Source of the DNA: Haloferax marinisediminis
GTDB taxonomy: Archaea > Halobacteriota > Halobacteria > Halobacteriales > Haloferacaceae
Direction: 5' to 3'
NCBI RefSeq assembly: GCF_009674585.1
Contig: NZ_WKJP01000004.1
Span: forward strand, 1 to 64,000
DNA: 64,000 nucleotides
Positions 1 to 64,000 of the stretch are shown piece by piece. Every line of letters begins with the position of its first letter. Positions within the stretch are counted from its first letter, which is position 1. The notes beneath the pieces were generated by a model, which did not search any database, was not told where the DNA came from, and saw only the letters and a list, made by a program, of their open reading frames with translations. The translations under genes and the position numbers were made by a program.

Positions 1-1503
1 ATGAGTGTGTTGCTCGCGCTCGTCGTCGCGGTGCCGCTCATCGGTGCCGTCCTCCCGCTCGTCGTCGGTCGGCGTAATCGTCTGTCTCGCCTCGTAACCG
101 GCGGTGTACTCATCGTGCAAGCTGCTCTCGCTGTCGCAGTTGTTGCAGCCGTCGCCCGACGGGGACCACTTTCCTACGTCGTCGGCGGACTTCCGAGTGA
201 AGTCGGTATCGGACTCTTCGCCGACGCTGTGACGAGTGCATTCCTCGTCCTCGTCGCGGGTAGTGCAGTCGCGTTCTTCGTGGTAGTTCGAGCGACCGGC
301 ACCAGATTCGGAGACAGTCTCTGGCTCCTCCTCGTCGCAGGACTCTCAGGTGTGACCGTCACCGCCGACGTGTTCAACCTGTACGTCTTCCTCGAAATAT
401 CGGGGCTCGCCGCGTACGCTCTCGTGGCGACCGGTCGGGGGGCCTCGGCCGCACTGGCCGCGTTCCGGTACCTCCTCGTCGGGACCGTGGGGGCGACGCT
501 GTATCTGCTCGGGGTGGGCTACCTCTACATCGCGACTGGAACCCTCTCGATGGCCGGACTCAACGCGGCTCTCTCCGAAATCGGCTACGACTCGACGCTG
601 GTCATCGCGTCGTTCGCCCTCATCGCGGTGGGACTCGGTGTGAAAATCGCGTTGTTCCCACTCCACACCTGGAAGCCTGCAGCGTACGCAACCTCCCCAG
701 CTGATGTCAGTGCACTCCTCGCGACACTCGTCTCGACTATCGCGGGATACGCGCTCGTGCGGTTGACGTTCGACGTGTACACGCTCGGGTTCCTGACGGA
801 CGTCCCCGCCGCCCGGGTCGGGCTCCTCGTCGCGGGTGCGGTGAGCGTCGTCGCAGGGGGCGTCCTGACGCTCCGACAGACCGACATCCGCCGGTTACTC
901 GCCTACTCGTCGGTTCTGCAGTTCGGTCTCATCGTCGTCGCCATCGGTCTCGCGACGCCAACGGCGGTGACCGGTGCGCTCGTCCTCCTCCTCAGCCACG
1001 CCATCGCCAAAGGCGGGCTGTTCGCGTCCGTCGGCATCCTCGCGAGAGATTTCGACGTGAAAACGGTCGCCGACTACACCGGGCTCGTCCGCGACGCTCC
1101 CGTGTTCACAGTCGCTGCGAGCGTCGTGTTCGCGTCGCTCGTCGGTCTTCCGCCGACCGCTGGATTCGCTGGGAAGTGGTACGTCGCACTCGGTGCAATC
1201 GAGGCTCAATCGTGGACCATTGCTTTCCTCGTCGTCGGGAGTACCCTGCTTTCGATTCTCTACGTCGGTCGTGTCGTCGAAACGATGGTCTTCGGCACGC
1301 CAAGCACCGACGTGTTCGGTCGGACAGGGGGCGAGCCGACAGGCCGGCCACCCGTAAGCGCTGACGGCGGGCAACTACCGACACAGAGCCTCACTCGTGC
1401 GTCACTCGTCCTCGTCGCTGTCGGAGTTGCTGTCGTTGCCCTCGGCCTCTGGTCGTCCGACCTCGCAGCGTGGTTCCAGCCAGTCGTGGAGGGATGGCTA
1501 TGA
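1..1503 (+). CDS. mrpD1: Mrp-type Na+/H+ antiporter subunit D, copy 1
   Basis: This is a polytopic membrane protein of the NuoL/M/N proton-channel family, 500 residues, the usual size for MrpD. The signature residues of a proton-translocating subunit are visible: a glutamate in the fifth helix region (E132 in the FLEISGLAAY segment) and a lysine (K215) in GVKIALFPLHTW. It begins exactly at the window edge with ATG, so an upstream extension cannot be excluded. Its stop overlaps the next start as ATGA, showing translational coupling with two further paralogues. Known role of the family: part of the multi-subunit Mrp complex that exports Na+ in exchange for protons. Subunits A/B/C/E/F/G are presumably upstream, outside the window. 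Assignment as MrpD rather than a Complex I subunit rests on the tandem arrangement and is inference. Confidence 0.88.
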   Translation: MSVLLALVVAVPLIGAVLPLVVGRRNRLSRLVTGGVLIVQAALAVAVVAAVARRGPLSYVVGGLPSEVGIGLFADAVTSAFLVLVAGSAVAFFVVVRATGTRFGDSLWLLLVAGLSGVTVTADVFNLYVFLEISGLAAYALVATGRGASAALAAFRYLLVGTVGATLYLLGVGYLYIATGTLSMAGLNAALSEIGYDSTLVIASFALIAVGLGVKIALFPLHTWKPAAYATSPADVSALLATLVSTIAGYALVRLTFDVYTLGFLTDVPAARVGLLVAGAVSVVAGGVLTLRQTDIRRLLAYSSVLQFGLIVVAIGLATPTAVTGALVLLLSHAIAKGGLFASVGILARDFDVKTVADYTGLVRDAPVFTVAASVVFASLVGLPPTAGFAGKWYVALGAIEAQSWTIAFLVVGSTLLSILYVGRVVETMVFGTPSTDVFGRTGGEPTGRPPVSADGGQLPTQSLTRASLVLVAVGVAVVALGLWSSDLAAWFQPVVEGWL

Positions 1504-3107
1504 CCGACGTCGCGTCCTTCCTTCCGGTGGCTGCAGTAGCCATCCCCGCAGTCGCAATCCCGCTCATCTACCTGTCGCGGTCGAATCCAAGAGTTCGTGA
1601 AGCGTGGACCTTCATCGCGGCACTGGTAACGTTTGCAGTCGTCGCCCTGATGGTCAGATCTCCGGTCACGCACGTCTCGTCACTCGGGTCTATCGCTGGT
1701 ATCGAACTCAGCCTCCGTGGCGATGCAGCAGGACTGCTATTCGCACTGCTCGCGTCGACGCTGTGGATCGTAACCAGCGTTTACAGCGTCGGTTACGTCC
1801 GGAGCCTCGACGAACACGACCAGACGCGGTACTTCGCGGCCTTCGCCGGGAGCATCGCCGCGACCATGGGCGTCGCACTCGCTGCGAATTTGCTGACGTT
1901 GTTCGTCTTCTACGAACTCCTGACGCTGGCAACGTACCCACTTGTCGTCCACGCCGGGACGAAGGCAGCACGTGCGGCCGGCCGCACGTACATCGTGTAC
2001 ACACTCGGTGGAGGTGTCATCGCGTTCGCTGGAATCCTCCTCGTCGCGGTTCTCGTCGGGACACTCACGTTCGTCCCTGGGGGAATCGCTGACCTCGCCG
2101 CGACGGACTCGACGCTCGCACAGGCAGCGTTCATCTTCCTCGCCGTCGGGTTCGGGGTCAAAGCGGCAATCGTCCCGCTCTACAAGTGGCTTCCGACCGC
2201 GATGGTTGCACCAACCCCCGTGTCGGGCCTCCTACACGCGGTTGCAGTCGTCAAGAGTGGTGCGTTCGCAATCTCACGGACCGTCCTCTACGTCTTTGGC
2301 CCGGAGACGATGTGGGACCTCGGTCTCGGCCTCCCGCTCGCCGTCTTTGCGGCAGTGACAATGGTCGTCGCAGGACTCGTTGGCCTTCGACAGGACAACC
2401 TCAAGCGTGGCCTCGCATACTCGACCATCTCGCAACTGTCGTACATCGTGCTAGGACTCGCAATCGCAACGCCGCTCGCAGTGTTTGGTGCGCTCCTCCA
2501 CGTCGTGGCCCACGCGTTCATGAAGATTACACTGTTCTTCGTCGCGGGCATCGTCGCAGTCGAGACGGGCGAGAAGTACGTCTCTGACCTCGCAGGTGTT
2601 GGGCGCAGACTCCCCGTCACGATGACTGTGTTCGCAATCGCAGCCGCGGGACTCATCGGCTTCCCACTCGTTGCGGGGTTCGTCAGCAAATTCACGCTCG
2701 TCGTGGGTGTCGCGGAGGGTCCTGCTCCGGTGTTCGTCGCTGCGTACCTCGTGGCAGGATTGTTGAAACTGCTCTACTTCTGGCCCATCGTCTACACGGT
2801 ATTTTTCGGCCAGCGTGACGGCTCGACGCCGGCGAGTCGACACGCGTTCGCGCCAGCACACACCCACGGAGTGCACGCAGTCGGGAACCCACAAGTGAAG
2901 GATGTGCACGCGACCGATGGCGGTGGCGTCGCCCACCGACGCAACCACGTTGGATGGGAGCGCCGCACGCTCTCGACCGAGACGACGCCGCTCATGCTGG
3001 TCCCGATTCTTACCACCGTAGGCGTTGCAGTCGTCCTCGGTGTCGCCCCGAGTTACCTTCCGTTCTGGGACCTCGCGGAGGCTGTGGTCTGGGAGGTGTT
3101 CGGATGA
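1500..3107 (+). CDS. mrpD2: Mrp-type Na+/H+ antiporter subunit D, copy 2
   Basis: A second NuoL/M/N-type membrane subunit of 535 residues. The start at 1500 is chosen because ATGA overlaps the stop of the preceding gene; an in-frame ATG at 1494 is also possible. The key glutamate (E139, FYELLTLATYPL) and lysine (K221, GVKAAIVPLYKWLP) are both present. Between the last helices, about residues 443-487, lies a hydrophilic stretch with seven histidines. That insert is unusual for this family. The gene overlaps the third paralogue by ATGA, so all three should be made from one transcript. Role by family: proton/sodium translocation in the Mrp complex. Confidence 0.88.
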   Translation: MTDVASFLPVAAVAIPAVAIPLIYLSRSNPRVREAWTFIAALVTFAVVALMVRSPVTHVSSLGSIAGIELSLRGDAAGLLFALLASTLWIVTSVYSVGYVRSLDEHDQTRYFAAFAGSIAATMGVALAANLLTLFVFYELLTLATYPLVVHAGTKAARAAGRTYIVYTLGGGVIAFAGILLVAVLVGTLTFVPGGIADLAATDSTLAQAAFIFLAVGFGVKAAIVPLYKWLPTAMVAPTPVSGLLHAVAVVKSGAFAISRTVLYVFGPETMWDLGLGLPLAVFAAVTMVVAGLVGLRQDNLKRGLAYSTISQLSYIVLGLAIATPLAVFGALLHVVAHAFMKITLFFVAGIVAVETGEKYVSDLAGVGRRLPVTMTVFAIAAAGLIGFPLVAGFVSKFTLVVGVAEGPAPVFVAAYLVAGLLKLLYFWPIVYTVFFGQRDGSTPASRHAFAPAHTHGVHAVGNPQVKDVHATDGGGVAHRRNHVGWERRTLSTETTPLMLVPILTTVGVAVVLGVAPSYLPFWDLAEAVVWEVFG

Positions 3108-4786
3108 CCGAGTTCTTGACGCTCGCCCCCCCGTGGGTTGCGTTCATCCTCGCACTGTTCGTCGTGGGCGTCGCACCACGGGTGAGTGGAACGGCCGTCG
3201 GAGTCCTTCTCGTCGGACTCACCATCCCGTGGATGTGGGCTGTCGAGGCTGGGTCGTACCTCGTGGTCTCTCCCTTCGGCTTCGAACAAGTTCTCTTCAC
3301 CGTCGACGGGGTCACCCGCCCAGTCGTGATGCTCTTTGGCTTCATTGCCGCTGTCAACCTCGCTTACGGCTATGCGACTAGCGCCGATACGAGACAACAG
3401 CTCTACGCACTGTCGTACATGGGCGCCGGTGTGGTCGCGGTGCTCGCAGGTGACTGGCTGACCCTCCTCATCGGATGGGAACTACTCGCGGTGACCGCGA
3501 CTGTTCTCGTCTGGCATCACGGCGGTGACGCCGTCCGCCCCGCGTTCAGATACGCAGTCTACCACCTCGTCGGAGGGGCATTCCTCGTCGCAGGCATCGC
3601 GTTCCACTTCGCGGCGACCGGGACGTTCGTCTATGACGGTGGCCTCGTGGGAGGACTGCCGAGAGCGCTGGCACTCGTCGGTGTCGGCGTCAACCTCGGC
3701 TTCATCGGCCTCCACTTCTGGCTACCAGAGACCTACCCCCGGCCGCACGTCGCAGCGAGCGTCGTCCTCGCGGCCTTCACGACCAAAGTCGCCGTCGTGG
3801 TCCTCTTCCGAGTCGCACCTGACGGTGCGGTGCTCGTCGCGTGGTTAGGCGGTCTGATGATTCTCTACGGTGTCACTCAGGCCATCTTCCAGACCGATAT
3901 GCGACGTCTCCTGTCGTACCACATCATCTCGCAGGTGGGGTACATGGTCGTTGCACTCGGAATCGGCACTGCTGCTGGGCTCTCCGGGTCGTTCGCCCAT
4001 CTCGTGGCGCACGTCCTCTACAAGGGCCTGCTGTTCATGGTCGCCGGCGTACTCATCTACCGGACTGGAAAACACTCACTCAAACACCTCGGTGGACTCG
4101 CCCGCGTGATGCCCGTGACGTTCTCGGCGTTCCTCGTCGCCGCACTCGCCATCACCGGAGCGCCCGGCTTCTCTGGATTCGTCAGCAAAGGCCTCATCAC
4201 GAAGGCCGTCGAGAGCACGGGAGACACGGTGCTGTGGTGGATTCTCGTCCTCGGCAGTGTCGGCACAGTGCTGTCGTTCGCCAAGTTCGGCTACTACGCA
4301 TTCGTCCGTGCCGCTCCGGACGACCTCGACGTACGGCCTCCCAGCCTTAGCCTCCGGGCTGTGTTGATTGTCACCGCCATTCCATCGGTCGCGTTCGGCA
4401 TCTTCCCAGAGGCACTCCTCGGTTCGATGCCCGGCGATTCTGGTGGGTTCGACGCGTACGCGACGAGTGAACTCGTCAAAGCCAGCACTGTCCTCGTCGC
4501 TGGTATCCTTGGGTTCGTCGTGCTCCGAACGCGAATCGCACAGATACACCTCGTCGATATCGACCGAGTCCTCTACCCACTCGCTGTCCGCGGGACGACA
4601 GCACTCTCTGTCGGGGCGATTGCCGTCAGTAACGCAGCGAATCGCGCTGCTGCATCGCTCATCGAACGGACCGCCTCGGCCGTCGGGGCCGAACCGCGAC
4701 TGAACGACACCATCCAGTCAGCCCTCGTCTTGCTGTTCGCAACCGTCGGGTTCGCACTCGGTGTCGTTCTCCTCACACCATACTAA
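3104..4786 (+). CDS. mrpD3: Mrp-type antiporter subunit D-like, copy 3, lacking the helix-7 lysine
   Basis: The third tandem NuoL/M/N-type subunit, 560 residues, starting at the ATGA overlap with copy 2. The conserved glutamate (E126, GWELLAVTATVL) is present. The position equivalent to K215 and K221 of the neighbours is asparagine (N197, in GVGVNLGFIGLHFWLPE). A lysine remains further on (K228, AFTTKVAVVV). In this family the helix-7 lysine is part of the proton path, so the subunit may have altered coupling or a mainly structural role; that is inference. The C-terminal part carries two further predicted helices ending shortly before the stop. It closes the antiporter operon; the next gene starts 8 bases downstream. 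Confidence 0.85.
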   Translation: MTEFLTLAPPWVAFILALFVVGVAPRVSGTAVGVLLVGLTIPWMWAVEAGSYLVVSPFGFEQVLFTVDGVTRPVVMLFGFIAAVNLAYGYATSADTRQQLYALSYMGAGVVAVLAGDWLTLLIGWELLAVTATVLVWHHGGDAVRPAFRYAVYHLVGGAFLVAGIAFHFAATGTFVYDGGLVGGLPRALALVGVGVNLGFIGLHFWLPETYPRPHVAASVVLAAFTTKVAVVVLFRVAPDGAVLVAWLGGLMILYGVTQAIFQTDMRRLLSYHIISQVGYMVVALGIGTAAGLSGSFAHLVAHVLYKGLLFMVAGVLIYRTGKHSLKHLGGLARVMPVTFSAFLVAALAITGAPGFSGFVSKGLITKAVESTGDTVLWWILVLGSVGTVLSFAKFGYYAFVRAAPDDLDVRPPSLSLRAVLIVTAIPSVAFGIFPEALLGSMPGDSGGFDAYATSELVKASTVLVAGILGFVVLRTRIAQIHLVDIDRVLYPLAVRGTTALSVGAIAVSNAANRAAASLIERTASAVGAEPRLNDTIQSALVLLFATVGFALGVVLLTPY

Positions 4787-4793
4787 CACAATC

Positions 4794-5207
4794 ATGACCA
4801 GCAACATCGACATGACCGCTGTACCGAACTACGAGAACCTCATCGAGATGCTTCACGGCCGTTTCGGTCAGAACCTCCGTTGGGTCGCGTCGTTCGATTC
4901 GAAGACGTACAACTACACCGTCCAATACATCCGTCCAGACCTGAAGACAGAACTCTCGAACCACCAGTTCGACGTCGTCGTCCACCGGTCGATCGCGCTG
5001 TTCCGACGCCCGTACATCGAGGAAGTCTACACTCACCTCGGGAACGTGAACTCACTCGTCCTCCAGCACGACCGGGCGACTGCCGTTCATCTGTACCTCT
5101 CGGATACGACCGGGCTCATCATCAAAATCAAAGCCGGAAACAGCGTCTCGATTCCCGAGTTCACAGACGAGTGCATCGCAGCATTGTACCCGGAGGACGG
5201 CCAGTAG
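4794..5207 (+). CDS. Small haloarchaeal protein (DUF7522-like)
   Basis: A soluble protein of 137 residues with no signal peptide or membrane segment. The start at 4794 is 8 bases after the antiporter stop, so it is probably the last gene of that operon; an earlier in-frame start would lie inside the antiporter gene. The pattern (an N-terminal helix, a region around residues 60-75 with RRPYIEEVY, and a C-terminal LIIKIKAG segment) resembles small haloarchaeal proteins I remember as DUF7522. That number is from memory and unchecked. No catalytic motif is visible. Function unknown. Confidence 0.7.
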   Translation: MTSNIDMTAVPNYENLIEMLHGRFGQNLRWVASFDSKTYNYTVQYIRPDLKTELSNHQFDVVVHRSIALFRRPYIEEVYTHLGNVNSLVLQHDRATAVHLYLSDTTGLIIKIKAGNSVSIPEFTDECIAALYPEDGQ

Positions 5208-5316
5208 TGAACAGCGCTCAAACAGCGTGTCGGTCACGCCGCCAATCGAGACGAGACGCTACAGCTGTCGCCGTCCAGGACGAGACTACTTCACGTGACC
5301 ACTCGAAGAGGACGCT

Positions 5317-5790
5317 ATGACTCTCAAAGGACTCGACGAACTCGACCGACGGATTCTCCACGAACTTCAACGTGATGCGAGACACGTTTCGTCGCGTAAC
5401 ATCGCCGACTCCGTCGATGCCTCTCCGAGTACGGTTCGAAAGCGCATCCAACGACTAGAGTCTGAAGAGATCATCACCGGATATCACGCCGCAGTGGACT
5501 ACAAGAATGCAGGATACCAACTCTTCATGCAGATAGAGTGTACCGCCGAGATTCCACTGCGGAGAGACCTCACTGAGAAGGCACTGGACGTCTCAGGTGT
5601 CGTCAGTGTTCGCGAACTCGCAACCGGCGAGAGCAACGTCTTGGTGGGTGCAGTCGGCACAGACTCGAATGACCTCGCACGGATAGCGCGTGAGTTGAGT
5701 GACCTTGGTCTTCGTGTTTCTGACGAAGACCTGATTCAACGGGACCTCCAGCGGCCCTTCTCTGAGTTCGATCCGGCCGCTGGCGAGTAG
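5317..5790 (+). CDS. Lrp/AsnC family transcriptional regulator
   Basis: A protein of 157 residues, the normal length for this family. The N-terminal winged helix-turn-helix spans about residues 4-55, with the family-typical LDELDRRILHEL opening and a recognition helix in SPSTVRKRIQRLE. The C-terminal RAM/AsnC ligand-binding domain covers about residues 65-145. Members form dimers or octamers and respond to amino acids or other small effectors. It sits 109 bases after the previous gene and points the same way, so it may regulate the antiporter operon or act elsewhere. The ligand cannot be read from the sequence. Confidence 0.88.
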   Translation: MTLKGLDELDRRILHELQRDARHVSSRNIADSVDASPSTVRKRIQRLESEEIITGYHAAVDYKNAGYQLFMQIECTAEIPLRRDLTEKALDVSGVVSVRELATGESNVLVGAVGTDSNDLARIARELSDLGLRVSDEDLIQRDLQRPFSEFDPAAGE

Positions 5791-5882
5791 GTACTCGCAG
5801 AGCGGTTCAACGAACAGCACGACCGTATTCGAATGCTACCCACCTCGATGAGAGACGCGGGACCACGACAATGTGGCATTTT

Positions 5883-5948
5883 GGCTCTATCGAAATCCTC
5901 ACCTGACGACAGTTTTTCGAGGCCATACCGAATACAGTGCGCAAGTCG
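5883..5948 (+). repeat. Decayed IS end, copy a
   Basis: The tip GGCTCTATCGAAATCCTC is followed by the shared internal motif CCGAATACAGTGCGCAAGTCG (split here as CCGAATACAG and TGCGCAAGTCG, 5928-5948). The same order of tip, then GTGCTGAATACA-like motif, then GCGCRAGTCG, occurs in the copies near 14665 and, inverted, near 9138. It is a degenerate member of that repeat family. No transposase accompanies it. Confidence 0.6.
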
Positions 5949-5988
5949 GTCATCATAGCCAGCATCTCCTCACCAAGTGTAGAGGGTT

Positions 5989-6108
5989 TCAGTTCCTCGA
6001 ATTGCGTATCCAAGATAGAATATATCTTGTCCAAACCATAGCACCGACGCCTGCCATCAAGATAGCAATTCCAAGCAGAGCCAACTTAACGGAGGTATTC
6101 GGTAGCAC
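5989..6108 (-). CDS. Possible single-helix microprotein
   Basis: A 39-codon frame starting with GTG encodes one clear membrane segment (KLALLGIAILMAGVGAMVW) followed by a short basic tail (RYILSWIRNSRN). It lies next to the IS end at 5883. A similar hydrophobic frame without a good start follows the related IS end near 14735. No strong promoter is visible. It may be a real small protein, a passenger of the IS scar, or chance. Confidence 0.22.
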   Translation of the reverse strand: MLPNTSVKLALLGIAILMAGVGAMVWTRYILSWIRNSRN

Positions 6109-6232
6109 ATTCTCACTATTTCAGTTTTGAGCAGAGCCAGCAGACAGCAGTTGCTCATCGGCGTTCATTTCTGGAAGGAATGAGGAGGGGAGTCTGAGCG
6201 TATCTATCGGGTATGGTTCGCGAGATACGCCG

Positions 6233-6550
6233 TCAGGACTCGCGCCACTTGTGGCCACACTCGACGCAGGTGAACAGCCGGACCTCGTAGGAACCGCCTG
6301 GCTTCGGCATCATCTCGTAGTAGGCCCGGTCGCTGTCGCAGTCGTCCGCCGGACAGGGCTCCTGCACCGTTTCGGTGGAGCCTTGGGTCGCGTCGGCCAC
6401 GGCGGGTGCCCCGTCGTCCTGCTGCCCCTCTTGGGTCGCCATCGCCGCTTCCGCTTGCGAGTCCCGCGGCTCCTTGTTCTCACAAGAGCGACACACCCAC
6501 GTGTCGCCCTCCGTGTGCATCATCGAACCACACTCGTCGCAGAATTGCAT
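6233..6550 (-). CDS. Transcription factor S (TFIIS/Rpb9-like) paralogue without the acidic cleavage pair
   Basis: A protein of 105 residues with the two-zinc-ribbon layout of archaeal TFS. The N-terminal ribbon uses C4, C7, C20 and C23 (CDEC and CRSC). A Gln/Ala/Asp-rich linker spans about residues 28-63. The C-terminal ribbon uses C66, C71, C95 and C98, with an unusual CPADDC spacing. Active TFS proteins carry an Asp-Glu pair at the tip of the C-terminal hairpin, which reaches the polymerase active site. Here the tip reads MPKPGGSYEVRLF, so the pair is absent and a lysine is present. Transcript cleavage is therefore unlikely; modulation or inhibition of RNA polymerase is possible by analogy with Sulfolobus TFS4. 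The start is the ATG that places the first CxxC at residue 4, as in TFS. It lies inside the unit bounded by IS-like ends. Confidence 0.82.
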   Translation of the reverse strand: MQFCDECGSMMHTEGDTWVCRSCENKEPRDSQAEAAMATQEGQQDDGAPAVADATQGSTETVQEPCPADDCDSDRAYYEMMPKPGGSYEVRLFTCVECGHKWRES

Positions 6551-6620
6551 TGTAAATGAATCTACGCACGTAGCAGAAATACCCTCTGTATCTCGCACAC
6601 CACTTCTGACAGTATCTGGG

Positions 6621-6660
6621 TGAGTTTCTGTGGTCGTGCTGAATACAGCGTACATAGTCG
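6621..6660 (+). repeat. Decayed IS internal motif, copy b
   Basis: GTTTCTGTGG-TCGTGCTGAATACAG is followed by a degenerate GTACATAGTCG. It matches the internal part of the repeat near 14665 but lacks a recognisable tip. It lies between the TFS paralogue and the DJ-1 gene. Confidence 0.5.
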
Positions 6661-6674
6661 GTAGAAACAGTTTC

Positions 6675-7208
6675 CTAGGCGGAGTGCTCGGCCAGTGCGT
6701 CCACCAGGACGCGGCAATAATCGGGGATGTCCTTGACGACGCGTCCCCAGACGATGTTGCCGTCGCGGAACGCCGGTTCGTCGACCCAGGTCGCACCGGC
6801 GTTTATCAGGTCGTCCTTGATGCCCAGCGAGCCCGTCGCGTCCGAGCCCTCGACGATGCCGGCGGAAATTCCGACCAGCCCGGCGTGACAGATCATCCCG
6901 ATGATTTTGTCGTCCTCGTAGACGTCCCGGACGAGGTCGAGTACCGACTGGTCGCGGCGAATCTTGTCGGGCGTCCAGCCGCCAGGGACCAGGACCGCGT
7001 CGACCGCCGCCGGGTCGACCTCCCCGGCCGCAAATTCGGTCTCGGCGGTGAGTCCACCGCTCTTTCCCGTGTACTCCACGCCAGCGTCGATGCCGACGAC
7101 ATCGATCTGTGCCCCTTCCTCTTTCATGCGCATGTAGACGGCCCAGAACTCCAAGTCCTCGAACCCGGGTCCGACCAACATGGCGATTCGTTTGTCTTTC
7201 AGTTTCAT
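6675..7208 (-). CDS. DJ-1/PfpI family protein (type 1 glutamine amidotransferase fold)
   Basis: A protein of 177 residues, typical for the PfpI/YhbO group. The nucleophile elbow is seen as MICHAGLVGISAG near residue 106, with the cysteine followed directly by histidine as in PfpI. The conserved early glutamate is in GFEDLEFW (about residue 16). Known relatives are glyoxalase-like deglycases or stress proteins; the archaeal PfpI is described as an intracellular protease, and the exact activity here cannot be chosen. The start ATG is followed by a basic MKLKDKR leader. It is 125 bases from the TFS paralogue on the same strand and may share its transcript. GC content is similar to the bulk haloarchaeal genes, unlike the oxidoreductase that follows. 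Confidence 0.87.
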   Translation of the reverse strand: MKLKDKRIAMLVGPGFEDLEFWAVYMRMKEEGAQIDVVGIDAGVEYTGKSGGLTAETEFAAGEVDPAAVDAVLVPGGWTPDKIRRDQSVLDLVRDVYEDDKIIGMICHAGLVGISAGIVEGSDATGSLGIKDDLINAGATWVDEPAFRDGNIVWGRVVKDIPDYCRVLVDALAEHSA

Positions 7209-7450
7209 GTAGAATCACCGTTGGGATTACGAACCAGACGTGCCGGACGCACATCGTCCACGTCGGCACCCTCCGGCCGATACCCAACCGTACATCGTTA
7301 TAGACTCCATTCCGGCATAGTCTTTTATTTCGGTCTGACGAGAGAGTAAGCGGACGCTGTCACGCTTTCGTCTCTTTGCTAAAGACAGATGGATGGCAGC
7401 TTACTGACTTCATGCTCTGGATGTGTCACGTCGTATCTGACAGCCTCCGG

Positions 7451-7490
7451 TGAGGTTTCTGCGAGCGTGCTGAATACAAGGCGCAAGTCG
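7451..7490 (+). repeat. Decayed IS internal motif, copy c
   Basis: GAGGTTTCTGCGAGCGTGCT followed by GAATACAAGGCGCAAGTCG matches the internal segment of the IS end near 14665 closely. The outer tip is not recognisable. It has the same orientation as copies a, b and e. Confidence 0.55.
7455..7490 (+). repeat. Core of IS copy c
   Basis: This is the best-conserved core of the preceding repeat copy, GTGCTGAATACAAGGCGCAA then GTCG. It is listed so the matching block can be aligned with 14706-14730. Confidence 0.4.
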
Positions 7491-7754
7491 ATCACGATCG
7501 AGTGGTCGAAATCGACGGGTTGAGTCGACCGATAAAGAGCGAGAATACGACGAGGACCTCTTTGCGTTCCAATCCCGCTTAGTCGGTGAGTTTCCGGCTC
7601 TCTGTATTGCGGAACGCCCGCCCGACCGTTTCGGAACCACCAGCAGCCCCACCTGAGCAGATAGGAATCAGAATACTACACTTTACGCAGAATATTGTTG
7701 GCAACATAGCTTCTTCTTGTAGAAGAGTGTACATTAGCTCAGGATAGGTACCGT

Positions 7755-8852
7755 ATGGCAAACAAACTAAAGTTAGGGTTGGTGGGGGCAGATGCCGCTG
7801 GAAGGAGCTGGGGACCAGCTGCTCATATCCCAGCATTGCGCGAAATAGAACAGATCGAGTTGGCGGCACTCTGTACAAGTCGTCCCGAATCGGCTGCCGC
7901 TGCCGCAGAAGCATTCGGTATCGACCGTGCATATCATGATATCAATGAACTGGTTGCTCAACCAGACATCGACATCATCGCGGCTGTTGTAAACATACCA
8001 AGCCACTACGAAATTGTGATGCCAGCACTAAACGCTGGAAAGCACGTTTATTGTGAGTGGCCGCTCGGTGCAAATCTCACAGAAACAGAGGAGATGGCGG
8101 CACTCGCACACGCGAAAGGTGTTGTCACAGCAATTGGGCTTCAAGGGCGTCACGATCCTTCCCTTACCCACATCAAGGAGTTATGTGATGACGGTTGGTT
8201 AGGCGACATTCATTCCGTTCAGATGACATTCCTAGGAACGAGTATCCCTGACCGCTCCTCTCGGATGGAATACGAGCGTGAGATCCATCGAGGTGCCCAT
8301 TTACTGACGATCATTGGTGGACACACGCTTGCTTACATTGCGTATTGTTTCGGGTCACTGGCTGAGGTTTCGGCCAGGGTAGCAACACGAGTGAAGAAGT
8401 TGCGTATGGCTGATACTGGTGAGATGGTTGATGCAGAAGCAGCCGATAACGTTCTTATCAACGGCGCACTCACCAATGGCGCACTGCTCTCTTACCAGTT
8501 ATCAGCTGTTCCATTCCATGGAGACGGGTGGCGGATGGCTGTGTATGGTAGTAAGGGAACAATCATAGCAACGGCCCAGGGACTACCCCAGATCACGCCA
8601 ATCAAACTTGTTGGTGCTCAAGGCGACGAGCCGCTCGTTGAATTGCCAGTTCCTGAACGACTGCGAGTAGTGCCAGCATCGGTACCATTTGGCCCACCAC
8701 AGAACGTGGGGCAGGCGTATGTACGCATGGCAGAGGCGATTCAAGAAGGGAAACCGTTTGCTCCCAGCTTTGAGGATGCGGTGGAGGTCCACAGACTCCT
8801 CGACGCGGTCCAGCAATCTTCGGACGAGGGTCGCGTTATCAGGGTAGTCTAG
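7755..8852 (+). CDS. Gfo/Idh/MocA family NAD(P)-dependent oxidoreductase
   Basis: A protein of 365 residues, the normal family length. The N-terminal Rossmann fold opens with LGLVGADAAGRSWG (a variant of GxGxxG), and the family motif EKP is seen as CEWPLGANL (about residues 97-105). The C-terminal alpha/beta substrate domain includes the GGHTLAY helix with the usual catalytic-site histidine near residue 193. The closest-looking relatives are Gal80-like bacterial dehydrogenases of sugars or inositols, an inference from memory. Codon use is clearly different from the neighbours: many codons end in A or T, overall GC is lower, and the protein is less acidic. This points to transfer from a non-halophile or less GC-rich donor. 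It lies inside the IS-bounded unit with no related gene nearby. Confidence 0.87.
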   Translation: MANKLKLGLVGADAAGRSWGPAAHIPALREIEQIELAALCTSRPESAAAAAEAFGIDRAYHDINELVAQPDIDIIAAVVNIPSHYEIVMPALNAGKHVYCEWPLGANLTETEEMAALAHAKGVVTAIGLQGRHDPSLTHIKELCDDGWLGDIHSVQMTFLGTSIPDRSSRMEYEREIHRGAHLLTIIGGHTLAYIAYCFGSLAEVSARVATRVKKLRMADTGEMVDAEAADNVLINGALTNGALLSYQLSAVPFHGDGWRMAVYGSKGTIIATAQGLPQITPIKLVGAQGDEPLVELPVPERLRVVPASVPFGPPQNVGQAYVRMAEAIQEGKPFAPSFEDAVEVHRLLDAVQQSSDEGRVIRVV

Positions 8853-8862
8853 TGCAGTACGG

Positions 8863-9081
8863 TCACTGATTATGACGGCTGTAAACAAGCGGGTGTTGAC
8901 GACGATGAAGGCGAGCAGACCGTCCGTCAGGAACTAATGAAGGACGTTTTCTGACGTGATAGACGGAAAGGAAGACGGCGACAGAAAGGTGTTCTCCTGC
9001 GTAATCGACGAGGTCCGAGAGGAGGAGAAACGCCTGAATCAGCCCTGAGAGCGTGAAACCGACCAGCAATCGGTGCTGCAT
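8863..9081 (-). CDS. Doubtful short membrane-like ORF beside an IS end
   Basis: A 72-codon frame begins with ATG directly inside the decayed IS end (9076-9138) and reads away from it. The first 40 residues are hydrophobic with one probable helix (LLVGFTLSGLIQAFLLLSDL). The last 30 are basic and histidine-rich and look like a frameshift or run-on. I do not recognise it. It could be a fragment of a gene cut by the insertion, or not coding. Confidence 0.22.
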   Translation of the reverse strand: MQHRLLVGFTLSGLIQAFLLLSDLVDYAGEHLSVAVFLSVYHVRKRPSLVPDGRSARLHRRQHPLVYSRHNQ

Positions 9082-9138
9082 ACACCCTCTGTATGTGTCA
9101 CGCAACACCTATCAAACTCAGAGGATTTCAACAGAACC
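9076..9138 (-). repeat. Decayed IS end, copy d (inverted)
   Basis: Read on the minus strand from 9138, the tip GGTTCTGTTGAAATCCTCTG differs from the tip at 14665 by one base in 20. Further blocks TGATAG, TGTTG, CGTG, ATACAG and TGCAG follow in the same order as in that copy. It is the right-hand partner of copy a if the 5883-9138 segment was a unit. Confidence 0.68.
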
Positions 9139-9221
9139 GTGATTTTCTACCAGTATTTGAGACGCTTCACCGAATGCGTAGGGTTAATAGTGGCGTTCAA
9201 ACTGGTAGGACATAGATTTGG

Positions 9222-9446
9222 ATGTCTGACCACTCAGTAAGTGAGGCAGTTCTTGCTGCTATTGCGGAAGCAGAAGGCGTCGACGTGAAGGCATTGGACA
9301 CGCCACTCTACGAGAGTATCAGTCCCGAAGCACTCGACAAACTCTTCCGAAACTCTCCAGTCGAGGTTACCTTTCGCTACATGGGTTACATCGTCACAGT
9401 GACTCCCGAGCAGGAAGTCGAATTAGTATCGATAGACGACCGTTGA
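9222..9446 (+). CDS. HalOD1 output-domain protein
   Basis: A protein of 74 residues that consists almost entirely of a HalOD1 domain, a haloarchaeal module often found as an output domain of response regulators. The recognisable pattern is AVLAAIAEAEGVDVKALDTP, then LYESISPEALDKLF, then a beta region VEVTFRYMGYIVTV. There is no attached receiver domain. Stand-alone copies are common in haloarchaea and their role is not known. The ATG is followed by an MSDH opening; an AT-rich element GGTTAATAG sits about 40 bases upstream. Confidence 0.85.
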   Translation: MSDHSVSEAVLAAIAEAEGVDVKALDTPLYESISPEALDKLFRNSPVEVTFRYMGYIVTVTPEQEVELVSIDDR

Positions 9447-9834
9447 GTACTGTGACTGTCTTCTGCGGCCCGGAGCCATCGATTCGACTATTTTGATCTG
9501 CTGCGGTGGCGAATTCGCCACCTCGAAAGCGAGAAGACTGTCCTCTCAGTCGCTGTGAGTACGCCGAATTTTGCCGTTCTCAAGATTATGTTGGATTAGT
9601 ATTTATTTTACAAACGTCATTGTCGCACACAGACAACGAGGTTTAGCGATTTGGTGCAGAGATTGGTCCACGCGCTTGTATATTGTATATCGCTATACTA
9701 AATGTGTTTGTCCGAAGGTCCCACAGTTTCGGAGTGCACAACGCTTCTATTGTATTTCTCCAACTGCCACTCAAACTGTCTCGACGGCCTGTCACGCGTA
9801 ATAACCCGCTGGCGCACATACCAGTCCTTTTCCC
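9447..9834. other. Gap between HalOD1 gene and SLC13 permease
   Basis: A 388-base stretch with no supported gene. It contains the perfect 18-bp palindrome at 9505-9522, about 60 bases after the HalOD1 stop, and then an AT-rich part around 9590-9700 (TTTATTTTAC, TATATTGTATATCG) that could hold promoter elements. Three short overlapping frames here are rich in Cys and Arg and look non-coding. Confidence 0.5.
9505..9522. terminator. Perfect 18-bp palindrome, possible hairpin
   Basis: GGTGGCGAATTCGCCACC is a perfect inverted repeat without a loop. It lies about 60 bases downstream of the HalOD1 stop. It could form a hairpin in RNA or be a protein-binding site. No T-run follows directly, so a terminator role is uncertain. 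Confidence 0.35.
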
Positions 9835-11727
9835 GTGTCAGTGTCTCTATTCGGTGTGGTCTTCTCTATCGTTTCGTTGACAATCCAGGCCCTCGGCTTC
9901 TCGTCCGTAACGGCTGAGATGCTCGTCGTTTTTGCAGTTATCCTCCTCGCACTCGTGTTGTTCGCCACTGAGTGGTTTCCCATCGACGTCACCGCGATTC
10001 TGGTGATGGTGCTATTGATCGTACTCGAACCGTGGACGCAGATCTCCCCTCGGGAGGGAATCTCGGGGTTCGCCAATCCAGCCACTATCACCGTACTGGC
10101 GATGCTCATCCTAAGCACTGGAATCAACCGAACCGGTATCGTTCAGTTGCTCGGACGGAAGATGGCGGCGTTCGCAGGGACCAACCGCCGTAAGCAACTC
10201 GCGGCGACGGTCGGCATCACCGGCCCCGTCTCGGGAGTCATCAACAACACGCCGGTCGTCGCGATTTTAGTCCCGATCATTAACGACCTCGCACACAACG
10301 GCAAAACCTCACCGTCGAAATTGCTGATGCCGCTGTCGTTCGCCTCGATGCTCGGTGGCACGTTGACGCTCATCGGAACGTCGACGAATATCCTAGCGAG
10401 CGATATTGCTGCTCAGATTGGTGCAGAATCGCCTGAGCTTGGTCTTCAGGCGTTCGGAATGTTCGAGTTCACCAAACTCGGTCTCATCGTGTTCGCAGTC
10501 GGTTCCCTCTATCTGATGACAGTCGGTGTTCGACTGCTCCCCGAACGGATTCCCGCTGACGAGGACCTCGTCGAAGAGTACGCCCTCCAAGAGTACCTCG
10601 CAGACGTCGCTGTTCCAGCCAACTCGTCATTGATTGGAAAGACAGTCGAGGAGGCACTGGGAGACGACGAACTCGACATCGACGTGTTACAGCTGATCCG
10701 ATACGGCGAACGATTTTCAGAACCACTCGCTCGCAAAGAGATCCGCGAGAACGACACACTCCGGCTCAGGACGAACCGGGAGACGCTCGAACATATCATG
10801 GACACGGAAGGACTCAACTTGACAGGTGGCCCTCGGACTGAAGACGACCTGCATCCGGATGAGGAAGAACCAGTCCTCGTCGAGGTCGTCATTCCGTCGG
10901 GGTCGTTCCTCGTCGGCGAAACCCTGGCGAGTTCGACCTTCCGACAGCGCTACGATGCGAACGTTCTAGCCTTTCGAACCCGTGGTGACGTCATCCGAGA
11001 CCGGTTTGAGGACATTCGTATTAGGGTCGGTGACACCCTCCTTGTGCAGGCGCCACCCGACAGTCTCACCCGCCTCGTTGAGAACCAGGACTTCATCGTC
11101 GCCCACGAGTTCGACGAGGTGACCTATCGGAGCGACAAGATTCCCTTCGCGGTCGGAATCATCGCCGGCGTCGTCGCACTCCCGGCACTGAACATCCTGC
11201 CGATTGTCGTCTCCGCGTTAGCAGGGGTCGTGGCGATGGTCTTCACCGGCGTCCTGAAACCGACTGAACTCTACTCGTCCGTCGAGTGGAACGTAATCTT
11301 CCTCCTCGCTGGCGTCATCCCGCTCGGCATCGCCCTCCAGCAGACTGGTGCGGCGGCACTTCTCGGAGAGCTCGTCGCTTCGACCGCGGTGTTCTTGCCA
11401 GCAATCGGAGTTCTCTGGGTGTTCTACGTCGCAACCGGTCTGCTGACGAGCGTCATCAGCAACAACGCGAGCGTCGTGTTGATGATTCCGGTGGCCGCCA
11501 GCGCCGCCCAGTCGATTGGTGCGAATGCATTCGCGTTCGTCCTCGCAGTGACGTTCGCCGCCTCGACGGCGTTCATGACCCCAGTGGGATACCAGACGAA
11601 CCTCTTCGTGTACGGGCCCGGTGGCTACAAGTTCTCGGACTTCATACGGGTCGGTGCGCCGTTGCAGTTGTTGTTGTCAGTGGTCACTGTCCTCGGGATT
11701 GCGTTCTTCTGGGGTGTCCGCGCTTGA
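9835..11727 (+). CDS. SLC13-family permease with two TrkA-C (RCK_C) domains
   Basis: A membrane transporter of 630 residues if started at GTG 9835; an ATG at 9919 would give 602 and is also reasonable. N-terminal helices cover about residues 5-235 and contain the substrate/sodium-site motifs VINNTPVVA (about 135-143) and GTSTNILA (181-188). Two TrkA-C domains follow at about 250-325 and 345-422, and a second block of helices covers 435-630 with VISNNASVV and PVGYQTNLFVYG. This is the layout of the SLC13/ArsB-like permeases that move di- or tricarboxylates or sulfate. RCK_C modules usually bind a regulatory small molecule. The substrate is not evident. It stands alone with gaps on both sides. 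Confidence 0.88.
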   Translation: MSVSLFGVVFSIVSLTIQALGFSSVTAEMLVVFAVILLALVLFATEWFPIDVTAILVMVLLIVLEPWTQISPREGISGFANPATITVLAMLILSTGINRTGIVQLLGRKMAAFAGTNRRKQLAATVGITGPVSGVINNTPVVAILVPIINDLAHNGKTSPSKLLMPLSFASMLGGTLTLIGTSTNILASDIAAQIGAESPELGLQAFGMFEFTKLGLIVFAVGSLYLMTVGVRLLPERIPADEDLVEEYALQEYLADVAVPANSSLIGKTVEEALGDDELDIDVLQLIRYGERFSEPLARKEIRENDTLRLRTNRETLEHIMDTEGLNLTGGPRTEDDLHPDEEEPVLVEVVIPSGSFLVGETLASSTFRQRYDANVLAFRTRGDVIRDRFEDIRIRVGDTLLVQAPPDSLTRLVENQDFIVAHEFDEVTYRSDKIPFAVGIIAGVVALPALNILPIVVSALAGVVAMVFTGVLKPTELYSSVEWNVIFLLAGVIPLGIALQQTGAAALLGELVASTAVFLPAIGVLWVFYVATGLLTSVISNNASVVLMIPVAASAAQSIGANAFAFVLAVTFAASTAFMTPVGYQTNLFVYGPGGYKFSDFIRVGAPLQLLLSVVTVLGIAFFWGVRA

Positions 11728-11960
11728 GACGGATGTTCTGACTCAGCTGTAAAATAAGACCCCAAAGCGTTCTGCACGCCTGCTGAGGAGCCATTGCTCC
11801 CGTCATCCCTACCAAGGCCCGTGTCACGGGTGAAATGCACTGGTCATGCCGATAGCAACCAAACGGTTGAAGGCGTACCTATCGCAGTACCATCGTCAGC
11901 ATACCCGTCGGCCTGAGCCACCGTACGAACGTTGATTGACTTGGCCGTCCTTCTTAGAGT

Positions 11961-12389
11961 ATGGCAGAATTCCCAGACGAGCGCCAGCTCGTACTACGTG
12001 CGCGGTCTCAGTTAGACCAATGGACGAGAAATGCCCGGAGGGAGGCATACGCTGAACTGTTCGAAGGCGACCGACCAATCCTCACCGACGCGGAACTCCG
12101 TCTACTCGACGCGCTCGATTCCGAGCTGGAGCGAGAGGGCGGCGATGGTGTCTGGGGAACCGACCAATACGGAATCCATACGGCTGGGACATCGAGTTCG
12201 GATACCTCCCTTGGTGTGGTCTGTGTGTATCACCCACAGATCACCAAGGACTCTGTCCTTCGCGGGCGGGACGAACTTGACGACGAGACCGAAGAGCGAC
12301 TCAATGCAGCACTCTGGCGATATAGCGAACGGGTTGCGACCCTCATCGAAGCAAAACTCGACGAGTTCATCCGCCAAACACAGCGGTAA
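11961..12389 (+). CDS. Haloarchaeal hypothetical protein
   Basis: A soluble acidic protein of 142 residues, with no signal or membrane segment. It is a family I recognise only as haloarchaeal; a DUF number (perhaps DUF7539) is unchecked memory. The C-terminal part ends in the helix KLDEFIRQTQR. A damaged second copy of the last 40 or so codons lies at 14512-14653. The ATG at 11961 is preceded by an AT-containing CTTAGAG stretch, and a leaderless transcript is possible. Function unknown. Confidence 0.72.
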   Translation: MAEFPDERQLVLRARSQLDQWTRNARREAYAELFEGDRPILTDAELRLLDALDSELEREGGDGVWGTDQYGIHTAGTSSSDTSLGVVCVYHPQITKDSVLRGRDELDDETEERLNAALWRYSERVATLIEAKLDEFIRQTQR

Positions 12390-12648
12390 GCCTCGGTCAA
12401 ATCCACTTTCGGATGATCGTACGCGTCAATGTATCTGGCGAAGGAATCTCACCGTCGACAACGCGGCAGAAAAACGTTCCTGGCACCGAGACCGAGAGCC
12501 TTCCGAATTAGGGTTGGATCCGTGCCGGGGAGTCGGGCAAGCAGTTAGAGGCCCGTCCGGTTGCGCGTAGTGGGATCTCTATGTTCCCGAGACGTTCACA
12601 CCAACAAGCGTCCACACAGTTATCGGAACCGAGCGCCTATTACGAAAG

Positions 12649-12981
12649 ATGCCAAATAACAAACGTGGGCGAGACGAGAACCTAGACGACGAACAGCGAC
12701 AACAGCCAGAGCGGAAGCGAGAAGAAGTACGCGACCGCGTTCGTGAAGACCGAGCGATGAGCGGCGCCCTTGGTGGGCGACTTGGTGGCCTTGATGAGGT
12801 ACTCGAATCCGAGGACTATCCAGTCACGACCGATGAATTGGTCGAGGCCTATGGCCACTACGAGATCGAAACGCAGGGGGGGACGGAGTCCCTCGAAGAA
12901 GTGCTTGCTCCAACGGATAACCAAACGTACGACTCCGCCGATGACGTCCGAAGCCGGATACTGGGCCTGATACATCGTTGA
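12649..12981 (+). CDS. DUF5789-like small haloarchaeal protein
   Basis: A protein of 110 residues. The first 45 residues are highly charged and look disordered (Asp/Glu/Arg/Gln repeats). The conserved part covers about residues 48-110, with DYPVTTDELVEAYG, then IETQGGTESLEEVL and DSADDVRSRILGLI. This matches the small haloarchaeal family I know as DUF5789. Nothing is known of its activity. The stop is directly followed by a fragment of an unrelated gene. Confidence 0.75.
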   Translation: MPNNKRGRDENLDDEQRQQPERKREEVRDRVREDRAMSGALGGRLGGLDEVLESEDYPVTTDELVEAYGHYEIETQGGTESLEEVLAPTDNQTYDSADDVRSRILGLIHR

Positions 12982-13187
12982 TATTCTGCCTCGTCAAGAG
13001 TGGGGAATTTGTCGATGAGGGTGAACCACTCTGTACGGTCACGAATCCGCTCGATACTGTACCTGAAACCGTACAAGCATCATTCGCAGGGCTTTTCGTT
13101 GGTATCCTCGAAACGCTGGTGGTCTATCCCAGAAACCTGCTCTGTCGACTCGCGTATCACCGCCGAAACAGACCGAGTTCTTCGTGA
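12978..13187 (+). pseudogene. C-terminal fragment of a succinylglutamate desuccinylase/aspartoacylase (M14) family gene
   Basis: The frame reads KSGEFVDEGEPLCTVTNPLD, then AGLFVGILETLVVYPRNLLC. This matches the C-terminal beta domain of AstE/AspA-like zinc deacylases, which ends with an FVxEGExIxxVTDP element and a VxVGVxxxPVVYPGxxLxH element. The catalytic N-terminal two thirds are missing; the frame begins inside the stop region of the DUF5789-like gene. It is a remnant with no zinc site left. The rest of the 12982-13400 gap holds nothing I can identify. Confidence 0.55.
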
Positions 13188-13400
13188 TGGTACGGTGGTG
13201 GGAGGATGAGTATTGTGTTACTGGTTGTGACTCGGTGACTCTCCTAGCTGGACAGGAGATCAAAGAGACTGCTCCAGATTGATTCCCCCGGGCTCGCCAC
13301 AAGAGGCGCTCATCAAAGTGAGACTCCGAAAAATTACGACCCCTACATCCGAGAGGAGCTAGATTGTAGTCCGACGCCATCCAACAGTCTAGAGAGCATC

Positions 13401-14111
13401 ATGCGCATCGTTCTCTCAGTCGGTGGGAGCATCCTCGTGCCAACGCTTGACCAAGCGCAGTTTCGAGAGTACGCAACCGTCATCACAGCGCTCGCCAAGG
13501 AGCACGACATCTGTGTCGTCACCGGCGGTGGGTCTCCTGCGCGTGAATTCATCGATGTGGGGCGGGCTATCGGTGCGAACGAAGTCGAGCTTGATCAAAT
13601 CGGTATCGAGGTCACTCGGCTAAATGCACGACTTCTCATCGCAGCAATCGGCGAAGATGCCGTCTCGACGCCATCAAAAGACTACGAAGCAGCGGGGAAA
13701 GCGCTCCGCTGTGGCGACATCGTCGTCATGGGTGGAACAGCACCCGGTCAAACTACTGATGCAGTGAGCGCACTACTTGCTGAATACATAAACGCAGAAC
13801 TTCTCATCTATGCGACCAACGTGCCTGGCGTCTTTAGCGCGGACCCTCACACTCACCCAGACGCAGAAGCATTCGACGAGTTACGTGCGAGCCAACTCAT
13901 TACCCTCATCCACGATATCGGGAGCACTGCCGGGAGCAGTGTACCGATCGACCTTCTCGCTGCGAAGAGAATCCAACGTGCAAACTTTGAAACAGTGGTT
14001 ATCGACGGAACCGACCCGGAGTGTATTCTCACCGCTGTCCGAACCGGTGAAATCGAGGGGACGAGAATCATCTCAGACGGGGACGATGACACGACTCCCG
14101 CTGAAACATGA
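13401..14111 (+). CDS. pyrH: Archaeal-type UMP kinase (possible second copy)
   Basis: A protein of 236 residues of the amino-acid-kinase fold. Visible motifs are the opening IVLSVGGSILVP, GGGSPAREFIDVGRAIGANE, the UMP-site LDQIGIEVTRLNARLLIAA, and the phosphate-binding VMGGTAPGQTTDAV. The end ADPHTHPDAEAFDEL is also typical. It would phosphorylate UMP to UDP. The C-terminal tail is extended and acidic (SDGDDDTTPAET). It is not beside the usual housekeeping neighbours and lies in an accessory zone, so it may be a paralogue; I cannot see the rest of the genome. Start: first ATG of the frame. Confidence 0.88.
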   Translation: MRIVLSVGGSILVPTLDQAQFREYATVITALAKEHDICVVTGGGSPAREFIDVGRAIGANEVELDQIGIEVTRLNARLLIAAIGEDAVSTPSKDYEAAGKALRCGDIVVMGGTAPGQTTDAVSALLAEYINAELLIYATNVPGVFSADPHTHPDAEAFDELRASQLITLIHDIGSTAGSSVPIDLLAAKRIQRANFETVVIDGTDPECILTAVRTGEIEGTRIISDGDDDTTPAET

Positions 14112-14145
14112 CGACTGTTAACCCCGTGGAGAACTATACGTGAGT

Positions 14146-14385
14146 ATGTCGCGATACGTGGCTTCCTTCGAGATTAACTCAAAAACCGATTCGTACGCCG
14201 CTCGGCGCATTCTAGAGCGAGTATTCGATACGGTTCGAGAAGAGTCATCGAACGTCCGGAAGGGTTCAGACGACACAAGCGAACTCCTCGAATCGTTCAA
14301 AACGCTCCAAGATGCAGCGAAACGTCCAACGGCGGGGAAGCTGGAAATCATCTACGAACAATACGACGACGAATTCGAGAACTAA
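14146..14385 (+). CDS. Small conserved-looking hypothetical protein
   Basis: A 79-residue soluble protein starting MSRYVASFEINSKTDSY. A GTG two codons earlier (14140) is an alternative. It is mostly helical with charged heptads (RILERVFDTVREES, LLESFKTLQDAAKR) and ends in an acidic tail. It lies 34 bases after the UMP kinase on the same strand and may be co-transcribed. I do not recognise the family and propose no function. Confidence 0.6.
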   Translation: MSRYVASFEINSKTDSYAARRILERVFDTVREESSNVRKGSDDTSELLESFKTLQDAAKRPTAGKLEIIYEQYDDEFEN

Positions 14386-14511
14386 TCTCGCGGGAACTCC
14401 GTCACCGAGAGAGCCACACAGTCGGCAATCCGCCAGCGTCCTCCAAGATTCTCACGTTCATAATCGTCGTATGCCCCATCTCGAAAGACTGTTTCAGCGG
14501 TTGCACAACAA

Positions 14512-14653
14512 CCGCTCACCCCTCCGCGAGCGGGATGACCGTGACGACGAGACCGAAGAGCGACTCGATGCCGCGCTCTGGCAATCTAACGGACGGGTTG
14601 CCACCCACATCGACGCAAAACTCGACGAATTCATCCGCCAAACACAACGCTAA
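14512..14653 (+). pseudogene. Truncated duplicate of the 11961-12389 gene
   Basis: The last 42 or so codons read DDETEERLDAALWQSNGR, then HIDAKLDEFIRQTQR, almost the same as the end of the gene at 11961-12389 (DDETEERLNAALWRYSER, KLDEFIRQTQR). The stop is at the equivalent place. Similarity fades upstream of about 14512, and no start or N-terminal half is present. An IS end begins 12 bases after its stop, which fits damage by insertion or by recombination. Confidence 0.75.
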
Positions 14654-14664
14654 TCTAGAATCCC

Positions 14665-14735
14665 GGTTCTGTTGAAACCCTCTGTTGCTGATAGTTTGTT
14701 GAAGCCGTGCTGAATACAGGGCGCGAGTCGTGCAG
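14665..14735 (+). repeat. Decayed IS end, copy e (best preserved)
   Basis: The tip GGTTCTGTTGAAACCCTCTG is followed by TGCTGATAG, GTGCTGAATACAGGGCGCGA and GTCGTGCAGG. It is the clearest of five related blocks in 5.8-14.8 kb. The tip sequence resembles IS6-family terminal repeats (GGTTCTGTTGCAAA type). No transposase gene follows. Confidence 0.68.
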
Positions 14736-15193
14736 GACTGTGCAGGCCAATTACCCGGGACAGCCGACGATACAGTCAAACGTTAGAATATAGCCGAGTC
14801 CCAGAGCAATGACTAGAAGAATAGCGAGTAGTAAAACCGCCAGGAGCCTGTTGTAGGTAGGAGTTGTTCTTGGTTACTAATTTGACAAATATTTGTCACA
14901 ATTTGATAGAGAACACTTAGTCGGTTTGGGCGTGATGTATTCACCCTCTGAGTCGGCCACAGGAATTGGTTGATGAATGGCTTTTCGAAGGGATGGGAGT
15001 ACCGAAGCCCAAAGCACGAGATTTTGAAGATAAAAATAATAGCATTAATACAAAATTAAATGTATAAAACTAAATACATATGCTTAACCCCTGTCCAGGC
15101 GTCTGTACTATTGAGTCTCCAAGGAGACGTCCATCTTGGTACCATTCTGAGCGACCCAATACGCCGTTCTCAAGGATTCTTCAAACAAACATC
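14736..15193. other. Gap before the cupin gene; trace of a hydrophobic frame
   Basis: On the minus strand about 14762-14860, a frame without a start encodes one hydrophobic helix (LLAVLLLAILLVIALGLG) followed by YILTFDCIVGCPG. It may be a remnant of a small membrane protein. From about 14870 the sequence is AT-rich, with runs such as AAAATAATAGCATTAATAC and ATAAAACTAAATACATA near 15060-15080 that could include the promoter of the cupin gene. Confidence 0.4.
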
Positions 15194-15586
15194 ATGAAAG
15201 TCGCAAAAGACGCCGTACCAACCAGAATCGATAGCCCAGTCGCCATCGCCCGCCAACAACCGGATTTCGGGGACTCGACTGGCTACGGGACACTCGGAGC
15301 AGAGTACTTCACACTCGCACAGGGAACCGACATCACACCACTTCTCAAGGGGCTGAAAGACGACCTCTGTCAGGCTCCCCACTGGGGATACGTGGTGAGC
15401 GGGGCGCTGACCGTCACGTATACCGATGGGAGCACTGAAGCCGACGAGACCGGTGACATGTTCTACTGGCCACCAGGACATACTGTCCGGGCCGACGAAG
15501 ACACGGATTTCGTTCTGTTCAGCCCCCAGCACGAACACGGGGAAGTGATGGATCAAATCCAGAGGAACATGGAACAGAGTTCGTAA
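15194..15586 (+). CDS. Cupin-domain protein
   Basis: A protein of 130 residues with a single cupin barrel. The two cupin motifs are seen as HWGYVVSGALTVTYTDG (about residues 68-84) and YWPPGHTVRADEDTDFVLFS (about 96-115). The pattern is degenerate at some metal ligands: one histidine in motif 1 and one in motif 2. The start at 15194 is chosen because translation from earlier in-frame starts gives an arginine- and proline-rich stretch unlike a haloarchaeal protein. Substrate and role are unknown. It stands alone between an IS scar and an AT-rich desert. Confidence 0.72.
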   Translation: MKVAKDAVPTRIDSPVAIARQQPDFGDSTGYGTLGAEYFTLAQGTDITPLLKGLKDDLCQAPHWGYVVSGALTVTYTDGSTEADETGDMFYWPPGHTVRADEDTDFVLFSPQHEHGEVMDQIQRNMEQSS

Positions 15587-16359
15587 TCGCTGGGGACTTC
15601 CACAACAAGATTTTTCGTGCCGGGCGAGCGTCCGTTCTTAACCCAGATGGGGCGGTCTTGGGGATACGTGGTCACGAAGTCGATAAACGACTTCGTTCCG
15701 TGGTAGTGTGTCCGTATACCATATTGAATACGGTAAAGAGACTCACAGTTTAGATTGCGTATTTATGTAGTGCGTAAATAGAACAAACCAATGTGTGCGC
15801 CGGCCACCCGACTCCCAACCTGGGAGTGATGTAAACGGGGGCTCGAATTTTGAGAGTACGAAACCATTTTCTTAATCAGGTTTCGCTCAACGTAGTCGAG
15901 TCGACCAATTAATCTAAATCGAGACAGATTGCATTTTTCAAATAACCTCTGCTATTCGAATCTCACCCCATCGTTTCTGGAGAAACTATCCCCTGTGATG
16001 GTTAAATTCAGCTCATTCTACACTAGAAACCATTGACAAAAAGGAACGCAACAAATCCTGCTCCAAGATTATATCAAGACCATAATGCCACAATGTCTAC
16101 ATTACCAAAAAATTAGTATTATAATGACTGATTTTCTATATAAACAGTCTGAAACATCAACGATAACAATTCGTTCTGTGTAGCTCTCAGAATAGATACA
16201 TTACTCGTTCAGCAATAGCAATTCTGTTTACAAATGCAAGACTGTGTGCTCCTTAAATAAATCAGGAGAAGCATCGTAGAAGAAACCAATTTGACGAAAC
16301 TATCAACAAGATTGCATTTATTTCACTACCGAAATTGGCTTTCAACAAAAAGTCATATA
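15587..16359. other. AT-rich gene desert
   Basis: This stretch of 773 bases has no supported gene and is much richer in A and T than the rest of the window, especially 15880-16360. Many short frames are broken by stops. It precedes a transposase remnant. It fits an insertion hot spot or decayed foreign DNA. A palindrome-like CCCAACCTGGGAGT element lies near 15815. Confidence 0.55.
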
Positions 16360-16677
16360 TCAATTAGTTATTATATAATAATACTGTAATGTCGATGTAG
16401 AACAGTCGACCTCTGGAATCCCTCGTCGATGCCTTTGCAAGGAATTCGTGTTGATACTCTTGTACTCGTTTTCGACTTGCCACCGACAACCGTAGCGCCG
16501 ACAGAACGATTCGGCTTTCTCCGTCGTAACCGACTGATTCGTCACGAATACTGTCGACCAATCTGCCTTCGTCGGCGGGGCATATAGAAACTGCGTCGCG
16601 AATGAGCCTACCTCGACGTGAACTGACGCAGACTCGACAGCGGTCTCTCGACCGTCTCGTTCCATCTCCTCAAACAC
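16360..16677 (-). pseudogene. Frameshifted fragment of an ISH3-type (DDE) transposase
   Basis: On the minus strand one frame reads VFVTNQSVTTEKAESFCRRY then GCRWQVENEYKSI. A second frame continues EFLAKASTRDSRGRLFYIDI then TVLLYNN. Joined by one frameshift near 16440-16450, they give the C-terminal signature of haloarchaeal ISH3-like transposases (YRRRWxIENEYKSIK-FL...S..R-RLFYF-AVLLYN). The catalytic N-terminal part is not recognisable. It is a dead relic. The remaining 223 bases to the next gene hold nothing clear. Confidence 0.7.
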
Positions 16678-16900
16678 CTCTCGTTTGGAACTCGTGCTCT
16701 ATTTGCGAAACCAATAGTTCACCCCTTTCGTTTACGGTCTGAAACAGTCATCTCGGGGGAGTCTACAGGATACCTGTTAGAGGCCCACCGAAGTTCCAAT
16801 GGAAACAGCGTGACTGTTCCGACCACCTACCCCAGAACGTACGGTGAGAATTGCTCACTTTCTGTCCCAAGTTCATCGAGTCAGGGTTGTATGGTGTCTC

Positions 16901-17977
16901 TCAGAGGCGCTCCGCTGTGCCGCGGTAAATACGATAACACCGTTCGAGAACTTCGAGGTTCGCACTCTCAGTGTCTGTGTGGGCTTCACCCGGCTCAGAT
17001 GCTCCACAGACAACACAGGTTACTCCTGCCCCGACGAGTCGCCCGGCATCAGTCACGTGCGGTTTCGTGGTCAATTCTGGCTCGCCATCCTGTGCATCGA
17101 CTGCGGCAGCGAGCACAGTCTCAGCGAACGCCTCGTCGTCACAGCGCATCGGCGGTCCATCGTAGTTGACGGTCCATTCGACCCCGTCGATATTCTCGAC
17201 CTGACTGAGGTCGACTCGTTCACCGGGGACCGTGCGTTCGTCTACTGTCAGCGTGCACTGTCCTGGAATCACGTTCGAGGCGTTCCCACCGTCGTGAATT
17301 TGAGTGACGACTGCCGTCCCTGAAAGTTCCTCACCGAACACCTCGACGTGCGGACGTGGGAGGTCACGGATGAGGTCTATCGCTTCGGTCGCGCGGTAAA
17401 TCGCGTTCACTCCAGCGCTCGGTTCACTCGCGTGAGAGGGTTCACCCTCGACAGTGATTGTACTGCCACGACCCCCCTTGTGCGCAACGACGACATCCGT
17501 GACGCCGGGTTTCGAGTAGTTCGTCGAACCCTCTCCAACGATTGCGAAGTCCGGTGCGAACCCTTCGTTTATCGCGTGTGTGGCACCAGTCCCGCCGGTT
17601 TCCTCCCCAACGAAGCTCGCGAAGACGAGTTCACACGACGGGTCAGCATCTCTGAAGGCGAGCATTGCTGCCGCGACAGATCCCTTCATATCTGCAGTCC
17701 CGCGACCGTAGAGTCGACCGTCTCGCTCTTCGACGATGTATTCTCCTTCGTCGTTCGTCTGGCTTGCCGCAGGCGCGACCACGTCGTGATGGCCGACAAG
17801 CGCGAGCGAGGTTTCACCAGTTCCGCGACGTGCGATGACGTTTCCAACGTCGTCACGTACGACCTCGCCCGCAGTCTCTTCGCGAAGCCACTTCTCGATG
17901 AAGTCACCAGCAGCAGTCTCGTCTTCGTGACTCGAAATTGAAACGAGTTCCCTCGTCAGTTCCGCAACTGTTGTCAT
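16901..17977 (-). CDS. M20 family zinc amidohydrolase (ArgE/DapE-like)
   Basis: A protein of 358 residues. Metal and catalytic motifs are in order: GHHDVV (about residue 62), GTADMKGS (about 93, the bridging Asp), GEETGGTGATH (about 124, catalytic and metal Glu), a lid/dimerisation domain opening with EGEPSHASEPSAGVNA, and a C-terminal ASEPGEAHTDTE histidine. This is the layout of succinyl-diaminopimelate desuccinylase, acetylornithine deacetylase and related peptidases. It lies 63 bases after the HpcH/HpaI aldolase gene on the same strand and is divergent from a peptide transporter, so hydrolysis of an imported acylated amino acid or dipeptide is likely. The exact substrate is unknown. Confidence 0.88.
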   Translation of the reverse strand: MTTVAELTRELVSISSHEDETAAGDFIEKWLREETAGEVVRDDVGNVIARRGTGETSLALVGHHDVVAPAASQTNDEGEYIVEERDGRLYGRGTADMKGSVAAAMLAFRDADPSCELVFASFVGEETGGTGATHAINEGFAPDFAIVGEGSTNYSKPGVTDVVVAHKGGRGSTITVEGEPSHASEPSAGVNAIYRATEAIDLIRDLPRPHVEVFGEELSGTAVVTQIHDGGNASNVIPGQCTLTVDERTVPGERVDLSQVENIDGVEWTVNYDGPPMRCDDEAFAETVLAAAVDAQDGEPELTTKPHVTDAGRLVGAGVTCVVCGASEPGEAHTDTESANLEVLERCYRIYRGTAERL

Positions 17978-18040
17978 ACCATTCGACGGAAACTCTACTC
18001 CATGCTAAAGGTACCGGCAGGGTCACCCCACGAGAGACCC

Positions 18041-18826
18041 TTACCGGTCCGCGTGTATCTCCTCGAGACGAGACCCAAGAACACTCCTCGTTGCAGCAAA
18101 CTCGTCACCTAACTGCACGAGCTGTGCACCCCGCTCGACCGCATCTGTTGCGTCGTCAGCAGTCGAGACGAATGTCCCAATCGGAACGTCTGCAGCAAGT
18201 GCTGCTTCCCACACGTGGTCGAGCGCCTCTCTCACGTCTGGATGGTCGGTTTCGAGCGGGTGGCCGTACGAAACTGAGAGGTCTGCTGGCCCAAGAAACA
18301 CACACCCGAGCTCTGGGACGGAGAGAATCTCCTCGATGTTTGCAACTGCATGCTTGTTCTCGATCAGTGCACCGACGAACACGGTGTTGTCCTGTCTCGT
18401 CGGATAGTTTTCGAAGTCTGCACCCCAGACGTTCGGGTACGAACCGCCTACCCCCCGTTCCCCCGCTGCATCGTCGTACGTAAATCGAGCTGCTTTCACT
18501 GCCGTCCGTACGTCGTCTGCCGTCTCTACACGGGGAACGAGGATATTTCGGATTCCGGAGTCGAGCACCTTTCGGACAGTCGATGGGTCACCAGACGCCA
18601 TTCGTACCAAAATCTCTGTCTCCGCGACATCTGCGGCTCGGGCAAATTGCTGCAGCATCGGACTGTCGAGAGGGCTGTACCCCGTATGTTCTGTGTCTAC
18701 GAAGACGAAATCGAGTCCCATCTCGCCGTACACGTCGACAAACATCGGTGAATTTGACCGTGTCCGTGCTCCGAACACCACACCATCACGTTCTACTGAG
18801 TCACGAAGGTCGTTGGGTCGTCTCAC
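18041..18826 (-). CDS. HpcH/HpaI family aldolase
   Basis: A protein of 261 residues, the usual length for class II pyruvate aldolases such as HpaI or GarL. The barrel motifs are FVFVDTEHTGYSP (the base-binding Glu-His), a metal-site region including VGALIENKHAVANIEEIL (Glu), and VFLGPADLSVSYGHP (Asp). Members cleave 4-hydroxy-2-oxo acids to pyruvate and an aldehyde; related citrate-lyase-like enzymes act on CoA esters. It is first in a two-gene unit with the M20 amidohydrolase and divergent from the Dpp transporter. The start is the first ATG of the frame. Confidence 0.87.
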   Translation of the reverse strand: MRRPNDLRDSVERDGVVFGARTRSNSPMFVDVYGEMGLDFVFVDTEHTGYSPLDSPMLQQFARAADVAETEILVRMASGDPSTVRKVLDSGIRNILVPRVETADDVRTAVKAARFTYDDAAGERGVGGSYPNVWGADFENYPTRQDNTVFVGALIENKHAVANIEEILSVPELGCVFLGPADLSVSYGHPLETDHPDVREALDHVWEAALAADVPIGTFVSTADDATDAVERGAQLVQLGDEFAATRSVLGSRLEEIHADR

Positions 18827-19012
18827 ACGAAACCCAATCAGGTAGCGTCGATAAACTTACCGGTGGAATCGTTCGGTCGAGGCCAATGGGAAGTGATTCC
18901 ACGAATCGTCCATTACATGATTCTCCAGACACTCCTGAACAAGGGTCACTCGCTCGCGGCTTATGCCCGGAATCAAACTTTAGGGAATCACGCCCTGTGA
19001 TAACACGGTAGT

Positions 19013-19095
19013 GTTTGGTATTTTAAAAATTCGCAAACAAGGTAGACTATTGTTCAATAGATTGCCATACATTGTGTACATGCATAGTTATTTAA
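19013..19095 (+). promoter_or_regulatory. Divergent promoter region of the Dpp and aldolase units
   Basis: TTATTTAA at 19088-19095 lies about 30 bases before the chosen Dpp start (19122) and is a fair TATA element for a nearly leaderless transcript. Upstream, GTTTG (19013-19017) and CAAAC (19034-19038) form a widely spaced inverted repeat with 16 bases between. Whether it is an operator is uncertain. Confidence 0.4.
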
Positions 19096-19121
19096 CCTGT
19101 GGAAAATCTTTCCAAGATGGT

Positions 19122-20939
19122 ATGGCAGATTATATCAAGCCCCCATCTCCAGATGAGGGTACCCATGGAGATGGTAGTGGAAGCAATACACGCCGCCGGT
19201 TTATGCAGGCAGCCGGAGCCCTCGGGCTCGGTGGAATCACGGCACTAGCAGGGTGTAGTTCACAGGATGATAACGGGAACTCGGGCAGCAGCGACGGAGG
19301 CAGTGGTGATGGCCTCACGAAAGTTCCAGAGATTCAAGTCGTCGGTGAGACTCAAGAGCGCGGCATCGTCCACTACGTCCTGAAGACGTGGGCAGAGACC
19401 GTGAACGACGAGACCCCGTTCGAGGTCAACTTCCAACCGATGAAGCACACGCAAGTGGTGGAAAAGACGATGTTCGAGCAATCTGTTCACATGGGTTCGC
19501 TCACCTTTGGGCCACGACCCAACCGTCTCGACCCCCACATGCTCCTCAACGACATCTACAACACGAACAACCTCGGTTGTGGAACGTACCAGTGGTCGTC
19601 GTACTCCAACGAAAACCTGGATGAGCTTCTGGACACGCAGGCGACAGAGATGGACCGGGACGAGCGGCAAAAGACCGTCCACGAGATTCAGGAGAAACTT
19701 GCGACACTCGACGGTGACGTCGACTTCGGTTCTGTGCGAGCACTCATCCACCCGATGGTGGTTCAGCTCTACAACAAGGACCTCTTCGAGGGGGTTACAG
19801 TTGTGAACGGACAGGGAATCCGTAACATCTGGACCTACAACGAGACCCAGCCCAAGACAGACCAAACCCGGATGGTCATCCCGGTGACGATTGGTGCGAA
19901 CAACCTCACGCCGTTGTTCTCCGGTGCGCTGAACCTCGAAGCAGTCCGGAATACCTTCGATAAGTTGACGCAAATCGGCCCGGACGGCGCTCCGAAGCCG
20001 TGGCTCGCAACCGACTGGGAGGTCGCAGACAACGACAAGGACATCACGTTCAACCTCCGCGAAGGCCACACATTCCACGACGGCGAACCGGTCACTGCCG
20101 AACACGTGGCGTTCACCTACGAGTACATGGAGAACAGCCCACTCCTGGCATCTGCCGTGAAGCCAGTCGAGTCGACGGAGGTTATCGACGACACCACGAT
20201 CAAGTTCACACTGACTGAGCCGTTCGCTCCGGTGTTCCTCTTTACTTTCTCTCGCGTTCCAATCCTCCCGAAACACGTCTGGGAAGACATCCCAGAGAGC
20301 GTCGACGCGACCAAAGCAGTCGAGTGGTCACCGTCTTCCGAAGGGAAGTTCTTCGGCAGTGGGCACTTCAAGTTCAAGAACTGGCGGAAGGGCGAAGAAC
20401 TCGTGCTCGAAGCGAACGAAGACCACTTCAGTCCACCGGGCGTCGACGAAATCGTCTTCCGACTGGTCAAGAGCTCGCAGGTGGCGCTCGATTCGATGGC
20501 CTCTGGCGACTCACACCTCCTCTACACGGTCGACGCCAGTCGGTCGGTCATCAAAGATGTCGGAGAAGAGAACGACCACCTCGCGACCGAGGAGATTCTC
20601 AGCATGGGCAACCATCCACTGATCTTCAACACGAACGCACCGCCGTTCGGGTTCCCGGAAGTTCGCGCAGCACTCGAGTCTGTGGCGCCGAAACAACTCA
20701 TCGCCGACGAGGTCTGGGACGGGTTCGCAGAACCTGCATTCGGCAACATCAGTCCCGCAGTCCCCTTCTGGTTCAACGAAGACCAGAAGAAGTGGGGTAT
20801 GGAGTACACCGGAAAAGAGACGTTCACGAAGGTGCTCGAAGACAGAGGGTTTACCCTCACAGACGACGGCGTCTACTACCCCGAAGGAGAGGTCCCAGAC
20901 CACTCCGAGCCGCTCGGGTGTGAAGTCCACGAGAACTAG
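19122..20939 (+). CDS. dppA: Peptide ABC transporter substrate-binding lipoprotein with permuted module order
   Basis: A Tat-exported lipoprotein of 605 residues: RRRFMQAAGALGLGG signal, lipobox ALAGC with lipidated C45, then an Asp/Ser/Gly-rich linker. The rest belongs to the SBP_bac_5 family, but the order is odd. Residues about 66-240 look like the usual C-terminal part of the family: GPRPNRLDPHMLLNDIY, YSNENLDELLDTQATEMDRD, then VVQLYNKDLFEGV. Residues about 245-605 look like the usual N-terminal and middle parts: GPDGAPKPWLATDWEVADND, LREGHTFHDGEPVTAEHVAF, FGSGHFKFKNW, and ending EDRGFTLTDDGVYYPEGEV. The start at 19122 precedes the Tat motif by a short polar leader. It is first of five transporter genes; the role is capture of peptides or similar solutes outside the membrane. 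Confidence 0.9.
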   Translation: MADYIKPPSPDEGTHGDGSGSNTRRRFMQAAGALGLGGITALAGCSSQDDNGNSGSSDGGSGDGLTKVPEIQVVGETQERGIVHYVLKTWAETVNDETPFEVNFQPMKHTQVVEKTMFEQSVHMGSLTFGPRPNRLDPHMLLNDIYNTNNLGCGTYQWSSYSNENLDELLDTQATEMDRDERQKTVHEIQEKLATLDGDVDFGSVRALIHPMVVQLYNKDLFEGVTVVNGQGIRNIWTYNETQPKTDQTRMVIPVTIGANNLTPLFSGALNLEAVRNTFDKLTQIGPDGAPKPWLATDWEVADNDKDITFNLREGHTFHDGEPVTAEHVAFTYEYMENSPLLASAVKPVESTEVIDDTTIKFTLTEPFAPVFLFTFSRVPILPKHVWEDIPESVDATKAVEWSPSSEGKFFGSGHFKFKNWRKGEELVLEANEDHFSPPGVDEIVFRLVKSSQVALDSMASGDSHLLYTVDASRSVIKDVGEENDHLATEEILSMGNHPLIFNTNAPPFGFPEVRAALESVAPKQLIADEVWDGFAEPAFGNISPAVPFWFNEDQKKWGMEYTGKETFTKVLEDRGFTLTDDGVYYPEGEVPDHSEPLGCEVHEN

Positions 20940-21040
20940 ACCCGCGTCCCGCAACCCAATTTATCGAGGATACGAAATGAATGATACACTAACGGAGAAC
21001 AGTGGGTGTCCGCGTCAGCAACGTCCACTAAGCAAGGCAC

Positions 21041-22015
21041 ATGGCATTTAGAAACTACTTAGCGAAACGTCTCGTCGGGACGGCGTTCTCGTATCTGGTC
21101 ATAGCGACGATGATATTCTTCATGTTTAGACAGATTGGTGACCCACTTGGGCTTCACATCTCTCCGAACATGTCCCCGCAGCAAGTCACCGAGTTGAAAG
21201 AGGTGTTCGGTCTGAACGACCCGTGGTACGTCCAATACTTCACGTTCCTCAAGGGCCTCGTCACGTTCAACTGGGGGATCAGTTTCTACTACATGGAGTC
21301 GACGTACGGTATCGTCACCCAGCGACTGTTCAATAGCCTCTTGCTCACACTCCCGGCAATCCTCATCGGGTACATCGGTGGGATTCTCGGCGGCATCTAC
21401 CTCGGATGGAAGCGTGGCCAGCCGTCAGAGCGATTGGGGATGATTATCGCCCTGCTCTTTCGCTCGACCCCCAGATTCTGGGTTGGCATTCTCCTCATCT
21501 TCGTCTTCGGGGCCAAACTCGGCCTCTTCCCGATGAGCGGGATGCTCTCTCCAGGGTCTGAGTTCGGTGGCCACCTCGAACTGCTCGTCCGACCAGATTT
21601 CTACTGGCATGCAGCCCTCCCGATCGCGTCGATGACGCTGTATCTAATGGGCCTCCCGTTGTTACTCATGCGGACGAGCATGCTCGAAGTCATCAACATG
21701 GACTTCGTTGATCTGATTCGTGCGAAAGGTGCGAGTGAGCAACGGGTCATGTACCGTCACGTTGCACGGAACGCCATGCTCCCAGTATCGACTGCATTCG
21801 CGGTCGCAATCGGGTTCTCGTTTGGGGGGAACGTGCTCGTCGAGACAGTGTTCTCGTACCCCGGAATTGGCCGACTGATGGTGAACTCCGTGTTCCGTGG
21901 AGACTACCCAGTCGCCCAGTTTTCCTTCCTCATCATGGCCGCCGTCGTCCTTGTGATGAATCTGGTCGCAGACATCGCCTACGGTTACCTGGACCCACGG
22001 GTGTCCTACGAATAA
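21041..22015 (+). CDS. dppB: Peptide ABC transporter permease (DppB type)
   Basis: A protein of 324 residues with about six membrane helices, the normal size for DppB. The N-terminal family domain opens YLAKRLVGTAFSYLVIATMI. The cytoplasmic EAA loop, which docks with the ATPases, reads DLIRAKGASEQRVMYRHVAR followed by NAMLP. It follows the binding-protein gene by 101 bases and precedes the second permease by 7. Together they form the transmembrane channel. Confidence 0.92.
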   Translation: MAFRNYLAKRLVGTAFSYLVIATMIFFMFRQIGDPLGLHISPNMSPQQVTELKEVFGLNDPWYVQYFTFLKGLVTFNWGISFYYMESTYGIVTQRLFNSLLLTLPAILIGYIGGILGGIYLGWKRGQPSERLGMIIALLFRSTPRFWVGILLIFVFGAKLGLFPMSGMLSPGSEFGGHLELLVRPDFYWHAALPIASMTLYLMGLPLLLMRTSMLEVINMDFVDLIRAKGASEQRVMYRHVARNAMLPVSTAFAVAIGFSFGGNVLVETVFSYPGIGRLMVNSVFRGDYPVAQFSFLIMAAVVLVMNLVADIAYGYLDPRVSYE

Positions 22016-22022
22016 CTCAACA

Positions 22023-22955
22023 ATGTCATCACAAACAGACTCACCACCGGACCGTACCGTCCCGCAAACTAGCGAGCTACAACGGCGTCTCACGAAGTTC
22101 CGCGAGACGCTCAGTATCGTCTTCGACAACGATATGGCGAAAGTCGGTGCAGTCATGCTGACTCTCTTCGTCCTGATGGCGGTGTTCGCACCGGTCATCA
22201 CACCAAACGTTCCCGACGAGCGCGTCACCACGGATGACGGCTCGTGGGTGAAAGAAGCAGGACCGTCGGCGGAGTACCCACTGGGGACGACAACGCAAGC
22301 GTACCCAATCTTTAGCCAACTCGTCTACGGGACTCGCATCGCGTTTATTGCTGGACTTCTGACGGCGTTGATGGTCGGGGGAATTGGAACGCTTGCCGGC
22401 ATCGTCTCGGGGTACTACGGTGGGGTCACGGAAAGCGCAATCATGCGTCTCGTCGACATCACCTACGGGATTCCGTTCCTCCCCTTCGCAATCGTCCTCA
22501 TCATCGTCGTCGGTGGGGGGAGCATCTTCAACATCGTCTTCGCAATCTCTCTCCTCCTCTGGCGGGGGACGGCGCGAGTCATTCGGTCGGAGGTCATCTC
22601 GATAAAAGAACAACCGATGATAACCGCGGCGAAGGCGAGCGGTGCGAGTAACAAACGCATCATGCTCTATCACATCCTGCCGAAGGTGTTACCGACCAGT
22701 GTCCTCTACTCGGTGTTTGCCATCGGGTGGGCAATCATCGCAGAAGCCGGGCTTTCGTTCATCGGGCTCGGAGACCCCGACATGTTGAGTTGGGGGAAGA
22801 TGTTGAACACGGCCTACGTCGGAAACGCAATCCAGTTAGACATGTGGAACTGGATCATCCCACCGGGACTGTTCATTACACTGTTCGTAATCTCTGCGTA
22901 CTTCGTCAGTCAGGGTATCGAAGAAGTTGTGAACCCACAGCTGAGGGAACCATAA
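22023..22955 (+). CDS. dppC: Peptide ABC transporter permease (DppC type)
   Basis: A protein of 310 residues with a soluble N-terminus of about 40 residues (including the OppC_N helix LRRLTKFRETLS-like segment), then six helices. The EAA loop is ITAAKASGASNKRIMLYHIL followed by PKVLP. It pairs with the DppB-type permease. The stop is directly adjacent to the ATG of the first ATPase, so translation is coupled. Confidence 0.92.
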   Translation: MSSQTDSPPDRTVPQTSELQRRLTKFRETLSIVFDNDMAKVGAVMLTLFVLMAVFAPVITPNVPDERVTTDDGSWVKEAGPSAEYPLGTTTQAYPIFSQLVYGTRIAFIAGLLTALMVGGIGTLAGIVSGYYGGVTESAIMRLVDITYGIPFLPFAIVLIIVVGGGSIFNIVFAISLLLWRGTARVIRSEVISIKEQPMITAAKASGASNKRIMLYHILPKVLPTSVLYSVFAIGWAIIAEAGLSFIGLGDPDMLSWGKMLNTAYVGNAIQLDMWNWIIPPGLFITLFVISAYFVSQGIEEVVNPQLREP

Positions 22956-23990
22956 ATGACACTCCTAACTGTAGACGACCTCTCCATCGAGTACACGGCC
23001 GACGAAAAGACGATAAAAGCAGTCAACGGCGTCTCCTTCGAGATTGCGGAAGGCGAACGATTCGGTCTCGTTGGTGAAAGTGGCTCCGGGAAGACGACAA
23101 TCGCCAAGGCGATTATGCAGTTACTCCCAAAGAACGGTGAAGTCACGAGCGGATCTGTCGAACTCACGAACGATAGCGTCTCACTCGACTTAGTCACCGC
23201 GAGCAGCCGTGAACTGCAGGATATCCGGTGGAAACACCTCGCAACCGTCTCACAGAGTGCGATGAATGCACTCGACCCGGTGTATACCATCGGTGCACAG
23301 ATTATCGAAGCGATACAACTCCACGAGGACGTCTCGAAGGCCGAGGCACGGGAACGAGCGGGTGAGTTGCTCGAACGTGTCGGAATCGACAAAGAGCGTG
23401 TAGACTCGTACCCGCACCAGCTCTCTGGTGGGATGCGCCAGCGCGCGATGATTGCAATGTCGATGGCACTCGAGCCATCGCTCATTATCGCAGACGAGCC
23501 GACGACTGCACTCGACGTCATCACCCAAGACCACATCCTCGATCAGATCGACCAGTTGAGTAACGCGGTCGGGAACTCACTCTTGATGATTACGCACGAC
23601 ATCAGCGTCGTCTCCGAGACGTGTGATCGAGTGGGCGTAATGTACGCTGGGGAACTCGTCGAGGTCGGACCCACAGAGGAAGTATTCACAAACCCAGAAC
23701 ATCCCTACACGAAGGGACTGCTCAACGCATTCCCGACACTAGAGGGTGAGTCAGATTCAGAGCTAATCACGATTACGGGTGAGCCTCCGAAGCTCATCGA
23801 CGTCGAACCTGGCTGTAAATTCATGGACCGCTGTCCGTACGCTGAAGCGCGATGTGGAGAGTCAGACCCTGCACTCACACCGAGAACACCAGGTCGAGAA
23901 GCAGCCTGTTTCGTAACCGCAGACGGCTACGACCTCGAAGAACACTACGAACAAGTCGTTACGGAGTCAGAAAAATGGCAAAAACTCTAG
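22956..23990 (+). CDS. dppD: Peptide ABC transporter ATPase (DppD type)
   Basis: A protein of 344 residues. Walker A is GESGSGKTTIAK (about residue 39), the Q-loop is in TVSQSAMNALDP, the signature is LSGGMRQR, Walker B is LIIADEPTTALD and the H-loop is MITHD. The C-terminal oligopeptide-transporter extension (HPYTKGLLNAFP) carries clustered cysteines (CKFMDRCPYAEARC and a later ACF) typical of Opp/Dpp ATPases. It overlaps the next ATPase gene by 16 bases. Confidence 0.93.
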   Translation: MTLLTVDDLSIEYTADEKTIKAVNGVSFEIAEGERFGLVGESGSGKTTIAKAIMQLLPKNGEVTSGSVELTNDSVSLDLVTASSRELQDIRWKHLATVSQSAMNALDPVYTIGAQIIEAIQLHEDVSKAEARERAGELLERVGIDKERVDSYPHQLSGGMRQRAMIAMSMALEPSLIIADEPTTALDVITQDHILDQIDQLSNAVGNSLLMITHDISVVSETCDRVGVMYAGELVEVGPTEEVFTNPEHPYTKGLLNAFPTLEGESDSELITITGEPPKLIDVEPGCKFMDRCPYAEARCGESDPALTPRTPGREAACFVTADGYDLEEHYEQVVTESEKWQKL

Positions 23991-25003
23991 TCAAAGCTGA
24001 AGGACTGTCGAAGCATTTCCCTGTGGAGACAGGTCTTCTCGAACGCTTCCGCGGAAATCAGCAGTACGTACACGCTGTCGACGGAATTGACATCGAAATA
24101 AAGAAGGGCGAGATATTCGGTCTGGCAGGAGAAAGTGGGTGTGGAAAGACCACCACCGGGCACTGCCTCATGCGTCTCTCTGACCCCACTGCTGGGGAGA
24201 TTTATTTCGGAGACCAGCAACGCAACATTGCACAGCTCGAAGGAACAGACCTCAAGAAATACCGTCGTGATGTACAGATGGTGTTCCAAGACCCCTACGA
24301 GTCGATTAACGACCGGTTCACGGTCCGCAAGTGGGTACGAGAGCCGCTCACCATCCACGACATTGGGACACGAGAAGAGAAAGAAAACCGCGTGTGGGAG
24401 GCGCTCGACCAGTGCGGCCTGAAGCCAGTCGAGAACTTCATCGACAAATACCCGCACGAACTCAGCGGAGGACAGCGTCAGCGTGTCTCGTTAGCTCGTG
24501 CGATGGTTCTTCGGCCAAAGTTCATCGTTGCCGACGAGCCAACGTCGATGCTCGACGTCTCGGTGCGAGCGGGCGTCCTTCGGGTATTCAAAGAGCTCGC
24601 CGAAGAGCACGACGTCTCCATCCTGTACATCTCCCACGACCTTTCGCTCCTCCGGTACATCTGTGACCGTATCGGAATCATGTATCAAGGCGAGATGATG
24701 GAAGTGGGTGAAGCGAACGCAGTCCTTCAGAATCCGAAACACCCCTACACGCAAACGTTGTTGAAAGCCGTTCCACGCGTTGATTCGCGGAACGAGCGGA
24801 ACCGCGTTCGCATTTCTGGGGAAGTGAACGAACGCATTGGCGGGATTCAGGGATGTGCCTTCAAAGACCGGTGTCAGTATCGGTTCGACCGGTGTGACGA
24901 CGAGAGCGAACTCCTGGAGGTCGGGAAGACGGACGACCACGAGGTCTCGTGTCACCTCCACGACGAAGAAGTAGAAAAACCAATCCCGGTCTACGAAGGG
25001 TAA
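23975..25003 (+). CDS. dppF: Peptide ABC transporter ATPase (DppF type)
   Basis: A protein of 342 residues starting at ATG 23975, within the end of the previous gene; longer translations upstream are arginine-rich and not credible. Motifs: Walker A GESGCGKTTTGH, Q-loop QMVFQDPYESINDR, signature LSGGQRQR, Walker B FIVADEPTSMLDVS, H-loop ISHD. The C-terminus again has the cysteine cluster (CAFKDRCQYRFDRC). It forms the heterodimeric motor with the DppD-type protein. Confidence 0.93.
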   Translation: MAKTLVKAEGLSKHFPVETGLLERFRGNQQYVHAVDGIDIEIKKGEIFGLAGESGCGKTTTGHCLMRLSDPTAGEIYFGDQQRNIAQLEGTDLKKYRRDVQMVFQDPYESINDRFTVRKWVREPLTIHDIGTREEKENRVWEALDQCGLKPVENFIDKYPHELSGGQRQRVSLARAMVLRPKFIVADEPTSMLDVSVRAGVLRVFKELAEEHDVSILYISHDLSLLRYICDRIGIMYQGEMMEVGEANAVLQNPKHPYTQTLLKAVPRVDSRNERNRVRISGEVNERIGGIQGCAFKDRCQYRFDRCDDESELLEVGKTDDHEVSCHLHDEEVEKPIPVYEG

Positions 25004-25035
25004 TCCACATAGCCCCTCACTCTATTCGATACATA

Positions 25036-25524
25036 ATGGCAACTGTAACCACGACGCTGCTTTGGGTCATTGGAGCGGTGAGTCTTCTCGTTCTCGCGGT
25101 GAGTAGTGCATCGATCGCGCTCCAAATGCGGAGACAGACTGCAGAAGTATCGCAGCAAGCACTCCAGCGCGAGCGACTCCGCGTGTACCACGACCTGATG
25201 AAGAGTATCATCAAATTGAATCGTGAAGCGGTCGACTTGGATGACGAAGGGATGCTCGGGGACGCACACGACCGCCTCGTTCTCAATCAGGAGTCCGAAC
25301 TCGGGACCCACCTCGACGACATCACTGAGACGTTCCACCGGAGCTATTACCTCATCGACGCACCCGTCCGTGACGCCGTCAGTGAGTACACAGATTACGT
25401 CTCATCGTACCACGAAACCGGAATTAAGCTCGGTCGGATACTGAGCCTGAGTGGAAACGTGGTTAACGCGATGCGCGAAGACCTCGGTCTCTCAGATATC
25501 TTCTCGGACGCGAGCGACCTCTGA
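25036..25524 (+). CDS. Single-pass membrane protein with coiled-coil tail
   Basis: A protein of 162 residues from ATG 25036. One membrane helix (LLWVIGAVSLLVLAVSSASI, about residues 7-26) is followed by a helical segment RRQTAEVSQQALQRERLRVY likely to form a coiled coil, then a soluble helical domain. It follows the transporter operon by 32 bases and may be co-transcribed, but it has no known transporter domain. I do not recognise the family. Confidence 0.62.
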   Translation: MATVTTTLLWVIGAVSLLVLAVSSASIALQMRRQTAEVSQQALQRERLRVYHDLMKSIIKLNREAVDLDDEGMLGDAHDRLVLNQESELGTHLDDITETFHRSYYLIDAPVRDAVSEYTDYVSSYHETGIKLGRILSLSGNVVNAMREDLGLSDIFSDASDL

Positions 25525-25545
25525 GAGAGCGAACTTCGAGCAATA

Positions 25546-25616
25546 TTTTTTGGCCTCTGCTGGTACGGAGAGCTGGCTCTGTGCGATGTTTTTCGAGCCT
25601 CTGTTGTCACGGAGAG
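25546..25616 (+). repeat. Short direct repeat after the Dpp operon
   Basis: TTTTTGGCCTCTGCTGGTAC-GGAGAG (25546-25572) and TTTTTCGAGCCTCTGTTGTC-ACGGAGAG (25589-25616) are similar 27- to 28-base units in tandem, both opening with a run of five T. The T runs could mark transcription ends of the plus-strand operon. The rest of the gap to the convergent IclR gene holds nothing clear. Confidence 0.45.
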
Positions 25617-25811
25617 TGGGCGACCTGCACCCGTTCGTGAGGTGCAAACGAAATTCGAGAGTTGTTGGCCAGTGCCCTTCCCAGAGTGGAGAATATCAGA
25701 GAATACAGGCGTGCTTGACATCGACACCCACGTTCCCCACCATTACATTACAACCATAGAGGTGTAATCTTCGTCCCCAAACAGGTCTTAGCGTGCAAAC
25801 GGCGATACGAG

Positions 25812-26612
25812 TTAGTACCGAATCACCTGTGAAGGGTTCTGTGTAACCAGGTTTACTTCGATGATGTTGGCGGCCTCGATGACGAGTTGCGGTAACAGAC
25901 CGTACGCGAGTTCGTCCGGGAGCTGGCTCTTTGGCCGAGAGACTGCAATCGCTCCAAGCACATTGTCGTCAGTGTCTAAGATAGGGACACCAATTGCACG
26001 AATACCCTGCACAGCCTCTTCGTCACTGATTGCGTAGCCCTGCTCACGAATCTCGACGAGTTCAACGAGGAGTGAGTCGACGTCCGTAATCGTATCGGGT
26101 GTCTTGGCTGGGAGACCGTGGGTTTCGACGATCCACTCGACGTACTCTAATGGGAGGTGAGCCAGAATTGCTTTGCCGCACGAGCTCACGTGGAGATGGT
26201 CGGACCCCTCGAGTCGACGGGCACTGAACTCTTCAGAGACCCCCTGATTCCCGATCTCTCGATGGAGATAGATGGCCTTCCCAAACTCCTCGATGATGAG
26301 GCCCGCGTGACCACCCGTGAACTCTGCGAGGTGCTCCAGTTCGGGTTTCGCAATGTTGTACAGGTCAGTGCGATGCTTGACAGTGTGACCGAGGTTGAAG
26401 AATCGATGGCTGAGCCGGTATTCAGCGCCATCTTTGACCAGATATTCCCGCTCGTGCAACGTCGCAAGATGATTGTACACACCTCCTTTCGAAAGGTCGA
26501 GATGAGACGCTAGCTCCGAGACACCGGCACCATCCAACTCTTGGAGTGCCTCGATGATATCTAACGTCGTTTCGACAGTCTTGAGTGTCCGCATGTACGC
26601 GTAGTATTCCAT
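25812..26612 (-). CDS. IclR family transcriptional regulator (1)
   Basis: A protein of 266 residues from ATG 26612; ATG 26594 is an alternative. The N-terminal winged helix (about residues 8-65) includes GVSELASHLDLSKGGVYNHL. The C-terminal IclR effector domain covers about 80-255, with SSCGKAILAHLPLEYVEWIV and YAISDEEAVQGIRAIGVPIL and an end LPQLVIEAANIIEV. A perfectly spaced palindrome lies 16 bases upstream of its start. It is convergent with the Dpp operon and may control the Dpp, M20 and HpcH genes or the sugar cluster beyond; effector unknown. Confidence 0.9.
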   Translation of the reverse strand: MEYYAYMRTLKTVETTLDIIEALQELDGAGVSELASHLDLSKGGVYNHLATLHEREYLVKDGAEYRLSHRFFNLGHTVKHRTDLYNIAKPELEHLAEFTGGHAGLIIEEFGKAIYLHREIGNQGVSEEFSARRLEGSDHLHVSSCGKAILAHLPLEYVEWIVETHGLPAKTPDTITDVDSLLVELVEIREQGYAISDEEAVQGIRAIGVPILDTDDNVLGAIAVSRPKSQLPDELAYGLLPQLVIEAANIIEVNLVTQNPSQVIRY

Positions 26613-26627
26613 CCCCCTATGATAAGT

Positions 26628-26644
26628 GTTTGTGCTATACAAAC
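26628..26644. promoter_or_regulatory. 17-bp palindrome at the IclR-1 promoter
   Basis: GTTTGTGCTATACAAAC has arms GTTTGT and ACAAAC around CTATA-type spacing and obeys the pattern GTTTG-N7-CAAAC. It lies 16-32 bases upstream of the start at 26612, where it would cover the TATA region and transcription start. Autoregulation by the IclR protein is the simplest reading. Confidence 0.6.
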
Positions 26645-27432
26645 GAAAAATGCTGGGCATTTCAGAATGAGGTTTCTCGACGAATAAAACACACAGTGTG
26701 TGAATGGACTGTACATTCTAGTCTTGCAGCTCCTCAGCTGGCATGGTCCATCGAGCAGGTGGCGCGGTTGTTTGAAACGATAATATTTGTGTGAGTTGCG
26801 CGTCAAATGACGAATAGTTGCTTATTTCCTTCATTTATTATATCTTTTGAAGTGATAGTTCATATTCAATTTGAGCAAGGGTATTGTGTGTATTTATCAT
26901 AGTAAGGAATATTTTTTCAGATGTATATTCAAGTATATGTAGTATCTAAACAGATTCAATACGTTCTGCCACCAATCACAGACGAAACGTATAGTTCATT
27001 CTGTTCCATATTGAGGGGTGAACAGGGTTCAGAAAACACCATTTTCAATCTGTGTAACCCACTCAGAAGGCATTCTAGCAATTACTCGTTGAGCTACGAG
27101 CGATGCTAGTCGAACAGCACATTATATCAGTATCTTTATAATACAATCGAACCATTATATTTTATTCATATATGATGAGAACTATTTTGTGACTTTATCC
27201 GTCGACGTCGAAGAAGAGTTTACGTGACAAACTATCGTCTGGGTGATTCGAAGTCTCAGTTTGTACTTCGGAATGTCCGACGATGACCACGAGTAACGCT
27301 GCGTAGTCGGAGAATCAGACCGGACAGTGAGATAAAGGAGAACAGTCGAGCGCGGTAATCTTTCGAGGGGGTCTTCGCGACAGTGATACGAGTGTGCTAT
27401 CGTGTCAGACAACGGGTCTGGCGCATCTCGTA
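26645..27432. other. AT-rich gap before the sugar cluster
   Basis: This 788-base stretch is AT-rich, especially 26800-27180, and has no supported gene. Short frames at 26921-27109 (plus) and 27182-27412 (minus) have cysteine, serine and tyrosine contents unlike haloarchaeal proteins. I see no IS ends here. Confidence 0.5.
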
Positions 27433-28566
27433 CTAGACGTGCGTTTCATACTCCTCGAGGAACGATTCGACCGTGGCCAACGTGGGTGACTCACCGTTTC
27501 GTATGAAGGACCCAGCCACGGCGTTCCCAAGTGCGACCGTCGATTCAGCGTCAAGCCCCTCTAACAAGCCTAAACAGACGCCTGCATTGAAGTGGTCCCC
27601 GGAACTGGTCACGATTTCAGGGTCGGGAATGTGGAGTGTCTCGATCAGCGCCTGCTCGTCTTCAGTGACCATCGCCGACGCCCTCGCACCGTGTGAGACC
27701 ACTCGGTCGACATCGACGATGTCGCGAGCGGTGGTAGCAAGGTCGAGCATCGACTCTCCATCCACCGAACCACCACCACTCGTGATGAGTTCTTGAGTCT
27801 CGCCTCGATTGGCACTGAGCGTCACTGGAACCTGACGATTCAACGTCTGTAGTGCGTCGAATCCCTGCGTAAATTGTGACTGGGAGAGGTGGCGGATATC
27901 GGCCGGGTCGAAGAAGACGTTCGACGGTGGGTTCGAGAGCGTTGGCCAGATGTCGTCAGCCAGTCCACGGATGATTTCTGGCAGGTTTGGAATCATCGAC
28001 CAGTAACCAATCCCAAACAGGTCCGCCTCCTCGAGCTGGTCGGCGAGTTCGTCGTGACCGAGGTGTTCGTCAAGCGCATCCCAGTCTAGCTCCCGATAGC
28101 TACCAGCCTGGGTCAACATGAGCTTTCCGTCGTCGAACTCGACCGCATCGGTCATGCCTGGCTCACCGATGGAGTACATCGTGTTCCCGGCGAACTCATC
28201 TTCGAACTCCGACCGCATCGGCCTGCCGAACGTACCAATCATGATTGGGTCACAACCCCATCCGTCGAATACACGTGAGAGATGGCAGACGTGCCCTCCT
28301 GTTCGAGTACCACGGTCCAGCCACTCGATAGTGAGCGATGTTTCCGAAGCCACTGAGTCGTTGATATTGGTTCCGAGCGTGTCCAGTTCTCGAATGAGCG
28401 ACACCGAATCCATACTTTCCCGCTCAGCGACCATCTCGCGGACCGTATCGATGATGCCATCGAACCCGAATAGAACTGTGTGATTACGGGAGTGGGTCGA
28501 GAAGTTTTCTCGACAGGAACGGACCCCCTCTCTCGTTTCACTCGTGGAACTCTCTCTGTCGGCCAT
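27433..28566 (-). CDS. PfkB/ribokinase-family carbohydrate kinase (divergent)
   Basis: A protein of 377 residues from ATG 28566. The ribokinase-fold signature is at the C-terminal end: SSGDHFNAGVCLGLLEGL, with the catalytic-base Asp in GDHFNAG, followed by LGNAVAGSFIRNGESP. The N-terminal part has FGFDGIIDTV in place of the usual sugar-binding GxxxxD opening and is hard to align. A likely TATA element (on the minus strand, AAAAATATAAC near 28593-28603) lies about 30 bases upstream and supports this start. It is downstream of the ribose-type transporter with a 399-base gap, so it has its own promoter. Role: phosphorylation of the imported sugar or derivative; substrate unknown. Confidence 0.75.
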   Translation of the reverse strand: MADRESSTSETREGVRSCRENFSTHSRNHTVLFGFDGIIDTVREMVAERESMDSVSLIRELDTLGTNINDSVASETSLTIEWLDRGTRTGGHVCHLSRVFDGWGCDPIMIGTFGRPMRSEFEDEFAGNTMYSIGEPGMTDAVEFDDGKLMLTQAGSYRELDWDALDEHLGHDELADQLEEADLFGIGYWSMIPNLPEIIRGLADDIWPTLSNPPSNVFFDPADIRHLSQSQFTQGFDALQTLNRQVPVTLSANRGETQELITSGGGSVDGESMLDLATTARDIVDVDRVVSHGARASAMVTEDEQALIETLHIPDPEIVTSSGDHFNAGVCLGLLEGLDAESTVALGNAVAGSFIRNGESPTLATVESFLEEYETHV

Positions 28567-28965
28567 TAGCTGTAACCACACAACCATCTGTTATATTTTT
28601 AGTGGTGAGCGAGAACACGAGTGGGGTGTCTCTTGCTGTAGAACGTGACCAACGACTCGTTGTGACTGGTCTTCTGCTGTCACCGGACACTCACACGAGC
28701 CCCGCACACTGTCCGCTATTTTTGTGCTACCAGCGTCACTGTCGAGGTGTTCACTGCTCACACTCAGTGTCAGGCCTGACTAGTTTGATGTGAATTCCGG
28801 AAGCGCCCCCATATCGGACTTGCAGTGTTCGTTCCCCTGCTAAGCTCGGAGAACAGCGTCGACGAAATCGGGATATGGGTCAGAGTCGTGGAAGCCCCAT
28901 AACTAGTAGAGTAAGTGAGAAAGAAACCGCGAAAGAGAGAGAGAAGTGGGTTGGTCCCGACAAAC
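28567..28965. other. Gap between permease and kinase genes
   Basis: This 399-base stretch has no supported gene. Near 28590-28605 it holds the probable promoter of the minus-strand kinase gene. The rest, 28620-28965, shows only short, low-quality frames. Confidence 0.45.
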
Positions 28966-30003
28966 TTAGAGGTCAGAGAGGAGCCGTCCCCGAGTTTTCT
29001 GGACGAAGGTGTAGAGCAGAATCGCCGCGAACAATACGAGTCCGTTGATTGTCTGGACGATCTGTGGGTCGATGTTCAGCATGACGAGTCCGGCAGCGAT
29101 GGTGCTGAGCAGCAGCACTCCACCGAGAGCGTTGAAGACGTTCCCGCGGCCACCGAACAAACTCACACCGCCGATGACTGCAGCGGTGAATGCAGGAAAC
29201 AGCTGAGCAGTTCCGAGTGTCGGAGTCGCACCGCCGTTGAACCCCGTCAGAAGCAGTCCTCCGGTTGCGGCCAGCATCCCCGAGAGAACGAAGACAGAGA
29301 TGACGATACGGTCGGTATCGATACCTGCCTCGGCTGATGACTCTTCGTCACCACCGACAGCGTACACTGCACGGCCGAAGCGCGTCTTCATGAGGACGAA
29401 CCATACGGCGACGAAGAGGCCGAGTATGAAGATGACAGCGACAGGGACTGGCTGAGGCAATAGCCCGCCGAGCGACACTTCACCGCCGCCGAGCCACAGG
29501 TAGTTCTGGGGCAAGTCGTACACCGAGCGCGTCGACAGCACCAAGATTCCACCCTCGAAGACGATGAGCGCCGAAAGGGTCTGCAGGAATGGATTCACGT
29601 CGAATTTGGCGATGAAGAAGCCGTTCATGAACCCAATGAGACCCCCGATTGCGAGGATGACGAGGATTCCAACGATGCTTGGGGCCCCACTGAACCATTT
29701 CGTGAGGAACAGTGCGGTGAACATCGAGGAAAAACCCGCGACAGAACCGACCGAGAGGTCGAAGTTCCCACTGATGAGACAGATGGCCTCTGCGAGCGTG
29801 ATGGCTCCTAAGCCAGCACTCATGTACAACAGGAACTGGATGTTTCGATATTGGGTGAATATCTCGGGGAGCAGGACCGAGAAGAGGATAAATGCCACTA
29901 ACAAGATGGGCCAGATGAGGTTGTCCAGCACGAACAACATCATCCGCGTGCGATCACTTTGGAGTTCGGAGACCGTCGAACTCACTTTGGATATCGTACT
30001 CAT
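28966..30003 (-). CDS. Sugar ABC transporter permease (RbsC type)
   Basis: A protein of 345 residues with about ten hydrophobic segments and the BPD_transp_2 family pattern: ITLAEAICLISGNFDLSVGS, GFMNGFFIAKFDVNPFLQTL, and FTAAVIGGVSLFGGRGNVFN. The FDLSVG and GGxSLxGG motifs are hallmarks of ribose, xylose and autoinducer-2 transporters. It follows the binding-protein gene by 21 bases on the same strand. It forms the membrane channel, presumably as a homodimer since only one permease gene is present. Confidence 0.9.
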   Translation of the reverse strand: MSTISKVSSTVSELQSDRTRMMLFVLDNLIWPILLVAFILFSVLLPEIFTQYRNIQFLLYMSAGLGAITLAEAICLISGNFDLSVGSVAGFSSMFTALFLTKWFSGAPSIVGILVILAIGGLIGFMNGFFIAKFDVNPFLQTLSALIVFEGGILVLSTRSVYDLPQNYLWLGGGEVSLGGLLPQPVPVAVIFILGLFVAVWFVLMKTRFGRAVYAVGGDEESSAEAGIDTDRIVISVFVLSGMLAATGGLLLTGFNGGATPTLGTAQLFPAFTAAVIGGVSLFGGRGNVFNALGGVLLLSTIAAGLVMLNIDPQIVQTINGLVLFAAILLYTFVQKTRGRLLSDL

Positions 30004-30024
30004 CGTTCGTTCAAGTGCGGTGAT

Positions 30025-31233
30025 TCAGTCCGTTCCCTCGATCTCACGGTACACGTTACCGTAGAGATATGGTGCATCGGCGTTCTCTTGGGTAATCGTC
30101 GCGTGCTGGCACTTAATCCAGCGCCACCACGTCTCATCTTCAGCCTCGTATTCGGTCACTGTCGCGGGGCCCCAGAACTGCTCGGACCACGGCTTGATAC
30201 CTTCGACCGTCTTGTTCTTGATCGAGATGTCTTCACCTGGCTTGAGCGTAGTTCCGACGTCTGGAATCGCACTGTCGCCGTTCTCGAGGTAGTCCCACAT
30301 CAGTTCGAGGGTCAACGGTGCGTACATATGCAGCGGCTGGTCGACGGCGAAGTCGTAGTAGCCGCTACCGATTCGCTGGTTGAGTTCGGGCCCTCCGTCG
30401 ATCCCGAAGGCCATGACGTGGTCTTCGTGGTCCCGCTTGTGGTACATGTCCATCTGTTTGAGTGCGGTCAGCGCACCCATGCCGCTGCCAACGTTGTTCG
30501 AATAGATGGCGTCGACATCCGGGTTGGCCTGAAGTGCACTTTGCGTCTGTGGGGCAGAGTCTTCAGGCGTCCCGTCGCTCTCGATGCGGTTGACAACCTC
30601 GACGCTGTCCGGGATGTTCTCGGTGAATCCGTACAGGCGAGCCTGGCTCGTCGTGGATTCGAAGTTGAACACGCTCGTGATGACTTTCGGGTTCTCGATT
30701 CCCTTCTCCTCGATCATATTGGTGAAGCGCTCACCAGCGACTTTTCCGCCTGCGTACTGGCCGAACAGCGCTCCAGCGAGAATGTCCTTCGATAGTGTGG
30801 CGGTGTCGAAGTTCATCACAGGGATGTCGTTCTTCGACGCCTCTTCGACGATTTTACGCGATGCCTTGGCATCGAAGGGATTCAGGAGAATACCATCGAG
30901 ACCCTGATTGATCGCGTTGATGGCGTCCTGCGTCTGTTTCGATGCGTCGAACCCAGCGTCGAGGATGACGATTTCGACGTCGTCACGGTCTTGGGTGTAC
31001 CACTTGGCCGCTTGACCCTGAACGTACAGGCCCGCCTGCCCCATCGACTTCATCGAGACAGCAATCCGCATCTTGTCGGAGTCCGAACTGCTACTGTCTC
31101 CTGTCGTCGTTCCACTGTCACCGCTACTGCCACTGTCTTCGGCTTGGTTGTTGTTCTGTGAACCTGCGCAACCGGCGAGACCGGCGATACCTGCAGCACC
31201 GATGCCTTTGAGGAGTTTACGTCTACTTGTCAT
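30025..31233 (-). CDS. Sugar ABC transporter substrate-binding lipoprotein (RbsB type)
   Basis: A protein of 402 residues with a Tat signal (MTSRRKLLKGIGAAGIAG), lipobox GLAGC with lipidated C22, and a Ser/Gly/Asp linker to about residue 55. The mature part is a periplasmic-binding-protein fold of the PF13407 group: MKSMGQAGLYVQGQAAKWY, QDAINAINQGLDGILLNPFD, and SNNVGSGMGALTALKQMD. It captures a sugar or sugar-like ligand outside the cell. Upstream 297 bases (31234-31530) separate it from the ATPase gene and include AT-rich promoter-like sequence near 31280-31320. Confidence 0.9.
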   Translation of the reverse strand: MTSRRKLLKGIGAAGIAGLAGCAGSQNNNQAEDSGSSGDSGTTTGDSSSSDSDKMRIAVSMKSMGQAGLYVQGQAAKWYTQDRDDVEIVILDAGFDASKQTQDAINAINQGLDGILLNPFDAKASRKIVEEASKNDIPVMNFDTATLSKDILAGALFGQYAGGKVAGERFTNMIEEKGIENPKVITSVFNFESTTSQARLYGFTENIPDSVEVVNRIESDGTPEDSAPQTQSALQANPDVDAIYSNNVGSGMGALTALKQMDMYHKRDHEDHVMAFGIDGGPELNQRIGSGYYDFAVDQPLHMYAPLTLELMWDYLENGDSAIPDVGTTLKPGEDISIKNKTVEGIKPWSEQFWGPATVTEYEAEDETWWRWIKCQHATITQENADAPYLYGNVYREIEGTD

Positions 31234-31530
31234 GGTTGTTAATGACGTCTATGACAGACAAGCACACTGTTTCACCTTAATAGTTTCTATCAGAGTGATT
31301 TTGTCAACGCTAATATACGATAATAGTCGTCGCGAGGTGTTCTCGAGGGTAAAATCGCAATCTGTTCGAGTTCGCTGTACTGGGGAGAAAACGACAGTAC
31401 TCCATCTCACCTGATGAGCGAAGTCGGCCGAGTGGGAGAGAGGACGTACACAGTCCAGCGGGAGTAACTCAGACAGGAGTTGCGACAACGAAGGGTGTGT
31501 CGCCGTTTGGTTGGTTTCTGGGGGAGTGTT

Positions 31531-32373
31531 TCACGCAGTAGACGAGCTAGACGAGGATGATTCTGATTTGCGGCTGACGGTATCGCCGGAGTCTGGTTCG
31601 GAGTCATCGTCCTGAAGGGAATGGCCAGAGACCATCATACTGACCACGTCGTCACGCGTGATATTCTCGGAGTCTACAACGTCAACGATACGCCCCTGGA
31701 AGAGGACAGCAATCCGGTCGGTCATCGACAGCACCTCCTCGAGGTTGTGGTCAATGAGGATGACAGAGTGTCCACTCTCGCGCAACTGCTCGACGAGTTC
31801 CTCAACGTGGTCGACTGCGGCTTTCGAGAGTGCAGACGTTGGTTCGTCTAGGAGGACGATATCGGGGTCAGTGACGAGGGCTCGACCGATTGCGACAGCC
31901 TGACGTTCCCCTCCGGAGAGGTACTCGACTGGTGTGTCGGGGTCGACGTGGATATTCAGGTGCTCGCTCAGAATCCGTTCTGCCTCCGCGGCCATGTACT
32001 CACGGTCAACGATTGGGAGGACGCCACCGAGTTTTTTGACGGGCATCCGGCCGAGGAACAAGTTCTCTGCAACCGAGAGTTCATCGACGAGTGCGAGGTC
32101 CTGATATACCGTACCGATGCCGAGCTTACGGGCATGTTTGGGCCCTTCGATGGTGACTGGTTCACCTTCGAACCGAATCTCACCACCATCGGGCTGGTGA
32201 ATACCAACGAGCGTCTTGATGAACGTCGACTTCCCGGCGCCGTTGTCGCCGACGAGTCCGAGAACCTCGTTCTCTTCGAGTGTCAGGGTAACGTCCGAGA
32301 GTGCTTCCACGGTACCGAAGCGTTTCTGGACGTGTTCGACCTCAATTCGTGGTTTGGGTGTGTCAGTGGTCAT
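31531..32373 (-). CDS. Sugar ABC transporter ATPase, single nucleotide-binding domain
   Basis: A protein of 280 residues from ATG 32373. Motifs: Walker A GDNGAGKSTF, Q-loop GTVYQDLALVDELSV, signature YLSGGERQAVAIGRAL, Walker B IVLLDEPTSALS, H-loop LIDHN. Most RbsA-type ATPases contain two such domains in about 500 residues; this one has a single domain, like FrcA. The C-terminus ends in an acidic and Ser-rich tail (KSESSSSSSSTA). It is upstream of the binding-protein and permease genes on the same strand. Confidence 0.9.
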   Translation of the reverse strand: MTTDTPKPRIEVEHVQKRFGTVEALSDVTLTLEENEVLGLVGDNGAGKSTFIKTLVGIHQPDGGEIRFEGEPVTIEGPKHARKLGIGTVYQDLALVDELSVAENLFLGRMPVKKLGGVLPIVDREYMAAEAERILSEHLNIHVDPDTPVEYLSGGERQAVAIGRALVTDPDIVLLDEPTSALSKAAVDHVEELVEQLRESGHSVILIDHNLEEVLSMTDRIAVLFQGRIVDVVDSENITRDDVVSMMVSGHSLQDDDSEPDSGDTVSRKSESSSSSSSTA

Positions 32374-32505
32374 GGTGATAAGACTGTGTGAAGGGGTATG
32401 ATAGCACATGTTAACTATTAGTACAAATAAGTGTCGGTGGGTTGGCAGTCCAAGTCGTCGAGAGAGCGTGTGACGAGACTGGTTGGAGGTAGAGGGTCTT
32501 CAGCG

Positions 32506-33834
32506 TCAGTCGTGGGCCGCAGAATCCAGTGCCATCGTGAGGTTCCCTTCCGCATCGAACGTCCATGGCTGGTCTTCGTGGACTTCGATGTCGTCTCGGT
32601 CAGCAAGTTCCTCGGCGACGGGCTCCGACACCCACAGTTCGTCAGGAGTCATAGTGTTCCGAATCCGTGCGATCCGAAGCTCGTCGGCGCTTGCGACGCC
32701 GGTCATCGACGCGGAGAGGACGAACGCTGTCGCGTCGCTTGGGACGACGAACGGAAGTTTTGCCCGAACCGGCTCACCGCTCGTTACGATGTTGACGTAT
32801 GTGTCCCCAAAGTCGATTTCCGACGCGAGGTCACGGTGGATGAGGTCGGCGAGGCCGACTCCGAGCGCATTGCCGTGGGATGGTGGTGTGAGTGACCGAA
32901 CGTAGACGCGCGTCAGCGATGGCTTCTGACGCTCTGCTTGGCCGTGGAACCAGACCCGACCGATGACGTTGGTGTCGAGTCCAGTTCCGCTCACTTCCTT
33001 GCCCATCTCGTCGACGACGAGCAAATCGAGGTCGTCGACTGGGAGTTCCGGGAAGAACTCCGCAGACCGCGAGAGTAACGCTGGTTCCTCCTCGAGAAGG
33101 TCGGCTGCAGGGATTCCCTCGATAGCGGCCGCCCGCTCGTCGGCGTTCTCGATGATACCGACTCCACCGACGATGGGTGTTTCATCGACGAGAACGCTCG
33201 CCCACTCCGGAATTACATCGGCGAACCCACGGTCTAGGGCCGCGTTGTGCATGGCGTTGGCCCCTCGCTGCTTGCCAAGTCCGACGACGGCCATCTTACA
33301 GAGGCCGCTTTCGATGTCTCCCTGAAAGTCGGTGTGGAGTTTGACTCGGTTGACCAGCAAGACGGCATCGGCCTCGAGTGCATCTTCGGCGGCATAAATC
33401 GACCATCCCTGTGAATCGGTTCCCACCTCCTCAACGGCCAGCGACGAACGAATCTCGCAGCCAAGGCGCTCAGGTGTAATTCCTAGCTCTCTGAGCATCT
33501 CACGCTGCCCTTCGGGTGTCGCCCCACCGTGACTTCCCATCGCGGGGAATACGAACGGCTCGAGGTCACGTTCCTGTAGTTCGGCGACGATCGACTCGAG
33601 GACCGTTGGAAGGTCGTGGATTCCACGACTGCCAGCTGTGATTCCGACCGTACTCCCTGGCTCGAGGTTTTTGAGCTTCGGGATGTCGTCAAGCGCAGTA
33701 CGCGAGGCTTCCGGAACGTTCTGCACGGTGGGCTGTGTTCGGGTACGACTCACGCGGTACGCACGTGGGAGGTCAGATACGTCGACGTCGTTGGCCGACT
33801 CCAGTCGGTCCCGTCCTGGAAAATCGAACTCCAT
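32506..33834 (-). CDS. LarA-like (DUF2088) nickel-pincer racemase/epimerase homologue
   Basis: A protein of 442 residues of the LarA family, whose characterised members racemise or epimerise 2-hydroxy acids with a nickel-pincer nucleotide. The residues matching the LarA active site all appear present: H102 in AMGSHGGATPEG, H167 in NRVKLHTDFQGD, K180 in GLCKMAVVGLG (the lysine that anchors the cofactor) and H196 in GANAMHNAAL. The Lactobacillus enzyme has H108, H174, K184 and H200. It is divergent from a DUF1537 kinase and PdxA2, and 132 bases upstream of a sugar transporter. That context suggests C2 epimerisation of a four-carbon acid sugar, which is inference. A perfect palindrome lies 24 bases upstream of its start. 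Confidence 0.82.
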   Translation of the reverse strand: MEFDFPGRDRLESANDVDVSDLPRAYRVSRTRTQPTVQNVPEASRTALDDIPKLKNLEPGSTVGITAGSRGIHDLPTVLESIVAELQERDLEPFVFPAMGSHGGATPEGQREMLRELGITPERLGCEIRSSLAVEEVGTDSQGWSIYAAEDALEADAVLLVNRVKLHTDFQGDIESGLCKMAVVGLGKQRGANAMHNAALDRGFADVIPEWASVLVDETPIVGGVGIIENADERAAAIEGIPAADLLEEEPALLSRSAEFFPELPVDDLDLLVVDEMGKEVSGTGLDTNVIGRVWFHGQAERQKPSLTRVYVRSLTPPSHGNALGVGLADLIHRDLASEIDFGDTYVNIVTSGEPVRAKLPFVVPSDATAFVLSASMTGVASADELRIARIRNTMTPDELWVSEPVAEELADRDDIEVHEDQPWTFDAEGNLTMALDSAAHD

Positions 33835-33857
33835 TGGTATCTACACGAATACACATG

Positions 33858-33872
33858 AACACCTTAGGTGTT
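33858..33872. promoter_or_regulatory. Perfect 15-bp palindrome at the LarA promoter
   Basis: AACACCTTAGGTGTT has perfect 7-base arms around a central T. It sits 24 bases upstream of the LarA-like start, in the divergent region with the kinase operon. Half-sites ACCT and AGGT recur in an inverted pair upstream of the DeoR-type gene (37909-37925), so it may be a site for that regulator. Confidence 0.5.
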
Positions 33873-34066
33873 ACCCCGTCTAGCCAACGTGAGTCACTCC
33901 GGGGCGGAAGCCACCACACGTAGCACAGCGAACGTCCGGTGGGATTGAAGGCCCCCAAACATGGTCGTGTGCGAACCTTTCTTTACGGCGGGTTGAACAT
34001 ACAGACCATGGACCGTTGCGTTCCTCAACTGTACACCCGAGACGAGCGACAACTGGAGGGACGACT

Positions 34067-35338
34067 GTGACCCGATGTGTTGTCGTCGCGGACGACTTGA
34101 CAGGAAGCTGTGACACAGGTCATGAATTCGCGATGCGTGGATACGACACGCGTGTCGTAGTCTCACCACAAAAAGAGACGTCGATGGCACAGGGTGACGT
34201 CATGGTTGTCAACACGGAGTCACGCTATGCAGCACCCGAAGAGGCTGCAGAACGCGTTAAGACAGCCTTCGAAGTTCCTGGTGCAGATATCGCGTTCAAG
34301 AAGGTCGACTCGACGCTCCGCGGTAACGTCCGTGTCGAGGTGGAAGCCGCACTCGACGCTGTGGGTGCCGACCTCGTTCTCGTCGCGCCCGCGTTCCCCA
34401 TCAACGGGCGACTGACGGCGTGCGGGTTCCACCTTGTGAACGGCAAACTGGTGACCGACACCTCGGCCGGCAAGGATGCTGAGCGCCCACCGGCATCCGA
34501 CGCGCTCCCTGCGTTCTTCGCGGAGAGTGACTACGTGACTGAGCATCTCGGCGTCGAGACGGTTGCCCGTGGGAGCGCTGCCGTTCGGAGGGCTCTCGAA
34601 TCGATACAGTCGGACGATGCGCCCGTCATCGTCACCTGTGACGCCTTGACGGACGACCACCTCGCTGCAGTGGCTGCCGCGGGTGCTGACCTCCCCGACC
34701 GATGTCTGTACGTTGGGAGTGGTGGACTCGCCCGTCACGTCCACGTACCTGGGCTTGCATCGGGCGCTGGAGTCGATGTCGACGAGACACGGCCCGTCGT
34801 GGGGGTAGCAGGGAGCGTCGCTCCAGAGACGCTCGTGCAGATCGATGAGATTACACAGAAACGTCGTCGACAACTCGACCTCGAGATGGCGGTCACCGAA
34901 CCGTCCGCTGCCGGTGCTGACCTTGCCTCTAGAGGGGTGGAAGCTGTCGACGATTACGGTGGCGTCGTCCTCCACAGTGCTGAAAACCGAGGCGACGTGG
35001 ACCGAACACTGGCAGCCGGTGAGCGAGCTGGCGTCGACGGTTCGATGGTCCGGCGTCGAGTCACGGATGCCCTCGCTACGGCTGCCGGGGAGCTGGTCCA
35101 CGACGACCAGCCAGCGAACCTCTTTCTCACCGGCGGTGCCACCGCGATTACCATCCTCAACCAGTTAGACGCCCACGCACTCCGGATGGCTGGTGACGCG
35201 ATTGAACCGGGAATCCCACTTGCATCCGTCGTCGGTGGTGTGGCAGACGGTGCGGCGGTCATCACAAAAGCTGGCGGGTTTGGTGACGAGCAGGCAATAA
35301 TTAAGTCGCTCGCTCGTATCGGTTTTGCTGATGAGTGA
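34067..35338 (+). CDS. dtnK: Four-carbon acid-sugar kinase (DUF1537 family)
   Basis: A protein of 423 residues starting at GTG 34067; GGAGGG (34055-34060) is a good ribosome-binding site 6 bases upstream. The N-terminal domain opens VVADDLTGSCDTGHEFA with the diagnostic DDxTG, followed by FKKVDSTLRGNV and a VLVAPAFPINGR segment. The C-terminal nucleotide-binding domain includes GVAGSVAPETLVQI, LFLTGGATAITILNQL and ASVVGGVADGAAVITKAGGF. DUF1537 kinases phosphorylate D-threonate, D-erythronate or 3-oxotetronate at C4. Pairing with PdxA2, which overlaps by 8 bases, points to the D-threonate/D-erythronate route. The gene symbol follows that pairing and is not proven. Confidence 0.87.
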   Translation: MTRCVVVADDLTGSCDTGHEFAMRGYDTRVVVSPQKETSMAQGDVMVVNTESRYAAPEEAAERVKTAFEVPGADIAFKKVDSTLRGNVRVEVEAALDAVGADLVLVAPAFPINGRLTACGFHLVNGKLVTDTSAGKDAERPPASDALPAFFAESDYVTEHLGVETVARGSAAVRRALESIQSDDAPVIVTCDALTDDHLAAVAAAGADLPDRCLYVGSGGLARHVHVPGLASGAGVDVDETRPVVGVAGSVAPETLVQIDEITQKRRRQLDLEMAVTEPSAAGADLASRGVEAVDDYGGVVLHSAENRGDVDRTLAAGERAGVDGSMVRRRVTDALATAAGELVHDDQPANLFLTGGATAITILNQLDAHALRMAGDAIEPGIPLASVVGGVADGAAVITKAGGFGDEQAIIKSLARIGFADE

Positions 35339-36326
35339 AAATCGTCCGACCATAGGGGTTACCATGGGTGACCCTGCGGGCATCGGAAGCGAAGTCATCG
35401 TCAAATCCTACCCTCAGTTGGTCGAGAGTGCAACCGTCGTCGTCATCGGTGACGAATCGGTACTCGCCGACGCAGCGAATCGGTTCGCCACTGACCTCTC
35501 CGTGCGACGTGTTACATCGCCAGCCGAGGCAGGCGCCGACCCGAGCGTGCTGCCCGTCCTCGACTTAGACAACGTGACCGACCATCGGTATGGCGAACTA
35601 TCTCAGGCGAACGGTGCAGCGAGCCTCGCCTACGTCGAACGTGCAATCGAGCTGGCACAGGCCGGGGAGATCGACGCGATTACTACTGCACCGATCAATA
35701 AACAGGCAACACGGATGGCGGGCAGCGAGTACGCAGGGCACACCGGCATGCTCGCAGACTACACCGATACCGACGAGTACTCGATGATGCTCGTGGAAGA
35801 CGACCTGACGGTGACACACGTGAGTACGCACATTCCGTTGCGGGAAGCCTGTTCGAATCTCACCGTTGGTGATGTCGAATCGACGATCAGCGTCACGAAC
35901 GAGGCGCTGCGTGACCTCGGTCTCGACAACCCGGCCATCGCAGTCGCGGGATTGAACCCGCATGCGAGTGACGGGGGACTCCTCGGTGACGAGGAAGCAG
36001 AGATTATCGAACCGGCCATAGAACGCGTCGCCGAGACGGGCGTCAACGTGACTGGCCCCTACTCGCCCGACACCGTCTACGTCCGTGCGGCCGCCGGAGA
36101 GTTCGACTGCGTCGTCTCCATGTATCACGACCAGGGCCACATCCCGATTAAGATGCTCGGCTTCACCGGCGAGGACGATGCAGTGAGCGGGGTCAACGTC
36201 ACCATCGGACTCCCGATCATCCGAACGAGTGTCGACCACGGGACAGCCTTCGACATCGCTGGCGAGGGGGTCGCGTCCGAACAGAGTATGCTCGATGCAG
36301 TGTCTATTGCTGCAGAGATGGCCTGA
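35331..36326 (+). CDS. pdxA2: PdxA2-type 4-phospho-acid-sugar dehydrogenase
   Basis: A protein of 331 residues with the PdxA fold. The phosphate-site motif GVTMGDPAGIGSEV is at residues 9-22, and the three metal-binding histidines are H137 (AGHTGMLAD), H167 (VSTHIPLREA) and H266 (SMYHDQGHIPIKMLGF). The start at 35331 overlaps the kinase stop in ATGAGTGA, so expression is coupled. Haloarchaea do not need PdxA for vitamin B6 by the DXP-independent route, so a catabolic PdxA2 role is likely. That role is oxidation and decarboxylation of 4-phospho-D-threonate or D-erythronate to dihydroxyacetone phosphate. Confidence 0.88.
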   Translation: MSENRPTIGVTMGDPAGIGSEVIVKSYPQLVESATVVVIGDESVLADAANRFATDLSVRRVTSPAEAGADPSVLPVLDLDNVTDHRYGELSQANGAASLAYVERAIELAQAGEIDAITTAPINKQATRMAGSEYAGHTGMLADYTDTDEYSMMLVEDDLTVTHVSTHIPLREACSNLTVGDVESTISVTNEALRDLGLDNPAIAVAGLNPHASDGGLLGDEEAEIIEPAIERVAETGVNVTGPYSPDTVYVRAAAGEFDCVVSMYHDQGHIPIKMLGFTGEDDAVSGVNVTIGLPIIRTSVDHGTAFDIAGEGVASEQSMLDAVSIAAEMA

Positions 36327-36362
36327 ACCAGTCGTAAAAGAGCTTCTTTCGGGGATAGCCGA

Positions 36363-37061
36363 CTAAACGAGTGCAAAGGCGCGGACTGAACATCCGCCTG
36401 TTCCCTGCACGTTGAGTGGCGGGAAGAAGAAATCAGCACGTCGACTGTCCGCACCATCAAGTACTTGATCGAGGTTGCGAACTTCCTCGATGGGGATAAT
36501 CTCGTTTTCGAGCAGTGGGAGGTGTGAGTCAGCTGGGTGTACATCGGTCGAGGGGCCATGAGCGGGTACCTCGTCGTACCAGCCACCGACGCTCGCACCT
36601 TCGGTTCCGACTGCGGTTGGTTCGAGTGAGGCGATGTACTCCGCGGCGTCGCCGGTCAGATATGGGAACTCGAAAAGGTACTCTGGGGTCTGTCCGTAGT
36701 ACTCGTCCCACCCCGTATGGAGCATCACAACGTCACCCTGCTCGATGTCGTCCTCGTAGGCCTCGATGTCAGCGCGGGTTATCGCTTCCTCGGGGTCTTT
36801 CGGTGTCAAATCGATAACGACGCCCTCACCCATGAAGCGCTCGATCGAGAAATCGTCCAGTGTCTTCCCATCCGGGATGAAGTGTGCTGGCGCATCGATG
36901 TGCGTCGCTGTGTGACTCCGCATCTCTATGCGCTCCATGGTGAACCCATCCCGTGCGGCGATAGATGTCTGATCGAGCTCGACTTGCGGGAAGCTCGGCC
37001 ATACTGGGATTCCTGCGCAGATTGGGTTAGAGAGGTCGATAACCTCTTTTGAATCAAACAT
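36363..37061 (-). CDS. Cyclase-family hydrolase (PF04199)
   Basis: A protein of 232 residues from ATG 37061. The metal-binding signature HxxTHxDxPxH is seen as SHTATHIDAPAHF (about residues 50-60). Other family features are GDVVMLHTGWDEYYG and a C-terminal PPLNVQGTGGCSVRAFAL. Members include kynurenine formamidase and isatin hydrolase, and some act on lactones or amides. It is last in a four-gene minus-strand unit (SDR, aldolase, DeoR, cyclase), 43 bases after the regulator. In this cluster, hydrolysis of a sugar lactone is possible, but nothing in the sequence proves it. Confidence 0.82.
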   Translation of the reverse strand: MFDSKEVIDLSNPICAGIPVWPSFPQVELDQTSIAARDGFTMERIEMRSHTATHIDAPAHFIPDGKTLDDFSIERFMGEGVVIDLTPKDPEEAITRADIEAYEDDIEQGDVVMLHTGWDEYYGQTPEYLFEFPYLTGDAAEYIASLEPTAVGTEGASVGGWYDEVPAHGPSTDVHPADSHLPLLENEIIPIEEVRNLDQVLDGADSRRADFFFPPLNVQGTGGCSVRAFALV

Positions 37062-37104
37062 GATAGAACCGACAGACGCCTGAAAAATAAATATTGCGCT
37101 CAGA

Positions 37105-37869
37105 TCACTTGTAGAGGTCGTCGACGAGTGCCGTCTCTTCGAACAAGTCGTGGTAGTCCTCGGGAACGCGACCGTCGGTGACGAAGAGGTCGACGTCGTC
37201 GATCGAACCGAATCGCCGGAAGCTCTGTTCACCAAGCTTCTCCGTGACGGTGACGACGACGGTTCGGGCAGCGTGTTCCACTACGAGTCGTTTGAGTTCG
37301 GCTTCGGCCTCGTTGGGCGCGGAGAGCGTCCCGTCGGGTCCGATTCCATTGATGCCGATGAACGCGAGATCGAAGTGGGAGTTCCGGATGTACTCTTCCG
37401 CAGTCGGGCCGACCAGTGCTTTGGTCTCGGGACGGTACTCACCACCAGTCGATTTGACTGTCCGGTCCTCTTTCGCGAGTTCGGGCAGCAGTAGCGGTGA
37501 GTTAGTGACGGAGATGGTCGAATCGACATCCGGGACTTCCTTCGCGACCTGCATCGTCGTCGTCCCTGCGTCAAAGTAGATTACCTGTCCTTCTTGGATC
37601 TCCTTGACAGCCCGTTCCGCAATCGCTTGTTTACGGTCGAGATGCTGGACGAGTCTCCGGTTGAAGGACCGCTCGACGCCCACGTTCGTCACGGGGACGG
37701 CCCCGCCATGGGTTCGCTCGACGAGATTTCGCTCGGCGAGGTTAGACAGGTCACGTCGAATCGTCGATGGCGACACCTCGAGACGCGAAGCGAGTTCGTC
37801 GACCGAGAGACCACCGTGTTTCGTGACCAGTTCCGTTACCGACCGACGGCGTTGCTCGGGTGTGGTCAT
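37105..37869 (-). CDS. DeoR/GlpR family transcriptional regulator
   Basis: A protein of 254 residues from ATG 37869. The N-terminal HTH (about residues 6-57) reads LSVDELASRLEVSPSTIRRD then LSNLAERNLVERTHGG, a classic DeoR signature. The C-terminal phosphosugar-sensing domain has YFDAGTTTMQVAKEV and FIGINGIGPDGTLSAPNEAE. These proteins usually repress sugar genes and respond to a phosphorylated intermediate. Its place between the aldolase and the cyclase makes it the probable local regulator. The inverted repeat at 37909-37925 lies 40 bases upstream of its start. Confidence 0.9.
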   Translation of the reverse strand: MTTPEQRRRSVTELVTKHGGLSVDELASRLEVSPSTIRRDLSNLAERNLVERTHGGAVPVTNVGVERSFNRRLVQHLDRKQAIAERAVKEIQEGQVIYFDAGTTTMQVAKEVPDVDSTISVTNSPLLLPELAKEDRTVKSTGGEYRPETKALVGPTAEEYIRNSHFDLAFIGINGIGPDGTLSAPNEAEAELKRLVVEHAARTVVVTVTEKLGEQSFRRFGSIDDVDLFVTDGRVPEDYHDLFEETALVDDLYK

Positions 37870-37908
37870 GCATTCACACCACGAAGATTGTGCGATTGCC
37901 GCGTCCAT

Positions 37909-37925
37909 GCACCTGTCATAGGTGC
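37909..37925. promoter_or_regulatory. Inverted repeat upstream of the DeoR-type gene
   Basis: GCACCTGTCATAGGTGC has perfect 6-base arms around GTCAT. It lies between the aldolase stop and the regulator start. The half-sites CACCT and AGGTG match those of the palindrome at 33858-33872, but the spacer is 5 instead of 1, so the two sites may not bind the same protein in the same way. Confidence 0.45.
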
Positions 37926-37944
37926 GTGTATCAGTGGCGGGTAT

Positions 37945-38784
37945 TTAATTTTCTCCCCCATCCGGCATGGGTGTGGACTCCGTCGACTCCCACACCTCAT
38001 CGACTGACGCACCGTCGTGGACGATCGACATGAGCGCACGTACGGTCTGTTCGGGGTCCTCGGACTTCCAGATCGTTCGACCAATCATGAGACCACGCGC
38101 ACCGGCATCCATTGCACCCTCGACAGATTCGAGCATGCCACGAGTGGTTCCCGTCGCTGGCCCACCCAGAATCATCACGGGGACGGGCGCGTTCTCGACG
38201 ATGGGTTCGAACGACTCGACGCTACCGGTGTACGGCGCTTTCAGGATGTCAGCTCCGAATTCCCATCCCATACGAAGTGCGTCGGCGACGAACTCAGGGT
38301 CCGTTTCTAACTGGTCAGGGATACGTTCACCCCACATGACGGGTTCGACGACCAGCGGAATGTCAGTACCTCTCAACTCTTCGGCGAGTTCACTGACGTA
38401 CTCTACGTTGCGACGGAACGTCTCGGCGTCATCACGGCCGAAGACGAGGACAATTTTGACACCCACTGGGTCGAGTTCCTTGAGGAACTCTGTGTCGAAC
38501 GCTGGCGTCCAGAGATCTTGACCGTGGTCACGACCGGGACTGGTTGACCATGTGACGACGTCTGCAGTGAGGATGATGTCGACGTCTGCAGCTTGCAGTT
38601 GCTCTGCGTAGTGCCTGGCGAAATGCGGTCCGACAAGCACCGCGTCCGGTTCACCACGCAGTACCGTCTCGAGCGTCTCTTCCGGGTTCTCGAAGCCCGC
38701 TGGGGCCCCGAGACTGAGTCCGTGGTCAAGCGCTACAACGACTGCATTCCCTGATGGGGTATCGAGAAGCTTGGGACTGTTCAT
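37945..38784 (-). CDS. Class I aldolase of the DhnA/LsrF family
   Basis: A protein of 279 residues from ATG 38784; longer versions upstream begin with unlikely sequence. The (beta/alpha)8 barrel motifs are VVVALDHGLSLG (D20, H21), PLVVEPVMWGERIP (E147), the Schiff-base lysine K182 in DILKAPYTG, and the phosphate-binding end GARGLMIGRTIWKSEDP. Relatives are archaeal fructose-bisphosphate aldolase, the ADH-type aldolase of aromatic synthesis and LsrF. In this cluster it may cleave a phosphorylated sugar acid or ketose phosphate; the substrate is undetermined. It lies 61 bases after the SDR gene. Confidence 0.85.
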   Translation of the reverse strand: MNSPKLLDTPSGNAVVVALDHGLSLGAPAGFENPEETLETVLRGEPDAVLVGPHFARHYAEQLQAADVDIILTADVVTWSTSPGRDHGQDLWTPAFDTEFLKELDPVGVKIVLVFGRDDAETFRRNVEYVSELAEELRGTDIPLVVEPVMWGERIPDQLETDPEFVADALRMGWEFGADILKAPYTGSVESFEPIVENAPVPVMILGGPATGTTRGMLESVEGAMDAGARGLMIGRTIWKSEDPEQTVRALMSIVHDGASVDEVWESTESTPMPDGGEN

Positions 38785-38845
38785 TGGCTTCGATTGGGCT
38801 GAATGTGTCCATCCATATAACATTTCTCCTGCTGTGACCGTTCGC

Positions 38846-39628
38846 TCAGATTGTCCGCCATCCGCCGTCAACCATGAGTACCTCACCAGTGACGTACGCT
38901 GCATCGTCGCTGGCGAGATAGAGTACAGCACCGGCGATGTCGTCAGGAGTACCCGCCCGCCCGAGGGGAACCGGTTTGATCAGTTCATCGCTCTCGGCTG
39001 CTGCTGGTGCTTCCTCAGACCAGCCGTCGATGAACTCCGTAGCGATCTGTCCGGGACCGACGGCGTTTACGCGAATGTCGTGTTCTGCCAACTCGAGGGC
39101 AGCGCCTCGCGTAATCATCTTCACTGCGGCCTTCGTCGAATCGTACTGAATCTGTTCGCGCTGGGCAACGAAGGAACTGATCGACGCAGTGTTGATAATC
39201 GCCCCTTCAACACCTCGGTCGATCATATCTTGGGCCGCAGCTTGACAGCCGAAGAATACTCCCTTAGCGTTGACGTCGTGAATCTTCTCGAACTCGTCTT
39301 CGCTGACTTCGAGCAACCCACCACCGATGAAGAGGCCAGCGTTGTTCACCATCACGTCGACACCACCATACTCGCGGGCACGGTCGACAGCCTCTCTAAT
39401 CTCCGCAGCATTCGAGACGTCCGTCTGAACGTACTCGGCTGTTCCGCCTCTCTCACGAATCAGCTCGTGTGTTGGAGTCTCTGCGTCTTTGGGCTGGGCG
39501 TCGATGTCCGCGTTCAGGACTGTTGCTCCTGCATCTGCGAATCGAAGAGCGATTTCGCGTCCGATTCCGGACGTCGCACCGGTAACCACGACGGTACTGC
39601 CGTTGAAGTCAGCACTGTAGTCAGGCAT
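38846..39628 (-). CDS. Short-chain dehydrogenase/reductase
   Basis: A protein of 260 residues, a classical SDR. It shows the cofactor motif VTGATSGIGREIA (about residue 17), NNAG, a catalytic Ser in INTASISSF, Tyr and Lys in YDSTKAA, and the end MVDGGWRTI. An acidic Asp at the end of the second strand (NADID) suggests NAD rather than NADP. The minus-strand promoter has GTTTTTATC about 25 bases upstream of the start, fitting a leaderless transcript. It leads the aldolase-DeoR-cyclase unit and probably oxidises a hydroxyl of the sugar acid. Confidence 0.9.
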   Translation of the reverse strand: MPDYSADFNGSTVVVTGATSGIGREIALRFADAGATVLNADIDAQPKDAETPTHELIRERGGTAEYVQTDVSNAAEIREAVDRAREYGGVDVMVNNAGLFIGGGLLEVSEDEFEKIHDVNAKGVFFGCQAAAQDMIDRGVEGAIINTASISSFVAQREQIQYDSTKAAVKMITRGAALELAEHDIRVNAVGPGQIATEFIDGWSEEAPAAAESDELIKPVPLGRAGTPDDIAGAVLYLASDDAAYVTGEVLMVDGGWRTI

Positions 39629-40759
39629 CGCTCTGAATTCAGCAACGACAGATAAAAACATTGGGGCGAGGTGCAGTGCGCTGTCTGTGACGTCCAACGA
39701 CGTTCTGCCCGATATGATTGAAATTCCTCATTGTCGATAAATTCAATGATTGAATACGCAATATCTACGTGGATTGAGTCCCGTGGTAACAGCAGCCACG
39801 ATTCAAACCCTCCGTTTCAAATTTCAACCGCAAAATTCGGCTATTCGGGCGTTTACTTATTATTGCTCAATTACAGAATAATTTAACAAAGAATATGCAA
39901 CAATGAGTTTCATTCATCATCGAAATGGTTGTTCTACGCGTCACGACGACAACGCCCTCGATGTGTGGGGTCGTGCAACTCACACAACAGATTTCCATTA
40001 CTGTTGTACGTCTGTAATACACAATGGTTTTGTCGTCTAGATTCTACCATACTTTCAGTGAACGGCGGCGACTGTGGAGTCAGATCGTCGTCGTTCTTTT
40101 ACAGCATTACAGATGTAATGTGTCCTGTGAATTCTCCGACTCGTGTGCCAGTTCGCGCACTACGCCAATTACTCCAACACTGCTCGAAGAATGCAGGCAG
40201 CTGCCAGTTCGTACTGCCGTCACTGTCTCATCTACACTCACTCATCTTTGGAGTTGATGCTTTGCTCAAACAATGACAGTATTCTAGTATAAATATAATT
40301 CAAACAGGTACGTGGCGGGCGTGTAGCACAGAATATCTACATTAACATTCATCAGCCCAATATCTCTGCTTTTACAACGCTTATCACTGTTTAAATTGTA
40401 TTATTAAACTCCTCGTACAGGTTCACATTGGTTTGTATTGAATTATTCTGTGACCTCTCGTGAGTCCCGATACCCATTCAAATACCTCGAAATGAGGGCT
40501 TTCAACCCAATTTAGCAATGGGACAGTGGAGAATGAGTTCGGCAGTGGATAGAATAAAATGTTGGTAGTTCTGGCATACCATAATTAATGTAACATGTAT
40601 ATCAAACACATTATCTCGCCTTTTCTTCAGTCGATGAAGGATGAGGCAGCGCGACAACGGCCAAGGTACGAGTAGAACTACCCAACAACCAGAACCACCC
40701 AACAACCCGTCGAACGGAACTGTAACCAACGCAATCTTCGACAGTTGCCAGCGTTCGAA
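39629..40759. other. Long gap between the sugar cluster and pirin
   Basis: This 1.1-kb stretch includes the SDR promoter at its left end and is otherwise AT-rich, with no supported gene. Frames at 39929-40276 are cysteine- and serine-rich and look non-coding. TTCAATGATTGAA near 39743 is a short palindrome. Nothing else is identifiable. Confidence 0.5.
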
Positions 40760-41512
40760 TCAGAGAACGAACGGTCCACGCTGGCGTATCGGTTCTCCGT
40801 GTGGCCGTCCAGAGACGGCGACCACTCGAAGCGTGCCTTCGGACTGAATATTCACCTGACAGCGACCAGTGACCGGGAGGACGTCGCCCTCACCGAAATC
40901 GTCTCCATCGACAGTTCCTGTTCCGGAGATTCCGTAGAGAAATCCCGCCCAGTCAGTCTCAACAGACCACGTCCACGAGTCGTCGACGTGGACATCCAAA
41001 TACTCCATCGGAGTGTATAGTTCGATTGGGGAACCCTCGCCGACGACTGTTGTGACTGCCGCGCCGTCGCACAGTTCCGTTGGGAGTTCTTCGGCACTCG
41101 CGTCCGTGTAGTTGGGGTCGACATCCTTGTCGTCAGCGGGGAGGTTCACCCATAGTTGGAGACCGTTACAGGCGTGTCCGCCCGCAGGGAACTCTGAATG
41201 GCGAATTCCACGACCTGTCGTGATTCGCATCACATCCCCTTCGGACGCTGTGTGAAACACACCGAGTGAGTCCTCGTGGTCCATCCCACCGTCGAGCATG
41301 TACGAGACGATCTCGAACCCACGGTGGGGATGCGTCGGAAATCCCTTGTCGGGGTCGATGTAGAACCGCTCAAACAGGACGAATGGGTCGATATTCTTCG
41401 GATAGGTGGTCGTCGGAAATGCACGATTCGAGTTGACACCAGTGCCGTGTCGAACCATCTCACCCGAAATAGGACCGACGTCCGCCCCTTTCGACGTGTC
41501 CTCAGCGTTCAT
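40760..41512 (-). CDS. Pirin family protein
   Basis: A bicupin protein of 250 residues from ATG 41512; an ATG at 41545 is possible. The iron site of the N-terminal cupin is recognisable: GFPTHPHRGFEIVSYMLDG (His-x-His) and a later RHSEFPAG (His), with GLQLWVNLP after it. The C-terminal cupin (about residues 165-240) is degenerate as usual. Pirins are Fe-dependent and include quercetinase-like and redox-sensing proteins. It is divergent from the superoxide dismutase gene, which suggests an oxidative-stress setting. Confidence 0.9.
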   Translation of the reverse strand: MNAEDTSKGADVGPISGEMVRHGTGVNSNRAFPTTTYPKNIDPFVLFERFYIDPDKGFPTHPHRGFEIVSYMLDGGMDHEDSLGVFHTASEGDVMRITTGRGIRHSEFPAGGHACNGLQLWVNLPADDKDVDPNYTDASAEELPTELCDGAAVTTVVGEGSPIELYTPMEYLDVHVDDSWTWSVETDWAGFLYGISGTGTVDGDDFGEGDVLPVTGRCQVNIQSEGTLRVVAVSGRPHGEPIRQRGPFVL

Positions 41513-41695
41513 ACGACGAGCAACGCCACGAAGGCGGAAAACCATCACGTAAGCGGAAGCATAGCACCGTGTGATTGGTGGATAGTAGACGCGGGTTTGA
41601 CTCGTTGTCGTACAGCACACCCCAGTAATTCTACATAAATCGAATTCAGGGAAGCTACATGACCCTCCCGTACCTCGTCGTAGGTGGGAATACAA

Positions 41696-42298
41696 ATGTC
41701 TGAATACGAACTTGACCCGCTTCCGTACGACTACGACGCGCTCGAACCACACCTCTCCGAACAAGTCCTGACGTGGCATCACGACACCCACCATCAGGGC
41801 TACGTCAATGGCTGGAACGCAGCCGAAGAGACGCTCGCCGAGAACCGCGAAGCAGGCGAGTTTGGCTCGTCCGGCGGTGCGCTCCGCAACGTCACCCACA
41901 ACGGCTCCGGACACATCCTGCACGACCTCTTCTGGCAGAACATGTCACCGGAAGGCGGTGACGGACCCGAGGGTGCGCTCGCAGACCGCATCGCCGAGGA
42001 CTTCGGTTCCTACGAAGCCTGGAAGGGCGAGTTCGAAGCCGCAGCAGGTGCTGCCGGCGGCTGGGCACTTCTCGTCTACGACTCGTTCTCGAACCAGCTT
42101 CGCAACGTCGTCGTCGACAAGCACGACCAGGGCGCACTCTGGGGCTCCCACCCCATCCTCGCGCTCGACGTCTGGGAACACTCCTACTACCACGACTACG
42201 GACCGGCTCGCGGTGACTTCATCTCCGCATTCTTCGGGGTCGTCGACTGGGAAGAGCCGTCGGCCCGCTACGAGCAGGCCGTCGAACTCTTCGAGTAG
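41696..42298 (+). CDS. sod: Fe/Mn superoxide dismutase
   Basis: A protein of 200 residues. All four metal ligands are in place: His in LTWHHDTHHQGYV, His in GSGHILHDLFW, and Asp and His in ALDVWEHSYYHDY. It removes superoxide in the cytoplasm; haloarchaeal enzymes are mostly Mn type. The ATG at 41696 is preceded about 60 bases upstream by CTACATAAATC, a possible TATA element that would leave a short leader. Confidence 0.96.
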   Translation: MSEYELDPLPYDYDALEPHLSEQVLTWHHDTHHQGYVNGWNAAEETLAENREAGEFGSSGGALRNVTHNGSGHILHDLFWQNMSPEGGDGPEGALADRIAEDFGSYEAWKGEFEAAAGAAGGWALLVYDSFSNQLRNVVVDKHDQGALWGSHPILALDVWEHSYYHDYGPARGDFISAFFGVVDWEEPSARYEQAVELFE

Positions 42299-42311
42299 AC
42301 TGTTTCAGACC

Positions 42312-43427
42312 TCAATTTTTTCGCATCCACCTGCGAGAGCGCAACGAGATGGTAACGGAACTCCCGAGAGAGTCGTCCGTATCGAACGAGAGGGAACCTC
42401 CGAGGTCATCGACGACCCACTTTACCAGCCACAATCCCGTCCCATCGCTGTGTTCGAGTTGTGTTTCGAAGCCCTTGTCGAGGATGTCGATCTCCGAGTC
42501 TGGGATTCCAGGGCCATTATCTTCGACACAGAGCGTGAGTCGCTCACCAGTGTGGTCGAGGTACACATCAGTCCGGGGTGACGGGACCGTATTATGCTCC
42601 ACTGCGTTTCGAAGCAGTTGGGTAACCGCAATTATCAGGGAGCGATTCGAGACGGCAATCTGTTCCGGTGACGTCTCGACGTTAATCTCAGTCTCGGGAT
42701 ACTCGCGTTGGATTTGCTGCGCACTCTCGTCGATCTGTTCGACGAGGTCGAGTGCTTGGTCGGTCGTGAGCTCTTCATCGTGTAACCCTGCGATCTTCCG
42801 AGACTGCTCTGTAAGCCGGGTCAGACGCTCCATCTGCTGATTGATTATCCGGATAGACTGTTCGGCTGAATCAGGGGCGTCTGCGATGTGGTCTGCGTAG
42901 CCCATGGTGATGTTTGCGGCAGTGCGAACGTCGTGTCGGAAGACACGGTTGTACACTTTCAGCTGTTCACTCAAGCGTTCGGAATGGTCGAGTGTCTCGA
43001 CTGTTTGTGCCATCGCTATCTTCCGGTCGACGTCGTACATCCCGAATACGAGCCCAATGATGGTTCCACCTGTCCCCCATCCAAGCACGGAGTACATCGG
43101 TTTGAGGAACTCACCACCGAGTGCCTGCTGGTACACGATAACCAGAATACCGGACGCGCCAAAGACGAAGATACCCATACCCATCCATGCGGCGAGTCGC
43201 AGGACGCCCGTGCCAATCTCGTTTTGGACTGACCAGTGTTTCACATATGCCAAGACAAAGAACAGTAAGAGCGGCGAGATCCAACCGAAGAGTAAATCTT
43301 GGTGAGTCAACCGACCACTGAGGGCGAAGAAGACGTGGAAAAGAATGAGGAGCAACACGAACGCGTAAATCAACGACTTCCCGATATCGATTTTTGTATC
43401 GAGAAATCGTTGATCAATCGAAGCCAT
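42312..43427 (-). CDS. Four-helix membrane histidine kinase
   Basis: A protein of 371 residues. About four membrane helices (residues 16-130) form the sensor with no large extracellular domain. The dimerisation/phosphoacceptor helix has H165 in NRVFRHDVRTAANITMGYA, a haloarchaeal-type H-box. The HATPase_c domain follows: N-box LLRNAVEHN, G1 VEDNGPGIP, G2 GTGLWLVKWVV. There is no response-regulator gene beside it. It converges with the superoxide dismutase gene, 13 bases apart. The signal sensed is unknown. Confidence 0.9.
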   Translation of the reverse strand: MASIDQRFLDTKIDIGKSLIYAFVLLLILFHVFFALSGRLTHQDLLFGWISPLLLFFVLAYVKHWSVQNEIGTGVLRLAAWMGMGIFVFGASGILVIVYQQALGGEFLKPMYSVLGWGTGGTIIGLVFGMYDVDRKIAMAQTVETLDHSERLSEQLKVYNRVFRHDVRTAANITMGYADHIADAPDSAEQSIRIINQQMERLTRLTEQSRKIAGLHDEELTTDQALDLVEQIDESAQQIQREYPETEINVETSPEQIAVSNRSLIIAVTQLLRNAVEHNTVPSPRTDVYLDHTGERLTLCVEDNGPGIPDSEIDILDKGFETQLEHSDGTGLWLVKWVVDDLGGSLSFDTDDSLGSSVTISLRSRRWMRKN

Positions 43428-43528
43428 ATGCCGATTTCAATGTACTAGTAGATAACCCTACCCAGAGAATATCAAATATGATATTATATGTTTGCTTGAA
43501 TGGGGTGTGAATCGGCCCCCGAGTGCGA

Positions 43529-45043
43529 TCAGTAGGTCGCGTCCACGATATCGTCGTCGAGTTCGTCGAACTGTGCGAGATAGGACCGACGTTCAGCACG
43601 CAGAGTGCTGTGAGCCTCGTCGAAGTCTTCGACGTGGTCAGCAACGACGAACTGAGTGATATCGATGCCCGGAACGTCCGTTGGGACCATCAGGCCCAGA
43701 GTATCGTCGTATCCCCACTCGATGCTATCTCGTGCAACGCCTTCGAGGATAGCAACGGTTTCTTCGACACCGACGTCTACGGGGTCATCGGTCCCAACAG
43801 CGCCAGTGTTGAGCACGAAACAGTCCACATCGAGGTCGTCGATGAGGTCCCGGAAACGGTTCCCTTCGTCCCCCTCAGACCCGATGATGAACGGATTCGT
43901 TCCGACGACACGGATCGGCTCACCGATACGCGATGGGTCCCCAGCACTGGTCTCGACAGACTCACCGAGCATGAACGCGACGGCGGCCTGTGTCTCGTCG
44001 AGTTTGGCAATCGGTGGCATCAGCGGATTACGTGTGATGAAAAACACTTGGTCGACCTGGTCGAGGTCGATATCTTCGGCAGAGCTTTTGAGGCAATCGC
44101 GCTGAATCACGGCCCGTGCATTGCGACCATACTCCGGTTCGTCAAAGTCCACACACCCATCTGCGTCGACCGATACGTTCTCGAGGACAGCGCTCTCGTT
44201 CGTCGCTGCTTCGTAAAGCTCAGGCTGTTCGTCCGCGTCCAAGCCGAGCGTTTTGATGTAGAGGCCACCTCCCTCACTTCCAGCCACCGACCCCGAAGGG
44301 AGCAACGCACAGACGTCGTCTTGAAGCATCTCCGCGCCTTCGGGTTCGTCCAACCAAAGACCGTGGCTGGTCAGCGTCGACTTGCCGGTTCCAGAGAGTC
44401 CTAAGAAGAGTTGCCCGACTTCACGGCGACCATCGCTGTCGTCGAGAGTTACTCGTTTGCTGCCGGCGTGAAGGCCAAGGCCACCTGACTGTTTCGCACG
44501 GAACATAAACAGTCGAAGGAACGACTTCTTCGCTTCACCAGTGTAGTCGCTCCCGAACACGGCCGTAAGTCCCTCCTCGGGGAGGACACGGATACACGGT
44601 TCGGCAGTAGCGTCCGGAAGTTGTACGGTGACGAAATCAGGTTCAACGCCGTCGGCTGGTTCGAGGAGCTTCGCCCACGCGAGTGCGATACGACCGTACT
44701 CCTTTGGCAGAAACAGGCGGCAGACGGCGGATACATCTTCGTCCCGACCGACAACCCGGTCGACGCAAAGCACGTCGTTCGTCGGGTCGTTTACCCACTC
44801 GATTGCGTGCTCGAATACCGCAAGGTCGTCTTCGTCGAACGACCTGTCGACAGAAGTCGCGGTTTGCGCTGCACTCCGGGAGCGGTACTCACTGACGTAC
44901 GAGGGGGCCTCGAAGTCTGTCGTCGTTTCGAGGTGTGCTGAGTAGTCCCGAAGGTCTGTTAAAGACGGGTTGTACGTGACGTGGTTCGCCGTGGCCGGGT
45001 CAGGAAAATCAGCACTGGTTGGGAGGTGGATTGTATTTTCCAT
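43529..45043 (-). CDS. pckA: ATP-type phosphoenolpyruvate carboxykinase (divergent)
   Basis: A protein of 504 residues, a little shorter than bacterial PckA (about 540). The P-loop is LFLGLSGTGKSTLTSHG (kinase-1a), the metal site is MLQDDVCALL (kinase-2), and the downstream region VFFITRNPLMPPIAKL plus the Arg-containing SAGDPSRIGEP aligns with the substrate and adenine sites. The enzyme converts oxaloacetate and ATP to phosphoenolpyruvate, the entry to gluconeogenesis. The N-terminal 150 residues are hard to align with bacterial forms. It has long gaps on both sides and its own promoter. Confidence 0.86.
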   Translation of the reverse strand: MENTIHLPTSADFPDPATANHVTYNPSLTDLRDYSAHLETTTDFEAPSYVSEYRSRSAAQTATSVDRSFDEDDLAVFEHAIEWVNDPTNDVLCVDRVVGRDEDVSAVCRLFLPKEYGRIALAWAKLLEPADGVEPDFVTVQLPDATAEPCIRVLPEEGLTAVFGSDYTGEAKKSFLRLFMFRAKQSGGLGLHAGSKRVTLDDSDGRREVGQLFLGLSGTGKSTLTSHGLWLDEPEGAEMLQDDVCALLPSGSVAGSEGGGLYIKTLGLDADEQPELYEAATNESAVLENVSVDADGCVDFDEPEYGRNARAVIQRDCLKSSAEDIDLDQVDQVFFITRNPLMPPIAKLDETQAAVAFMLGESVETSAGDPSRIGEPIRVVGTNPFIIGSEGDEGNRFRDLIDDLDVDCFVLNTGAVGTDDPVDVGVEETVAILEGVARDSIEWGYDDTLGLMVPTDVPGIDITQFVVADHVEDFDEAHSTLRAERRSYLAQFDELDDDIVDATY

Positions 45044-45969
45044 TCTATGGGAGTATCCACGAGTTGCTTTGATAAGGTTATTGTATGCGTAATTTGACTT
45101 AAGAATATTAATTTAAATCCGCGTAAATACTAACATTCCCAGAGTGAGATTGTCAGTTCACTCATCACGGTAATCGATTGCCCGGCGGCAGTTCAACGCA
45201 GTGGCTAACGGTTGGAGAATTGTATACATCCATCGAGTAAACTGACGACTGTCGCTTCGACAGCGCTTCGTCTGGACCGAACACGAGTGGGGTCGACAGC
45301 ACACTCCGTGGTAAACCCACCAAGATGGGACGAACTCGAAGTCGTACGTTCCTCTGAAAACGCTCAGTGAGTTCGCCCTCAGTCACACTGTTTGAAACCA
45401 AACCCAGACTGGCACCGACACACGGTTCCGAGACACAGCTGACGATCGGTATCGAAACTCAGTTTGTCTCTGATTTCGATACTACTCAGTTTTCATATAT
45501 TTCACACAGTTCATTCGATTGAGAAGCGCGATGTAGTAGTCGAGGTCACAGGTGATCGACTGGATTTTGAACCACACTGATACGCACGACATCACACCAG
45601 AGCGAGTAGAGTGAACATTCAACCCATCAAGCGAAGATTGGCCAAAGTTATGATTAATGTGGATGAAACTGCGAGGAAACGCGCCGTTTCCACCGTCGGA
45701 TGACCTGGCCATAGATTGCTACGAGTCGATGAGAGGCCCTGGAACACGACCTCGCGTTTCAGTACGAGCGACACGAACAATAGCGCCACAAAACATGATA
45801 TTTTAACGTATGTTTTCTAAACTCCCCATTTCAATTACGATACTCAACGCGCAAAGTCAGAGAGCGAAAAATGAAGAACGAGAGGTGAAGAACGACAAGC
45901 CAGATAGAAGCACAGGACGGCAATATCACCGATACGTATTTGCTGACCAGCGAGAATCAGTCACACAGT
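45044..45969. other. Gap between pckA and the HEAT-repeat gene
   Basis: This 926-base stretch has no supported gene. Its left end (45050-45130) is AT-rich and holds the pckA promoter region (TTGATAAGGTTATTG, TTAATTTAAATCC). Minus-strand frames at 45165-45401 and 45482-45712 lack haloarchaeal character. A TATA-like ATATTTTAACGTATG near 45798-45812 faces the plus strand. Confidence 0.5.
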
Positions 45970-46869
45970 ATGCTCGATGCTGGAGAGACACCTCTGGAGG
46001 ACGTACAACCAGGCAGTGTCCAACCTTCGAAGGTCGACACGGCAGAGGTTAAAGCAGCGCTCAGTTCGGCGGACCCGATCGTTCGCCAACGTGCCTGCAG
46101 CGTTTGCGAAGGACTCGCTGGACGAGACGTCGACTCACTTCTGCCCCTCATCCACGATATCGGAGCGCGACTACACGACGACTCTACCGCGGTCGTGCAA
46201 GCTGCACTGTCAGTACTGACTGATGTGGCCGCCACAGAGCCAACGATGCTCGAGTCGTGTCTGTCGGACCTCGTTAGCGTCACCCAGTCTGAGTTGAGCG
46301 GAATAACGCTCGGAGGGGCCCGCTGTCTGGCTGCACTGACAGCAGAGCACCCACGTGCATGTGTCCCTCACGTTGGAACACTGGTAGAGAGTATCCTGAA
46401 CGTGGAGGTGCTCGAAGACGTCGACACGTTCACCGACACAGTCACTGACCCCACGACCCGACAGACGATACGAGAGCACCAGCAGAGTGAACAACGGGAT
46501 TTGGAAACCGCACGAAGACTGCTTAGTCACGTCGTCGCTGCTTGCGCGCAGACAGCACCAACAGAACTCCACGAAGAGATACCACTGCTTACGAAGTTAC
46601 TCTCTGACGAAGATCCAGTCGTCATCGGGGCGGGTCTCACCGCACTCTCTGCTGTCGCCCAAGACGACCCGACCGTGATTGCTGTCGACGACACGCTACT
46701 CGATTGTCTCGACCACGACGACCGACGTGTTAGAGCACACGCCATCGAAACAGTCGGCTTCCTCGGCGCTGACTCCATCGTCCCCACACTCCAACGAATG
46801 GCCGAAGCGGACCCAGACGAAGACGTCGCCGCACTCGCTGCGGCGACTGCCGAGTTCCTCGAAGCCTGA
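45970..46869 (+). CDS. HEAT-repeat protein
   Basis: A soluble acidic protein of 299 residues from ATG 45970; a TTG ten codons earlier is possible. At least four HEAT-like helical repeats can be read: PIVRQRACSVCEGLAG, STAVVQAALSVLTDVA, PVVIGAGLTALSAVAQ and RRVRAHAIETVGFLGADSIV. Such repeats make protein-binding solenoids. The partner is unknown, and no enzymatic domain is seen. Confidence 0.78.
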   Translation: MLDAGETPLEDVQPGSVQPSKVDTAEVKAALSSADPIVRQRACSVCEGLAGRDVDSLLPLIHDIGARLHDDSTAVVQAALSVLTDVAATEPTMLESCLSDLVSVTQSELSGITLGGARCLAALTAEHPRACVPHVGTLVESILNVEVLEDVDTFTDTVTDPTTRQTIREHQQSEQRDLETARRLLSHVVAACAQTAPTELHEEIPLLTKLLSDEDPVVIGAGLTALSAVAQDDPTVIAVDDTLLDCLDHDDRRVRAHAIETVGFLGADSIVPTLQRMAEADPDEDVAALAAATAEFLEA

Positions 46870-46923
46870 TTCAGCTCTGTAGAGTTCTTCACACGAGACG
46901 GGAGTCCTCTGTCAGAACCTGCG

Positions 46924-47157
46924 TCACTCCTCCATCGCACGTTTCGTACAGAGCCAATACCCAGCGCCGAAGCCAACCAACGTGAGGACCACGAGGACAG
47001 CATCGACGAGTGCAATCGCGTACGCAGCAGTACCCGGTTCGAGGAACAGGAACGAGAAGCCGAGAAGAAGGCCCATCACGATGGCGATGGCGATGAACAG
47101 CGGGAAACGGTCACGCTGGTCGCAGATTACATCGATGACGGTCTCTAGACGTGCCAT
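46924..47157 (-). CDS. Small two-helix membrane protein
   Basis: A protein of 77 residues. A short cytoplasmic start (MARLETVIDVICDQRDR) is followed by two helices (FPLFIAIAIVMGLLLGFSFL and AIALVDAVLVVLTLVGFGAG) and a basic tail. It looks like a small haloarchaeal membrane family. It is convergent with the HEAT gene. Function unknown. Confidence 0.68.
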   Translation of the reverse strand: MARLETVIDVICDQRDRFPLFIAIAIVMGLLLGFSFLFLEPGTAAYAIALVDAVLVVLTLVGFGAGYWLCTKRAMEE

Positions 47158-47301
47158 ACACTGTGCTATCTAGCACGAACTATCAACCTCCCGGTTCGAC
47201 TGATTGTTCGTCGCATCTCGTTCGGAGTCGAGAAACGTCTTCCCGTGTAGATTTAAAAAAAAGAAGCTTCGTGAGAGCCACGCTCCGTGACTCACCCGTT
47301 C

Positions 47302-48390
47302 TTAGTCTGTTAACGGCTCGCTGTTCCAGTAGTCGTGGTCTGGGTCGTTCCTGAAGCACGCAACTCGGTGCCCATCGTTCCCGTCAGATAACTGTGGAAC
47401 CGTTTTCTGACACGCCTCGCGTGCCTCCGGACACCGGGTGTGGAAGCGGCAGCCACTCGGTGGATTGACCGGGTCCGGAATGTCGATTTTTCGCATCGGT
47501 GGCTCACTGGACTCTGAGTGTCCAGACAGGTTGGGCGTCGCCCAGCGAAGCACGTTCGTGTAGGGATGGCTCGGGTCGTCGATGAGCTTCTCTGCCGGCC
47601 CGACTTCGACCAGATTTCCGAGGTACATCACGCCAATACGGCCGTTTCCGTGCTCTGCGAAGTACCGTGCGTTCGAGAGGTCGTGAGAGACGAAGACGAA
47701 CGAGGTGTCGAAGTCCTTCTGGAGGTCGAGCATGAGGTCCATCATCTCGACCCGGAGGGAGACGTCGAGTGCACTTATCGCCTCGTCAGCGAGGATGACG
47801 TCAGGGTTCATCAACAGCGCCCGAGCGAGCGCAACCCGCTGTTGCTCGCCACCGCTGAGTTGGTGAGGATATCGGTCGGCAAAGTCAGCAGCGGGGTTCA
47901 TTCCGACGCGCTCAAGTAGTGAGTGAACTCGCTTACGGCGTTCCTCTGCACCAACGTCGGGATGGGTGAGTTTGATCGGTTCAGCGAGGATGTTCAGGAT
48001 TCGCCGATTCGGATTGAGCGAACTTCCGGGGTCCTGATGGATAATCTGGAGTGACGTGCGAATTTCGTCGAACGAAATCTCTCCTTTCCCATCTTTTGCA
48101 GCCCAGATGTCCTGTCCTCTGTACTTCACAGACCCACCCGTCGGTCGCTGGAGACCGATGACAGTCTTTCCGAGCGTGGTCTTTCCACAGCCACTTTCGC
48201 CCACGAGGGCGAGGACGTCGTTCTCCTCGATATCGAGCGAGACGCCATCGACGGCTCGAACAACGTCCGGGTCTTCGAAGAAGTCGAACAGTCCCTGTTC
48301 TTTTTCGAAGTGGACTTCGACGTTGTCGAGCGAGATGAGTGGTTCGTCGCGCTGGTCGAGACTCGTCGCGGCCTCATTGGCTTGGCTCAC
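47302..48390 (-). CDS. oppF: Oligopeptide ABC transporter ATPase (OppF type)
   Basis: A protein of 362 residues with a GTG start at 48390 fixed by a perfect Shine-Dalgarno sequence (48396-48405). Motifs: Walker A GESGCGKTTLGK, Q-loop IHQDPGSSLNP, signature LSGGEQQR, Walker B VILADEAISALDVS, H-loop VSHD. The C-terminal CRFHTRCPEAREAC cysteine cluster is the usual Opp/Dpp extension. It is last of the five transporter genes on the minus strand and overlaps the OppD-type gene by 4 bases. Confidence 0.93.
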   Translation of the reverse strand: MSQANEAATSLDQRDEPLISLDNVEVHFEKEQGLFDFFEDPDVVRAVDGVSLDIEENDVLALVGESGCGKTTLGKTVIGLQRPTGGSVKYRGQDIWAAKDGKGEISFDEIRTSLQIIHQDPGSSLNPNRRILNILAEPIKLTHPDVGAEERRKRVHSLLERVGMNPAADFADRYPHQLSGGEQQRVALARALLMNPDVILADEAISALDVSLRVEMMDLMLDLQKDFDTSFVFVSHDLSNARYFAEHGNGRIGVMYLGNLVEVGPAEKLIDDPSHPYTNVLRWATPNLSGHSESSEPPMRKIDIPDPVNPPSGCRFHTRCPEAREACQKTVPQLSDGNDGHRVACFRNDPDHDYWNSEPLTD

Positions 48391-49475
48391 GAACCATCAC
48401 CTCCTGATGCTGGGATGGAGTCAGTGGCACGCTCGAAATGGAGTGCAATCGCGTCTCTGGCATCTTCTGCATGGTGACACGCGACGGTGTGGCCGTCTTC
48501 GAGTTGGCTGAACGCCGGGTCGACAGTTCGGCATTCTTCGGTCGCGAGTGGACACCGTGGGGCGAAAGAGCACCCCGCTGGAACGTTGATTGGTGCTGGG
48601 CTCTGCCCTTCGATTGGTCGCATCTCTTCGAGTGGTGCTTCGATGTCGGGCGTCGCGTTGAGCAACGCTCGCGTGTACGGGTGCCCACTGTTTCCGATGA
48701 GTTGCTCACGGTCGGCGACTTCGATGAGTTGGAAGGCGTACATCACAGCCATCCGGTCGGCGAGTTCGGCGACCAGTGGGAGGTCGTGAGTGATGAACAC
48801 CATCGTCAGGTCGTACTTCTCCTGTAAGTCTTCGAGCAGCGTCAAGATGGAACGCTGCATCAAGAGGTCGAGCGCTGCGGTCGGTTCGTCCATCACCAGC
48901 ACCTCCGGTTCGAGGATGAGAGAGAGTGCGATGAGCGCACGTTGTTGCATCCCGCCCGAAAGCTCGTGGGGGTACGACCCGAGCACGCGCTCCGGGTCGA
49001 GGTACAGGTCAGAGAGGAGTTCCCGAGCGAGCTCCATCCCCGAGGGGACGTGCGCATCGTGAGCCTTCAGCGTCTCTTTGAAGTGCCCACCGATCTTCAT
49101 CGTCGGGTTGAACGAACTCATCGCTCCCTGGAAAACCATGGCAATCTCTTCCCACCGGAGTTCCCGTAGTTCGTCGTCTGAGAGCCTCAACACGTCGACG
49201 GTAGTTCCATCGTCGCGGTGGTAGAGAATCTCACCTGTGAGTCGTCCGGGGTCGGGAACGGCGTTGAGCAACGAGTCGGCGAACATGGACTTTCCGCTGC
49301 CGCTCTCGCCGACGACGCCAAGGATTTCCCCACGTTCGATGGACGCACTCACGTGGTCCAACACGAACGTTTCGCCGCCGTCGTACGTGACGGCCGCGTT
49401 GCGGACTTCGATGATTGGGTCGTCTGTCGTCATGGATGTCGTGGTTTCGGCTGTGCCGTGTTGTTCGGCAGTCAT
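48387..49475 (-). CDS. oppD: Oligopeptide ABC transporter ATPase (OppD type)
   Basis: A protein of 362 residues. Motifs: Walker A GESGSGKSMFAD, Q-loop AMVFQGAMSSFNP, signature LSGGMQQR, Walker B VLVMDEPTAALD, H-loop ITHD. The C-terminal extension has HPYTRALLNATP and the cysteine cluster CSFAPRCPLATEEC. The first in-frame start is used; a second ATG 14 codons later would skip a Thr-rich leader. Its start abuts the stop of the permease gene. Confidence 0.92.
   Translation of the reverse strand: MTAEQHGTAETTTSMTTDDPIIEVRNAAVTYDGGETFVLDHVSASIERGEILGVVGESGSGKSMFADSLLNAVPDPGRLTGEILYHRDDGTTVDVLRLSDDELRELRWEEIAMVFQGAMSSFNPTMKIGGHFKETLKAHDAHVPSGMELARELLSDLYLDPERVLGSYPHELSGGMQQRALIALSLILEPEVLVMDEPTAALDLLMQRSILTLLEDLQEKYDLTMVFITHDLPLVAELADRMAVMYAFQLIEVADREQLIGNSGHPYTRALLNATPDIEAPLEEMRPIEGQSPAPINVPAGCSFAPRCPLATEECRTVDPAFSQLEDGHTVACHHAEDARDAIALHFERATDSIPASGGDGS
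48396..48405 (-). promoter_or_regulatory. Perfect Shine-Dalgarno for the GTG-started ATPase
   Basis: On the minus strand AGGAGGTGAT, fully complementary to the archaeal 16S 3' end, lies 5 bases before the GTG at 48390. It is inside the last codons (Gly-Gly-Asp-Gly-Ser) of the upstream ATPase gene. It decides the start and shows that this internal gene is initiated by leadered translation. Confidence 0.8.
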
Positions 49476-50522
49476 CTACAGTACCTCCGTCATGCCAGTA
49501 TCTTTCTCGTCGGTGACGGCCGTCGATTCGGACTCACCCGCGAGGCGGGTGCGGACACGCGGGTTGAACACACGGTCCATCCCCTGCCCGAGGAGAATGA
49601 GTCCAATCGAGAGCCCAATGATGGCGACCATCGGGACGAGAAGCCAGTGCGCAGCACTCCAAGAGAACAGGGCACCGCCACTGTACGCGAAGTTCAGGGT
49701 GACACCCCAGTTCTGGTCGGAGTACGGCAACACACCGAGGAAGAACAGGCCGATGGAGGCGAACACGACGTACCGTGCGGCGAACACGAAGTTGACCGTC
49801 ACGTACGGCATGAGGTTCGGAATGACGTCCTTCAGGATGATTCGCGGCGTACTCACGCCCATCGTCCGCGACGCTTCGACGTAGTTGTTCTCACGGATAG
49901 TCAGCACCTGCGAGTGGATGGACCGGCCGAGGCCCGCCCAGTAGTTGATGTTGATGATGATGCCGAGCAGGATGGGATTCTTGGGGTTGAACGTAATCGC
50001 GAGGATCATCACCAGCGGGAGGCCGGGGATGGCCATTACGAAGTCCGAGATCGACATCAACACGCGTCCGACGGTCCCGCCTTTGTAGCCAGCGACGGTT
50101 CCGACGAGAACGGCGATGCCGGTTGCCCAGAGTCCACCCGAAGCGACCATCAACAGGATGTCTGGCGTCGAGTGAATGATGAGTGCAGCGAGGTCCGTCC
50201 CGGATGCAGTCGTCCCGAGCGGATACGTCATGTTCTCGAACAACATCAGGTATCGTGGTGCCTGACTCGTCGACGGTTCTCGCCAGAGGCCGAGGATGGC
50301 CACGAGCGCAATCAGGAAGTAGAAGCCGATGATAAGCAGTCCGAGTCGGGTTCTGCTGTCCGACCACGCGACGATCATCGGTTTCACGAAGTTCTCCTCG
50401 TACATCTCGCGCAGTCGCTCCTCACGAGTCACCGTTACCGACGACGAACTCGAACCTCGCCAGTCGACACTGCCACCGTCTGTAACGAGCGTGCTGGGCT
50501 CGCTTCCCTCAGTACGCTTCAT
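49476..50522 (-). CDS. oppC: Oligopeptide ABC transporter permease (OppC type)
   Basis: A protein of 348 residues. A soluble N-terminus of about 55 residues, Ser-rich then charged (VTREERLREMYEENF), precedes about six helices. The EAA loop is YVEASRTMGVSTPRIILKDV followed by IPNLMP. It overlaps the upstream permease gene by 14 bases. The N-terminal Ser-rich stretch could be shortened if a later start is used. Confidence 0.91.
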   Translation of the reverse strand: MKRTEGSEPSTLVTDGGSVDWRGSSSSSVTVTREERLREMYEENFVKPMIVAWSDSRTRLGLLIIGFYFLIALVAILGLWREPSTSQAPRYLMLFENMTYPLGTTASGTDLAALIIHSTPDILLMVASGGLWATGIAVLVGTVAGYKGGTVGRVLMSISDFVMAIPGLPLVMILAITFNPKNPILLGIIININYWAGLGRSIHSQVLTIRENNYVEASRTMGVSTPRIILKDVIPNLMPYVTVNFVFAARYVVFASIGLFFLGVLPYSDQNWGVTLNFAYSGGALFSWSAAHWLLVPMVAIIGLSIGLILLGQGMDRVFNPRVRTRLAGESESTAVTDEKDTGMTEVL

Positions 50523-51513
50523 CGGAACCTCCGGCGCTGATTCGTGGGTCGATCTTGCTGTACGTCAGGTCGGCGATGTAGACGCCGACGATGAGTGCGA
50601 CGGTGATGACGAGGAACGTCGCCATCATGAGCGGGTAGTCGTTCGCCTTGAGTGCAGCGAACATGTAGTACCCGAGGCCAGTGTACGAGAAGATCTGCTC
50701 CAGAATGACGGTCCCGGAGAGACGGAAGCCGAGGAGGAGCAAGAATCCAGTGTACATCGGTAAGATGGCGTTTCTCGCGACGTATCGCGTGGCGATTCGG
50801 TGGTCCGCAAGCCCCCGAAGTCTGGCGACACGAACGTAGTCGTTACCGAGCACCTGGATACTGTTCCCGCGCATAGCCAGTGCCTGACCACCGATTCCGC
50901 CCAGCGTGTACGAGAAGATGGGGAGGATACTGTGTTCGAGTGCGCTGAGCAAGAACGGAATGCTCAGTTCCTTCTCGACGCTGGCGCCGACGGTGCCCGC
51001 CGTCGGCAACCAACCCCACTGGTACGCGAAGACGTAGAGGGAGATGACTGCGACGACGTAGAACGGAATCGACATCAGGGCAATCGAGAGTCCACTGAAC
51101 GCTTTGTCGAACCGCGACCCTTCCCAGTAGGCCTGCAACGACCCGAGGAAGATACCGATGGCGAACATGAGAATCGTCGACACGAGGACGACGAACACCG
51201 TCCACGGCACCGCTTCGGCGATGATACGTACAACTGGCTCTCCGAGCGATATCGACTCGCCGAAGTTCCCCTGGGCTACTGAACCCATGTACTCCAGATA
51301 CTGCTGCCAGAGCGGGGCGTCAGGATTGATGTTCTGGAGGTTCGCGATTCGGGCGTCGACCTCTGAGGCCGGGACGCCCTGGCGGAGCAACTGTGCGCGC
51401 AGCTGCGTGAACGGTCCCCCGGGCAGGAGGCGTATCAGTCCGAACGTGAGCGTTGCCACCGCGAAGATGGTGACGAACACCCGAGCCGTCCGGCGAACGT
51501 AGTAGTTACTCAT
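50509..51513 (-). CDS. oppB: Oligopeptide ABC transporter permease (OppB type)
   Basis: A protein of 334 residues with about six helices. It starts MSNYYVRRTARVFVTIFAVA, with the typical GLIRLLPGGPF segment. The EAA loop is YVRVARLRGLADHRIATRYV followed by ARNAILP. It follows the binding-protein gene by 21 bases. Confidence 0.93.
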   Translation of the reverse strand: MSNYYVRRTARVFVTIFAVATLTFGLIRLLPGGPFTQLRAQLLRQGVPASEVDARIANLQNINPDAPLWQQYLEYMGSVAQGNFGESISLGEPVVRIIAEAVPWTVFVVLVSTILMFAIGIFLGSLQAYWEGSRFDKAFSGLSIALMSIPFYVVAVISLYVFAYQWGWLPTAGTVGASVEKELSIPFLLSALEHSILPIFSYTLGGIGGQALAMRGNSIQVLGNDYVRVARLRGLADHRIATRYVARNAILPMYTGFLLLLGFRLSGTVILEQIFSYTGLGYYMFAALKANDYPLMMATFLVITVALIVGVYIADLTYSKIDPRISAGGSDEAY

Positions 51514-51534
51514 CGTTACGTGTGTCCGGTCCGC

Positions 51535-53355
51535 TCATTTCTTGGCCGTGAGCTCACCCTGACGTGGGAGCCACTCGCTTGGCCACTTGACTGCTCGTTC
51601 GTCACTGCCCGCCTCCGGGACGTTCCACTCGTCGTCGGTGAGCCACGACTGGTCCAACTTCGACACCAGTCCGAGGACTGGGAGGTTCTGGTTGTGGTGC
51701 CACGCGACACGCTTGATGATCTCCTCGGTCTTTGCTCGGTCCTGCGTGGTCGACACCTCCTGTATCTCCGACAGTGGGTCGATGGTCATCTCGCCGCCGT
51801 CCATTCCGGGGACAGTCTGTTCGCCCTCCGAGAAGTTGTGACCGCCGTCGATGTCCGGGATGTTAAGCTGCCAGCGCAGCGGGAAGTACGGGAACGCCGA
51901 CCGTGCCCCACCAGGCATCCAGTAGAATGCACCAATTTTGAAGTTGCCCTCGATGTAGCCACCGAAGTAGTCGCCAGTGGGCTTCTGACTGATTTCGAAG
52001 TCGAAGCCGAAGGAGTTCAACTGGTCGACGACGGTGTTCGTCGCCGTGGTCCAGTCCGTCCACCCAGCGGGCGTGTAGTACGTCCCGCCAAGGGTCCGGC
52101 CACTGCTGTGTTTCCACGTGCCGCCCTCTTTCGAGTAGCCAGCCTCACGGAGGAGTGACGCAGCCTTCTCCGTCTGGGATTCGGCCATTCCGTAGCTCTC
52201 GAACGAATCGTAGGCGTCACCGAGCCACGCCTCTTGGTCGTTCGGTGCGACACCAGTGACCTTCGGTGCGGGTGCCTTCGTTCGCGGTCCTGCGTTCTCG
52301 GCGACTTGCTGTCGGTTGATGACGTGCGCGACGGCTTGTCGGACTTTTCGCTTCCCGAAGTCGGGGTCATCGTGGTTGAACAACACACCGTACCCCCACT
52401 TCGCGGAGATGGAAATCTCCTCGACGGAGTCGGGGAAGTTGGCGACGATCTTCGGCGGTGCGAAGAGACTCGTGACGAAGTCGAGTTCGCGACCCATCAG
52501 TCCCTGCTGGAGCGCGGTGTTGTCTCCTCGCGAGAGCAGCGAGATACCCGCGAAGTTGACGTTGTCGGCGCCGTAATACTCGGGATTCCGCGTGAGTTCC
52601 CACGACTGTTTGGACTTCGACTCGACCGAGAAGGGGCCACTCGCAACCACGTCGTTTTCCCACTTGAACTGCTGGAGTTCCTCAGCGTCCTTGTCGAGGA
52701 ACTGTTCGAACGTCGGGTGGTAGGCGTACAGTCGAAGCGACCCGTTTGCGAGAGTATGTTTGATGACCTCCGGGTTAGATGGTCGCTTCAGGTTGAGAAC
52801 GACCGTTTTGTCGTCTCCGCCCTGTTCGACGCTCTCGGTGAAGTCCCAGAGCGATGCGCCCATCTTCTTCATGAGACGGAACTGAGTTAAGACGTCACGG
52901 GCGGTCACGTCCTCACCGGTGTCCCACTTCAGGTCGTCGCGGAGCGTGAGCGTCACCGTCTCTTCATCGATGGCCCACTCCTCGAGTGCGCCCATCTCGA
53001 ACTCCTTCGTGTTGAAGTTGTAGGCCGCAAAGCGCTCGAAGACGAAGTTCCCTGCGCGAGGGTCGTAGTTCTGAGTCGCTTCCGGATTCAGGTGCAGGTT
53101 CGTCGGGACGCCATTGTTCGTGGCACCGACCAAGGTCTTGTCCACGACGCTTGGTCCTCCCGAGTCGGTCGACTCGTCTCCCGAACCATCGTTCGAACCG
53201 CCACCTCCCGAACTATCGTCGGTGGTGTCGTTCTCGGAGTTGTCGTCCGAGCCACCGGTACAGCCTGCGAGAGCGGCTATTCCGGATGCACCGGTCAGTT
53301 CGACAAAACGGCGTCGGCTAACGAGATCGCTATAGCGGTCAGTACTGTCTGACAT
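51535..53355 (-). CDS. oppA: Oligopeptide ABC transporter substrate-binding lipoprotein (canonical order)
   Basis: A protein of 606 residues with a Tat signal (SRRRFVELTGASGIAA), lipobox ALAGC with lipidated C32, and a long Asp/Ser/Gly linker to about residue 70. The SBP_bac_5 domain is in the usual order: an early LRDDLKWDTGEDVTARDVL, a middle ASGPFSVESKSKQSWELTRN, VRQAVAHVINRQQVAENA, and near the end DFEISQKPTGDYFGGYIEG and LSEIQEVSTTQDRAKTEEII. It is the first gene of the minus-strand operon and contrasts with the permuted protein at 19122. It probably binds peptides; the ligand is unknown. Confidence 0.92.
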   Translation of the reverse strand: MSDSTDRYSDLVSRRRFVELTGASGIAALAGCTGGSDDNSENDTTDDSSGGGGSNDGSGDESTDSGGPSVVDKTLVGATNNGVPTNLHLNPEATQNYDPRAGNFVFERFAAYNFNTKEFEMGALEEWAIDEETVTLTLRDDLKWDTGEDVTARDVLTQFRLMKKMGASLWDFTESVEQGGDDKTVVLNLKRPSNPEVIKHTLANGSLRLYAYHPTFEQFLDKDAEELQQFKWENDVVASGPFSVESKSKQSWELTRNPEYYGADNVNFAGISLLSRGDNTALQQGLMGRELDFVTSLFAPPKIVANFPDSVEEISISAKWGYGVLFNHDDPDFGKRKVRQAVAHVINRQQVAENAGPRTKAPAPKVTGVAPNDQEAWLGDAYDSFESYGMAESQTEKAASLLREAGYSKEGGTWKHSSGRTLGGTYYTPAGWTDWTTATNTVVDQLNSFGFDFEISQKPTGDYFGGYIEGNFKIGAFYWMPGGARSAFPYFPLRWQLNIPDIDGGHNFSEGEQTVPGMDGGEMTIDPLSEIQEVSTTQDRAKTEEIIKRVAWHHNQNLPVLGLVSKLDQSWLTDDEWNVPEAGSDERAVKWPSEWLPRQGELTAKK

Positions 53356-53499
53356 GGCTTACTGATAAGAAACCTAACCCATTGTTAATAAACATTTGCA
53401 TGGTACCCACATTTGGGTGCGGCATAAGCGCCAGCAGACACGCTGAAACACCAAATTACGTCGATATTCTGGCGACAGAAACTGTACTGCACGCAAGAA

Positions 53500-53506
53500 C
53501 TATAAG
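53500..53506 (+). promoter_or_regulatory. TATA box of the DyP-like gene
   Basis: CTATAAG is centred 26 bases upstream of the GTG at 53529. This is the expected spacing for a leaderless haloarchaeal transcript and supports that start over the longer ATG version at 53382. Confidence 0.65.
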
Positions 53507-53528
53507 GAGACACTCGTTACCACGGTCA

Positions 53529-54851
53529 GTGAGCCCAAACAGAGAACGGGGGCTCTCCCGACGCGACTTCGTCACCGCAGCGGTGGCAATCGGCGGGACG
53601 AGTGCCCTCACGGCGTGTATGGAACGAGAACAGTCATCCACGGGCGACGTGACGACACAGTCCGTAGAAGACGAACCGCCGTCGTCACCTGAGTTCCCTC
53701 GTGGCGATCCAGAAACAGTGCCGACCGGGCAGCATCGGTGGGGTAAGTATCTCGTTCGAGATGCACACGGAAACACAGTCCCACCCCAGCAGCTCGTCGC
53801 AGTCGGACTCACGTACGAAGGGTCGGTTCCACCGACAGCAGCAGAGCGCGAACAGGTGGAACGCGCTCTCGAAACCATCGAACTGGCCTACCAGTGGGGG
53901 ACCGGTGGTAACGCTGGTGCTGCATTCAACCGTGGGCTCCTTTTCATGCTTGGGTACGCACCACGATATTTCGAATCGATGGGGGAGATTCCGTCCTCAC
54001 TCACGACACCAGAGGACGTCCTCGATACCGTCGGGGAAGACCCCACAAAAGCAGACCCATACGATGCGATACTGCTGCTGACGAGCGACATCGGTTCTGT
54101 CGTCCTCGGCGCAGAGGCAGCACTGTTTGGCGAAGTCGACGAGGTGAACGGAGTGTCCGTGGATGCGACGTTCGAAGGTGTGTTCTCGAAGGCGGGGCGT
54201 CACACCGGCTACGTTGGAAAAGGGCTCCCTGCGGACAAACTGGAAGAAGAGCGGATTCCAGAGGATGCACCGCTCTCGATGGGGTTCAAATCCGGATTTA
54301 GCGACAATCTCCCAGCGGAGGACGCGGTCACGCTGACGTCGGGGCCCTTCGCCGGGGGGTCGACAATCGCTTCCTCCACGCTCGTCATCGACCTCGACCG
54401 ATGGTACGACCAGCGTGATGAAGAGCGCGTCGCGGAGATGTTCTGCCCCGCTCACGGGACAGACGATGTGGGACCGACGGGCGAGAAACTCGGGAGTGAC
54501 AGCGGCATTACCCAGGAAGATGTCGACCGGATCGAGAAAGACGCCGAGTCGTACGGTCGTGTCGGGCACACGCAGAAGGTCGCTCGGGCGCGAGACGACG
54601 AGTTCGAAGCACGAATCCTCCGCAGGACAGAGGGTGTCGCGACGAGTCAGCACGACGGTGCAGGCTTCGAATTCAACTCCGTTCAGCGAACCATCGAGGA
54701 CTTCGTCGAGACGCGGAAAGCGATGAACCCCGACGAGTACGACTTCGACATTCCTGCGAAAGACCACGGCATCGTCGATTACCTCGAAACCGTTCGCAGA
54801 GGGAGCTATCTGGCACCACCTCGTGAAAAGCGGTCTCTGCCGGTGGTCTAA
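53529..54851 (+). CDS. Tat-exported DyP-like protein (haloarchaeal, DUF7405-like)
   Basis: A protein of 440 residues from GTG 53529. The Tat signal is LSRRDFVTAAVAIGG with lipobox-like LTAC (C30). The fold signs match dye-decolourising peroxidases: MGFKSGFSD (residues 251-259) where DyP has GxxDG, FAGGSTIASSTLVIDLDRWY (274-293), GHTQKVARARDD with candidate haem-ligand H347, then ARILRRTEG (361-369) and a C-terminal RRGSYLAPPREKRSLP. The distal Asp of GxxDG is replaced by Ser, so normal peroxidase chemistry is doubtful. The family number is from memory. It abuts a CRTAC1 gene with no gap, so the two products probably work together outside the membrane. Confidence 0.72.
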   Translation: MSPNRERGLSRRDFVTAAVAIGGTSALTACMEREQSSTGDVTTQSVEDEPPSSPEFPRGDPETVPTGQHRWGKYLVRDAHGNTVPPQQLVAVGLTYEGSVPPTAAEREQVERALETIELAYQWGTGGNAGAAFNRGLLFMLGYAPRYFESMGEIPSSLTTPEDVLDTVGEDPTKADPYDAILLLTSDIGSVVLGAEAALFGEVDEVNGVSVDATFEGVFSKAGRHTGYVGKGLPADKLEEERIPEDAPLSMGFKSGFSDNLPAEDAVTLTSGPFAGGSTIASSTLVIDLDRWYDQRDEERVAEMFCPAHGTDDVGPTGEKLGSDSGITQEDVDRIEKDAESYGRVGHTQKVARARDDEFEARILRRTEGVATSQHDGAGFEFNSVQRTIEDFVETRKAMNPDEYDFDIPAKDHGIVDYLETVRRGSYLAPPREKRSLPVV

Positions 54852-56513
54852 GTGGACACCAAACACGTGCTCACAATCGCGCTGGCCTTCGCAGTCGTCC
54901 TCGCGGGAATCTCACTCGGTCCATCGTATCTCGAACAGGACACCGATGCTCCTGAACCCGCACGGCTGGCGTTCTCAGACGTTACTGACCAGTCGGGACT
55001 CGACTACGAAGCAGTCGGAAGCGGAGTGGGAAGCGGGAACTCCGGAGTCTACGTCGCGGACGTGAACAAAGATTCCTGGCCAGACCTGCTAACCATCGGT
55101 GGTGAGAGTCCAGCACTGTTCGTGAACGACGGTGGGCAGTTCGTCAAGAGCGACGCCCTGCAGACAGTGGACCGCAGCATCAAGAGCGCAGTCTTCGTCG
55201 ACGTCGAACGAGACGGATGGACGGACCTGTTCTTATTCGCCCACGATGGTTCGGTGGTGGCGTTCCGGAACGACGGTGGGCAGTTCGTCCGGGCCGACTA
55301 CGGAGTCGGGAACCTCACCTATCCGCTCGGTGCAACTGCGGCGGACTACGACCGGGATGGTGACACCGACCTGTTCGTCTACCAATCGGGGTCGTGGCAC
55401 GAGAGCAAGCCGGAGGGGTATTTCAGTCTCGACGAGCGAATCACGGAGGACAACGGTAACACGAACTACCTCTACGAGAACGTCGGTGGAGAGTTCCGTC
55501 GTGTCGACTCAGAGAGCATCTCGGGGAACCACTGGAGTCTAGCGGCGAGTTTCGTCGACCTGACTGGAGATGGGTACCCGGACATCCACGTTGCGAACGA
55601 CTACAACAACGATACGCTCTACATCAACACCGGAGACGGAACGTTCGACCGGCGGACCCTCGGTGGTTCGACTGCACGGAATGGGATGGCCTCAGAGGTT
55701 GCGGACGTCACCAACGACGGGCGTCCAGACGTGTTCGTCTCGAACATCTGGTTCCCGAAACTGAAAGGAAACATGTCTAAAGAGCGGTACGAGCGGCTCA
55801 AACGACTGCTCGACTTCGTCGTCCACTCGGGGCGAACCAAGGGCAACACGCTGTTAGTCAACCAGGGCGACGGTGAGTTCGCCGACCGAGCAGACGAGCT
55901 GAACGTCCGCCACGGCGGGTGGGGATGGGCCGCGAGTGCGACGGACTTCGACAACGACGGAGACCGTGATATCGTCCATACGACCCAGATTGTCGTCCGA
56001 ATCGACCGTGACGACCCGGTGTACACCTATCCGATGGTCTTCCAAGGAGACGGTGGCGAGTTCGCCAGTGTGAACGCGAGCACCCACAGTATGCGCGAGA
56101 CCGACGGTCGCGGTCTCGCAACACTCGACTACGACCACGATGGTGAGCAAGAGCTAGTCGTTGCGACCTACGACGACGCATTCGTCGTGTACGACAACGA
56201 GGCAGACACGGCAGGGCAGAACTCGCTCCAGTTGCGTGTCGTCGACGAGAACGACGCGACTGCGCTCGGTGCAGTCGTCACCGTCCACGCTGGCGCAGAC
56301 ACGCACGTGATTCAACAGTCTGCAAACGTCGACTACCTCTCGCAGGATACGCGCGTCGAACACGTCGGGGTGGGCACCCACGACAGTGTGACGCTCAAAG
56401 TGGAGTGGCCCGATGGAACGACGCGGACCTTCGAGGATGTCGCGGTGAACCAACGGCTACGGGTGACGAAGGATGGCCCCGTCGTCGCTGCACCGTTGAA
56501 CGAGACTACCTGA
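54852..56513 (+). CDS. CRTAC1-family FG-GAP/VCBS repeat protein with ASPIC/UnbV domain
   Basis: A protein of 553 residues starting at GTG directly after the previous stop. A signal anchor (HVLTIALAFAVVLAGISLG) leads an extracytoplasmic beta-propeller. At least seven Asp-rich Ca-binding-like repeats are seen, for example VADVNKDSWPDLLT, AADYDRDGDTDLFVY, VDLTGDGYPDIHVANDYNND, TDFDNDGDRDIVHT and LDYDHDGEQELVVA. The C-terminal ASPIC/UnbV domain (about residues 455-540) reads LQLRVVDENDATALGAVVTV and VEWPDGTTRTFEDV. The family is known from animal extracellular matrix and many bacteria; its prokaryotic role is unclear. Coupling to the DyP-like gene suggests a common surface function. Confidence 0.88.
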   Translation: MDTKHVLTIALAFAVVLAGISLGPSYLEQDTDAPEPARLAFSDVTDQSGLDYEAVGSGVGSGNSGVYVADVNKDSWPDLLTIGGESPALFVNDGGQFVKSDALQTVDRSIKSAVFVDVERDGWTDLFLFAHDGSVVAFRNDGGQFVRADYGVGNLTYPLGATAADYDRDGDTDLFVYQSGSWHESKPEGYFSLDERITEDNGNTNYLYENVGGEFRRVDSESISGNHWSLAASFVDLTGDGYPDIHVANDYNNDTLYINTGDGTFDRRTLGGSTARNGMASEVADVTNDGRPDVFVSNIWFPKLKGNMSKERYERLKRLLDFVVHSGRTKGNTLLVNQGDGEFADRADELNVRHGGWGWAASATDFDNDGDRDIVHTTQIVVRIDRDDPVYTYPMVFQGDGGEFASVNASTHSMRETDGRGLATLDYDHDGEQELVVATYDDAFVVYDNEADTAGQNSLQLRVVDENDATALGAVVTVHAGADTHVIQQSANVDYLSQDTRVEHVGVGTHDSVTLKVEWPDGTTRTFEDVAVNQRLRVTKDGPVVAAPLNETT

Positions 56514-56521
56514 GCGGTTGG

Positions 56522-56540
56522 TTTGCCACCGGTTGGCAAA
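56522..56540. promoter_or_regulatory. 19-bp operator-like palindrome at the GH3 promoter
   Basis: TTTGCCACCGGTTGGCAAA has 7-base arms TTTGCCA and TGGCAAA around CCGGT. It abuts the TATA box, where the TFB-recognition element would lie, so a bound protein would block transcription. It differs in spacing from the GTTTG-N7-CAAAC sites. Confidence 0.6.
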
Positions 56541-56550
56541 TTTATAAATA
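56541..56550 (+). promoter_or_regulatory. TATA box of the GH3 gene
   Basis: TTTATAAATA lies 24-33 bases upstream of the ATG at 56574. Spacing fits a leaderless transcript and supports that start rather than the earlier in-frame ATG at 56523, which would overlap the operator and TATA box. Confidence 0.75.
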
Positions 56551-56573
56551 GCAGCGGAATTTCTCTTCGCAGT

Positions 56574-58805
56574 ATGCAGTCAGAAAGCACGCACCCCCCA
56601 TACAGAGATGACAGTCTCTCGACCGAGCGGCGCGTCGAGGACCTCATCGACCGGATGACGCTCACGGAGAAGGCGGGCCAACTCGTCGGGACGTGGGCGG
56701 GACAGCTCGGCGAGTTAAAATCGGTCGAAGACGTCGAAGCTGAAGTCACGGAGTACACCATCGGTGCGGTTGCATCGTTCGGGTGGGCCGGTGCTGTCGA
56801 CGCTCGTCTCGACGACGTGGTCGAGACGGTCAATCGACTTCAGGAGGTTGCACTCACGGAGACACGACTCGGGATTCCACTACTGTTCAACGTAGATGCC
56901 GTACACGGGCACGCATACGTCGCCGAAGGGACCGCGTTTCCGAACGGACTCGGGATGGCGGCAACCTGGGACGAGTCGGGGGCAGAGACGATCGCGGACA
57001 TCACTGCAACTGAAGTCAGGAAGACTGGGGCGCACCAGAACTATTCACCCACCTGTGACGTCGCTCGGGAACCGCGATGGGGCCGAACCTTCGAGACGTT
57101 CGGCGAGAGTCCGTTTCTCTGTGGTCGGTTCGCTGCCGCGATGGTACGGGGGTACCAGGGCGATGGCCTCGATGACCCAGAGTCGGTAGTCGCCACGGCC
57201 AAACACTTCCCTGCTTACAGCGAACCAGTCCGTGGGGAGGACACTGCACCAGTCGAGGTTTCCTCGTATCTCCTCCGTAACGTGTTCTTACCGTCGTTCC
57301 TCGATGCACTCGACGAAGGAGTCGCGTCCGTCATGCCGTGTTACAACGCAATCGACGGTCGTCCAGCACACGGGTCACGCGAGTATCTCACTGACCTGCT
57401 CCGGGGAGACCTCGGATTCGACGGGACAATCGTCTCGGACTGGGGCGGCGTCAACATGCTTCACGAAGACCACCACGTGACGGATGACCACCGAGGATCG
57501 GTGCAGATGACCCGTACTGCGGGGCTCGACGTGGCGTCAGTCGACGCAACTGCACACGCAGACAACATCGTATCGCTCGTCGAAGACGGGGAGTTATCCG
57601 AACAGGTCCTCGACGCTAGTCTCAGACGTGTACTCAGCCTCAAGTTCCGTCTCGGACTGTTCGAAGACCCCTTCGTCGACCCGAACGAAGCTCGGGACGT
57701 CGTCGGAAGCGACGCGCATCGCTCCGAAGCACTGGAGACAGCACGGAAGTCGATGACACTCCTCCAGAACGACGAGACGCTCCCGCTGGACCCCGACGCA
57801 GACGTCCTCGTCGCGGGACCAAACGCCGACGATCCCATCCACCAACTCGGTGGATGGAGTGTTCCGGACCCGGAAGGAACCGACGTCGTCACCATCAGAG
57901 ACGGAATCGAATCCGTCTGTAACGGGACGGTAACCTACGAACAGGGTGCCACGATGAACGAACGACTCGACATCGACGCTGCCGTGGCGGCCGCAGAAGA
58001 TGCCGACGTCGCAATCGTCGCAGTCGGAGAGAACTGGTATCTCCACGAGTTCGGCCCCACCGAAGAGAGCGGTACAGCGATGGACGAGTTCCCGAACCGA
58101 ACCACACTCACGCTTCCCGATGCACAACGTGACCTCGTGAAAGCACTCCACGAGACGGGAACACCCGTCGTCGGGGTACTCGTCACCGGTCGGCCACTGG
58201 CCGTCGACTGGATGGCGAGCAACCTCCCTTCGCTGTTGATGGCTTACTACCCCGGAACGATGGGCGGGCAGGCAGTGGCTGAAACACTCTTCGGCGTGTG
58301 TGACCCCGGTGGGCGATTGCCCATCTCGATTCCGCGCTCGACTGGCCACCTGCCGACTCGGTTCAACCACTTCCCTCACCCCACGCCGATTGGTTCGGAG
58401 GAACATCTCTCGTCGTACGACCCGCTGTTCGAGTTCGGGCACGGGCTGAGTTACACCGACTTCGAGTTCGGTTCCGTGTCGGTCACCGAAGAGACCCTTC
58501 CTCCACACGGGACGACGACCGTCGAGGTCCCGGTCGAGAACGTCGGCGACCGGTCCGGTTCGACCGTTGTGCACGTGTACGTCACCGACCATGCTAGTTC
58601 GCGAGTCACTCCTGTTCGGGAACTCTGTGGGTTCGAACGAGTCTCACTCGACGCAGGGAAAGCGGAGACAGTGACTATCCCAATCGACGCACCGTCACTC
58701 GGGCGTGTCGACTCCTCAGGAACACTTCGAGCGGTTCCTGGCGAGTACACGCTACACGTCGAGGACCAGTCGGTAACGGTCACCATCGAATCGGACTTCA
58801 ACTGA
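56574..58805 (+). CDS. bgl: Glycoside hydrolase family 3 beta-glucosidase
   Basis: A protein of 743 residues from ATG 56574. The N-terminal GH3 barrel has AGQLVGTWAG, LFNVDAVHGHAYVAEGTAFP, the substrate-site NYSPTCDVAREPRWGRTFET and ATAKHFPAYSEP, and the nucleophile D289 in GTIVSDWGGV. The C-terminal alpha/beta sandwich includes SMTLLQNDETLPL and AIVAVGENWYLHEFGPTEES. A fibronectin III-like domain ends the protein (about residues 635-740). No signal peptide is visible, so it is probably cytoplasmic. It hydrolyses beta-glucosides or xylosides; the specificity is not fixed by sequence. No transporter sits beside it. Confidence 0.92.
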   Translation: MQSESTHPPYRDDSLSTERRVEDLIDRMTLTEKAGQLVGTWAGQLGELKSVEDVEAEVTEYTIGAVASFGWAGAVDARLDDVVETVNRLQEVALTETRLGIPLLFNVDAVHGHAYVAEGTAFPNGLGMAATWDESGAETIADITATEVRKTGAHQNYSPTCDVAREPRWGRTFETFGESPFLCGRFAAAMVRGYQGDGLDDPESVVATAKHFPAYSEPVRGEDTAPVEVSSYLLRNVFLPSFLDALDEGVASVMPCYNAIDGRPAHGSREYLTDLLRGDLGFDGTIVSDWGGVNMLHEDHHVTDDHRGSVQMTRTAGLDVASVDATAHADNIVSLVEDGELSEQVLDASLRRVLSLKFRLGLFEDPFVDPNEARDVVGSDAHRSEALETARKSMTLLQNDETLPLDPDADVLVAGPNADDPIHQLGGWSVPDPEGTDVVTIRDGIESVCNGTVTYEQGATMNERLDIDAAVAAAEDADVAIVAVGENWYLHEFGPTEESGTAMDEFPNRTTLTLPDAQRDLVKALHETGTPVVGVLVTGRPLAVDWMASNLPSLLMAYYPGTMGGQAVAETLFGVCDPGGRLPISIPRSTGHLPTRFNHFPHPTPIGSEEHLSSYDPLFEFGHGLSYTDFEFGSVSVTEETLPPHGTTTVEVPVENVGDRSGSTVVHVYVTDHASSRVTPVRELCGFERVSLDAGKAETVTIPIDAPSLGRVDSSGTLRAVPGEYTLHVEDQSVTVTIESDFN

Positions 58806-59763
58806 GCACCGTCAGCGCGGTCGGAATCCGCGCCGAGTGACATTCTCTTCATTTCCACAGCGTCGTAGACGTTTCTTCGTCACTTTCTGGGAGAACCGTA
58901 TTCGAATCCCGGTCTAGGGGGGTGCAGTTTCAGTGAGGATAGAAGCATCTGATATTCGAATATTCGGCGTAGACACCGGTTTCAGGCCTTTCATCCGTCG
59001 GGAAGTGGTTATTTTACCGTGGTGGATTGTGGTGGGCAGAACACCCAACACACGTGTAATATTTCAATTATATCATATATCCTATTGATTGGTTCTAAGT
59101 GTAATCATTAATTGGCCCCCTCGGTCAGTGACACATCTGGATTCAGCTTATCTGAGGGCCAAAACCAGCGTTTAGGATTCAGCCACTATTTTTGGTAAGT
59201 TATCTTATATGAAGTCAGAATTTGTATAGTATGTCTAACAATATAATTACTGACGTAACGGAGAAGTGGTCAACGTTCCCTGGAAAACGGGTGATTCGAC
59301 AGACAGCAGGTCAGATACGAGCGTCTATGTCGAGTCCGCTGAGATTCGTATTCCGATTGCGAATCACGGAAGGCGTTCTGAAATACGAGGAGACAGAGTG
59401 GGAGAGAGGCACTTCGCCGAGAACGTATCGGGGAGTTGAGGGCGAGTCGTGAGTGAAACGAGTCCAATTTCCGTCTATTACAAGCGTAGGCCTGTCACGA
59501 CCACACATCGTTTCGAGTATAGGTGGGTCGATCAACTCGCAGAGTGCGAATCAATGTGAACGGGTTACCAACTGAGCACACCCCCATTACGTCATAGGTG
59601 GCACAGCACGGACAGTACTTACTCGACCTTATCAAAATCAGATTGTTTGCGATGGCCAAACGGTTACTAATACCGACAGGGGTTTTTTGGGATCGGAAAC
59701 TACGCTCACAGTGGTGCCCGCCCCTCTGCTCCGTCATCTCCCTTCGACAGTTCTGCGAGTAGA
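58806..59763. other. Gap between GH3 and aminotransferase genes
   Basis: This 958-base stretch is AT-rich in the middle (58930-59250). A short plus-strand frame from ATG 59231 (MSNNIITDVTEKWSTFPGKR and about 54 more residues) has a TATA-like CTTATATGAAG about 25 bases upstream, but its later part is not credible protein; it may be a broken gene. A palindrome of the IclR-site type lies at 59645-59661. I see nothing else. Confidence 0.45.
59645..59661. promoter_or_regulatory. IclR-type palindrome, site 1
   Basis: GTTTGCGATGGCCAAAC follows GTTTG-N7-CAAAC. It lies about 100 bases beyond the 3' end of the aminotransferase gene and has no clear promoter beside it. It is one of four such sites in 2.7 kb. 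Confidence 0.5.
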
Positions 59764-61068
59764 TTACGCCGCAGTAATCGAGTCGTCGAGGAGTTCGACA
59801 GCGATGTCGAGTTCACGGTCACGGACATCTAACGGAGGAAGAAGCCGAAGTGCCTTCTTCCCGCAGCCGAGGGTCAACAGTCCTCGTTTGAGAGCTTCGT
59901 CGACGACAACGTCTCGCCGTTCTTTGGTATCGAATTCGATGGCGACCATCAACCCGAGACCTCGTGCGTCGACCACGGCATCTTCGTGACGTTCCTGAAG
60001 GTCGCGAAGTTGCCCGAGTAAGCGTTCGCCCTTCTGTTCAGCGTGACTGAGAAGGTCGTGCTCTTCGATGGCAGCGAGTGTCAGCGTGCCCTGAATCGAC
60101 GAGAGAATGTCTCCGGCACCCCACGTAGAGGAAAGCCGACTCTTTTCTTCGGGGAAGATGTCCATGCTGGAGATAGTTGCACCGACGCGGAGGGCCTTGG
60201 CACTCGTGATGACGTCCGGGTCCAAGTCGTAGTGGTCGACTGCCCACATCTCACCTGTTCGACCGACACCGGACTGTATTTCGTCGGCGATAACAGGGAT
60301 GTCGTGTTCGGTAGCCAACTCGTCGAGTTCGCGCATGAACTGCGGGTCAGGGACTTGATAGCCACCTTCACCTTGGACTGGTTCGAGAATGATGAACCCG
60401 ACTTGTTCTGCCGGAATGTGACCGTGTTTTGAGTCGAGTTTTTTCCGGAGGCGTTCGACCCCCTCGACTGAGTAGGGGACGTCGTGGATACCGCTCAGTT
60501 CGGGGAATTTTCGCCTGTGAACCGATTTCGAACGGTTCAGGGACAGTGCACCGAGCGTTCGTCCGTGGAAGGCACCTTCGAACGTGATGCCATATTTGGG
60601 TAGCTCACAGTTATCGTAACAGATCTTGATCGCATTCTCGACGGCTTCCGCTCCGGAGTTCGAGAGGAAGACAGTGTCCATGTCGTAGTGCGATGTGATT
60701 TCGGTGAGTTTGTCCATCAAGTGTGCTGGACCGGGAACATCTGTTTCGTCCGGTGTCCCCCCAGTGCTAACGTAGAAATCCTGTCCCGCAATCTTCAGCG
60801 GGTCGACGATGTCGAACTCGTGGAGTTTATCCACGATTTTCGGATTGTTGTACCCAAGTGGTGCCGCAGCAACGTGGCTCGTGAAATCTAACAGGACGTT
60901 ACCATCAGCATCGGTGCAGAACGGCCCCTCTGCATCTTTCGTAATATCCCAAACGAAGTCGTAGACGTACGTGCTCGGTGCAGACGACTGACGATGGAAA
61001 TCTACCCACTGACTCGCCTTGGGGCCGGGTAACTGCTCAACACGTGGTTCTGCTGTCTCACGCTGCAT
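59764..61068 (-). CDS. Class III aminotransferase (4-aminobutyrate/ornithine type)
   Basis: A protein of 434 residues from ATG 61068; TTTATC on the minus strand (61091-61099) lies 25-30 bases upstream, fitting a leaderless transcript. PLP motifs: NSGAEAVENAIKIC (138-150), FEGAFHGRTLGALS, D262 in VIADEIQSGVGRTG, and the Schiff-base K291 in ITSAKALRVGATIS. An RLSSTWGAGDI segment resembles lysine 6-aminotransferase and related enzymes. It moves an omega- or alpha-amino group of a diamine or GABA-like compound to 2-oxoglutarate; the exact donor is unknown. Neighbouring IclR and FAD-oxidase genes point to amino-acid catabolism. Confidence 0.9.
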   Translation of the reverse strand: MQRETAEPRVEQLPGPKASQWVDFHRQSSAPSTYVYDFVWDITKDAEGPFCTDADGNVLLDFTSHVAAAPLGYNNPKIVDKLHEFDIVDPLKIAGQDFYVSTGGTPDETDVPGPAHLMDKLTEITSHYDMDTVFLSNSGAEAVENAIKICYDNCELPKYGITFEGAFHGRTLGALSLNRSKSVHRRKFPELSGIHDVPYSVEGVERLRKKLDSKHGHIPAEQVGFIILEPVQGEGGYQVPDPQFMRELDELATEHDIPVIADEIQSGVGRTGEMWAVDHYDLDPDVITSAKALRVGATISSMDIFPEEKSRLSSTWGAGDILSSIQGTLTLAAIEEHDLLSHAEQKGERLLGQLRDLQERHEDAVVDARGLGLMVAIEFDTKERRDVVVDEALKRGLLTLGCGKKALRLLPPLDVRDRELDIAVELLDDSITAA

Positions 61069-61237
61069 ACAGTCAGTGCAAATACTCAATAGATAAATCA
61101 TGCGGAATGCCCGTTCTGACTGATAATTCGCGTGTGAACGTCAGGAACAGACACTGTCCACACAAACTGAACTAGAGGAGAGTCTACTAAGAATAACAGA
61201 ACACTCGTGTGAGACATGACACTGTAGGACAAGTTTC

Positions 61238-61254
61238 GTTTGTCATTGCCAAAC
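61238..61254. promoter_or_regulatory. IclR-type palindrome, site 2
   Basis: GTTTGTCATTGCCAAAC lies 170 bases upstream of the aminotransferase start. Nine of the positions are shared with site 3 beyond the two arms (CATTG core). It could be a distal operator or activator site. Confidence 0.55.
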
Positions 61255-61512
61255 AGACCTCCTATTGAGACCGATATTCGAGGAGGAATGCCAGACTCAG
61301 TTAGAGTCCACAAGTATAGAAAGAGATTCACGGAGATTTCACCGTGTCTAATCAGAAATTTTGCTCCTGACCCGACGAAAACAGCATTCGGCAGTTTGGG
61401 TTTCGATTCTCTCTTTTACATAATTATGCTTGTAATGGGAACGAAGAATCACATACCCAATGACCATTACACAAGTACAGGCGTAATGCAAGTCAGATAC
61501 CGCCAATATCGT

Positions 61513-61529
61513 GTTTGGCATTGGCAAAC
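61513..61529. promoter_or_regulatory. IclR-type palindrome, site 3
   Basis: GTTTGGCATTGGCAAAC differs from site 2 at only two positions. It lies 36 bases beyond the 3' end of the IclR-2 gene, so it is not at an obvious promoter. Confidence 0.55.
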
Positions 61530-61564
61530 GACAAATGCCACTCCCTCAACGAACCGAACTACCG

Positions 61565-62326
61565 TTACCCTTGGTCAATTTCGATCTGGTTCGCTGCCCC
61601 CCTGACGCTCGCAGCCAATTCCTCGATTCGAGTGTCGTCTAATCGAGAGGCGTGCCCACTAATGGCTATTGCACCCATGAGTTCACCAGAGACGTACTTC
61701 ACGGGACACGCGACGGACCGAGCACCGAGCACTTGTTCTTGGTTGTTCACGGCGAAACCCCGTTCGCGAACGAGTTCGAGTTCTTCATCCAGCAGCTCAC
61801 GGTCAGTTATCGTCTCCGACGTCATCGGTTCTAACTCTCGATCGAGCACAGCATCTCGGCACTCATCCGGCATGTGGGCTAACATCGCTTTTCCCACCGC
61901 CGTCGCGTGGAGTAGCGTTTTCCGACCAATCGGGGTCACAGACTCGATCGCTTCTGGGCCACCACGGGTCGCATGAACGAAATGAACCATCTGGTCCTCC
62001 TCGACAGCGAGGTGCACCACTTCACCCGTTTTTTCAGCGAGCGAATTCGCAATCGATGCCCCATAGTGGTAGAAATCGAAGTTCTCTCGAACTCGATTTC
62101 CCGTCGAGAGGAACCCAAGACTCGCGTGATACTCGTCACCCTGTTGGCTTACGTAACCGAGCTGAGACAGTGTCGAAAGATGCGTGTGCACCGTCGTCTT
62201 CGAACAGTCGAGTGCGTCGGATAATTCGGTCACTCCAGCACCCTGTCGGTCGATTAGTTCGTCCACGATTGCAAACGTCGTGATGACCGACTTGATAGAG
62301 CGTTGTTCCGGTCCGTTGGTACCCAT
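61565..62326 (-). CDS. IclR family transcriptional regulator (2)
   Basis: A protein of 253 residues from ATG 62326. The N-terminal winged helix (about residues 10-70) includes GVTELSDALDCSKTTVHTHL. The C-terminal effector domain has RKTLLHATAVGKAMLAHMPD, a typical IclR element, and FAVNNQEQVLGARSVACPVK with an end IEELAASVRGAANQIE. A palindrome of the same type as the three downstream sites lies 31 bases upstream, so it probably regulates itself and the divergent FAD oxidoreductase. The effector is unknown. Confidence 0.9.
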   Translation of the reverse strand: MGTNGPEQRSIKSVITTFAIVDELIDRQGAGVTELSDALDCSKTTVHTHLSTLSQLGYVSQQGDEYHASLGFLSTGNRVRENFDFYHYGASIANSLAEKTGEVVHLAVEEDQMVHFVHATRGGPEAIESVTPIGRKTLLHATAVGKAMLAHMPDECRDAVLDRELEPMTSETITDRELLDEELELVRERGFAVNNQEQVLGARSVACPVKYVSGELMGAIAISGHASRLDDTRIEELAASVRGAANQIEIDQG

Positions 62327-62356
62327 ACACCCACCTCTTCGACCTCTTTGATAACT

Positions 62357-62373
62357 GTTTGGGATTACCAAAC
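62357..62373. promoter_or_regulatory. IclR-type palindrome, site 4, divergent promoter
   Basis: GTTTGGGATTACCAAAC lies between the divergent IclR-2 start (62326) and the FAD-oxidoreductase start (62452). It is 31 bases from the IclR start, at core-promoter distance, and about 79 bases from the other start. Confidence 0.65.
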
Positions 62374-62451
62374 AGAAAATTCCTCAAAAATGTGAGCGGG
62401 CAGCAAAATTCGTGAAAAACTATTTAGTAGGTGAGGCTCAGGGGAGTGGTA

Positions 62452-63558
62452 ATGGAACCCATAGTGATTATAGGCGGAGGCATCATCGGCGCCAGCCTCG
62501 CATACCACCTCCGTGACCACCCTCGTCCCGTTATCCTGTACGAACGAGACGCCCTCGGGTCTGGAACGTCCGCTGACTCTGTCGCACTCTTCGTTTGGCA
62601 CCAATCCACACCAGACCGGTCGAGCCACAAACTACGCACGCGTTCGTGGGAACAGTACGAACCGCTCATCCAGAGCGGGACTATCAGTTTCGAGCAGATC
62701 GGAACACTCGACGTCACCAGAGATGACGACGAAGCCGAAGCACTTCGTGACCTCACTGGAAGCCTCCAAGAATTTGGTGCTGAGGCGTCCTTCCTCGGTC
62801 CGGATGCATTGGCCGAACACGGCCTCAACCCTGACGCTGTTGCAGGTGCGATGTGGACCCCAGAGGATGGATATCTCGACCCATCAGAGATCATCCAGCA
62901 TTACATTCGGGAGGCAACTGACTCGGGTGCCACCGTCGAGACGCAGACCGCCGTCACAGACATCATCACCGAAGAGGGTCGTGTCACGGGCGTCGAAACC
63001 GAAATAGGCACCCAGTCGGCAGCGGTCGTAGTGAATGCGGCAGGTCCGTGGGCTCCAACCGTGAACGAGATGGTTGACGTGCCCCAGCCGTTCAGGCATA
63101 ATCGCGGCCCCGTGGTCGTCCTGCAAAAGGACGAGTCCTTTGGCCTCCCATTCATCCAGTTCGATGACGGGCTCTACTTCCGCAGTGAAGGACGGAACCA
63201 GGCGTTCGCTGGGAATTTCGGTGCGAGCTACGAGGACGCAGAGCTTCTGAATCCATCGGGTGCACGCTCGGTCGACCACGACTTCTACCTCGAAATCGAC
63301 GACCGTATTCAGGAAGCCATTCCACGGCTTGAGGGTGTCGAACTCGCAAACGAGTGGGTCGGCGTACGGACACTCACACCAGATGGCGTTCCCATTGTCG
63401 GTGAAACCAACGTCGACGACTTCTTCATCGCCGCCGGGATGAACGGACTCGGTGTCACACTGGCGCCGGCAGTAAGCGAGTATCTGGCCACCATCATCAA
63501 AGGCGGAGACGTTGATGACGATGTAGAAGCGTATCTATCCCCATCTCGGTTCGCCTAA
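62452..63558 (+). CDS. DAO-family FAD-dependent oxidoreductase
   Basis: A protein of 368 residues from ATG 62452. The ADP-binding motif is VIIGGGIIGASLAYHL at the very N-terminus, followed by YERDALGSGTSADSV (Glu that binds the ribose) and a C-terminal GETNVDDFFIAAGMNGLGVT (the second FAD contact). The length and pattern match glycine/D-amino-acid oxidases, sarcosine oxidase and DadA. An AT-rich CTATTTAGTAG about 25-30 bases upstream is a plausible TATA element. It oxidises an amino acid or N-methyl amino acid; context with an aminotransferase supports amino-acid breakdown. Confidence 0.9.
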   Translation: MEPIVIIGGGIIGASLAYHLRDHPRPVILYERDALGSGTSADSVALFVWHQSTPDRSSHKLRTRSWEQYEPLIQSGTISFEQIGTLDVTRDDDEAEALRDLTGSLQEFGAEASFLGPDALAEHGLNPDAVAGAMWTPEDGYLDPSEIIQHYIREATDSGATVETQTAVTDIITEEGRVTGVETEIGTQSAAVVVNAAGPWAPTVNEMVDVPQPFRHNRGPVVVLQKDESFGLPFIQFDDGLYFRSEGRNQAFAGNFGASYEDAELLNPSGARSVDHDFYLEIDDRIQEAIPRLEGVELANEWVGVRTLTPDGVPIVGETNVDDFFIAAGMNGLGVTLAPAVSEYLATIIKGGDVDDDVEAYLSPSRFA

Positions 63559-63982
63559 CTTCTCCGAATAGCTCCAGTTTCCCAATCGAGAGATTGGGCG
63601 GTGTTAGCGGACGTGTTGTGACCTTGCAACATGACAACAAGCAAGTGTGAATGGCGGCACTTTCGGTCCGGTCCTGTACGCCTCGGTCGCTGCCGTCGTC
63701 GGTAAGGGGCTGTTTGGTGACCACTGTTCGCCGCTCTCCGACACCAGCATCCTGTCGTCGTTCGGTGTGTTCATAGCGCCACAACAGAATCGCGATATCC
63801 TCTCACGTTTTCGAGCGTGTAACCACGGAAGTTGGCCTGCTGGTCAAGAACGGTACAATCGTACCAACCCTCGCGTGGGTTGGTGAAGAACAGGTAGATG
63901 AACGTCAAACCACAACCCCACATGTTATCCATCATTAACGTCCCCTAAGATTTATATAGTCTTGTGGAGGAGTGGCAATTCG
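63559..63982. other. Gap at the right end
   Basis: This 424-base stretch has no supported gene; frames here are short and not conserved-looking. Its right end holds TTTATATAG (63951-63959), a good TATA box, and GGAGGAG (63966-63972). Confidence 0.45.
63951..63959 (+). promoter_or_regulatory. TATA box of the right-edge gene
   Basis: TTTATATAG lies 24-32 bases before the ATG at 63983. A GGAGGAG sequence between them could also serve as a ribosome-binding site, though its spacing of 10 bases is long. Confidence 0.6.
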
Positions 63983-64000
63983 ATGTTGGATGATAGCAAA
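63983..64000 (+). CDS. Start of a truncated gene at the window edge
   Basis: Only six codons are present (MLDDSK). The upstream TATA box supports a true start. Nothing can be said about the product. Confidence 0.45.

Follow-up and report, generated by a model that had tools for sequence, protein, structure and literature searches.

Natural circular permutations are usually regarded as ancient one-time events that set distant relatives apart. A naturally permuted binding protein of an ABC importer has been described in Treponema pallidum (Tp0684/TpMglB-2, 'Type Ic / Cluster Bc'); it has retained ligand binding and closure, and its authors suggested tethering as the driver of its topology (PMC4990184). 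Circular permutations are also known from the DNA methyltransferases and from saposin/swaposin; general models have been reviewed, and duplication intermediates are documented for the permuted methyltransferases (PMC3320104). In the open-access literature searched, no description of a natural permutation in substrate-binding protein (SBP) family 5 was found.

The protein described here, P0001, is a member of SBP_bac_5, whereas TpMglB-2 belongs to the type I/cluster B glucose-binding family; the solved relatives listed for P0001 are all from SBP family 5. P0001 is homologous in both modules to the canonical members of SBP_bac_5/cluster C (DppA, OppA, AppA, NikA; PDB 1xoc, 5isu, 1dpp), with which it shares haloarchaeal lipoprotein export and the Dpp/Opp permease–ATPase operon, but its modules are swapped, and its new termini lie at a helix/hairpin that corresponds to about position 286 of 368 in the Pfam profile. 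As in the methyltransferases and saposin/swaposin, the permutation occurs in natural genes; unlike in those families, the events in SBP_bac_5 separate close orthologs (about 45–60% identical) that occupy the same operon position.

The gene of P0001 lies in a 64,000-nucleotide stretch of Haloferax DNA (the window). Re-reading of the sequence returned the open reading frame, its coordinates and its motifs just as the original prediction had given them; the frame comprises 605 amino acids and a stop codon. A Tat-like signal with a lipobox (Cys45) is followed by the C-terminal module, a short linker, and the N-terminal module; in terms of sequence blocks, the lipobox and tether precede a block with YSNENLDELLDTQATEMDRD, which precedes a block with LREGHTFHDGEPVTAEHVAF, and the chain ends soon past DDGVYYPEGEV. 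The export signal carries the lipobox (RRR...LAGC), and its match to the Pfam model TAT_signal is sub-threshold (E 0.27). The last element of the N-terminal-type module is the hairpin DDGVYYP, the cut point of the parent fold.

19122..20939 (+): circularly permuted SBP_bac_5 lipoprotein, P0001 (Pfam, phmmer, canonical-only profiles)
19122..19256 (+): export signal, RRR/hydrophobic stretch (Tat-like) and lipobox LAGC (sequence NTRRRFMQAAGALGLGGITALAGC)
19254-19256 (+): predicted lipidated Cys45 (lipobox LAGC)
19257..19319 (+): Ser/Gly/Asp-rich tether, residues 46-66 (sequence; pLDDT <50 over residues 1-62)
19320..19841 (+): C-terminal-type module placed first, residues ~67-240 (canonical-only C-module profile 96-194; phmmer piece 144-194)
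19842..19865 (+): new junction between the ancestral C- and N-termini, residues 241-248, ETQPKTDQ (alignment)
19866..20882 (+): N-terminal-type module placed second, residues 249-587 (Pfam 291-585; canonical-only N-module profile 271-576)
20883..20936 (+): new C-terminal tail, residues 588-605 (sequence; low pLDDT 595-605)

The evidence for the swapped order, which the original prediction had read from motifs, comes from several homology searches that concur. The Pfam profile PF00496 matches P0001 with 180.4 bits (cut-off 32.4) but covers only residues 291-585, which correspond to profile positions 2-286 of 368; the permutation thus accounts for an annotation that labels only half of these proteins. 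A phmmer comparison with a solved DppA/OppA-type structure (PDB chain 5isu) recovers both halves as two pieces in swapped order, with residues 291-559 aligned to 58-321 and residues 144-194 to 407-457. A C-module profile for which only the C-terminal parts of canonical proteins were used (39 sequences, none of them permuted) matches residues 96-194 (52-55 bits, E 3e-15), whereas residues 245-605 give no match; the corresponding N-module profile matches residues 271-576 with 229.6 bits. Chance similarity is ruled out by 200 shuffles of residues 65-240, which scored at most 4.0 bits with the same C-module profile. P0001 therefore matches the family profile but departs from the canonical N-then-C order, and it is filed as a permuted variant of SBP_bac_5 because the C-module (96-194) precedes the N-module (271-576).

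Rearrangement of the sequences leads to the same result. In the REARRANGEMENT test, P0001 in canonical order matches positions 2-350 of the Pfam profile instead of 2-286 (186.8 vs 180.4 bits). For L023, a bacterial relative, rearrangement extends the match from 45-326 to 46-469 of 488 positions in the NikA model, from 50-381 to 50-540 of 556 in the Opp4A model, from 31-368 to 42-507 of 535 in the DppA model, and from 3-285 to 3-366 of 368 in Pfam. The full-length NCBIfam models do not extend their match on rearranged P0001, because its C-module is divergent. The two segments of P0001 are both homologous to the same parent, their order is swapped, and after rearrangement they cover the full parent, which confirms P0001 as a genuine circular permutant within SBP family 5 (SBP_bac_5; DppA/OppA/NikA type).

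The fold may also be retained. An AlphaFold2 model of P0001 built with 45 sequences has a mean pLDDT of 77.5 and a pTM of 0.78, with low confidence for the first 62 residues, and the top PDB matches of this model in Foldseek are all members of SBP family 5. The sequential matches cover about 245-400 aligned columns of the canonical SBPs of ~500 residues (target TM-score about 0.4-0.55), as expected if a sequential aligner follows only the larger segment, and none of the best 60 PDB chains covers the permuted profile as a single segment. Since Pfam labels only residues 291-585, the N-terminal 240 residues might be taken for an unrelated domain added to a complete canonical SBP. This is highly improbable: residues 96-194 are recognized by the canonical C-module profile, no such match exists past residue 245, the chain stops at the point that corresponds to profile position 286 of 368, and the partial Foldseek coverage of canonical chains implies that P0001 does not consist of a full canonical fold plus an additional domain. 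The original prediction thus withstood the two outcomes that it had named as fatal, an unrelated domain at residues 66-240 and an extra domain on a complete fold. The SBP fold would be kept despite the permutation. Its cut site, a surface helix/hairpin, presumably sits in the second lobe of the canonical members, and the tethered N-terminus would be shifted to this lobe.

Tethering as the cause of the permuted order was considered and rejected. A lipobox-like motif is present in 53 of 63 permuted haloarchaeal proteins but in only 2 of 67 bacterial ones; the 65 bacterial proteins that lack it indicate that the order does not depend on tethering.

The gene of P0001 heads an operon with two permeases and two ATPases of the Dpp/Opp type, near which further genes are located.

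16901..17977 (-): M20 ArgE/DapE-type deacylase/peptidase, probable metabolic partner (family match)
18041..18826 (-): HpcH/HpaI-type aldolase, divergent from the SBP gene (family match)
21041..22015 (+): DppB/OppB-type permease (NCBIfam Opp2B/Opp4B-like)
22023..22955 (+): DppC/OppC-type permease (NCBIfam Opp4C-like)
22956..23990 (+): DppD/OppD-type ATPase (family match)
23975..25003 (+): DppF/OppF-type ATPase (start MAKTLVKAEG assigned by inspection)
25812..26660 (-): IclR-family regulator (family match)

Where a bacterial locus includes 4.5 kb or more of downstream sequence, which applies to 55 loci, the order SBP–permease–permease–ATPase–ATPase is kept without exception. Among the 46 bacterial loci of permuted SBPs with full flanks, homologs of M28 peptidases are present at 37 and homologs of hydantoinase B likewise at 37, and many bacterial loci carry an IclR regulator or an Asp/Glu racemase. 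The association with M28 peptidases and hydantoinases points to a conserved uptake-and-hydrolysis pathway. Judging from the neighbouring genes (M28, hydantoinase B, M20, HpcH/HpaI, IclR), the cargo of P0001 is likely to comprise short peptides or small derivatives of amino acids (acylated, carbamoylated, or cyclised). In the bacterial loci L063-L131, the permuted SBP operons are strongly linked to genes of M28 peptidases and hydantoinases/oxoprolinases.

P0001 is not a single oddity but a member of a large permuted clade. The original prediction had contrasted it with a second SBP in the window (51535-53355), which does have the canonical order (Pfam 11-352) but is encoded on the minus strand. 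The contrast is real and larger than claimed, because the genome encodes ten SBP_bac_5 proteins, of which five are permuted and five canonical. The permuted genes besides that of P0001 are located as follows (contig and start).

C1:2375542 (-): permuted SBP_bac_5
C1:2452579 (-): permuted SBP_bac_5
C4:64013 (+): permuted SBP_bac_5
C5:186258 (+): permuted SBP_bac_5

The gene at C4:64013-65629 (+; L005/L017), which is located just past the right end of the window, represents another branch of the same permuted clade (clade 1). The canonical genes L013 and L018 have no C-module match with the profile of the permuted family, and their Pfam matches are in canonical order. In the SBP at 51535-53355 (-), the C-terminal module is too divergent for the C profile of the permuted family.

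The same order occurs in other haloarchaeal genomes, with the Dpp-type operon conserved. A profile of permuted proteins has matches in 110 of 116 haloarchaeal species, and among the matches listed, the permuted order (a match collinear through both modules) is present in at least 70 of the 116. A test of both modules classified 145 open reading frames as permuted and 34 as canonical, with none ambiguous and five without a C-module match; all 20 regions fetched as likely permuted and 14 of 15 fetched as likely canonical were assigned as expected, the exception being L174, which is permuted. Sequential alignment, profile libraries, and fold searches have to be used with caution, as they catch only part of many haloarchaeal binding proteins.

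The permuted order extends to Bacteria. A tblastn search of plasmids with P0001 yielded single-piece matches in Nitratireductor (E 7e-63), Microvirga, Ketogulonicigenium, Roseomonas, and Neorhizobium, and a scan of genome contigs yielded 69 loci with a match to permuted SBPs, mostly from Alphaproteobacteria but also from MAGs labelled as Trueperaceae, ANGP1, Armatimonadetes, Thermomicrobiales/Chloroflexia, and Rhodoferax. In each of six bacterial genomes, the scores clearly mark one copy as permuted, by a wide margin, and the other matches listed look canonical. The matches listed for phage records are only partial and of the canonical type. The Nitratireductor plasmid (NZ_CP029209.1:248631-250124) may carry a second permuted SBP, as judged from a single-piece match to a paralog (L016). 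The genome of the window is a draft in 6 contigs, which could raise the suspicion of an assembly or gene-calling artefact; the probability of such an error is negligible, because the same order occurs in scores of independent genomes and in complete plasmids, with intact reading frames and conserved operons.

In clade 1, which is large and old and includes P0001, the permuted order is fixed. Two further ortholog groups of haloarchaea contain SBPs of both orders, the permuted ones being about 44–60% identical to the canonical ones in both modules. Searches with canonical L175 and with L019, a paralog from the genome of the window, each retrieved canonical and permuted orthologs within the same class of genomes. 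Canonical L175 shares 43–44% identity with permuted L156/L161 but at most 31% with every other row, and it is 53% (N-module) and 54% (C-module) identical to permuted L217. The respective values for canonical L237 are 56% and 45% with permuted L229 and 51% and 53% with permuted L234.

It is conceivable that the halves of proteins like P0001 were combined by recombination from different paralogous genes, since many SBP paralogs per genome provide potential donors and clade 1 has no known close canonical counterpart for comparison. Such a chimera is very unlikely, because the two modules of the permuted proteins in groups 2 and 3 have their closest relatives in one and the same ortholog group, at similar levels of identity (57%/60% for L234 and L248; 52%/54% in the N- and C-modules of permuted L252 and canonical L267). 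Both modules of L234 and of L252 place with strong support next to the same canonical protein, and separate trees of the N- and C-modules agree in requiring four changes of order each.

A circular permutation that occurred repeatedly is also supported by the phylogeny of the entire proteins. Four changes of module order are needed on a tree of 90 proteins and six on a tree of 76 rows, both of which are quick searches with long branches. Forcing all permuted rows of the latter into a single clade costs 757 log-likelihood units and is rejected (p-AU 0.0003), with groups for this and the following AU test chosen after a tree had been seen. A careful tree of ortholog group 3 alone (40 rows) requires four changes, three of them forced by starred branches, and a single permuted clade within this group is rejected as well (p-AU 3e-6).

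These counts are independent of the root and do not by themselves separate gain from loss, and canonical L173, L248, and L264 adjoin or fall inside permuted groups, as would be the case if one ancient permutation had been followed by several reversions. This scenario is nevertheless unlikely, not only in view of the forced single clade but also because permuted groups 2 and 3 are nested among canonical orthologs with canonical outer branches, because canonical copies predominate in the bacterial genomes examined, and because the cut sites, although at nearby positions, are offset by tens of residues between groups and even inside group 3 (L229 vs L252). The cut in clade 1 lies between an end at ...LEDAGYTLEGDRLHYPG and a start at IRTIDLFTRPQ, that in group 2 between ...NQRMGDEYSRY and a start near LSDGFEEAGF, that in group 3a between ...KQLLADNLSGDYAFE and GDTLVGPDGEQVSL, and that in group 3b (L252-L254) between ...QPRWSQFYPSTDE and FPRFGVDDLYG. 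In our reading, permutation took place independently three times or more (in clade 1, in group 2, and in group 3); there were probably five or six events, some of the changes within groups being potential reversions. Canonical L173 (G061:C8:82810-85966) is placed weakly among the permuted proteins of clade 1 on two quick trees, which reflects either a long-branch misplacement or a reversion.

Operons headed by permuted and canonical SBPs have an identical gene order in groups 2 and 3, and the permeases and ATPases of matched pairs are orthologous (61–70% and 60–71% identical, respectively). The same operon position and the orthologous transporter genes indicate that the receptor was rearranged while the transporter was not. 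Close orthologs that occur repeatedly in both orders in matching operons constitute matched natural pairs, which allow testing how a rearrangement spreads, how it affects folding and ligand closure, and whether it makes a difference to an ABC importer where its membrane anchor is placed. Taken together, P0001 is very probably the lipid-anchored receptor of a Dpp/Opp-type ABC importer and a natural circular permutant of SBP_bac_5 whose arrangement arose repeatedly. It is possible, albeit far from assured, that permutation recurs in haloarchaeal SBP_bac_5 genes, with at least five independent events and a hotspot in lobe two, either because the shift of the anchor is favoured or because local recombination offers an easy route, which would make module order evolvable within orthologous operons.

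In the proposed mechanism, a short linker would have joined the N- and C-termini of the parent, and new termini would have opened at the surface helix/hairpin at ~286 of 368 Pfam positions. The two-lobed trap would still fold normally, enclose its ligand, and pass it on to the same permeases, with the membrane tether attached to the second lobe rather than to the first. The most likely route would be a tandem duplication of the SBP gene in the operon, followed by fusion and trimming of the outer halves; it is favoured because the SBP was permuted in place and the transporter genes are unchanged. No duplicated N-C-N-C intermediate was present among the open reading frames examined. The junctions between the C- and N-modules often comprise 5-15 residues, a shortness that is in line with ancestral termini lying near each other in the parent fold. 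Those of L020, L174, L166, and L167 are of low complexity and rich in T/S/P or D/E, resembling the tethers of haloarchaeal lipoproteins, which is suggestive of an old lipoprotein tether that was kept after fusion, perhaps as a relic of a second gene copy.

Follow-up and report, generated by a model that had tools for sequence, protein, structure and literature searches.

A group 22 LarA-family protein linked to a DUF1537 kinase and a PdxA2-like dehydrogenase in Haloferax marinisediminis: a candidate sugar-acid C2-epimerase

Results

We analyzed a 64,000-nucleotide stretch of contig NZ_WKJP01000004.1 from Haloferax marinisediminis, here called the window. On its reverse strand lies a gene for a LarA-superfamily protein of 442 amino acids (positions 32506 to 33834). 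A 232-base region that reads as a divergent promoter (33835 to 34066) separates it from a forward-strand gene (34067 to 35338) for a DUF1537 four-carbon acid sugar kinase with SBD_N and NBD_C domains (PF07005, 170.8 bits; PF17042, 82.2 bits). The kinase open reading frame (34016 to 35338) opens at TTG 34016, and GGAGG precedes GTG 34067, which is probably the start rather than the TTG. The kinase frame overlaps by 14 bases the next gene on the same strand (35325 to 36326), which encodes a PdxA2-like oxidative decarboxylating dehydrogenase of the PdxA family (PF04166, 357 bits). Rereading of the open reading frames bore out the coordinates of the initial annotation and confirmed that the LarA-like gene is divergent from the kinase and the PdxA2-type gene.

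The genes around the trio are all on the reverse strand, and several have close relatives in three other loci, L039, L040 and L041 (the last from Halomicroarcula rubra). An ABC transporter ATPase gene (31531 to 32409; PF00005) adjoins the LarA-like gene, and its product is 85% identical to that in the same position in L041. Beyond it are genes for an RbsB-type sugar-binding protein (30025 to 31233; Peripla_BP_4, PF13407, 126 bits) and a ribose-type ABC permease (28966 to 30003; BPD_transp_2, PF02653, 101 bits), each 88% identical in L041. These are followed by a PfkB-type kinase of the "prokaryotic ketohexokinase" family (27433 to 28587; PF25270, 443.6 bits), with relatives near the corresponding cluster in L039 to L041, and an IclR-family regulator (25812 to 26660; PF01614 and PF09339). 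On the other side, a Cyclase-family hydrolase, possibly a lactonase (36363 to 37235; PF04199, 120 bits), is 79 to 87% identical in L039, L040 and L041; the matches begin at residues 45, 34, and 7, respectively, and its true start probably lies inside the open reading frame. It is followed by a DeoR/GlpR-type regulator (37105 to 37908; NF041397, 365 bits against a cutoff of 300; 74 to 75% identical in L039 and L041), a DeoC/FbaB-type class I aldolase (37945 to 38931; PF01791, 120.5 bits; 73 to 81%, same loci) and a sugar/polyol-type short-chain dehydrogenase (38846 to 39697; PF13561, 202 bits; 81 to 82%, same loci). The trio sits within a longer set of genes that includes those for an aldolase, a dehydrogenase and a kinase of the ketohexokinase type, a setting that counts against D-erythronate as the substrate.

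The LarA-like protein scored 489.6 bits against the NCBIfam model NF052515, "nickel pincer cofactor-dependent isomerase, group 22" (curated cutoff, 400). Against Pfam Lar_N it scored 21.4 bits by hmmscan and 23.3 bits in the genome run (cutoff, 23.3), and neither its sequence nor a 45-sequence profile retrieved a LarA relative from the PDB. The link to LarA was weak by plain sequence search but clear by fold. With an AF2 model (pLDDT 92.2), the best 18 Foldseek matches were all LarA (E values of 3e-11 to 8e-9), and VIA-align returned 12 LarA-family PDB entries with Z scores of 19 to 21.2 (root mean square deviation of 3.2 to 4.8 over 309 to 333 residues), against 6.6 for the next best. In the predicted structure the two-domain LarA fold is unambiguous, although the protein is only 11 to 16% identical to any LarA-family structure. 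The family membership first proposed is borne out by the group 22 score and the fold match. In RefSeq, most relatives carry the label DUF362.

Residues 102, 167, 180, and 196 of the window protein are H, H, K, and H, and all four are invariant in 108 aligned group 22 sequences and in the 45-sequence alignment. Aligned profile to profile with canonical LarA (E value of 7.7e-8 for one comparison), they paired with H108, H174, K184, and H200 of lactate racemase; the correspondence first proposed for these residues is thus confirmed by the alignment and by their invariance. R70, also invariant among homologues, paired with R75. By this alignment, H102 and H167 would be the counterparts of the catalytic histidines H108 and H174, and R70, K180, and H196 those of R75, K184, and H200, which bind the nickel-pincer nucleotide (NPN) in LarA. 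Clear counterparts were absent for D72 and K298, which are also described as catalytic in LarA: A67 occupies the D72 position, and K298 has no conserved partner, with K279 and R293 conserved nearby. Taken together, the sequence comparisons support a nickel-pincer-type active site.

The kinase and the PdxA protein could be assigned less specifically. The best NCBIfam model for the kinase was the D-threonate kinase NF047819, but its 226 bits lie under the equivalog cutoff of 450, so that it is filed only as a DUF1537 kinase; its best PDB match was 4xfm (113.7 bits). The PdxA protein exceeded the general pdxA equivalog TIGR00557 (374 bits; cutoff, 290) and fell short of the D-threonate 4-phosphate dehydrogenase equivalog NF002891 (312 bits; cutoff, 583), and it is therefore named PdxA2-like only. 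Among structures, it was closer to the D-threonate 4-phosphate dehydrogenase 6e85 (275 bits) and PdxA2 2hi1 (273 bits) than to PdxA1 (at most 185 bits).

We also searched the genome for genes of cofactor synthesis. All three nickel-pincer genes were found above their cutoffs (larC, 422 bits; larE, 296 bits; larB, 234 bits), so the candidate function survives a check on which their absence would have told against it. Among haloarchaeal genomes, larC was present in 118 of 121 with group 22 versus 122 of 172 without. In Loktanella, the gene of a relative shares a run with larB, larC, and a gene for an adenine nucleotide alpha hydrolase, probably larE; in Sulfitobacter, that of a relative directly adjoins larC.

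Next, we examined the linkage of the three genes across genomes. In 293 haloarchaeal genomes, a group 22 LarA gene lay within 6 kb at no fewer than 24 of 45 kinase-PdxA pairs, where 0.3 were expected; the functional tie suggested by the window is thus backed by a linkage conserved far beyond chance. The kinase, PdxA, and LarA genes form a run with a gap of 2 bases in Natronococcus, an overlapping run in Rubrobacter, and a tight run in the acidobacterial metagenome-assembled genome L097, and in Haladaptatus the LarA and kinase genes overlap. GntP-type permeases occur near several of the trios. Several linked loci of the window clade have nothing else in common nearby besides the kinase-PdxA pair.

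In the LarA tree, 27 of 30 sampled members of the window clade (SH-aLRT, 99) were linked to kinase-PdxA in a sample chosen partly by proximity to that pair; among members sampled by LarA similarity alone, the count was seven of nine. Many residues mark this kinase-linked clade, for example the stretch 352 to 358 (S-G-E-x-x-R-A). Two members, from Halomarina BND7 and Halarchaeum CBA1220 (about 57% identity), have no adjacent kinase-PdxA pair and lie beside enolase-superfamily dehydratases, with an FAA hydrolase in Halarchaeum as well. The Rubrobacter and L097 proteins fall outside the clade, which indicates repeated origin or retention of the link. Paralogous group 22 clades have mannonate and altronate dehydratases as neighbors, so group 22 is not tied to C4 acids. 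LarA-linked kinases or PdxA proteins did not form clades of their own: the link was scattered on both trees (11 changes versus about 12 when shuffled). It comes and goes there, as expected for an optional front end, and the trees fit a LarA protein that supplies a kinase-PdxA module already present with a second epimer.

Discussion

C2 is the only carbon at which D-erythronate and D-threonate differ, and the classical PdxA substrate, 4-phosphohydroxy-L-threonine, shares its configuration with D-threonate 4-phosphate. From the observed family, fold, conserved residues, presence of cofactor genes, and recurrent linkage, we infer cofactor binding, reaction, substrate, and direction as follows. 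The window protein is probably, though by no means certainly, an NPN-dependent C2-epimerase that converts D-erythronate to D-threonate, which then enters the kinase-PdxA route. Chromosomal larBCE would supply the NPN, which K180 would hold through a thioamide and H196 as a nickel ligand. With H102 and H167 as the acid/base pair, hydride would leave C2 and return on the other face, turning D-erythronate, which is 2R,3R, into 2S,3R D-threonate. The DUF1537 kinase would form D-threonate 4-phosphate, and the PdxA2-like enzyme would oxidize C3 and, with loss of CO2, yield dihydroxyacetone phosphate. The LarA gene would then serve as an optional front end through which a D-threonate module already in place could also take the other epimer.

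Another sugar acid (a pentonate, a hexonate, or another C4 acid) is a possible substrate for such an epimerase, with the kinase-PdxA pair acting on a later product or in another branch, but we regard this as doubtful. It would suit the aldolase, ketohexokinase-type kinase, and short-chain dehydrogenase of the window cluster, the two window-clade relatives that lack kinase-PdxA neighbors, and the other group 22 clades, which lie beside mannonate, altronate, and enolase-superfamily dehydratases and DHDPS-type aldolases. The closest clade, however, is tied to kinase-PdxA at several loci that share nothing else nearby, and the minimal overlapping trio is found again in Rubrobacter. A more distant departure, in which this protein of LarA fold is no NPN isomerase or catalyzes a different hydride transfer, is highly unlikely. 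The very low sequence similarity to LarA, the lack of clear counterparts of D72 and K298, and the DUF362 name of most relatives in RefSeq would agree with it, and groups 12, 13, and 16 are suspected of not being NPN isomerases (Desguin et al.). Against it stand the invariance of the catalytic histidine pair and of the three NPN-binding residues, the co-occurrence of larC with group 22, the relatives in operons with larB, larC, and probable larE, and the nickel-pincer dependence of the group according to NCBIfam.

A role for the kinase and PdxA in vitamin B6 salvage from 4-hydroxy-L-threonine, beside an unrelated LarA gene, is extremely improbable. DUF1537 kinases are able to phosphorylate 4-hydroxythreonine (PMC7954711), and the PdxA protein is above the general pdxA cutoff. 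Yet the genome encodes PdxS (342 bits) and a search of it for PdxJ found none, so that a vitamin B6 role for the window PdxA is unlikely, as its product would lead nowhere, and the salvage reading was rejected. The PdxA2-like character of the protein and a LarA linkage far above chance also argue against it.

The proposed D-erythronate epimerase can be compared with several known systems. It shares with the LarA superfamily (PMC7583248, PMC11770544) the fold, the catalytic histidine pair, the pincer lysine and histidine, and larBCE in the genome, but differs in its 11 to 16% identity to the structures and in the D72 and K298 equivalents, which are not evident. Group 22 is already a named family; the proteins assayed in the 2020 LarA study (PMC7583248) include no group 22 member, and we found no published activity or function for the group, although the supplementary gene-context table of that study may list its neighbors. 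The D-gluconate 2-epimerases LarAH19 and LarAH20 (GntE) resemble the proposed enzyme in C2 epimerization of a polyhydroxy acid and in a sugar-acid gene context, but they belong to a different group and act on a C6 rather than a C4 substrate; the parts of their description available to us do not mention kinase-PdxA neighbors.

The pair of the DUF1537 kinase DtnK and PdxA2 reportedly constitutes the D-threonate route of Zhang et al. in 2016. The window pair resembles it in its adjacent, overlapping genes and in a PdxA closest to characterized PdxA2, but it is archaeal, lies under the equivalog cutoffs, and is joined by a LarA-family gene, which is not mentioned in the accounts of the DtnK pathway that we consulted. 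The initial annotation had taken such a pair to be known for both acids, whereas the pair corresponds to the route for D-threonate. In the published D-erythronate route, a dehydrogenase and an isomerase act first, followed by a different DUF1537 kinase and a decarboxylase of the aldolase type (PMC10580937, PMC12540250). That pathway, which also serves L-threonate, likewise ends in dihydroxyacetone phosphate via a DUF1537 kinase but has neither an epimerase nor PdxA. DtnK and DenK are both cited in PMC10971088. We found no paper on a pathway for threonate or erythronate in archaea or on LarA with DUF1537, in line with the initial annotation, which knew of no such archaeal pathway; the gene arrangement itself also occurs in Rubrobacter and the acidobacterial genome. 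If the proposal is correct, a four-carbon sugar-acid epimerase joins the few known nickel-pincer reactions, D-erythronate has a route without the dehydrogenase-isomerase-aldolase set, and the cofactor has a physiological role in archaea.

The whole cluster may even form a new archaeal catabolic route from a ketose to two dihydroxyacetone phosphates, which we consider unlikely. The RbsB-type transporter would import the ketose, the ketohexokinase-type enzyme would phosphorylate it, and the class I aldolase would cleave it to a tetrose and dihydroxyacetone phosphate. Oxidation of the tetrose by the short-chain dehydrogenase and opening of its lactone by the Cyclase-family hydrolase would lead to D-erythronate; the nickel-pincer enzyme would invert C2 to give D-threonate, and the kinase and PdxA would yield the second dihydroxyacetone phosphate. 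Were this so, group 22 proteins would be physiological clients of larBCE in Haloferax and other haloarchaea. In Haloferax volcanii, the larBCE genes have no client enzyme assigned and are counted among the open issues (PMC8305020). The genome of this tractable species, used as a control, has matches to group 22, DUF1537, and PdxA, and these open the question to ordinary deletions.

Identification of a nickel-pincer isomerase homologue

Reading of the ORFs in the window confirmed the positions previously assigned to three genes: a LarA-like protein of 442 aa (32506 to 33834, minus strand) and, divergent from it, a DUF1537 kinase (34067 to 35338, plus strand; ORF opening at TTG 34016) and a PdxA2-like dehydrogenase (35325 to 36326, plus strand). 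The LarA protein matched NCBIfam model NF052515, "nickel pincer cofactor-dependent isomerase, group 22," with 489.6 bits (cut-off, 400), and its Pfam Lar_N and DUF362 matches were weak. No LarA match emerged from the PDB sequences, whether these were searched with the protein itself or with a profile. In a Foldseek search with an AlphaFold model built from 45 relatives (pLDDT, 92.2), each of the best 18 matches was a LarA, a malate racemase, or a LarA-like nickel-pincer structure (E values, 3e-11 to 8e-9), and the next match was at 2.6e-3. VIA-align of the model with 12 LarA-family entries gave Z scores of 19.0 to 21.2 (rmsd, 3.2 to 4.8; 309 to 333 residues), and the next-best entry scored 6.6. 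Among the plasmid matches, most group-22 proteins (H3 to H6, H8, H9, and others) are labelled "DUF362 domain-containing protein" in RefSeq, which hides their nickel-pincer relation.

H102, H167, K180, and H196 were unchanged across 108 homologues and throughout a 45-sequence alignment. The initial annotation had paired these residues with H108, H174, K184, and H200 of LarA, and HHalign of this alignment against canonical LarA proteins drawn from other genomes (E, 7.7e-8) returned the same pairs. R70 was paired with LarA R75, the roles of the LarA residues having been described (PMC7583248, PMC11770544). The position of LarA D72 is A67 in the window protein, and LarA K298 had no clear partner in the alignment. 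Group-22 homologues carry T168 behind the second histidine, followed mostly by D or N at 169. In known LarA members, these two residues read the substrate; the polar pair would fit a polyhydroxy acid.

Cofactor synthesis genes

The possible objection that the genome lacks nickel-pincer synthesis genes was removed, because larC (422 bits), larE (296 bits), and larB (234 bits) were all present, each above its cut-off. Among 293 haloarchaeal genomes, larC was present in 118 of 121 group-22 carriers versus 122 of 172 noncarriers (Fisher P = 3e-10, uncorrected for relatedness of the genomes). The only three carriers with no LarC match (G107, G135, and G160) belong to one haloarchaeal genus; either their assemblies have gaps or they have lost the ability to make the cofactor. 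In the same set, larC was found in 240 genomes and group-22 LarA in just 121; the 122 larC carriers without group 22 have either some other client or none known. Haloferax volcanii has likewise been noted as a larC carrier without a known client (PMC8305020). In bacteria, a Loktanella salsilacus plasmid (locus L190, 673 to 11574) has larB, larC, and a probable larE, which encodes an adenine nucleotide alpha hydrolase, in a single run with group-22 LarA, an IlvD-type dehydratase, a dehydrogenase, a DHDPS-type aldolase, and an altronate dehydratase. This run makes up a putative self-contained sugar-acid epimerase operon that brings its own cofactor genes. A Sulfitobacter group-22 gene directly adjoins larC.

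Association of LarA with the kinase-PdxA module

The window kinase carries both DUF1537 domains; its top NCBIfam model was D-threonate kinase, at half of the cut-off score, and its closest solved relative was 4xfm. Translation likely starts at GTG 34067, which is preceded by GGAGG. The window PdxA resembled 6e85, a D-threonate 4-phosphate dehydrogenase, and 2hi1, a PdxA2, more closely than it did B6-type PdxA. B6 is made through PdxS in this genome, from which PdxJ was absent, so this PdxA is most likely catabolic.

In the 293 genomes, a DUF1537 kinase was found within 3 kb of 45 of the 52 PdxA genes. Group-22 LarA was within 6 kb of at least 24 of the resulting 45 pairs, versus 0.3 expected from LarA copy number, and reading of the loci added two linked cases (G065 and G156). 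Because the loci differ in orientation and surroundings, the linkage is not accounted for by common descent of a single block. A Natronococcus CG52 plasmid carries a kinase-PdxA-LarA run with a gap of 2 bases, and LarA overlaps the kinase on a Haladaptatus plasmid. The order kinase-PdxA-LarA was also found on a Rubrobacter indicoceani plasmid, with PdxA overlapping LarA, and in an acidobacterial MAG.

In quick trees without bootstrap, the window LarA fell inside a haloarchaeal clade of 30 (SH-aLRT, 99). Kinase or PdxA was linked in 27 of the 30 members, part of this sample having been chosen for such proximity, and in 7 of 9 members picked by LarA similarity only. Since the LarAs of Rubrobacter, the acidobacterial MAG, Halarchaeum acidiphilum, and Haladaptatus (L141) fell outside the clade, the association either has several origins or is ancient. 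When linkage to LarA was mapped on the trees of the kinase and of PdxA, it was scattered (11 changes versus a shuffled mean of about 12). The mostly linked clade and these scattered trees indicate that LarA is specialised to the kinase-PdxA module, while the module also exists without LarA. This pattern is as expected, though it is not proof, if LarA brings a second epimer into a working D-threonate route.

Substrate prediction and alternatives

A C4-acid substrate for the window protein's clade is predicted solely from gene neighbours, the proposed reaction being C2 epimerization of D-erythronate to D-threonate. Some relatives count against this assignment. LarAs of Halomarina BND7 and Halarchaeum CBA1220, 57 to 58% identical to the window protein, have enolase-superfamily dehydratases nearby, and no kinase-PdxA adjoins LarA at either locus. 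Neighbours in other group-22 clades include mannonate and altronate dehydratases, GntP permeases, and DHDPS-type aldolases. At further loci in several haloarchaea (L061, L075, L084, and L094), group-22 LarA has Gfo/Idh/MocA dehydrogenases and either esterase or glycoside hydrolase family 28 genes nearby, suggesting a link to pectin or uronate breakdown. Taken as a whole, group 22 looks like a collection of sugar-acid epimerases that act on several substrates.

The LarA superfamily has been described in detail, and none of the proteins tested in the 2020 survey (PMC7583248) belongs to group 22. A literature search of openly accessible main texts gave no publication that treats LarA together with DUF1537, and none that describes a pathway for erythronate or threonate in archaea. 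The described D-erythronate breakdown uses a dehydrogenase, an isomerase, a DUF1537 kinase, and an aldolase-type decarboxylase (PMC10580937, PMC12540250), to which the LarA-kinase-PdxA route would be an alternative. The new nickel-pincer reaction and this route are a well-supported prediction, not a new kind of system.

Origin and surroundings of the cluster

LarAs 78% identical to that of the window occur in Halogranum amylolyticum, Haloarcula amylovorans, and Halomicroarcula rubra, whose clusters share the Cyclase-family gene with that of the window, as well as the kinase and PdxA. The Halogranum and Halomicroarcula clusters further include the aldolase, the SDR, and the GlpR-type regulator, and the Halomicroarcula cluster also has the ABC transporter. 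Because the closest Haloferax LarAs found were just 47 to 49% identical, the block, on a contig of 283 kb, is probably a plasmid-borne acquisition. The window also encodes two sets of ABC transporter genes of the oligopeptide type, including SBP_bac_5 binding proteins (19011 to 25003 and 47302 to 53355), an ATP-type phosphoenolpyruvate carboxykinase family protein (43529 to 45043; PF01293, 183 bits), a glycoside hydrolase family 3 enzyme (56523 to 58805; PF00933, PF01915), and, recognized by eye, a pirin-like ORF with a divergent superoxide dismutase-like ORF (40760 to 42298).
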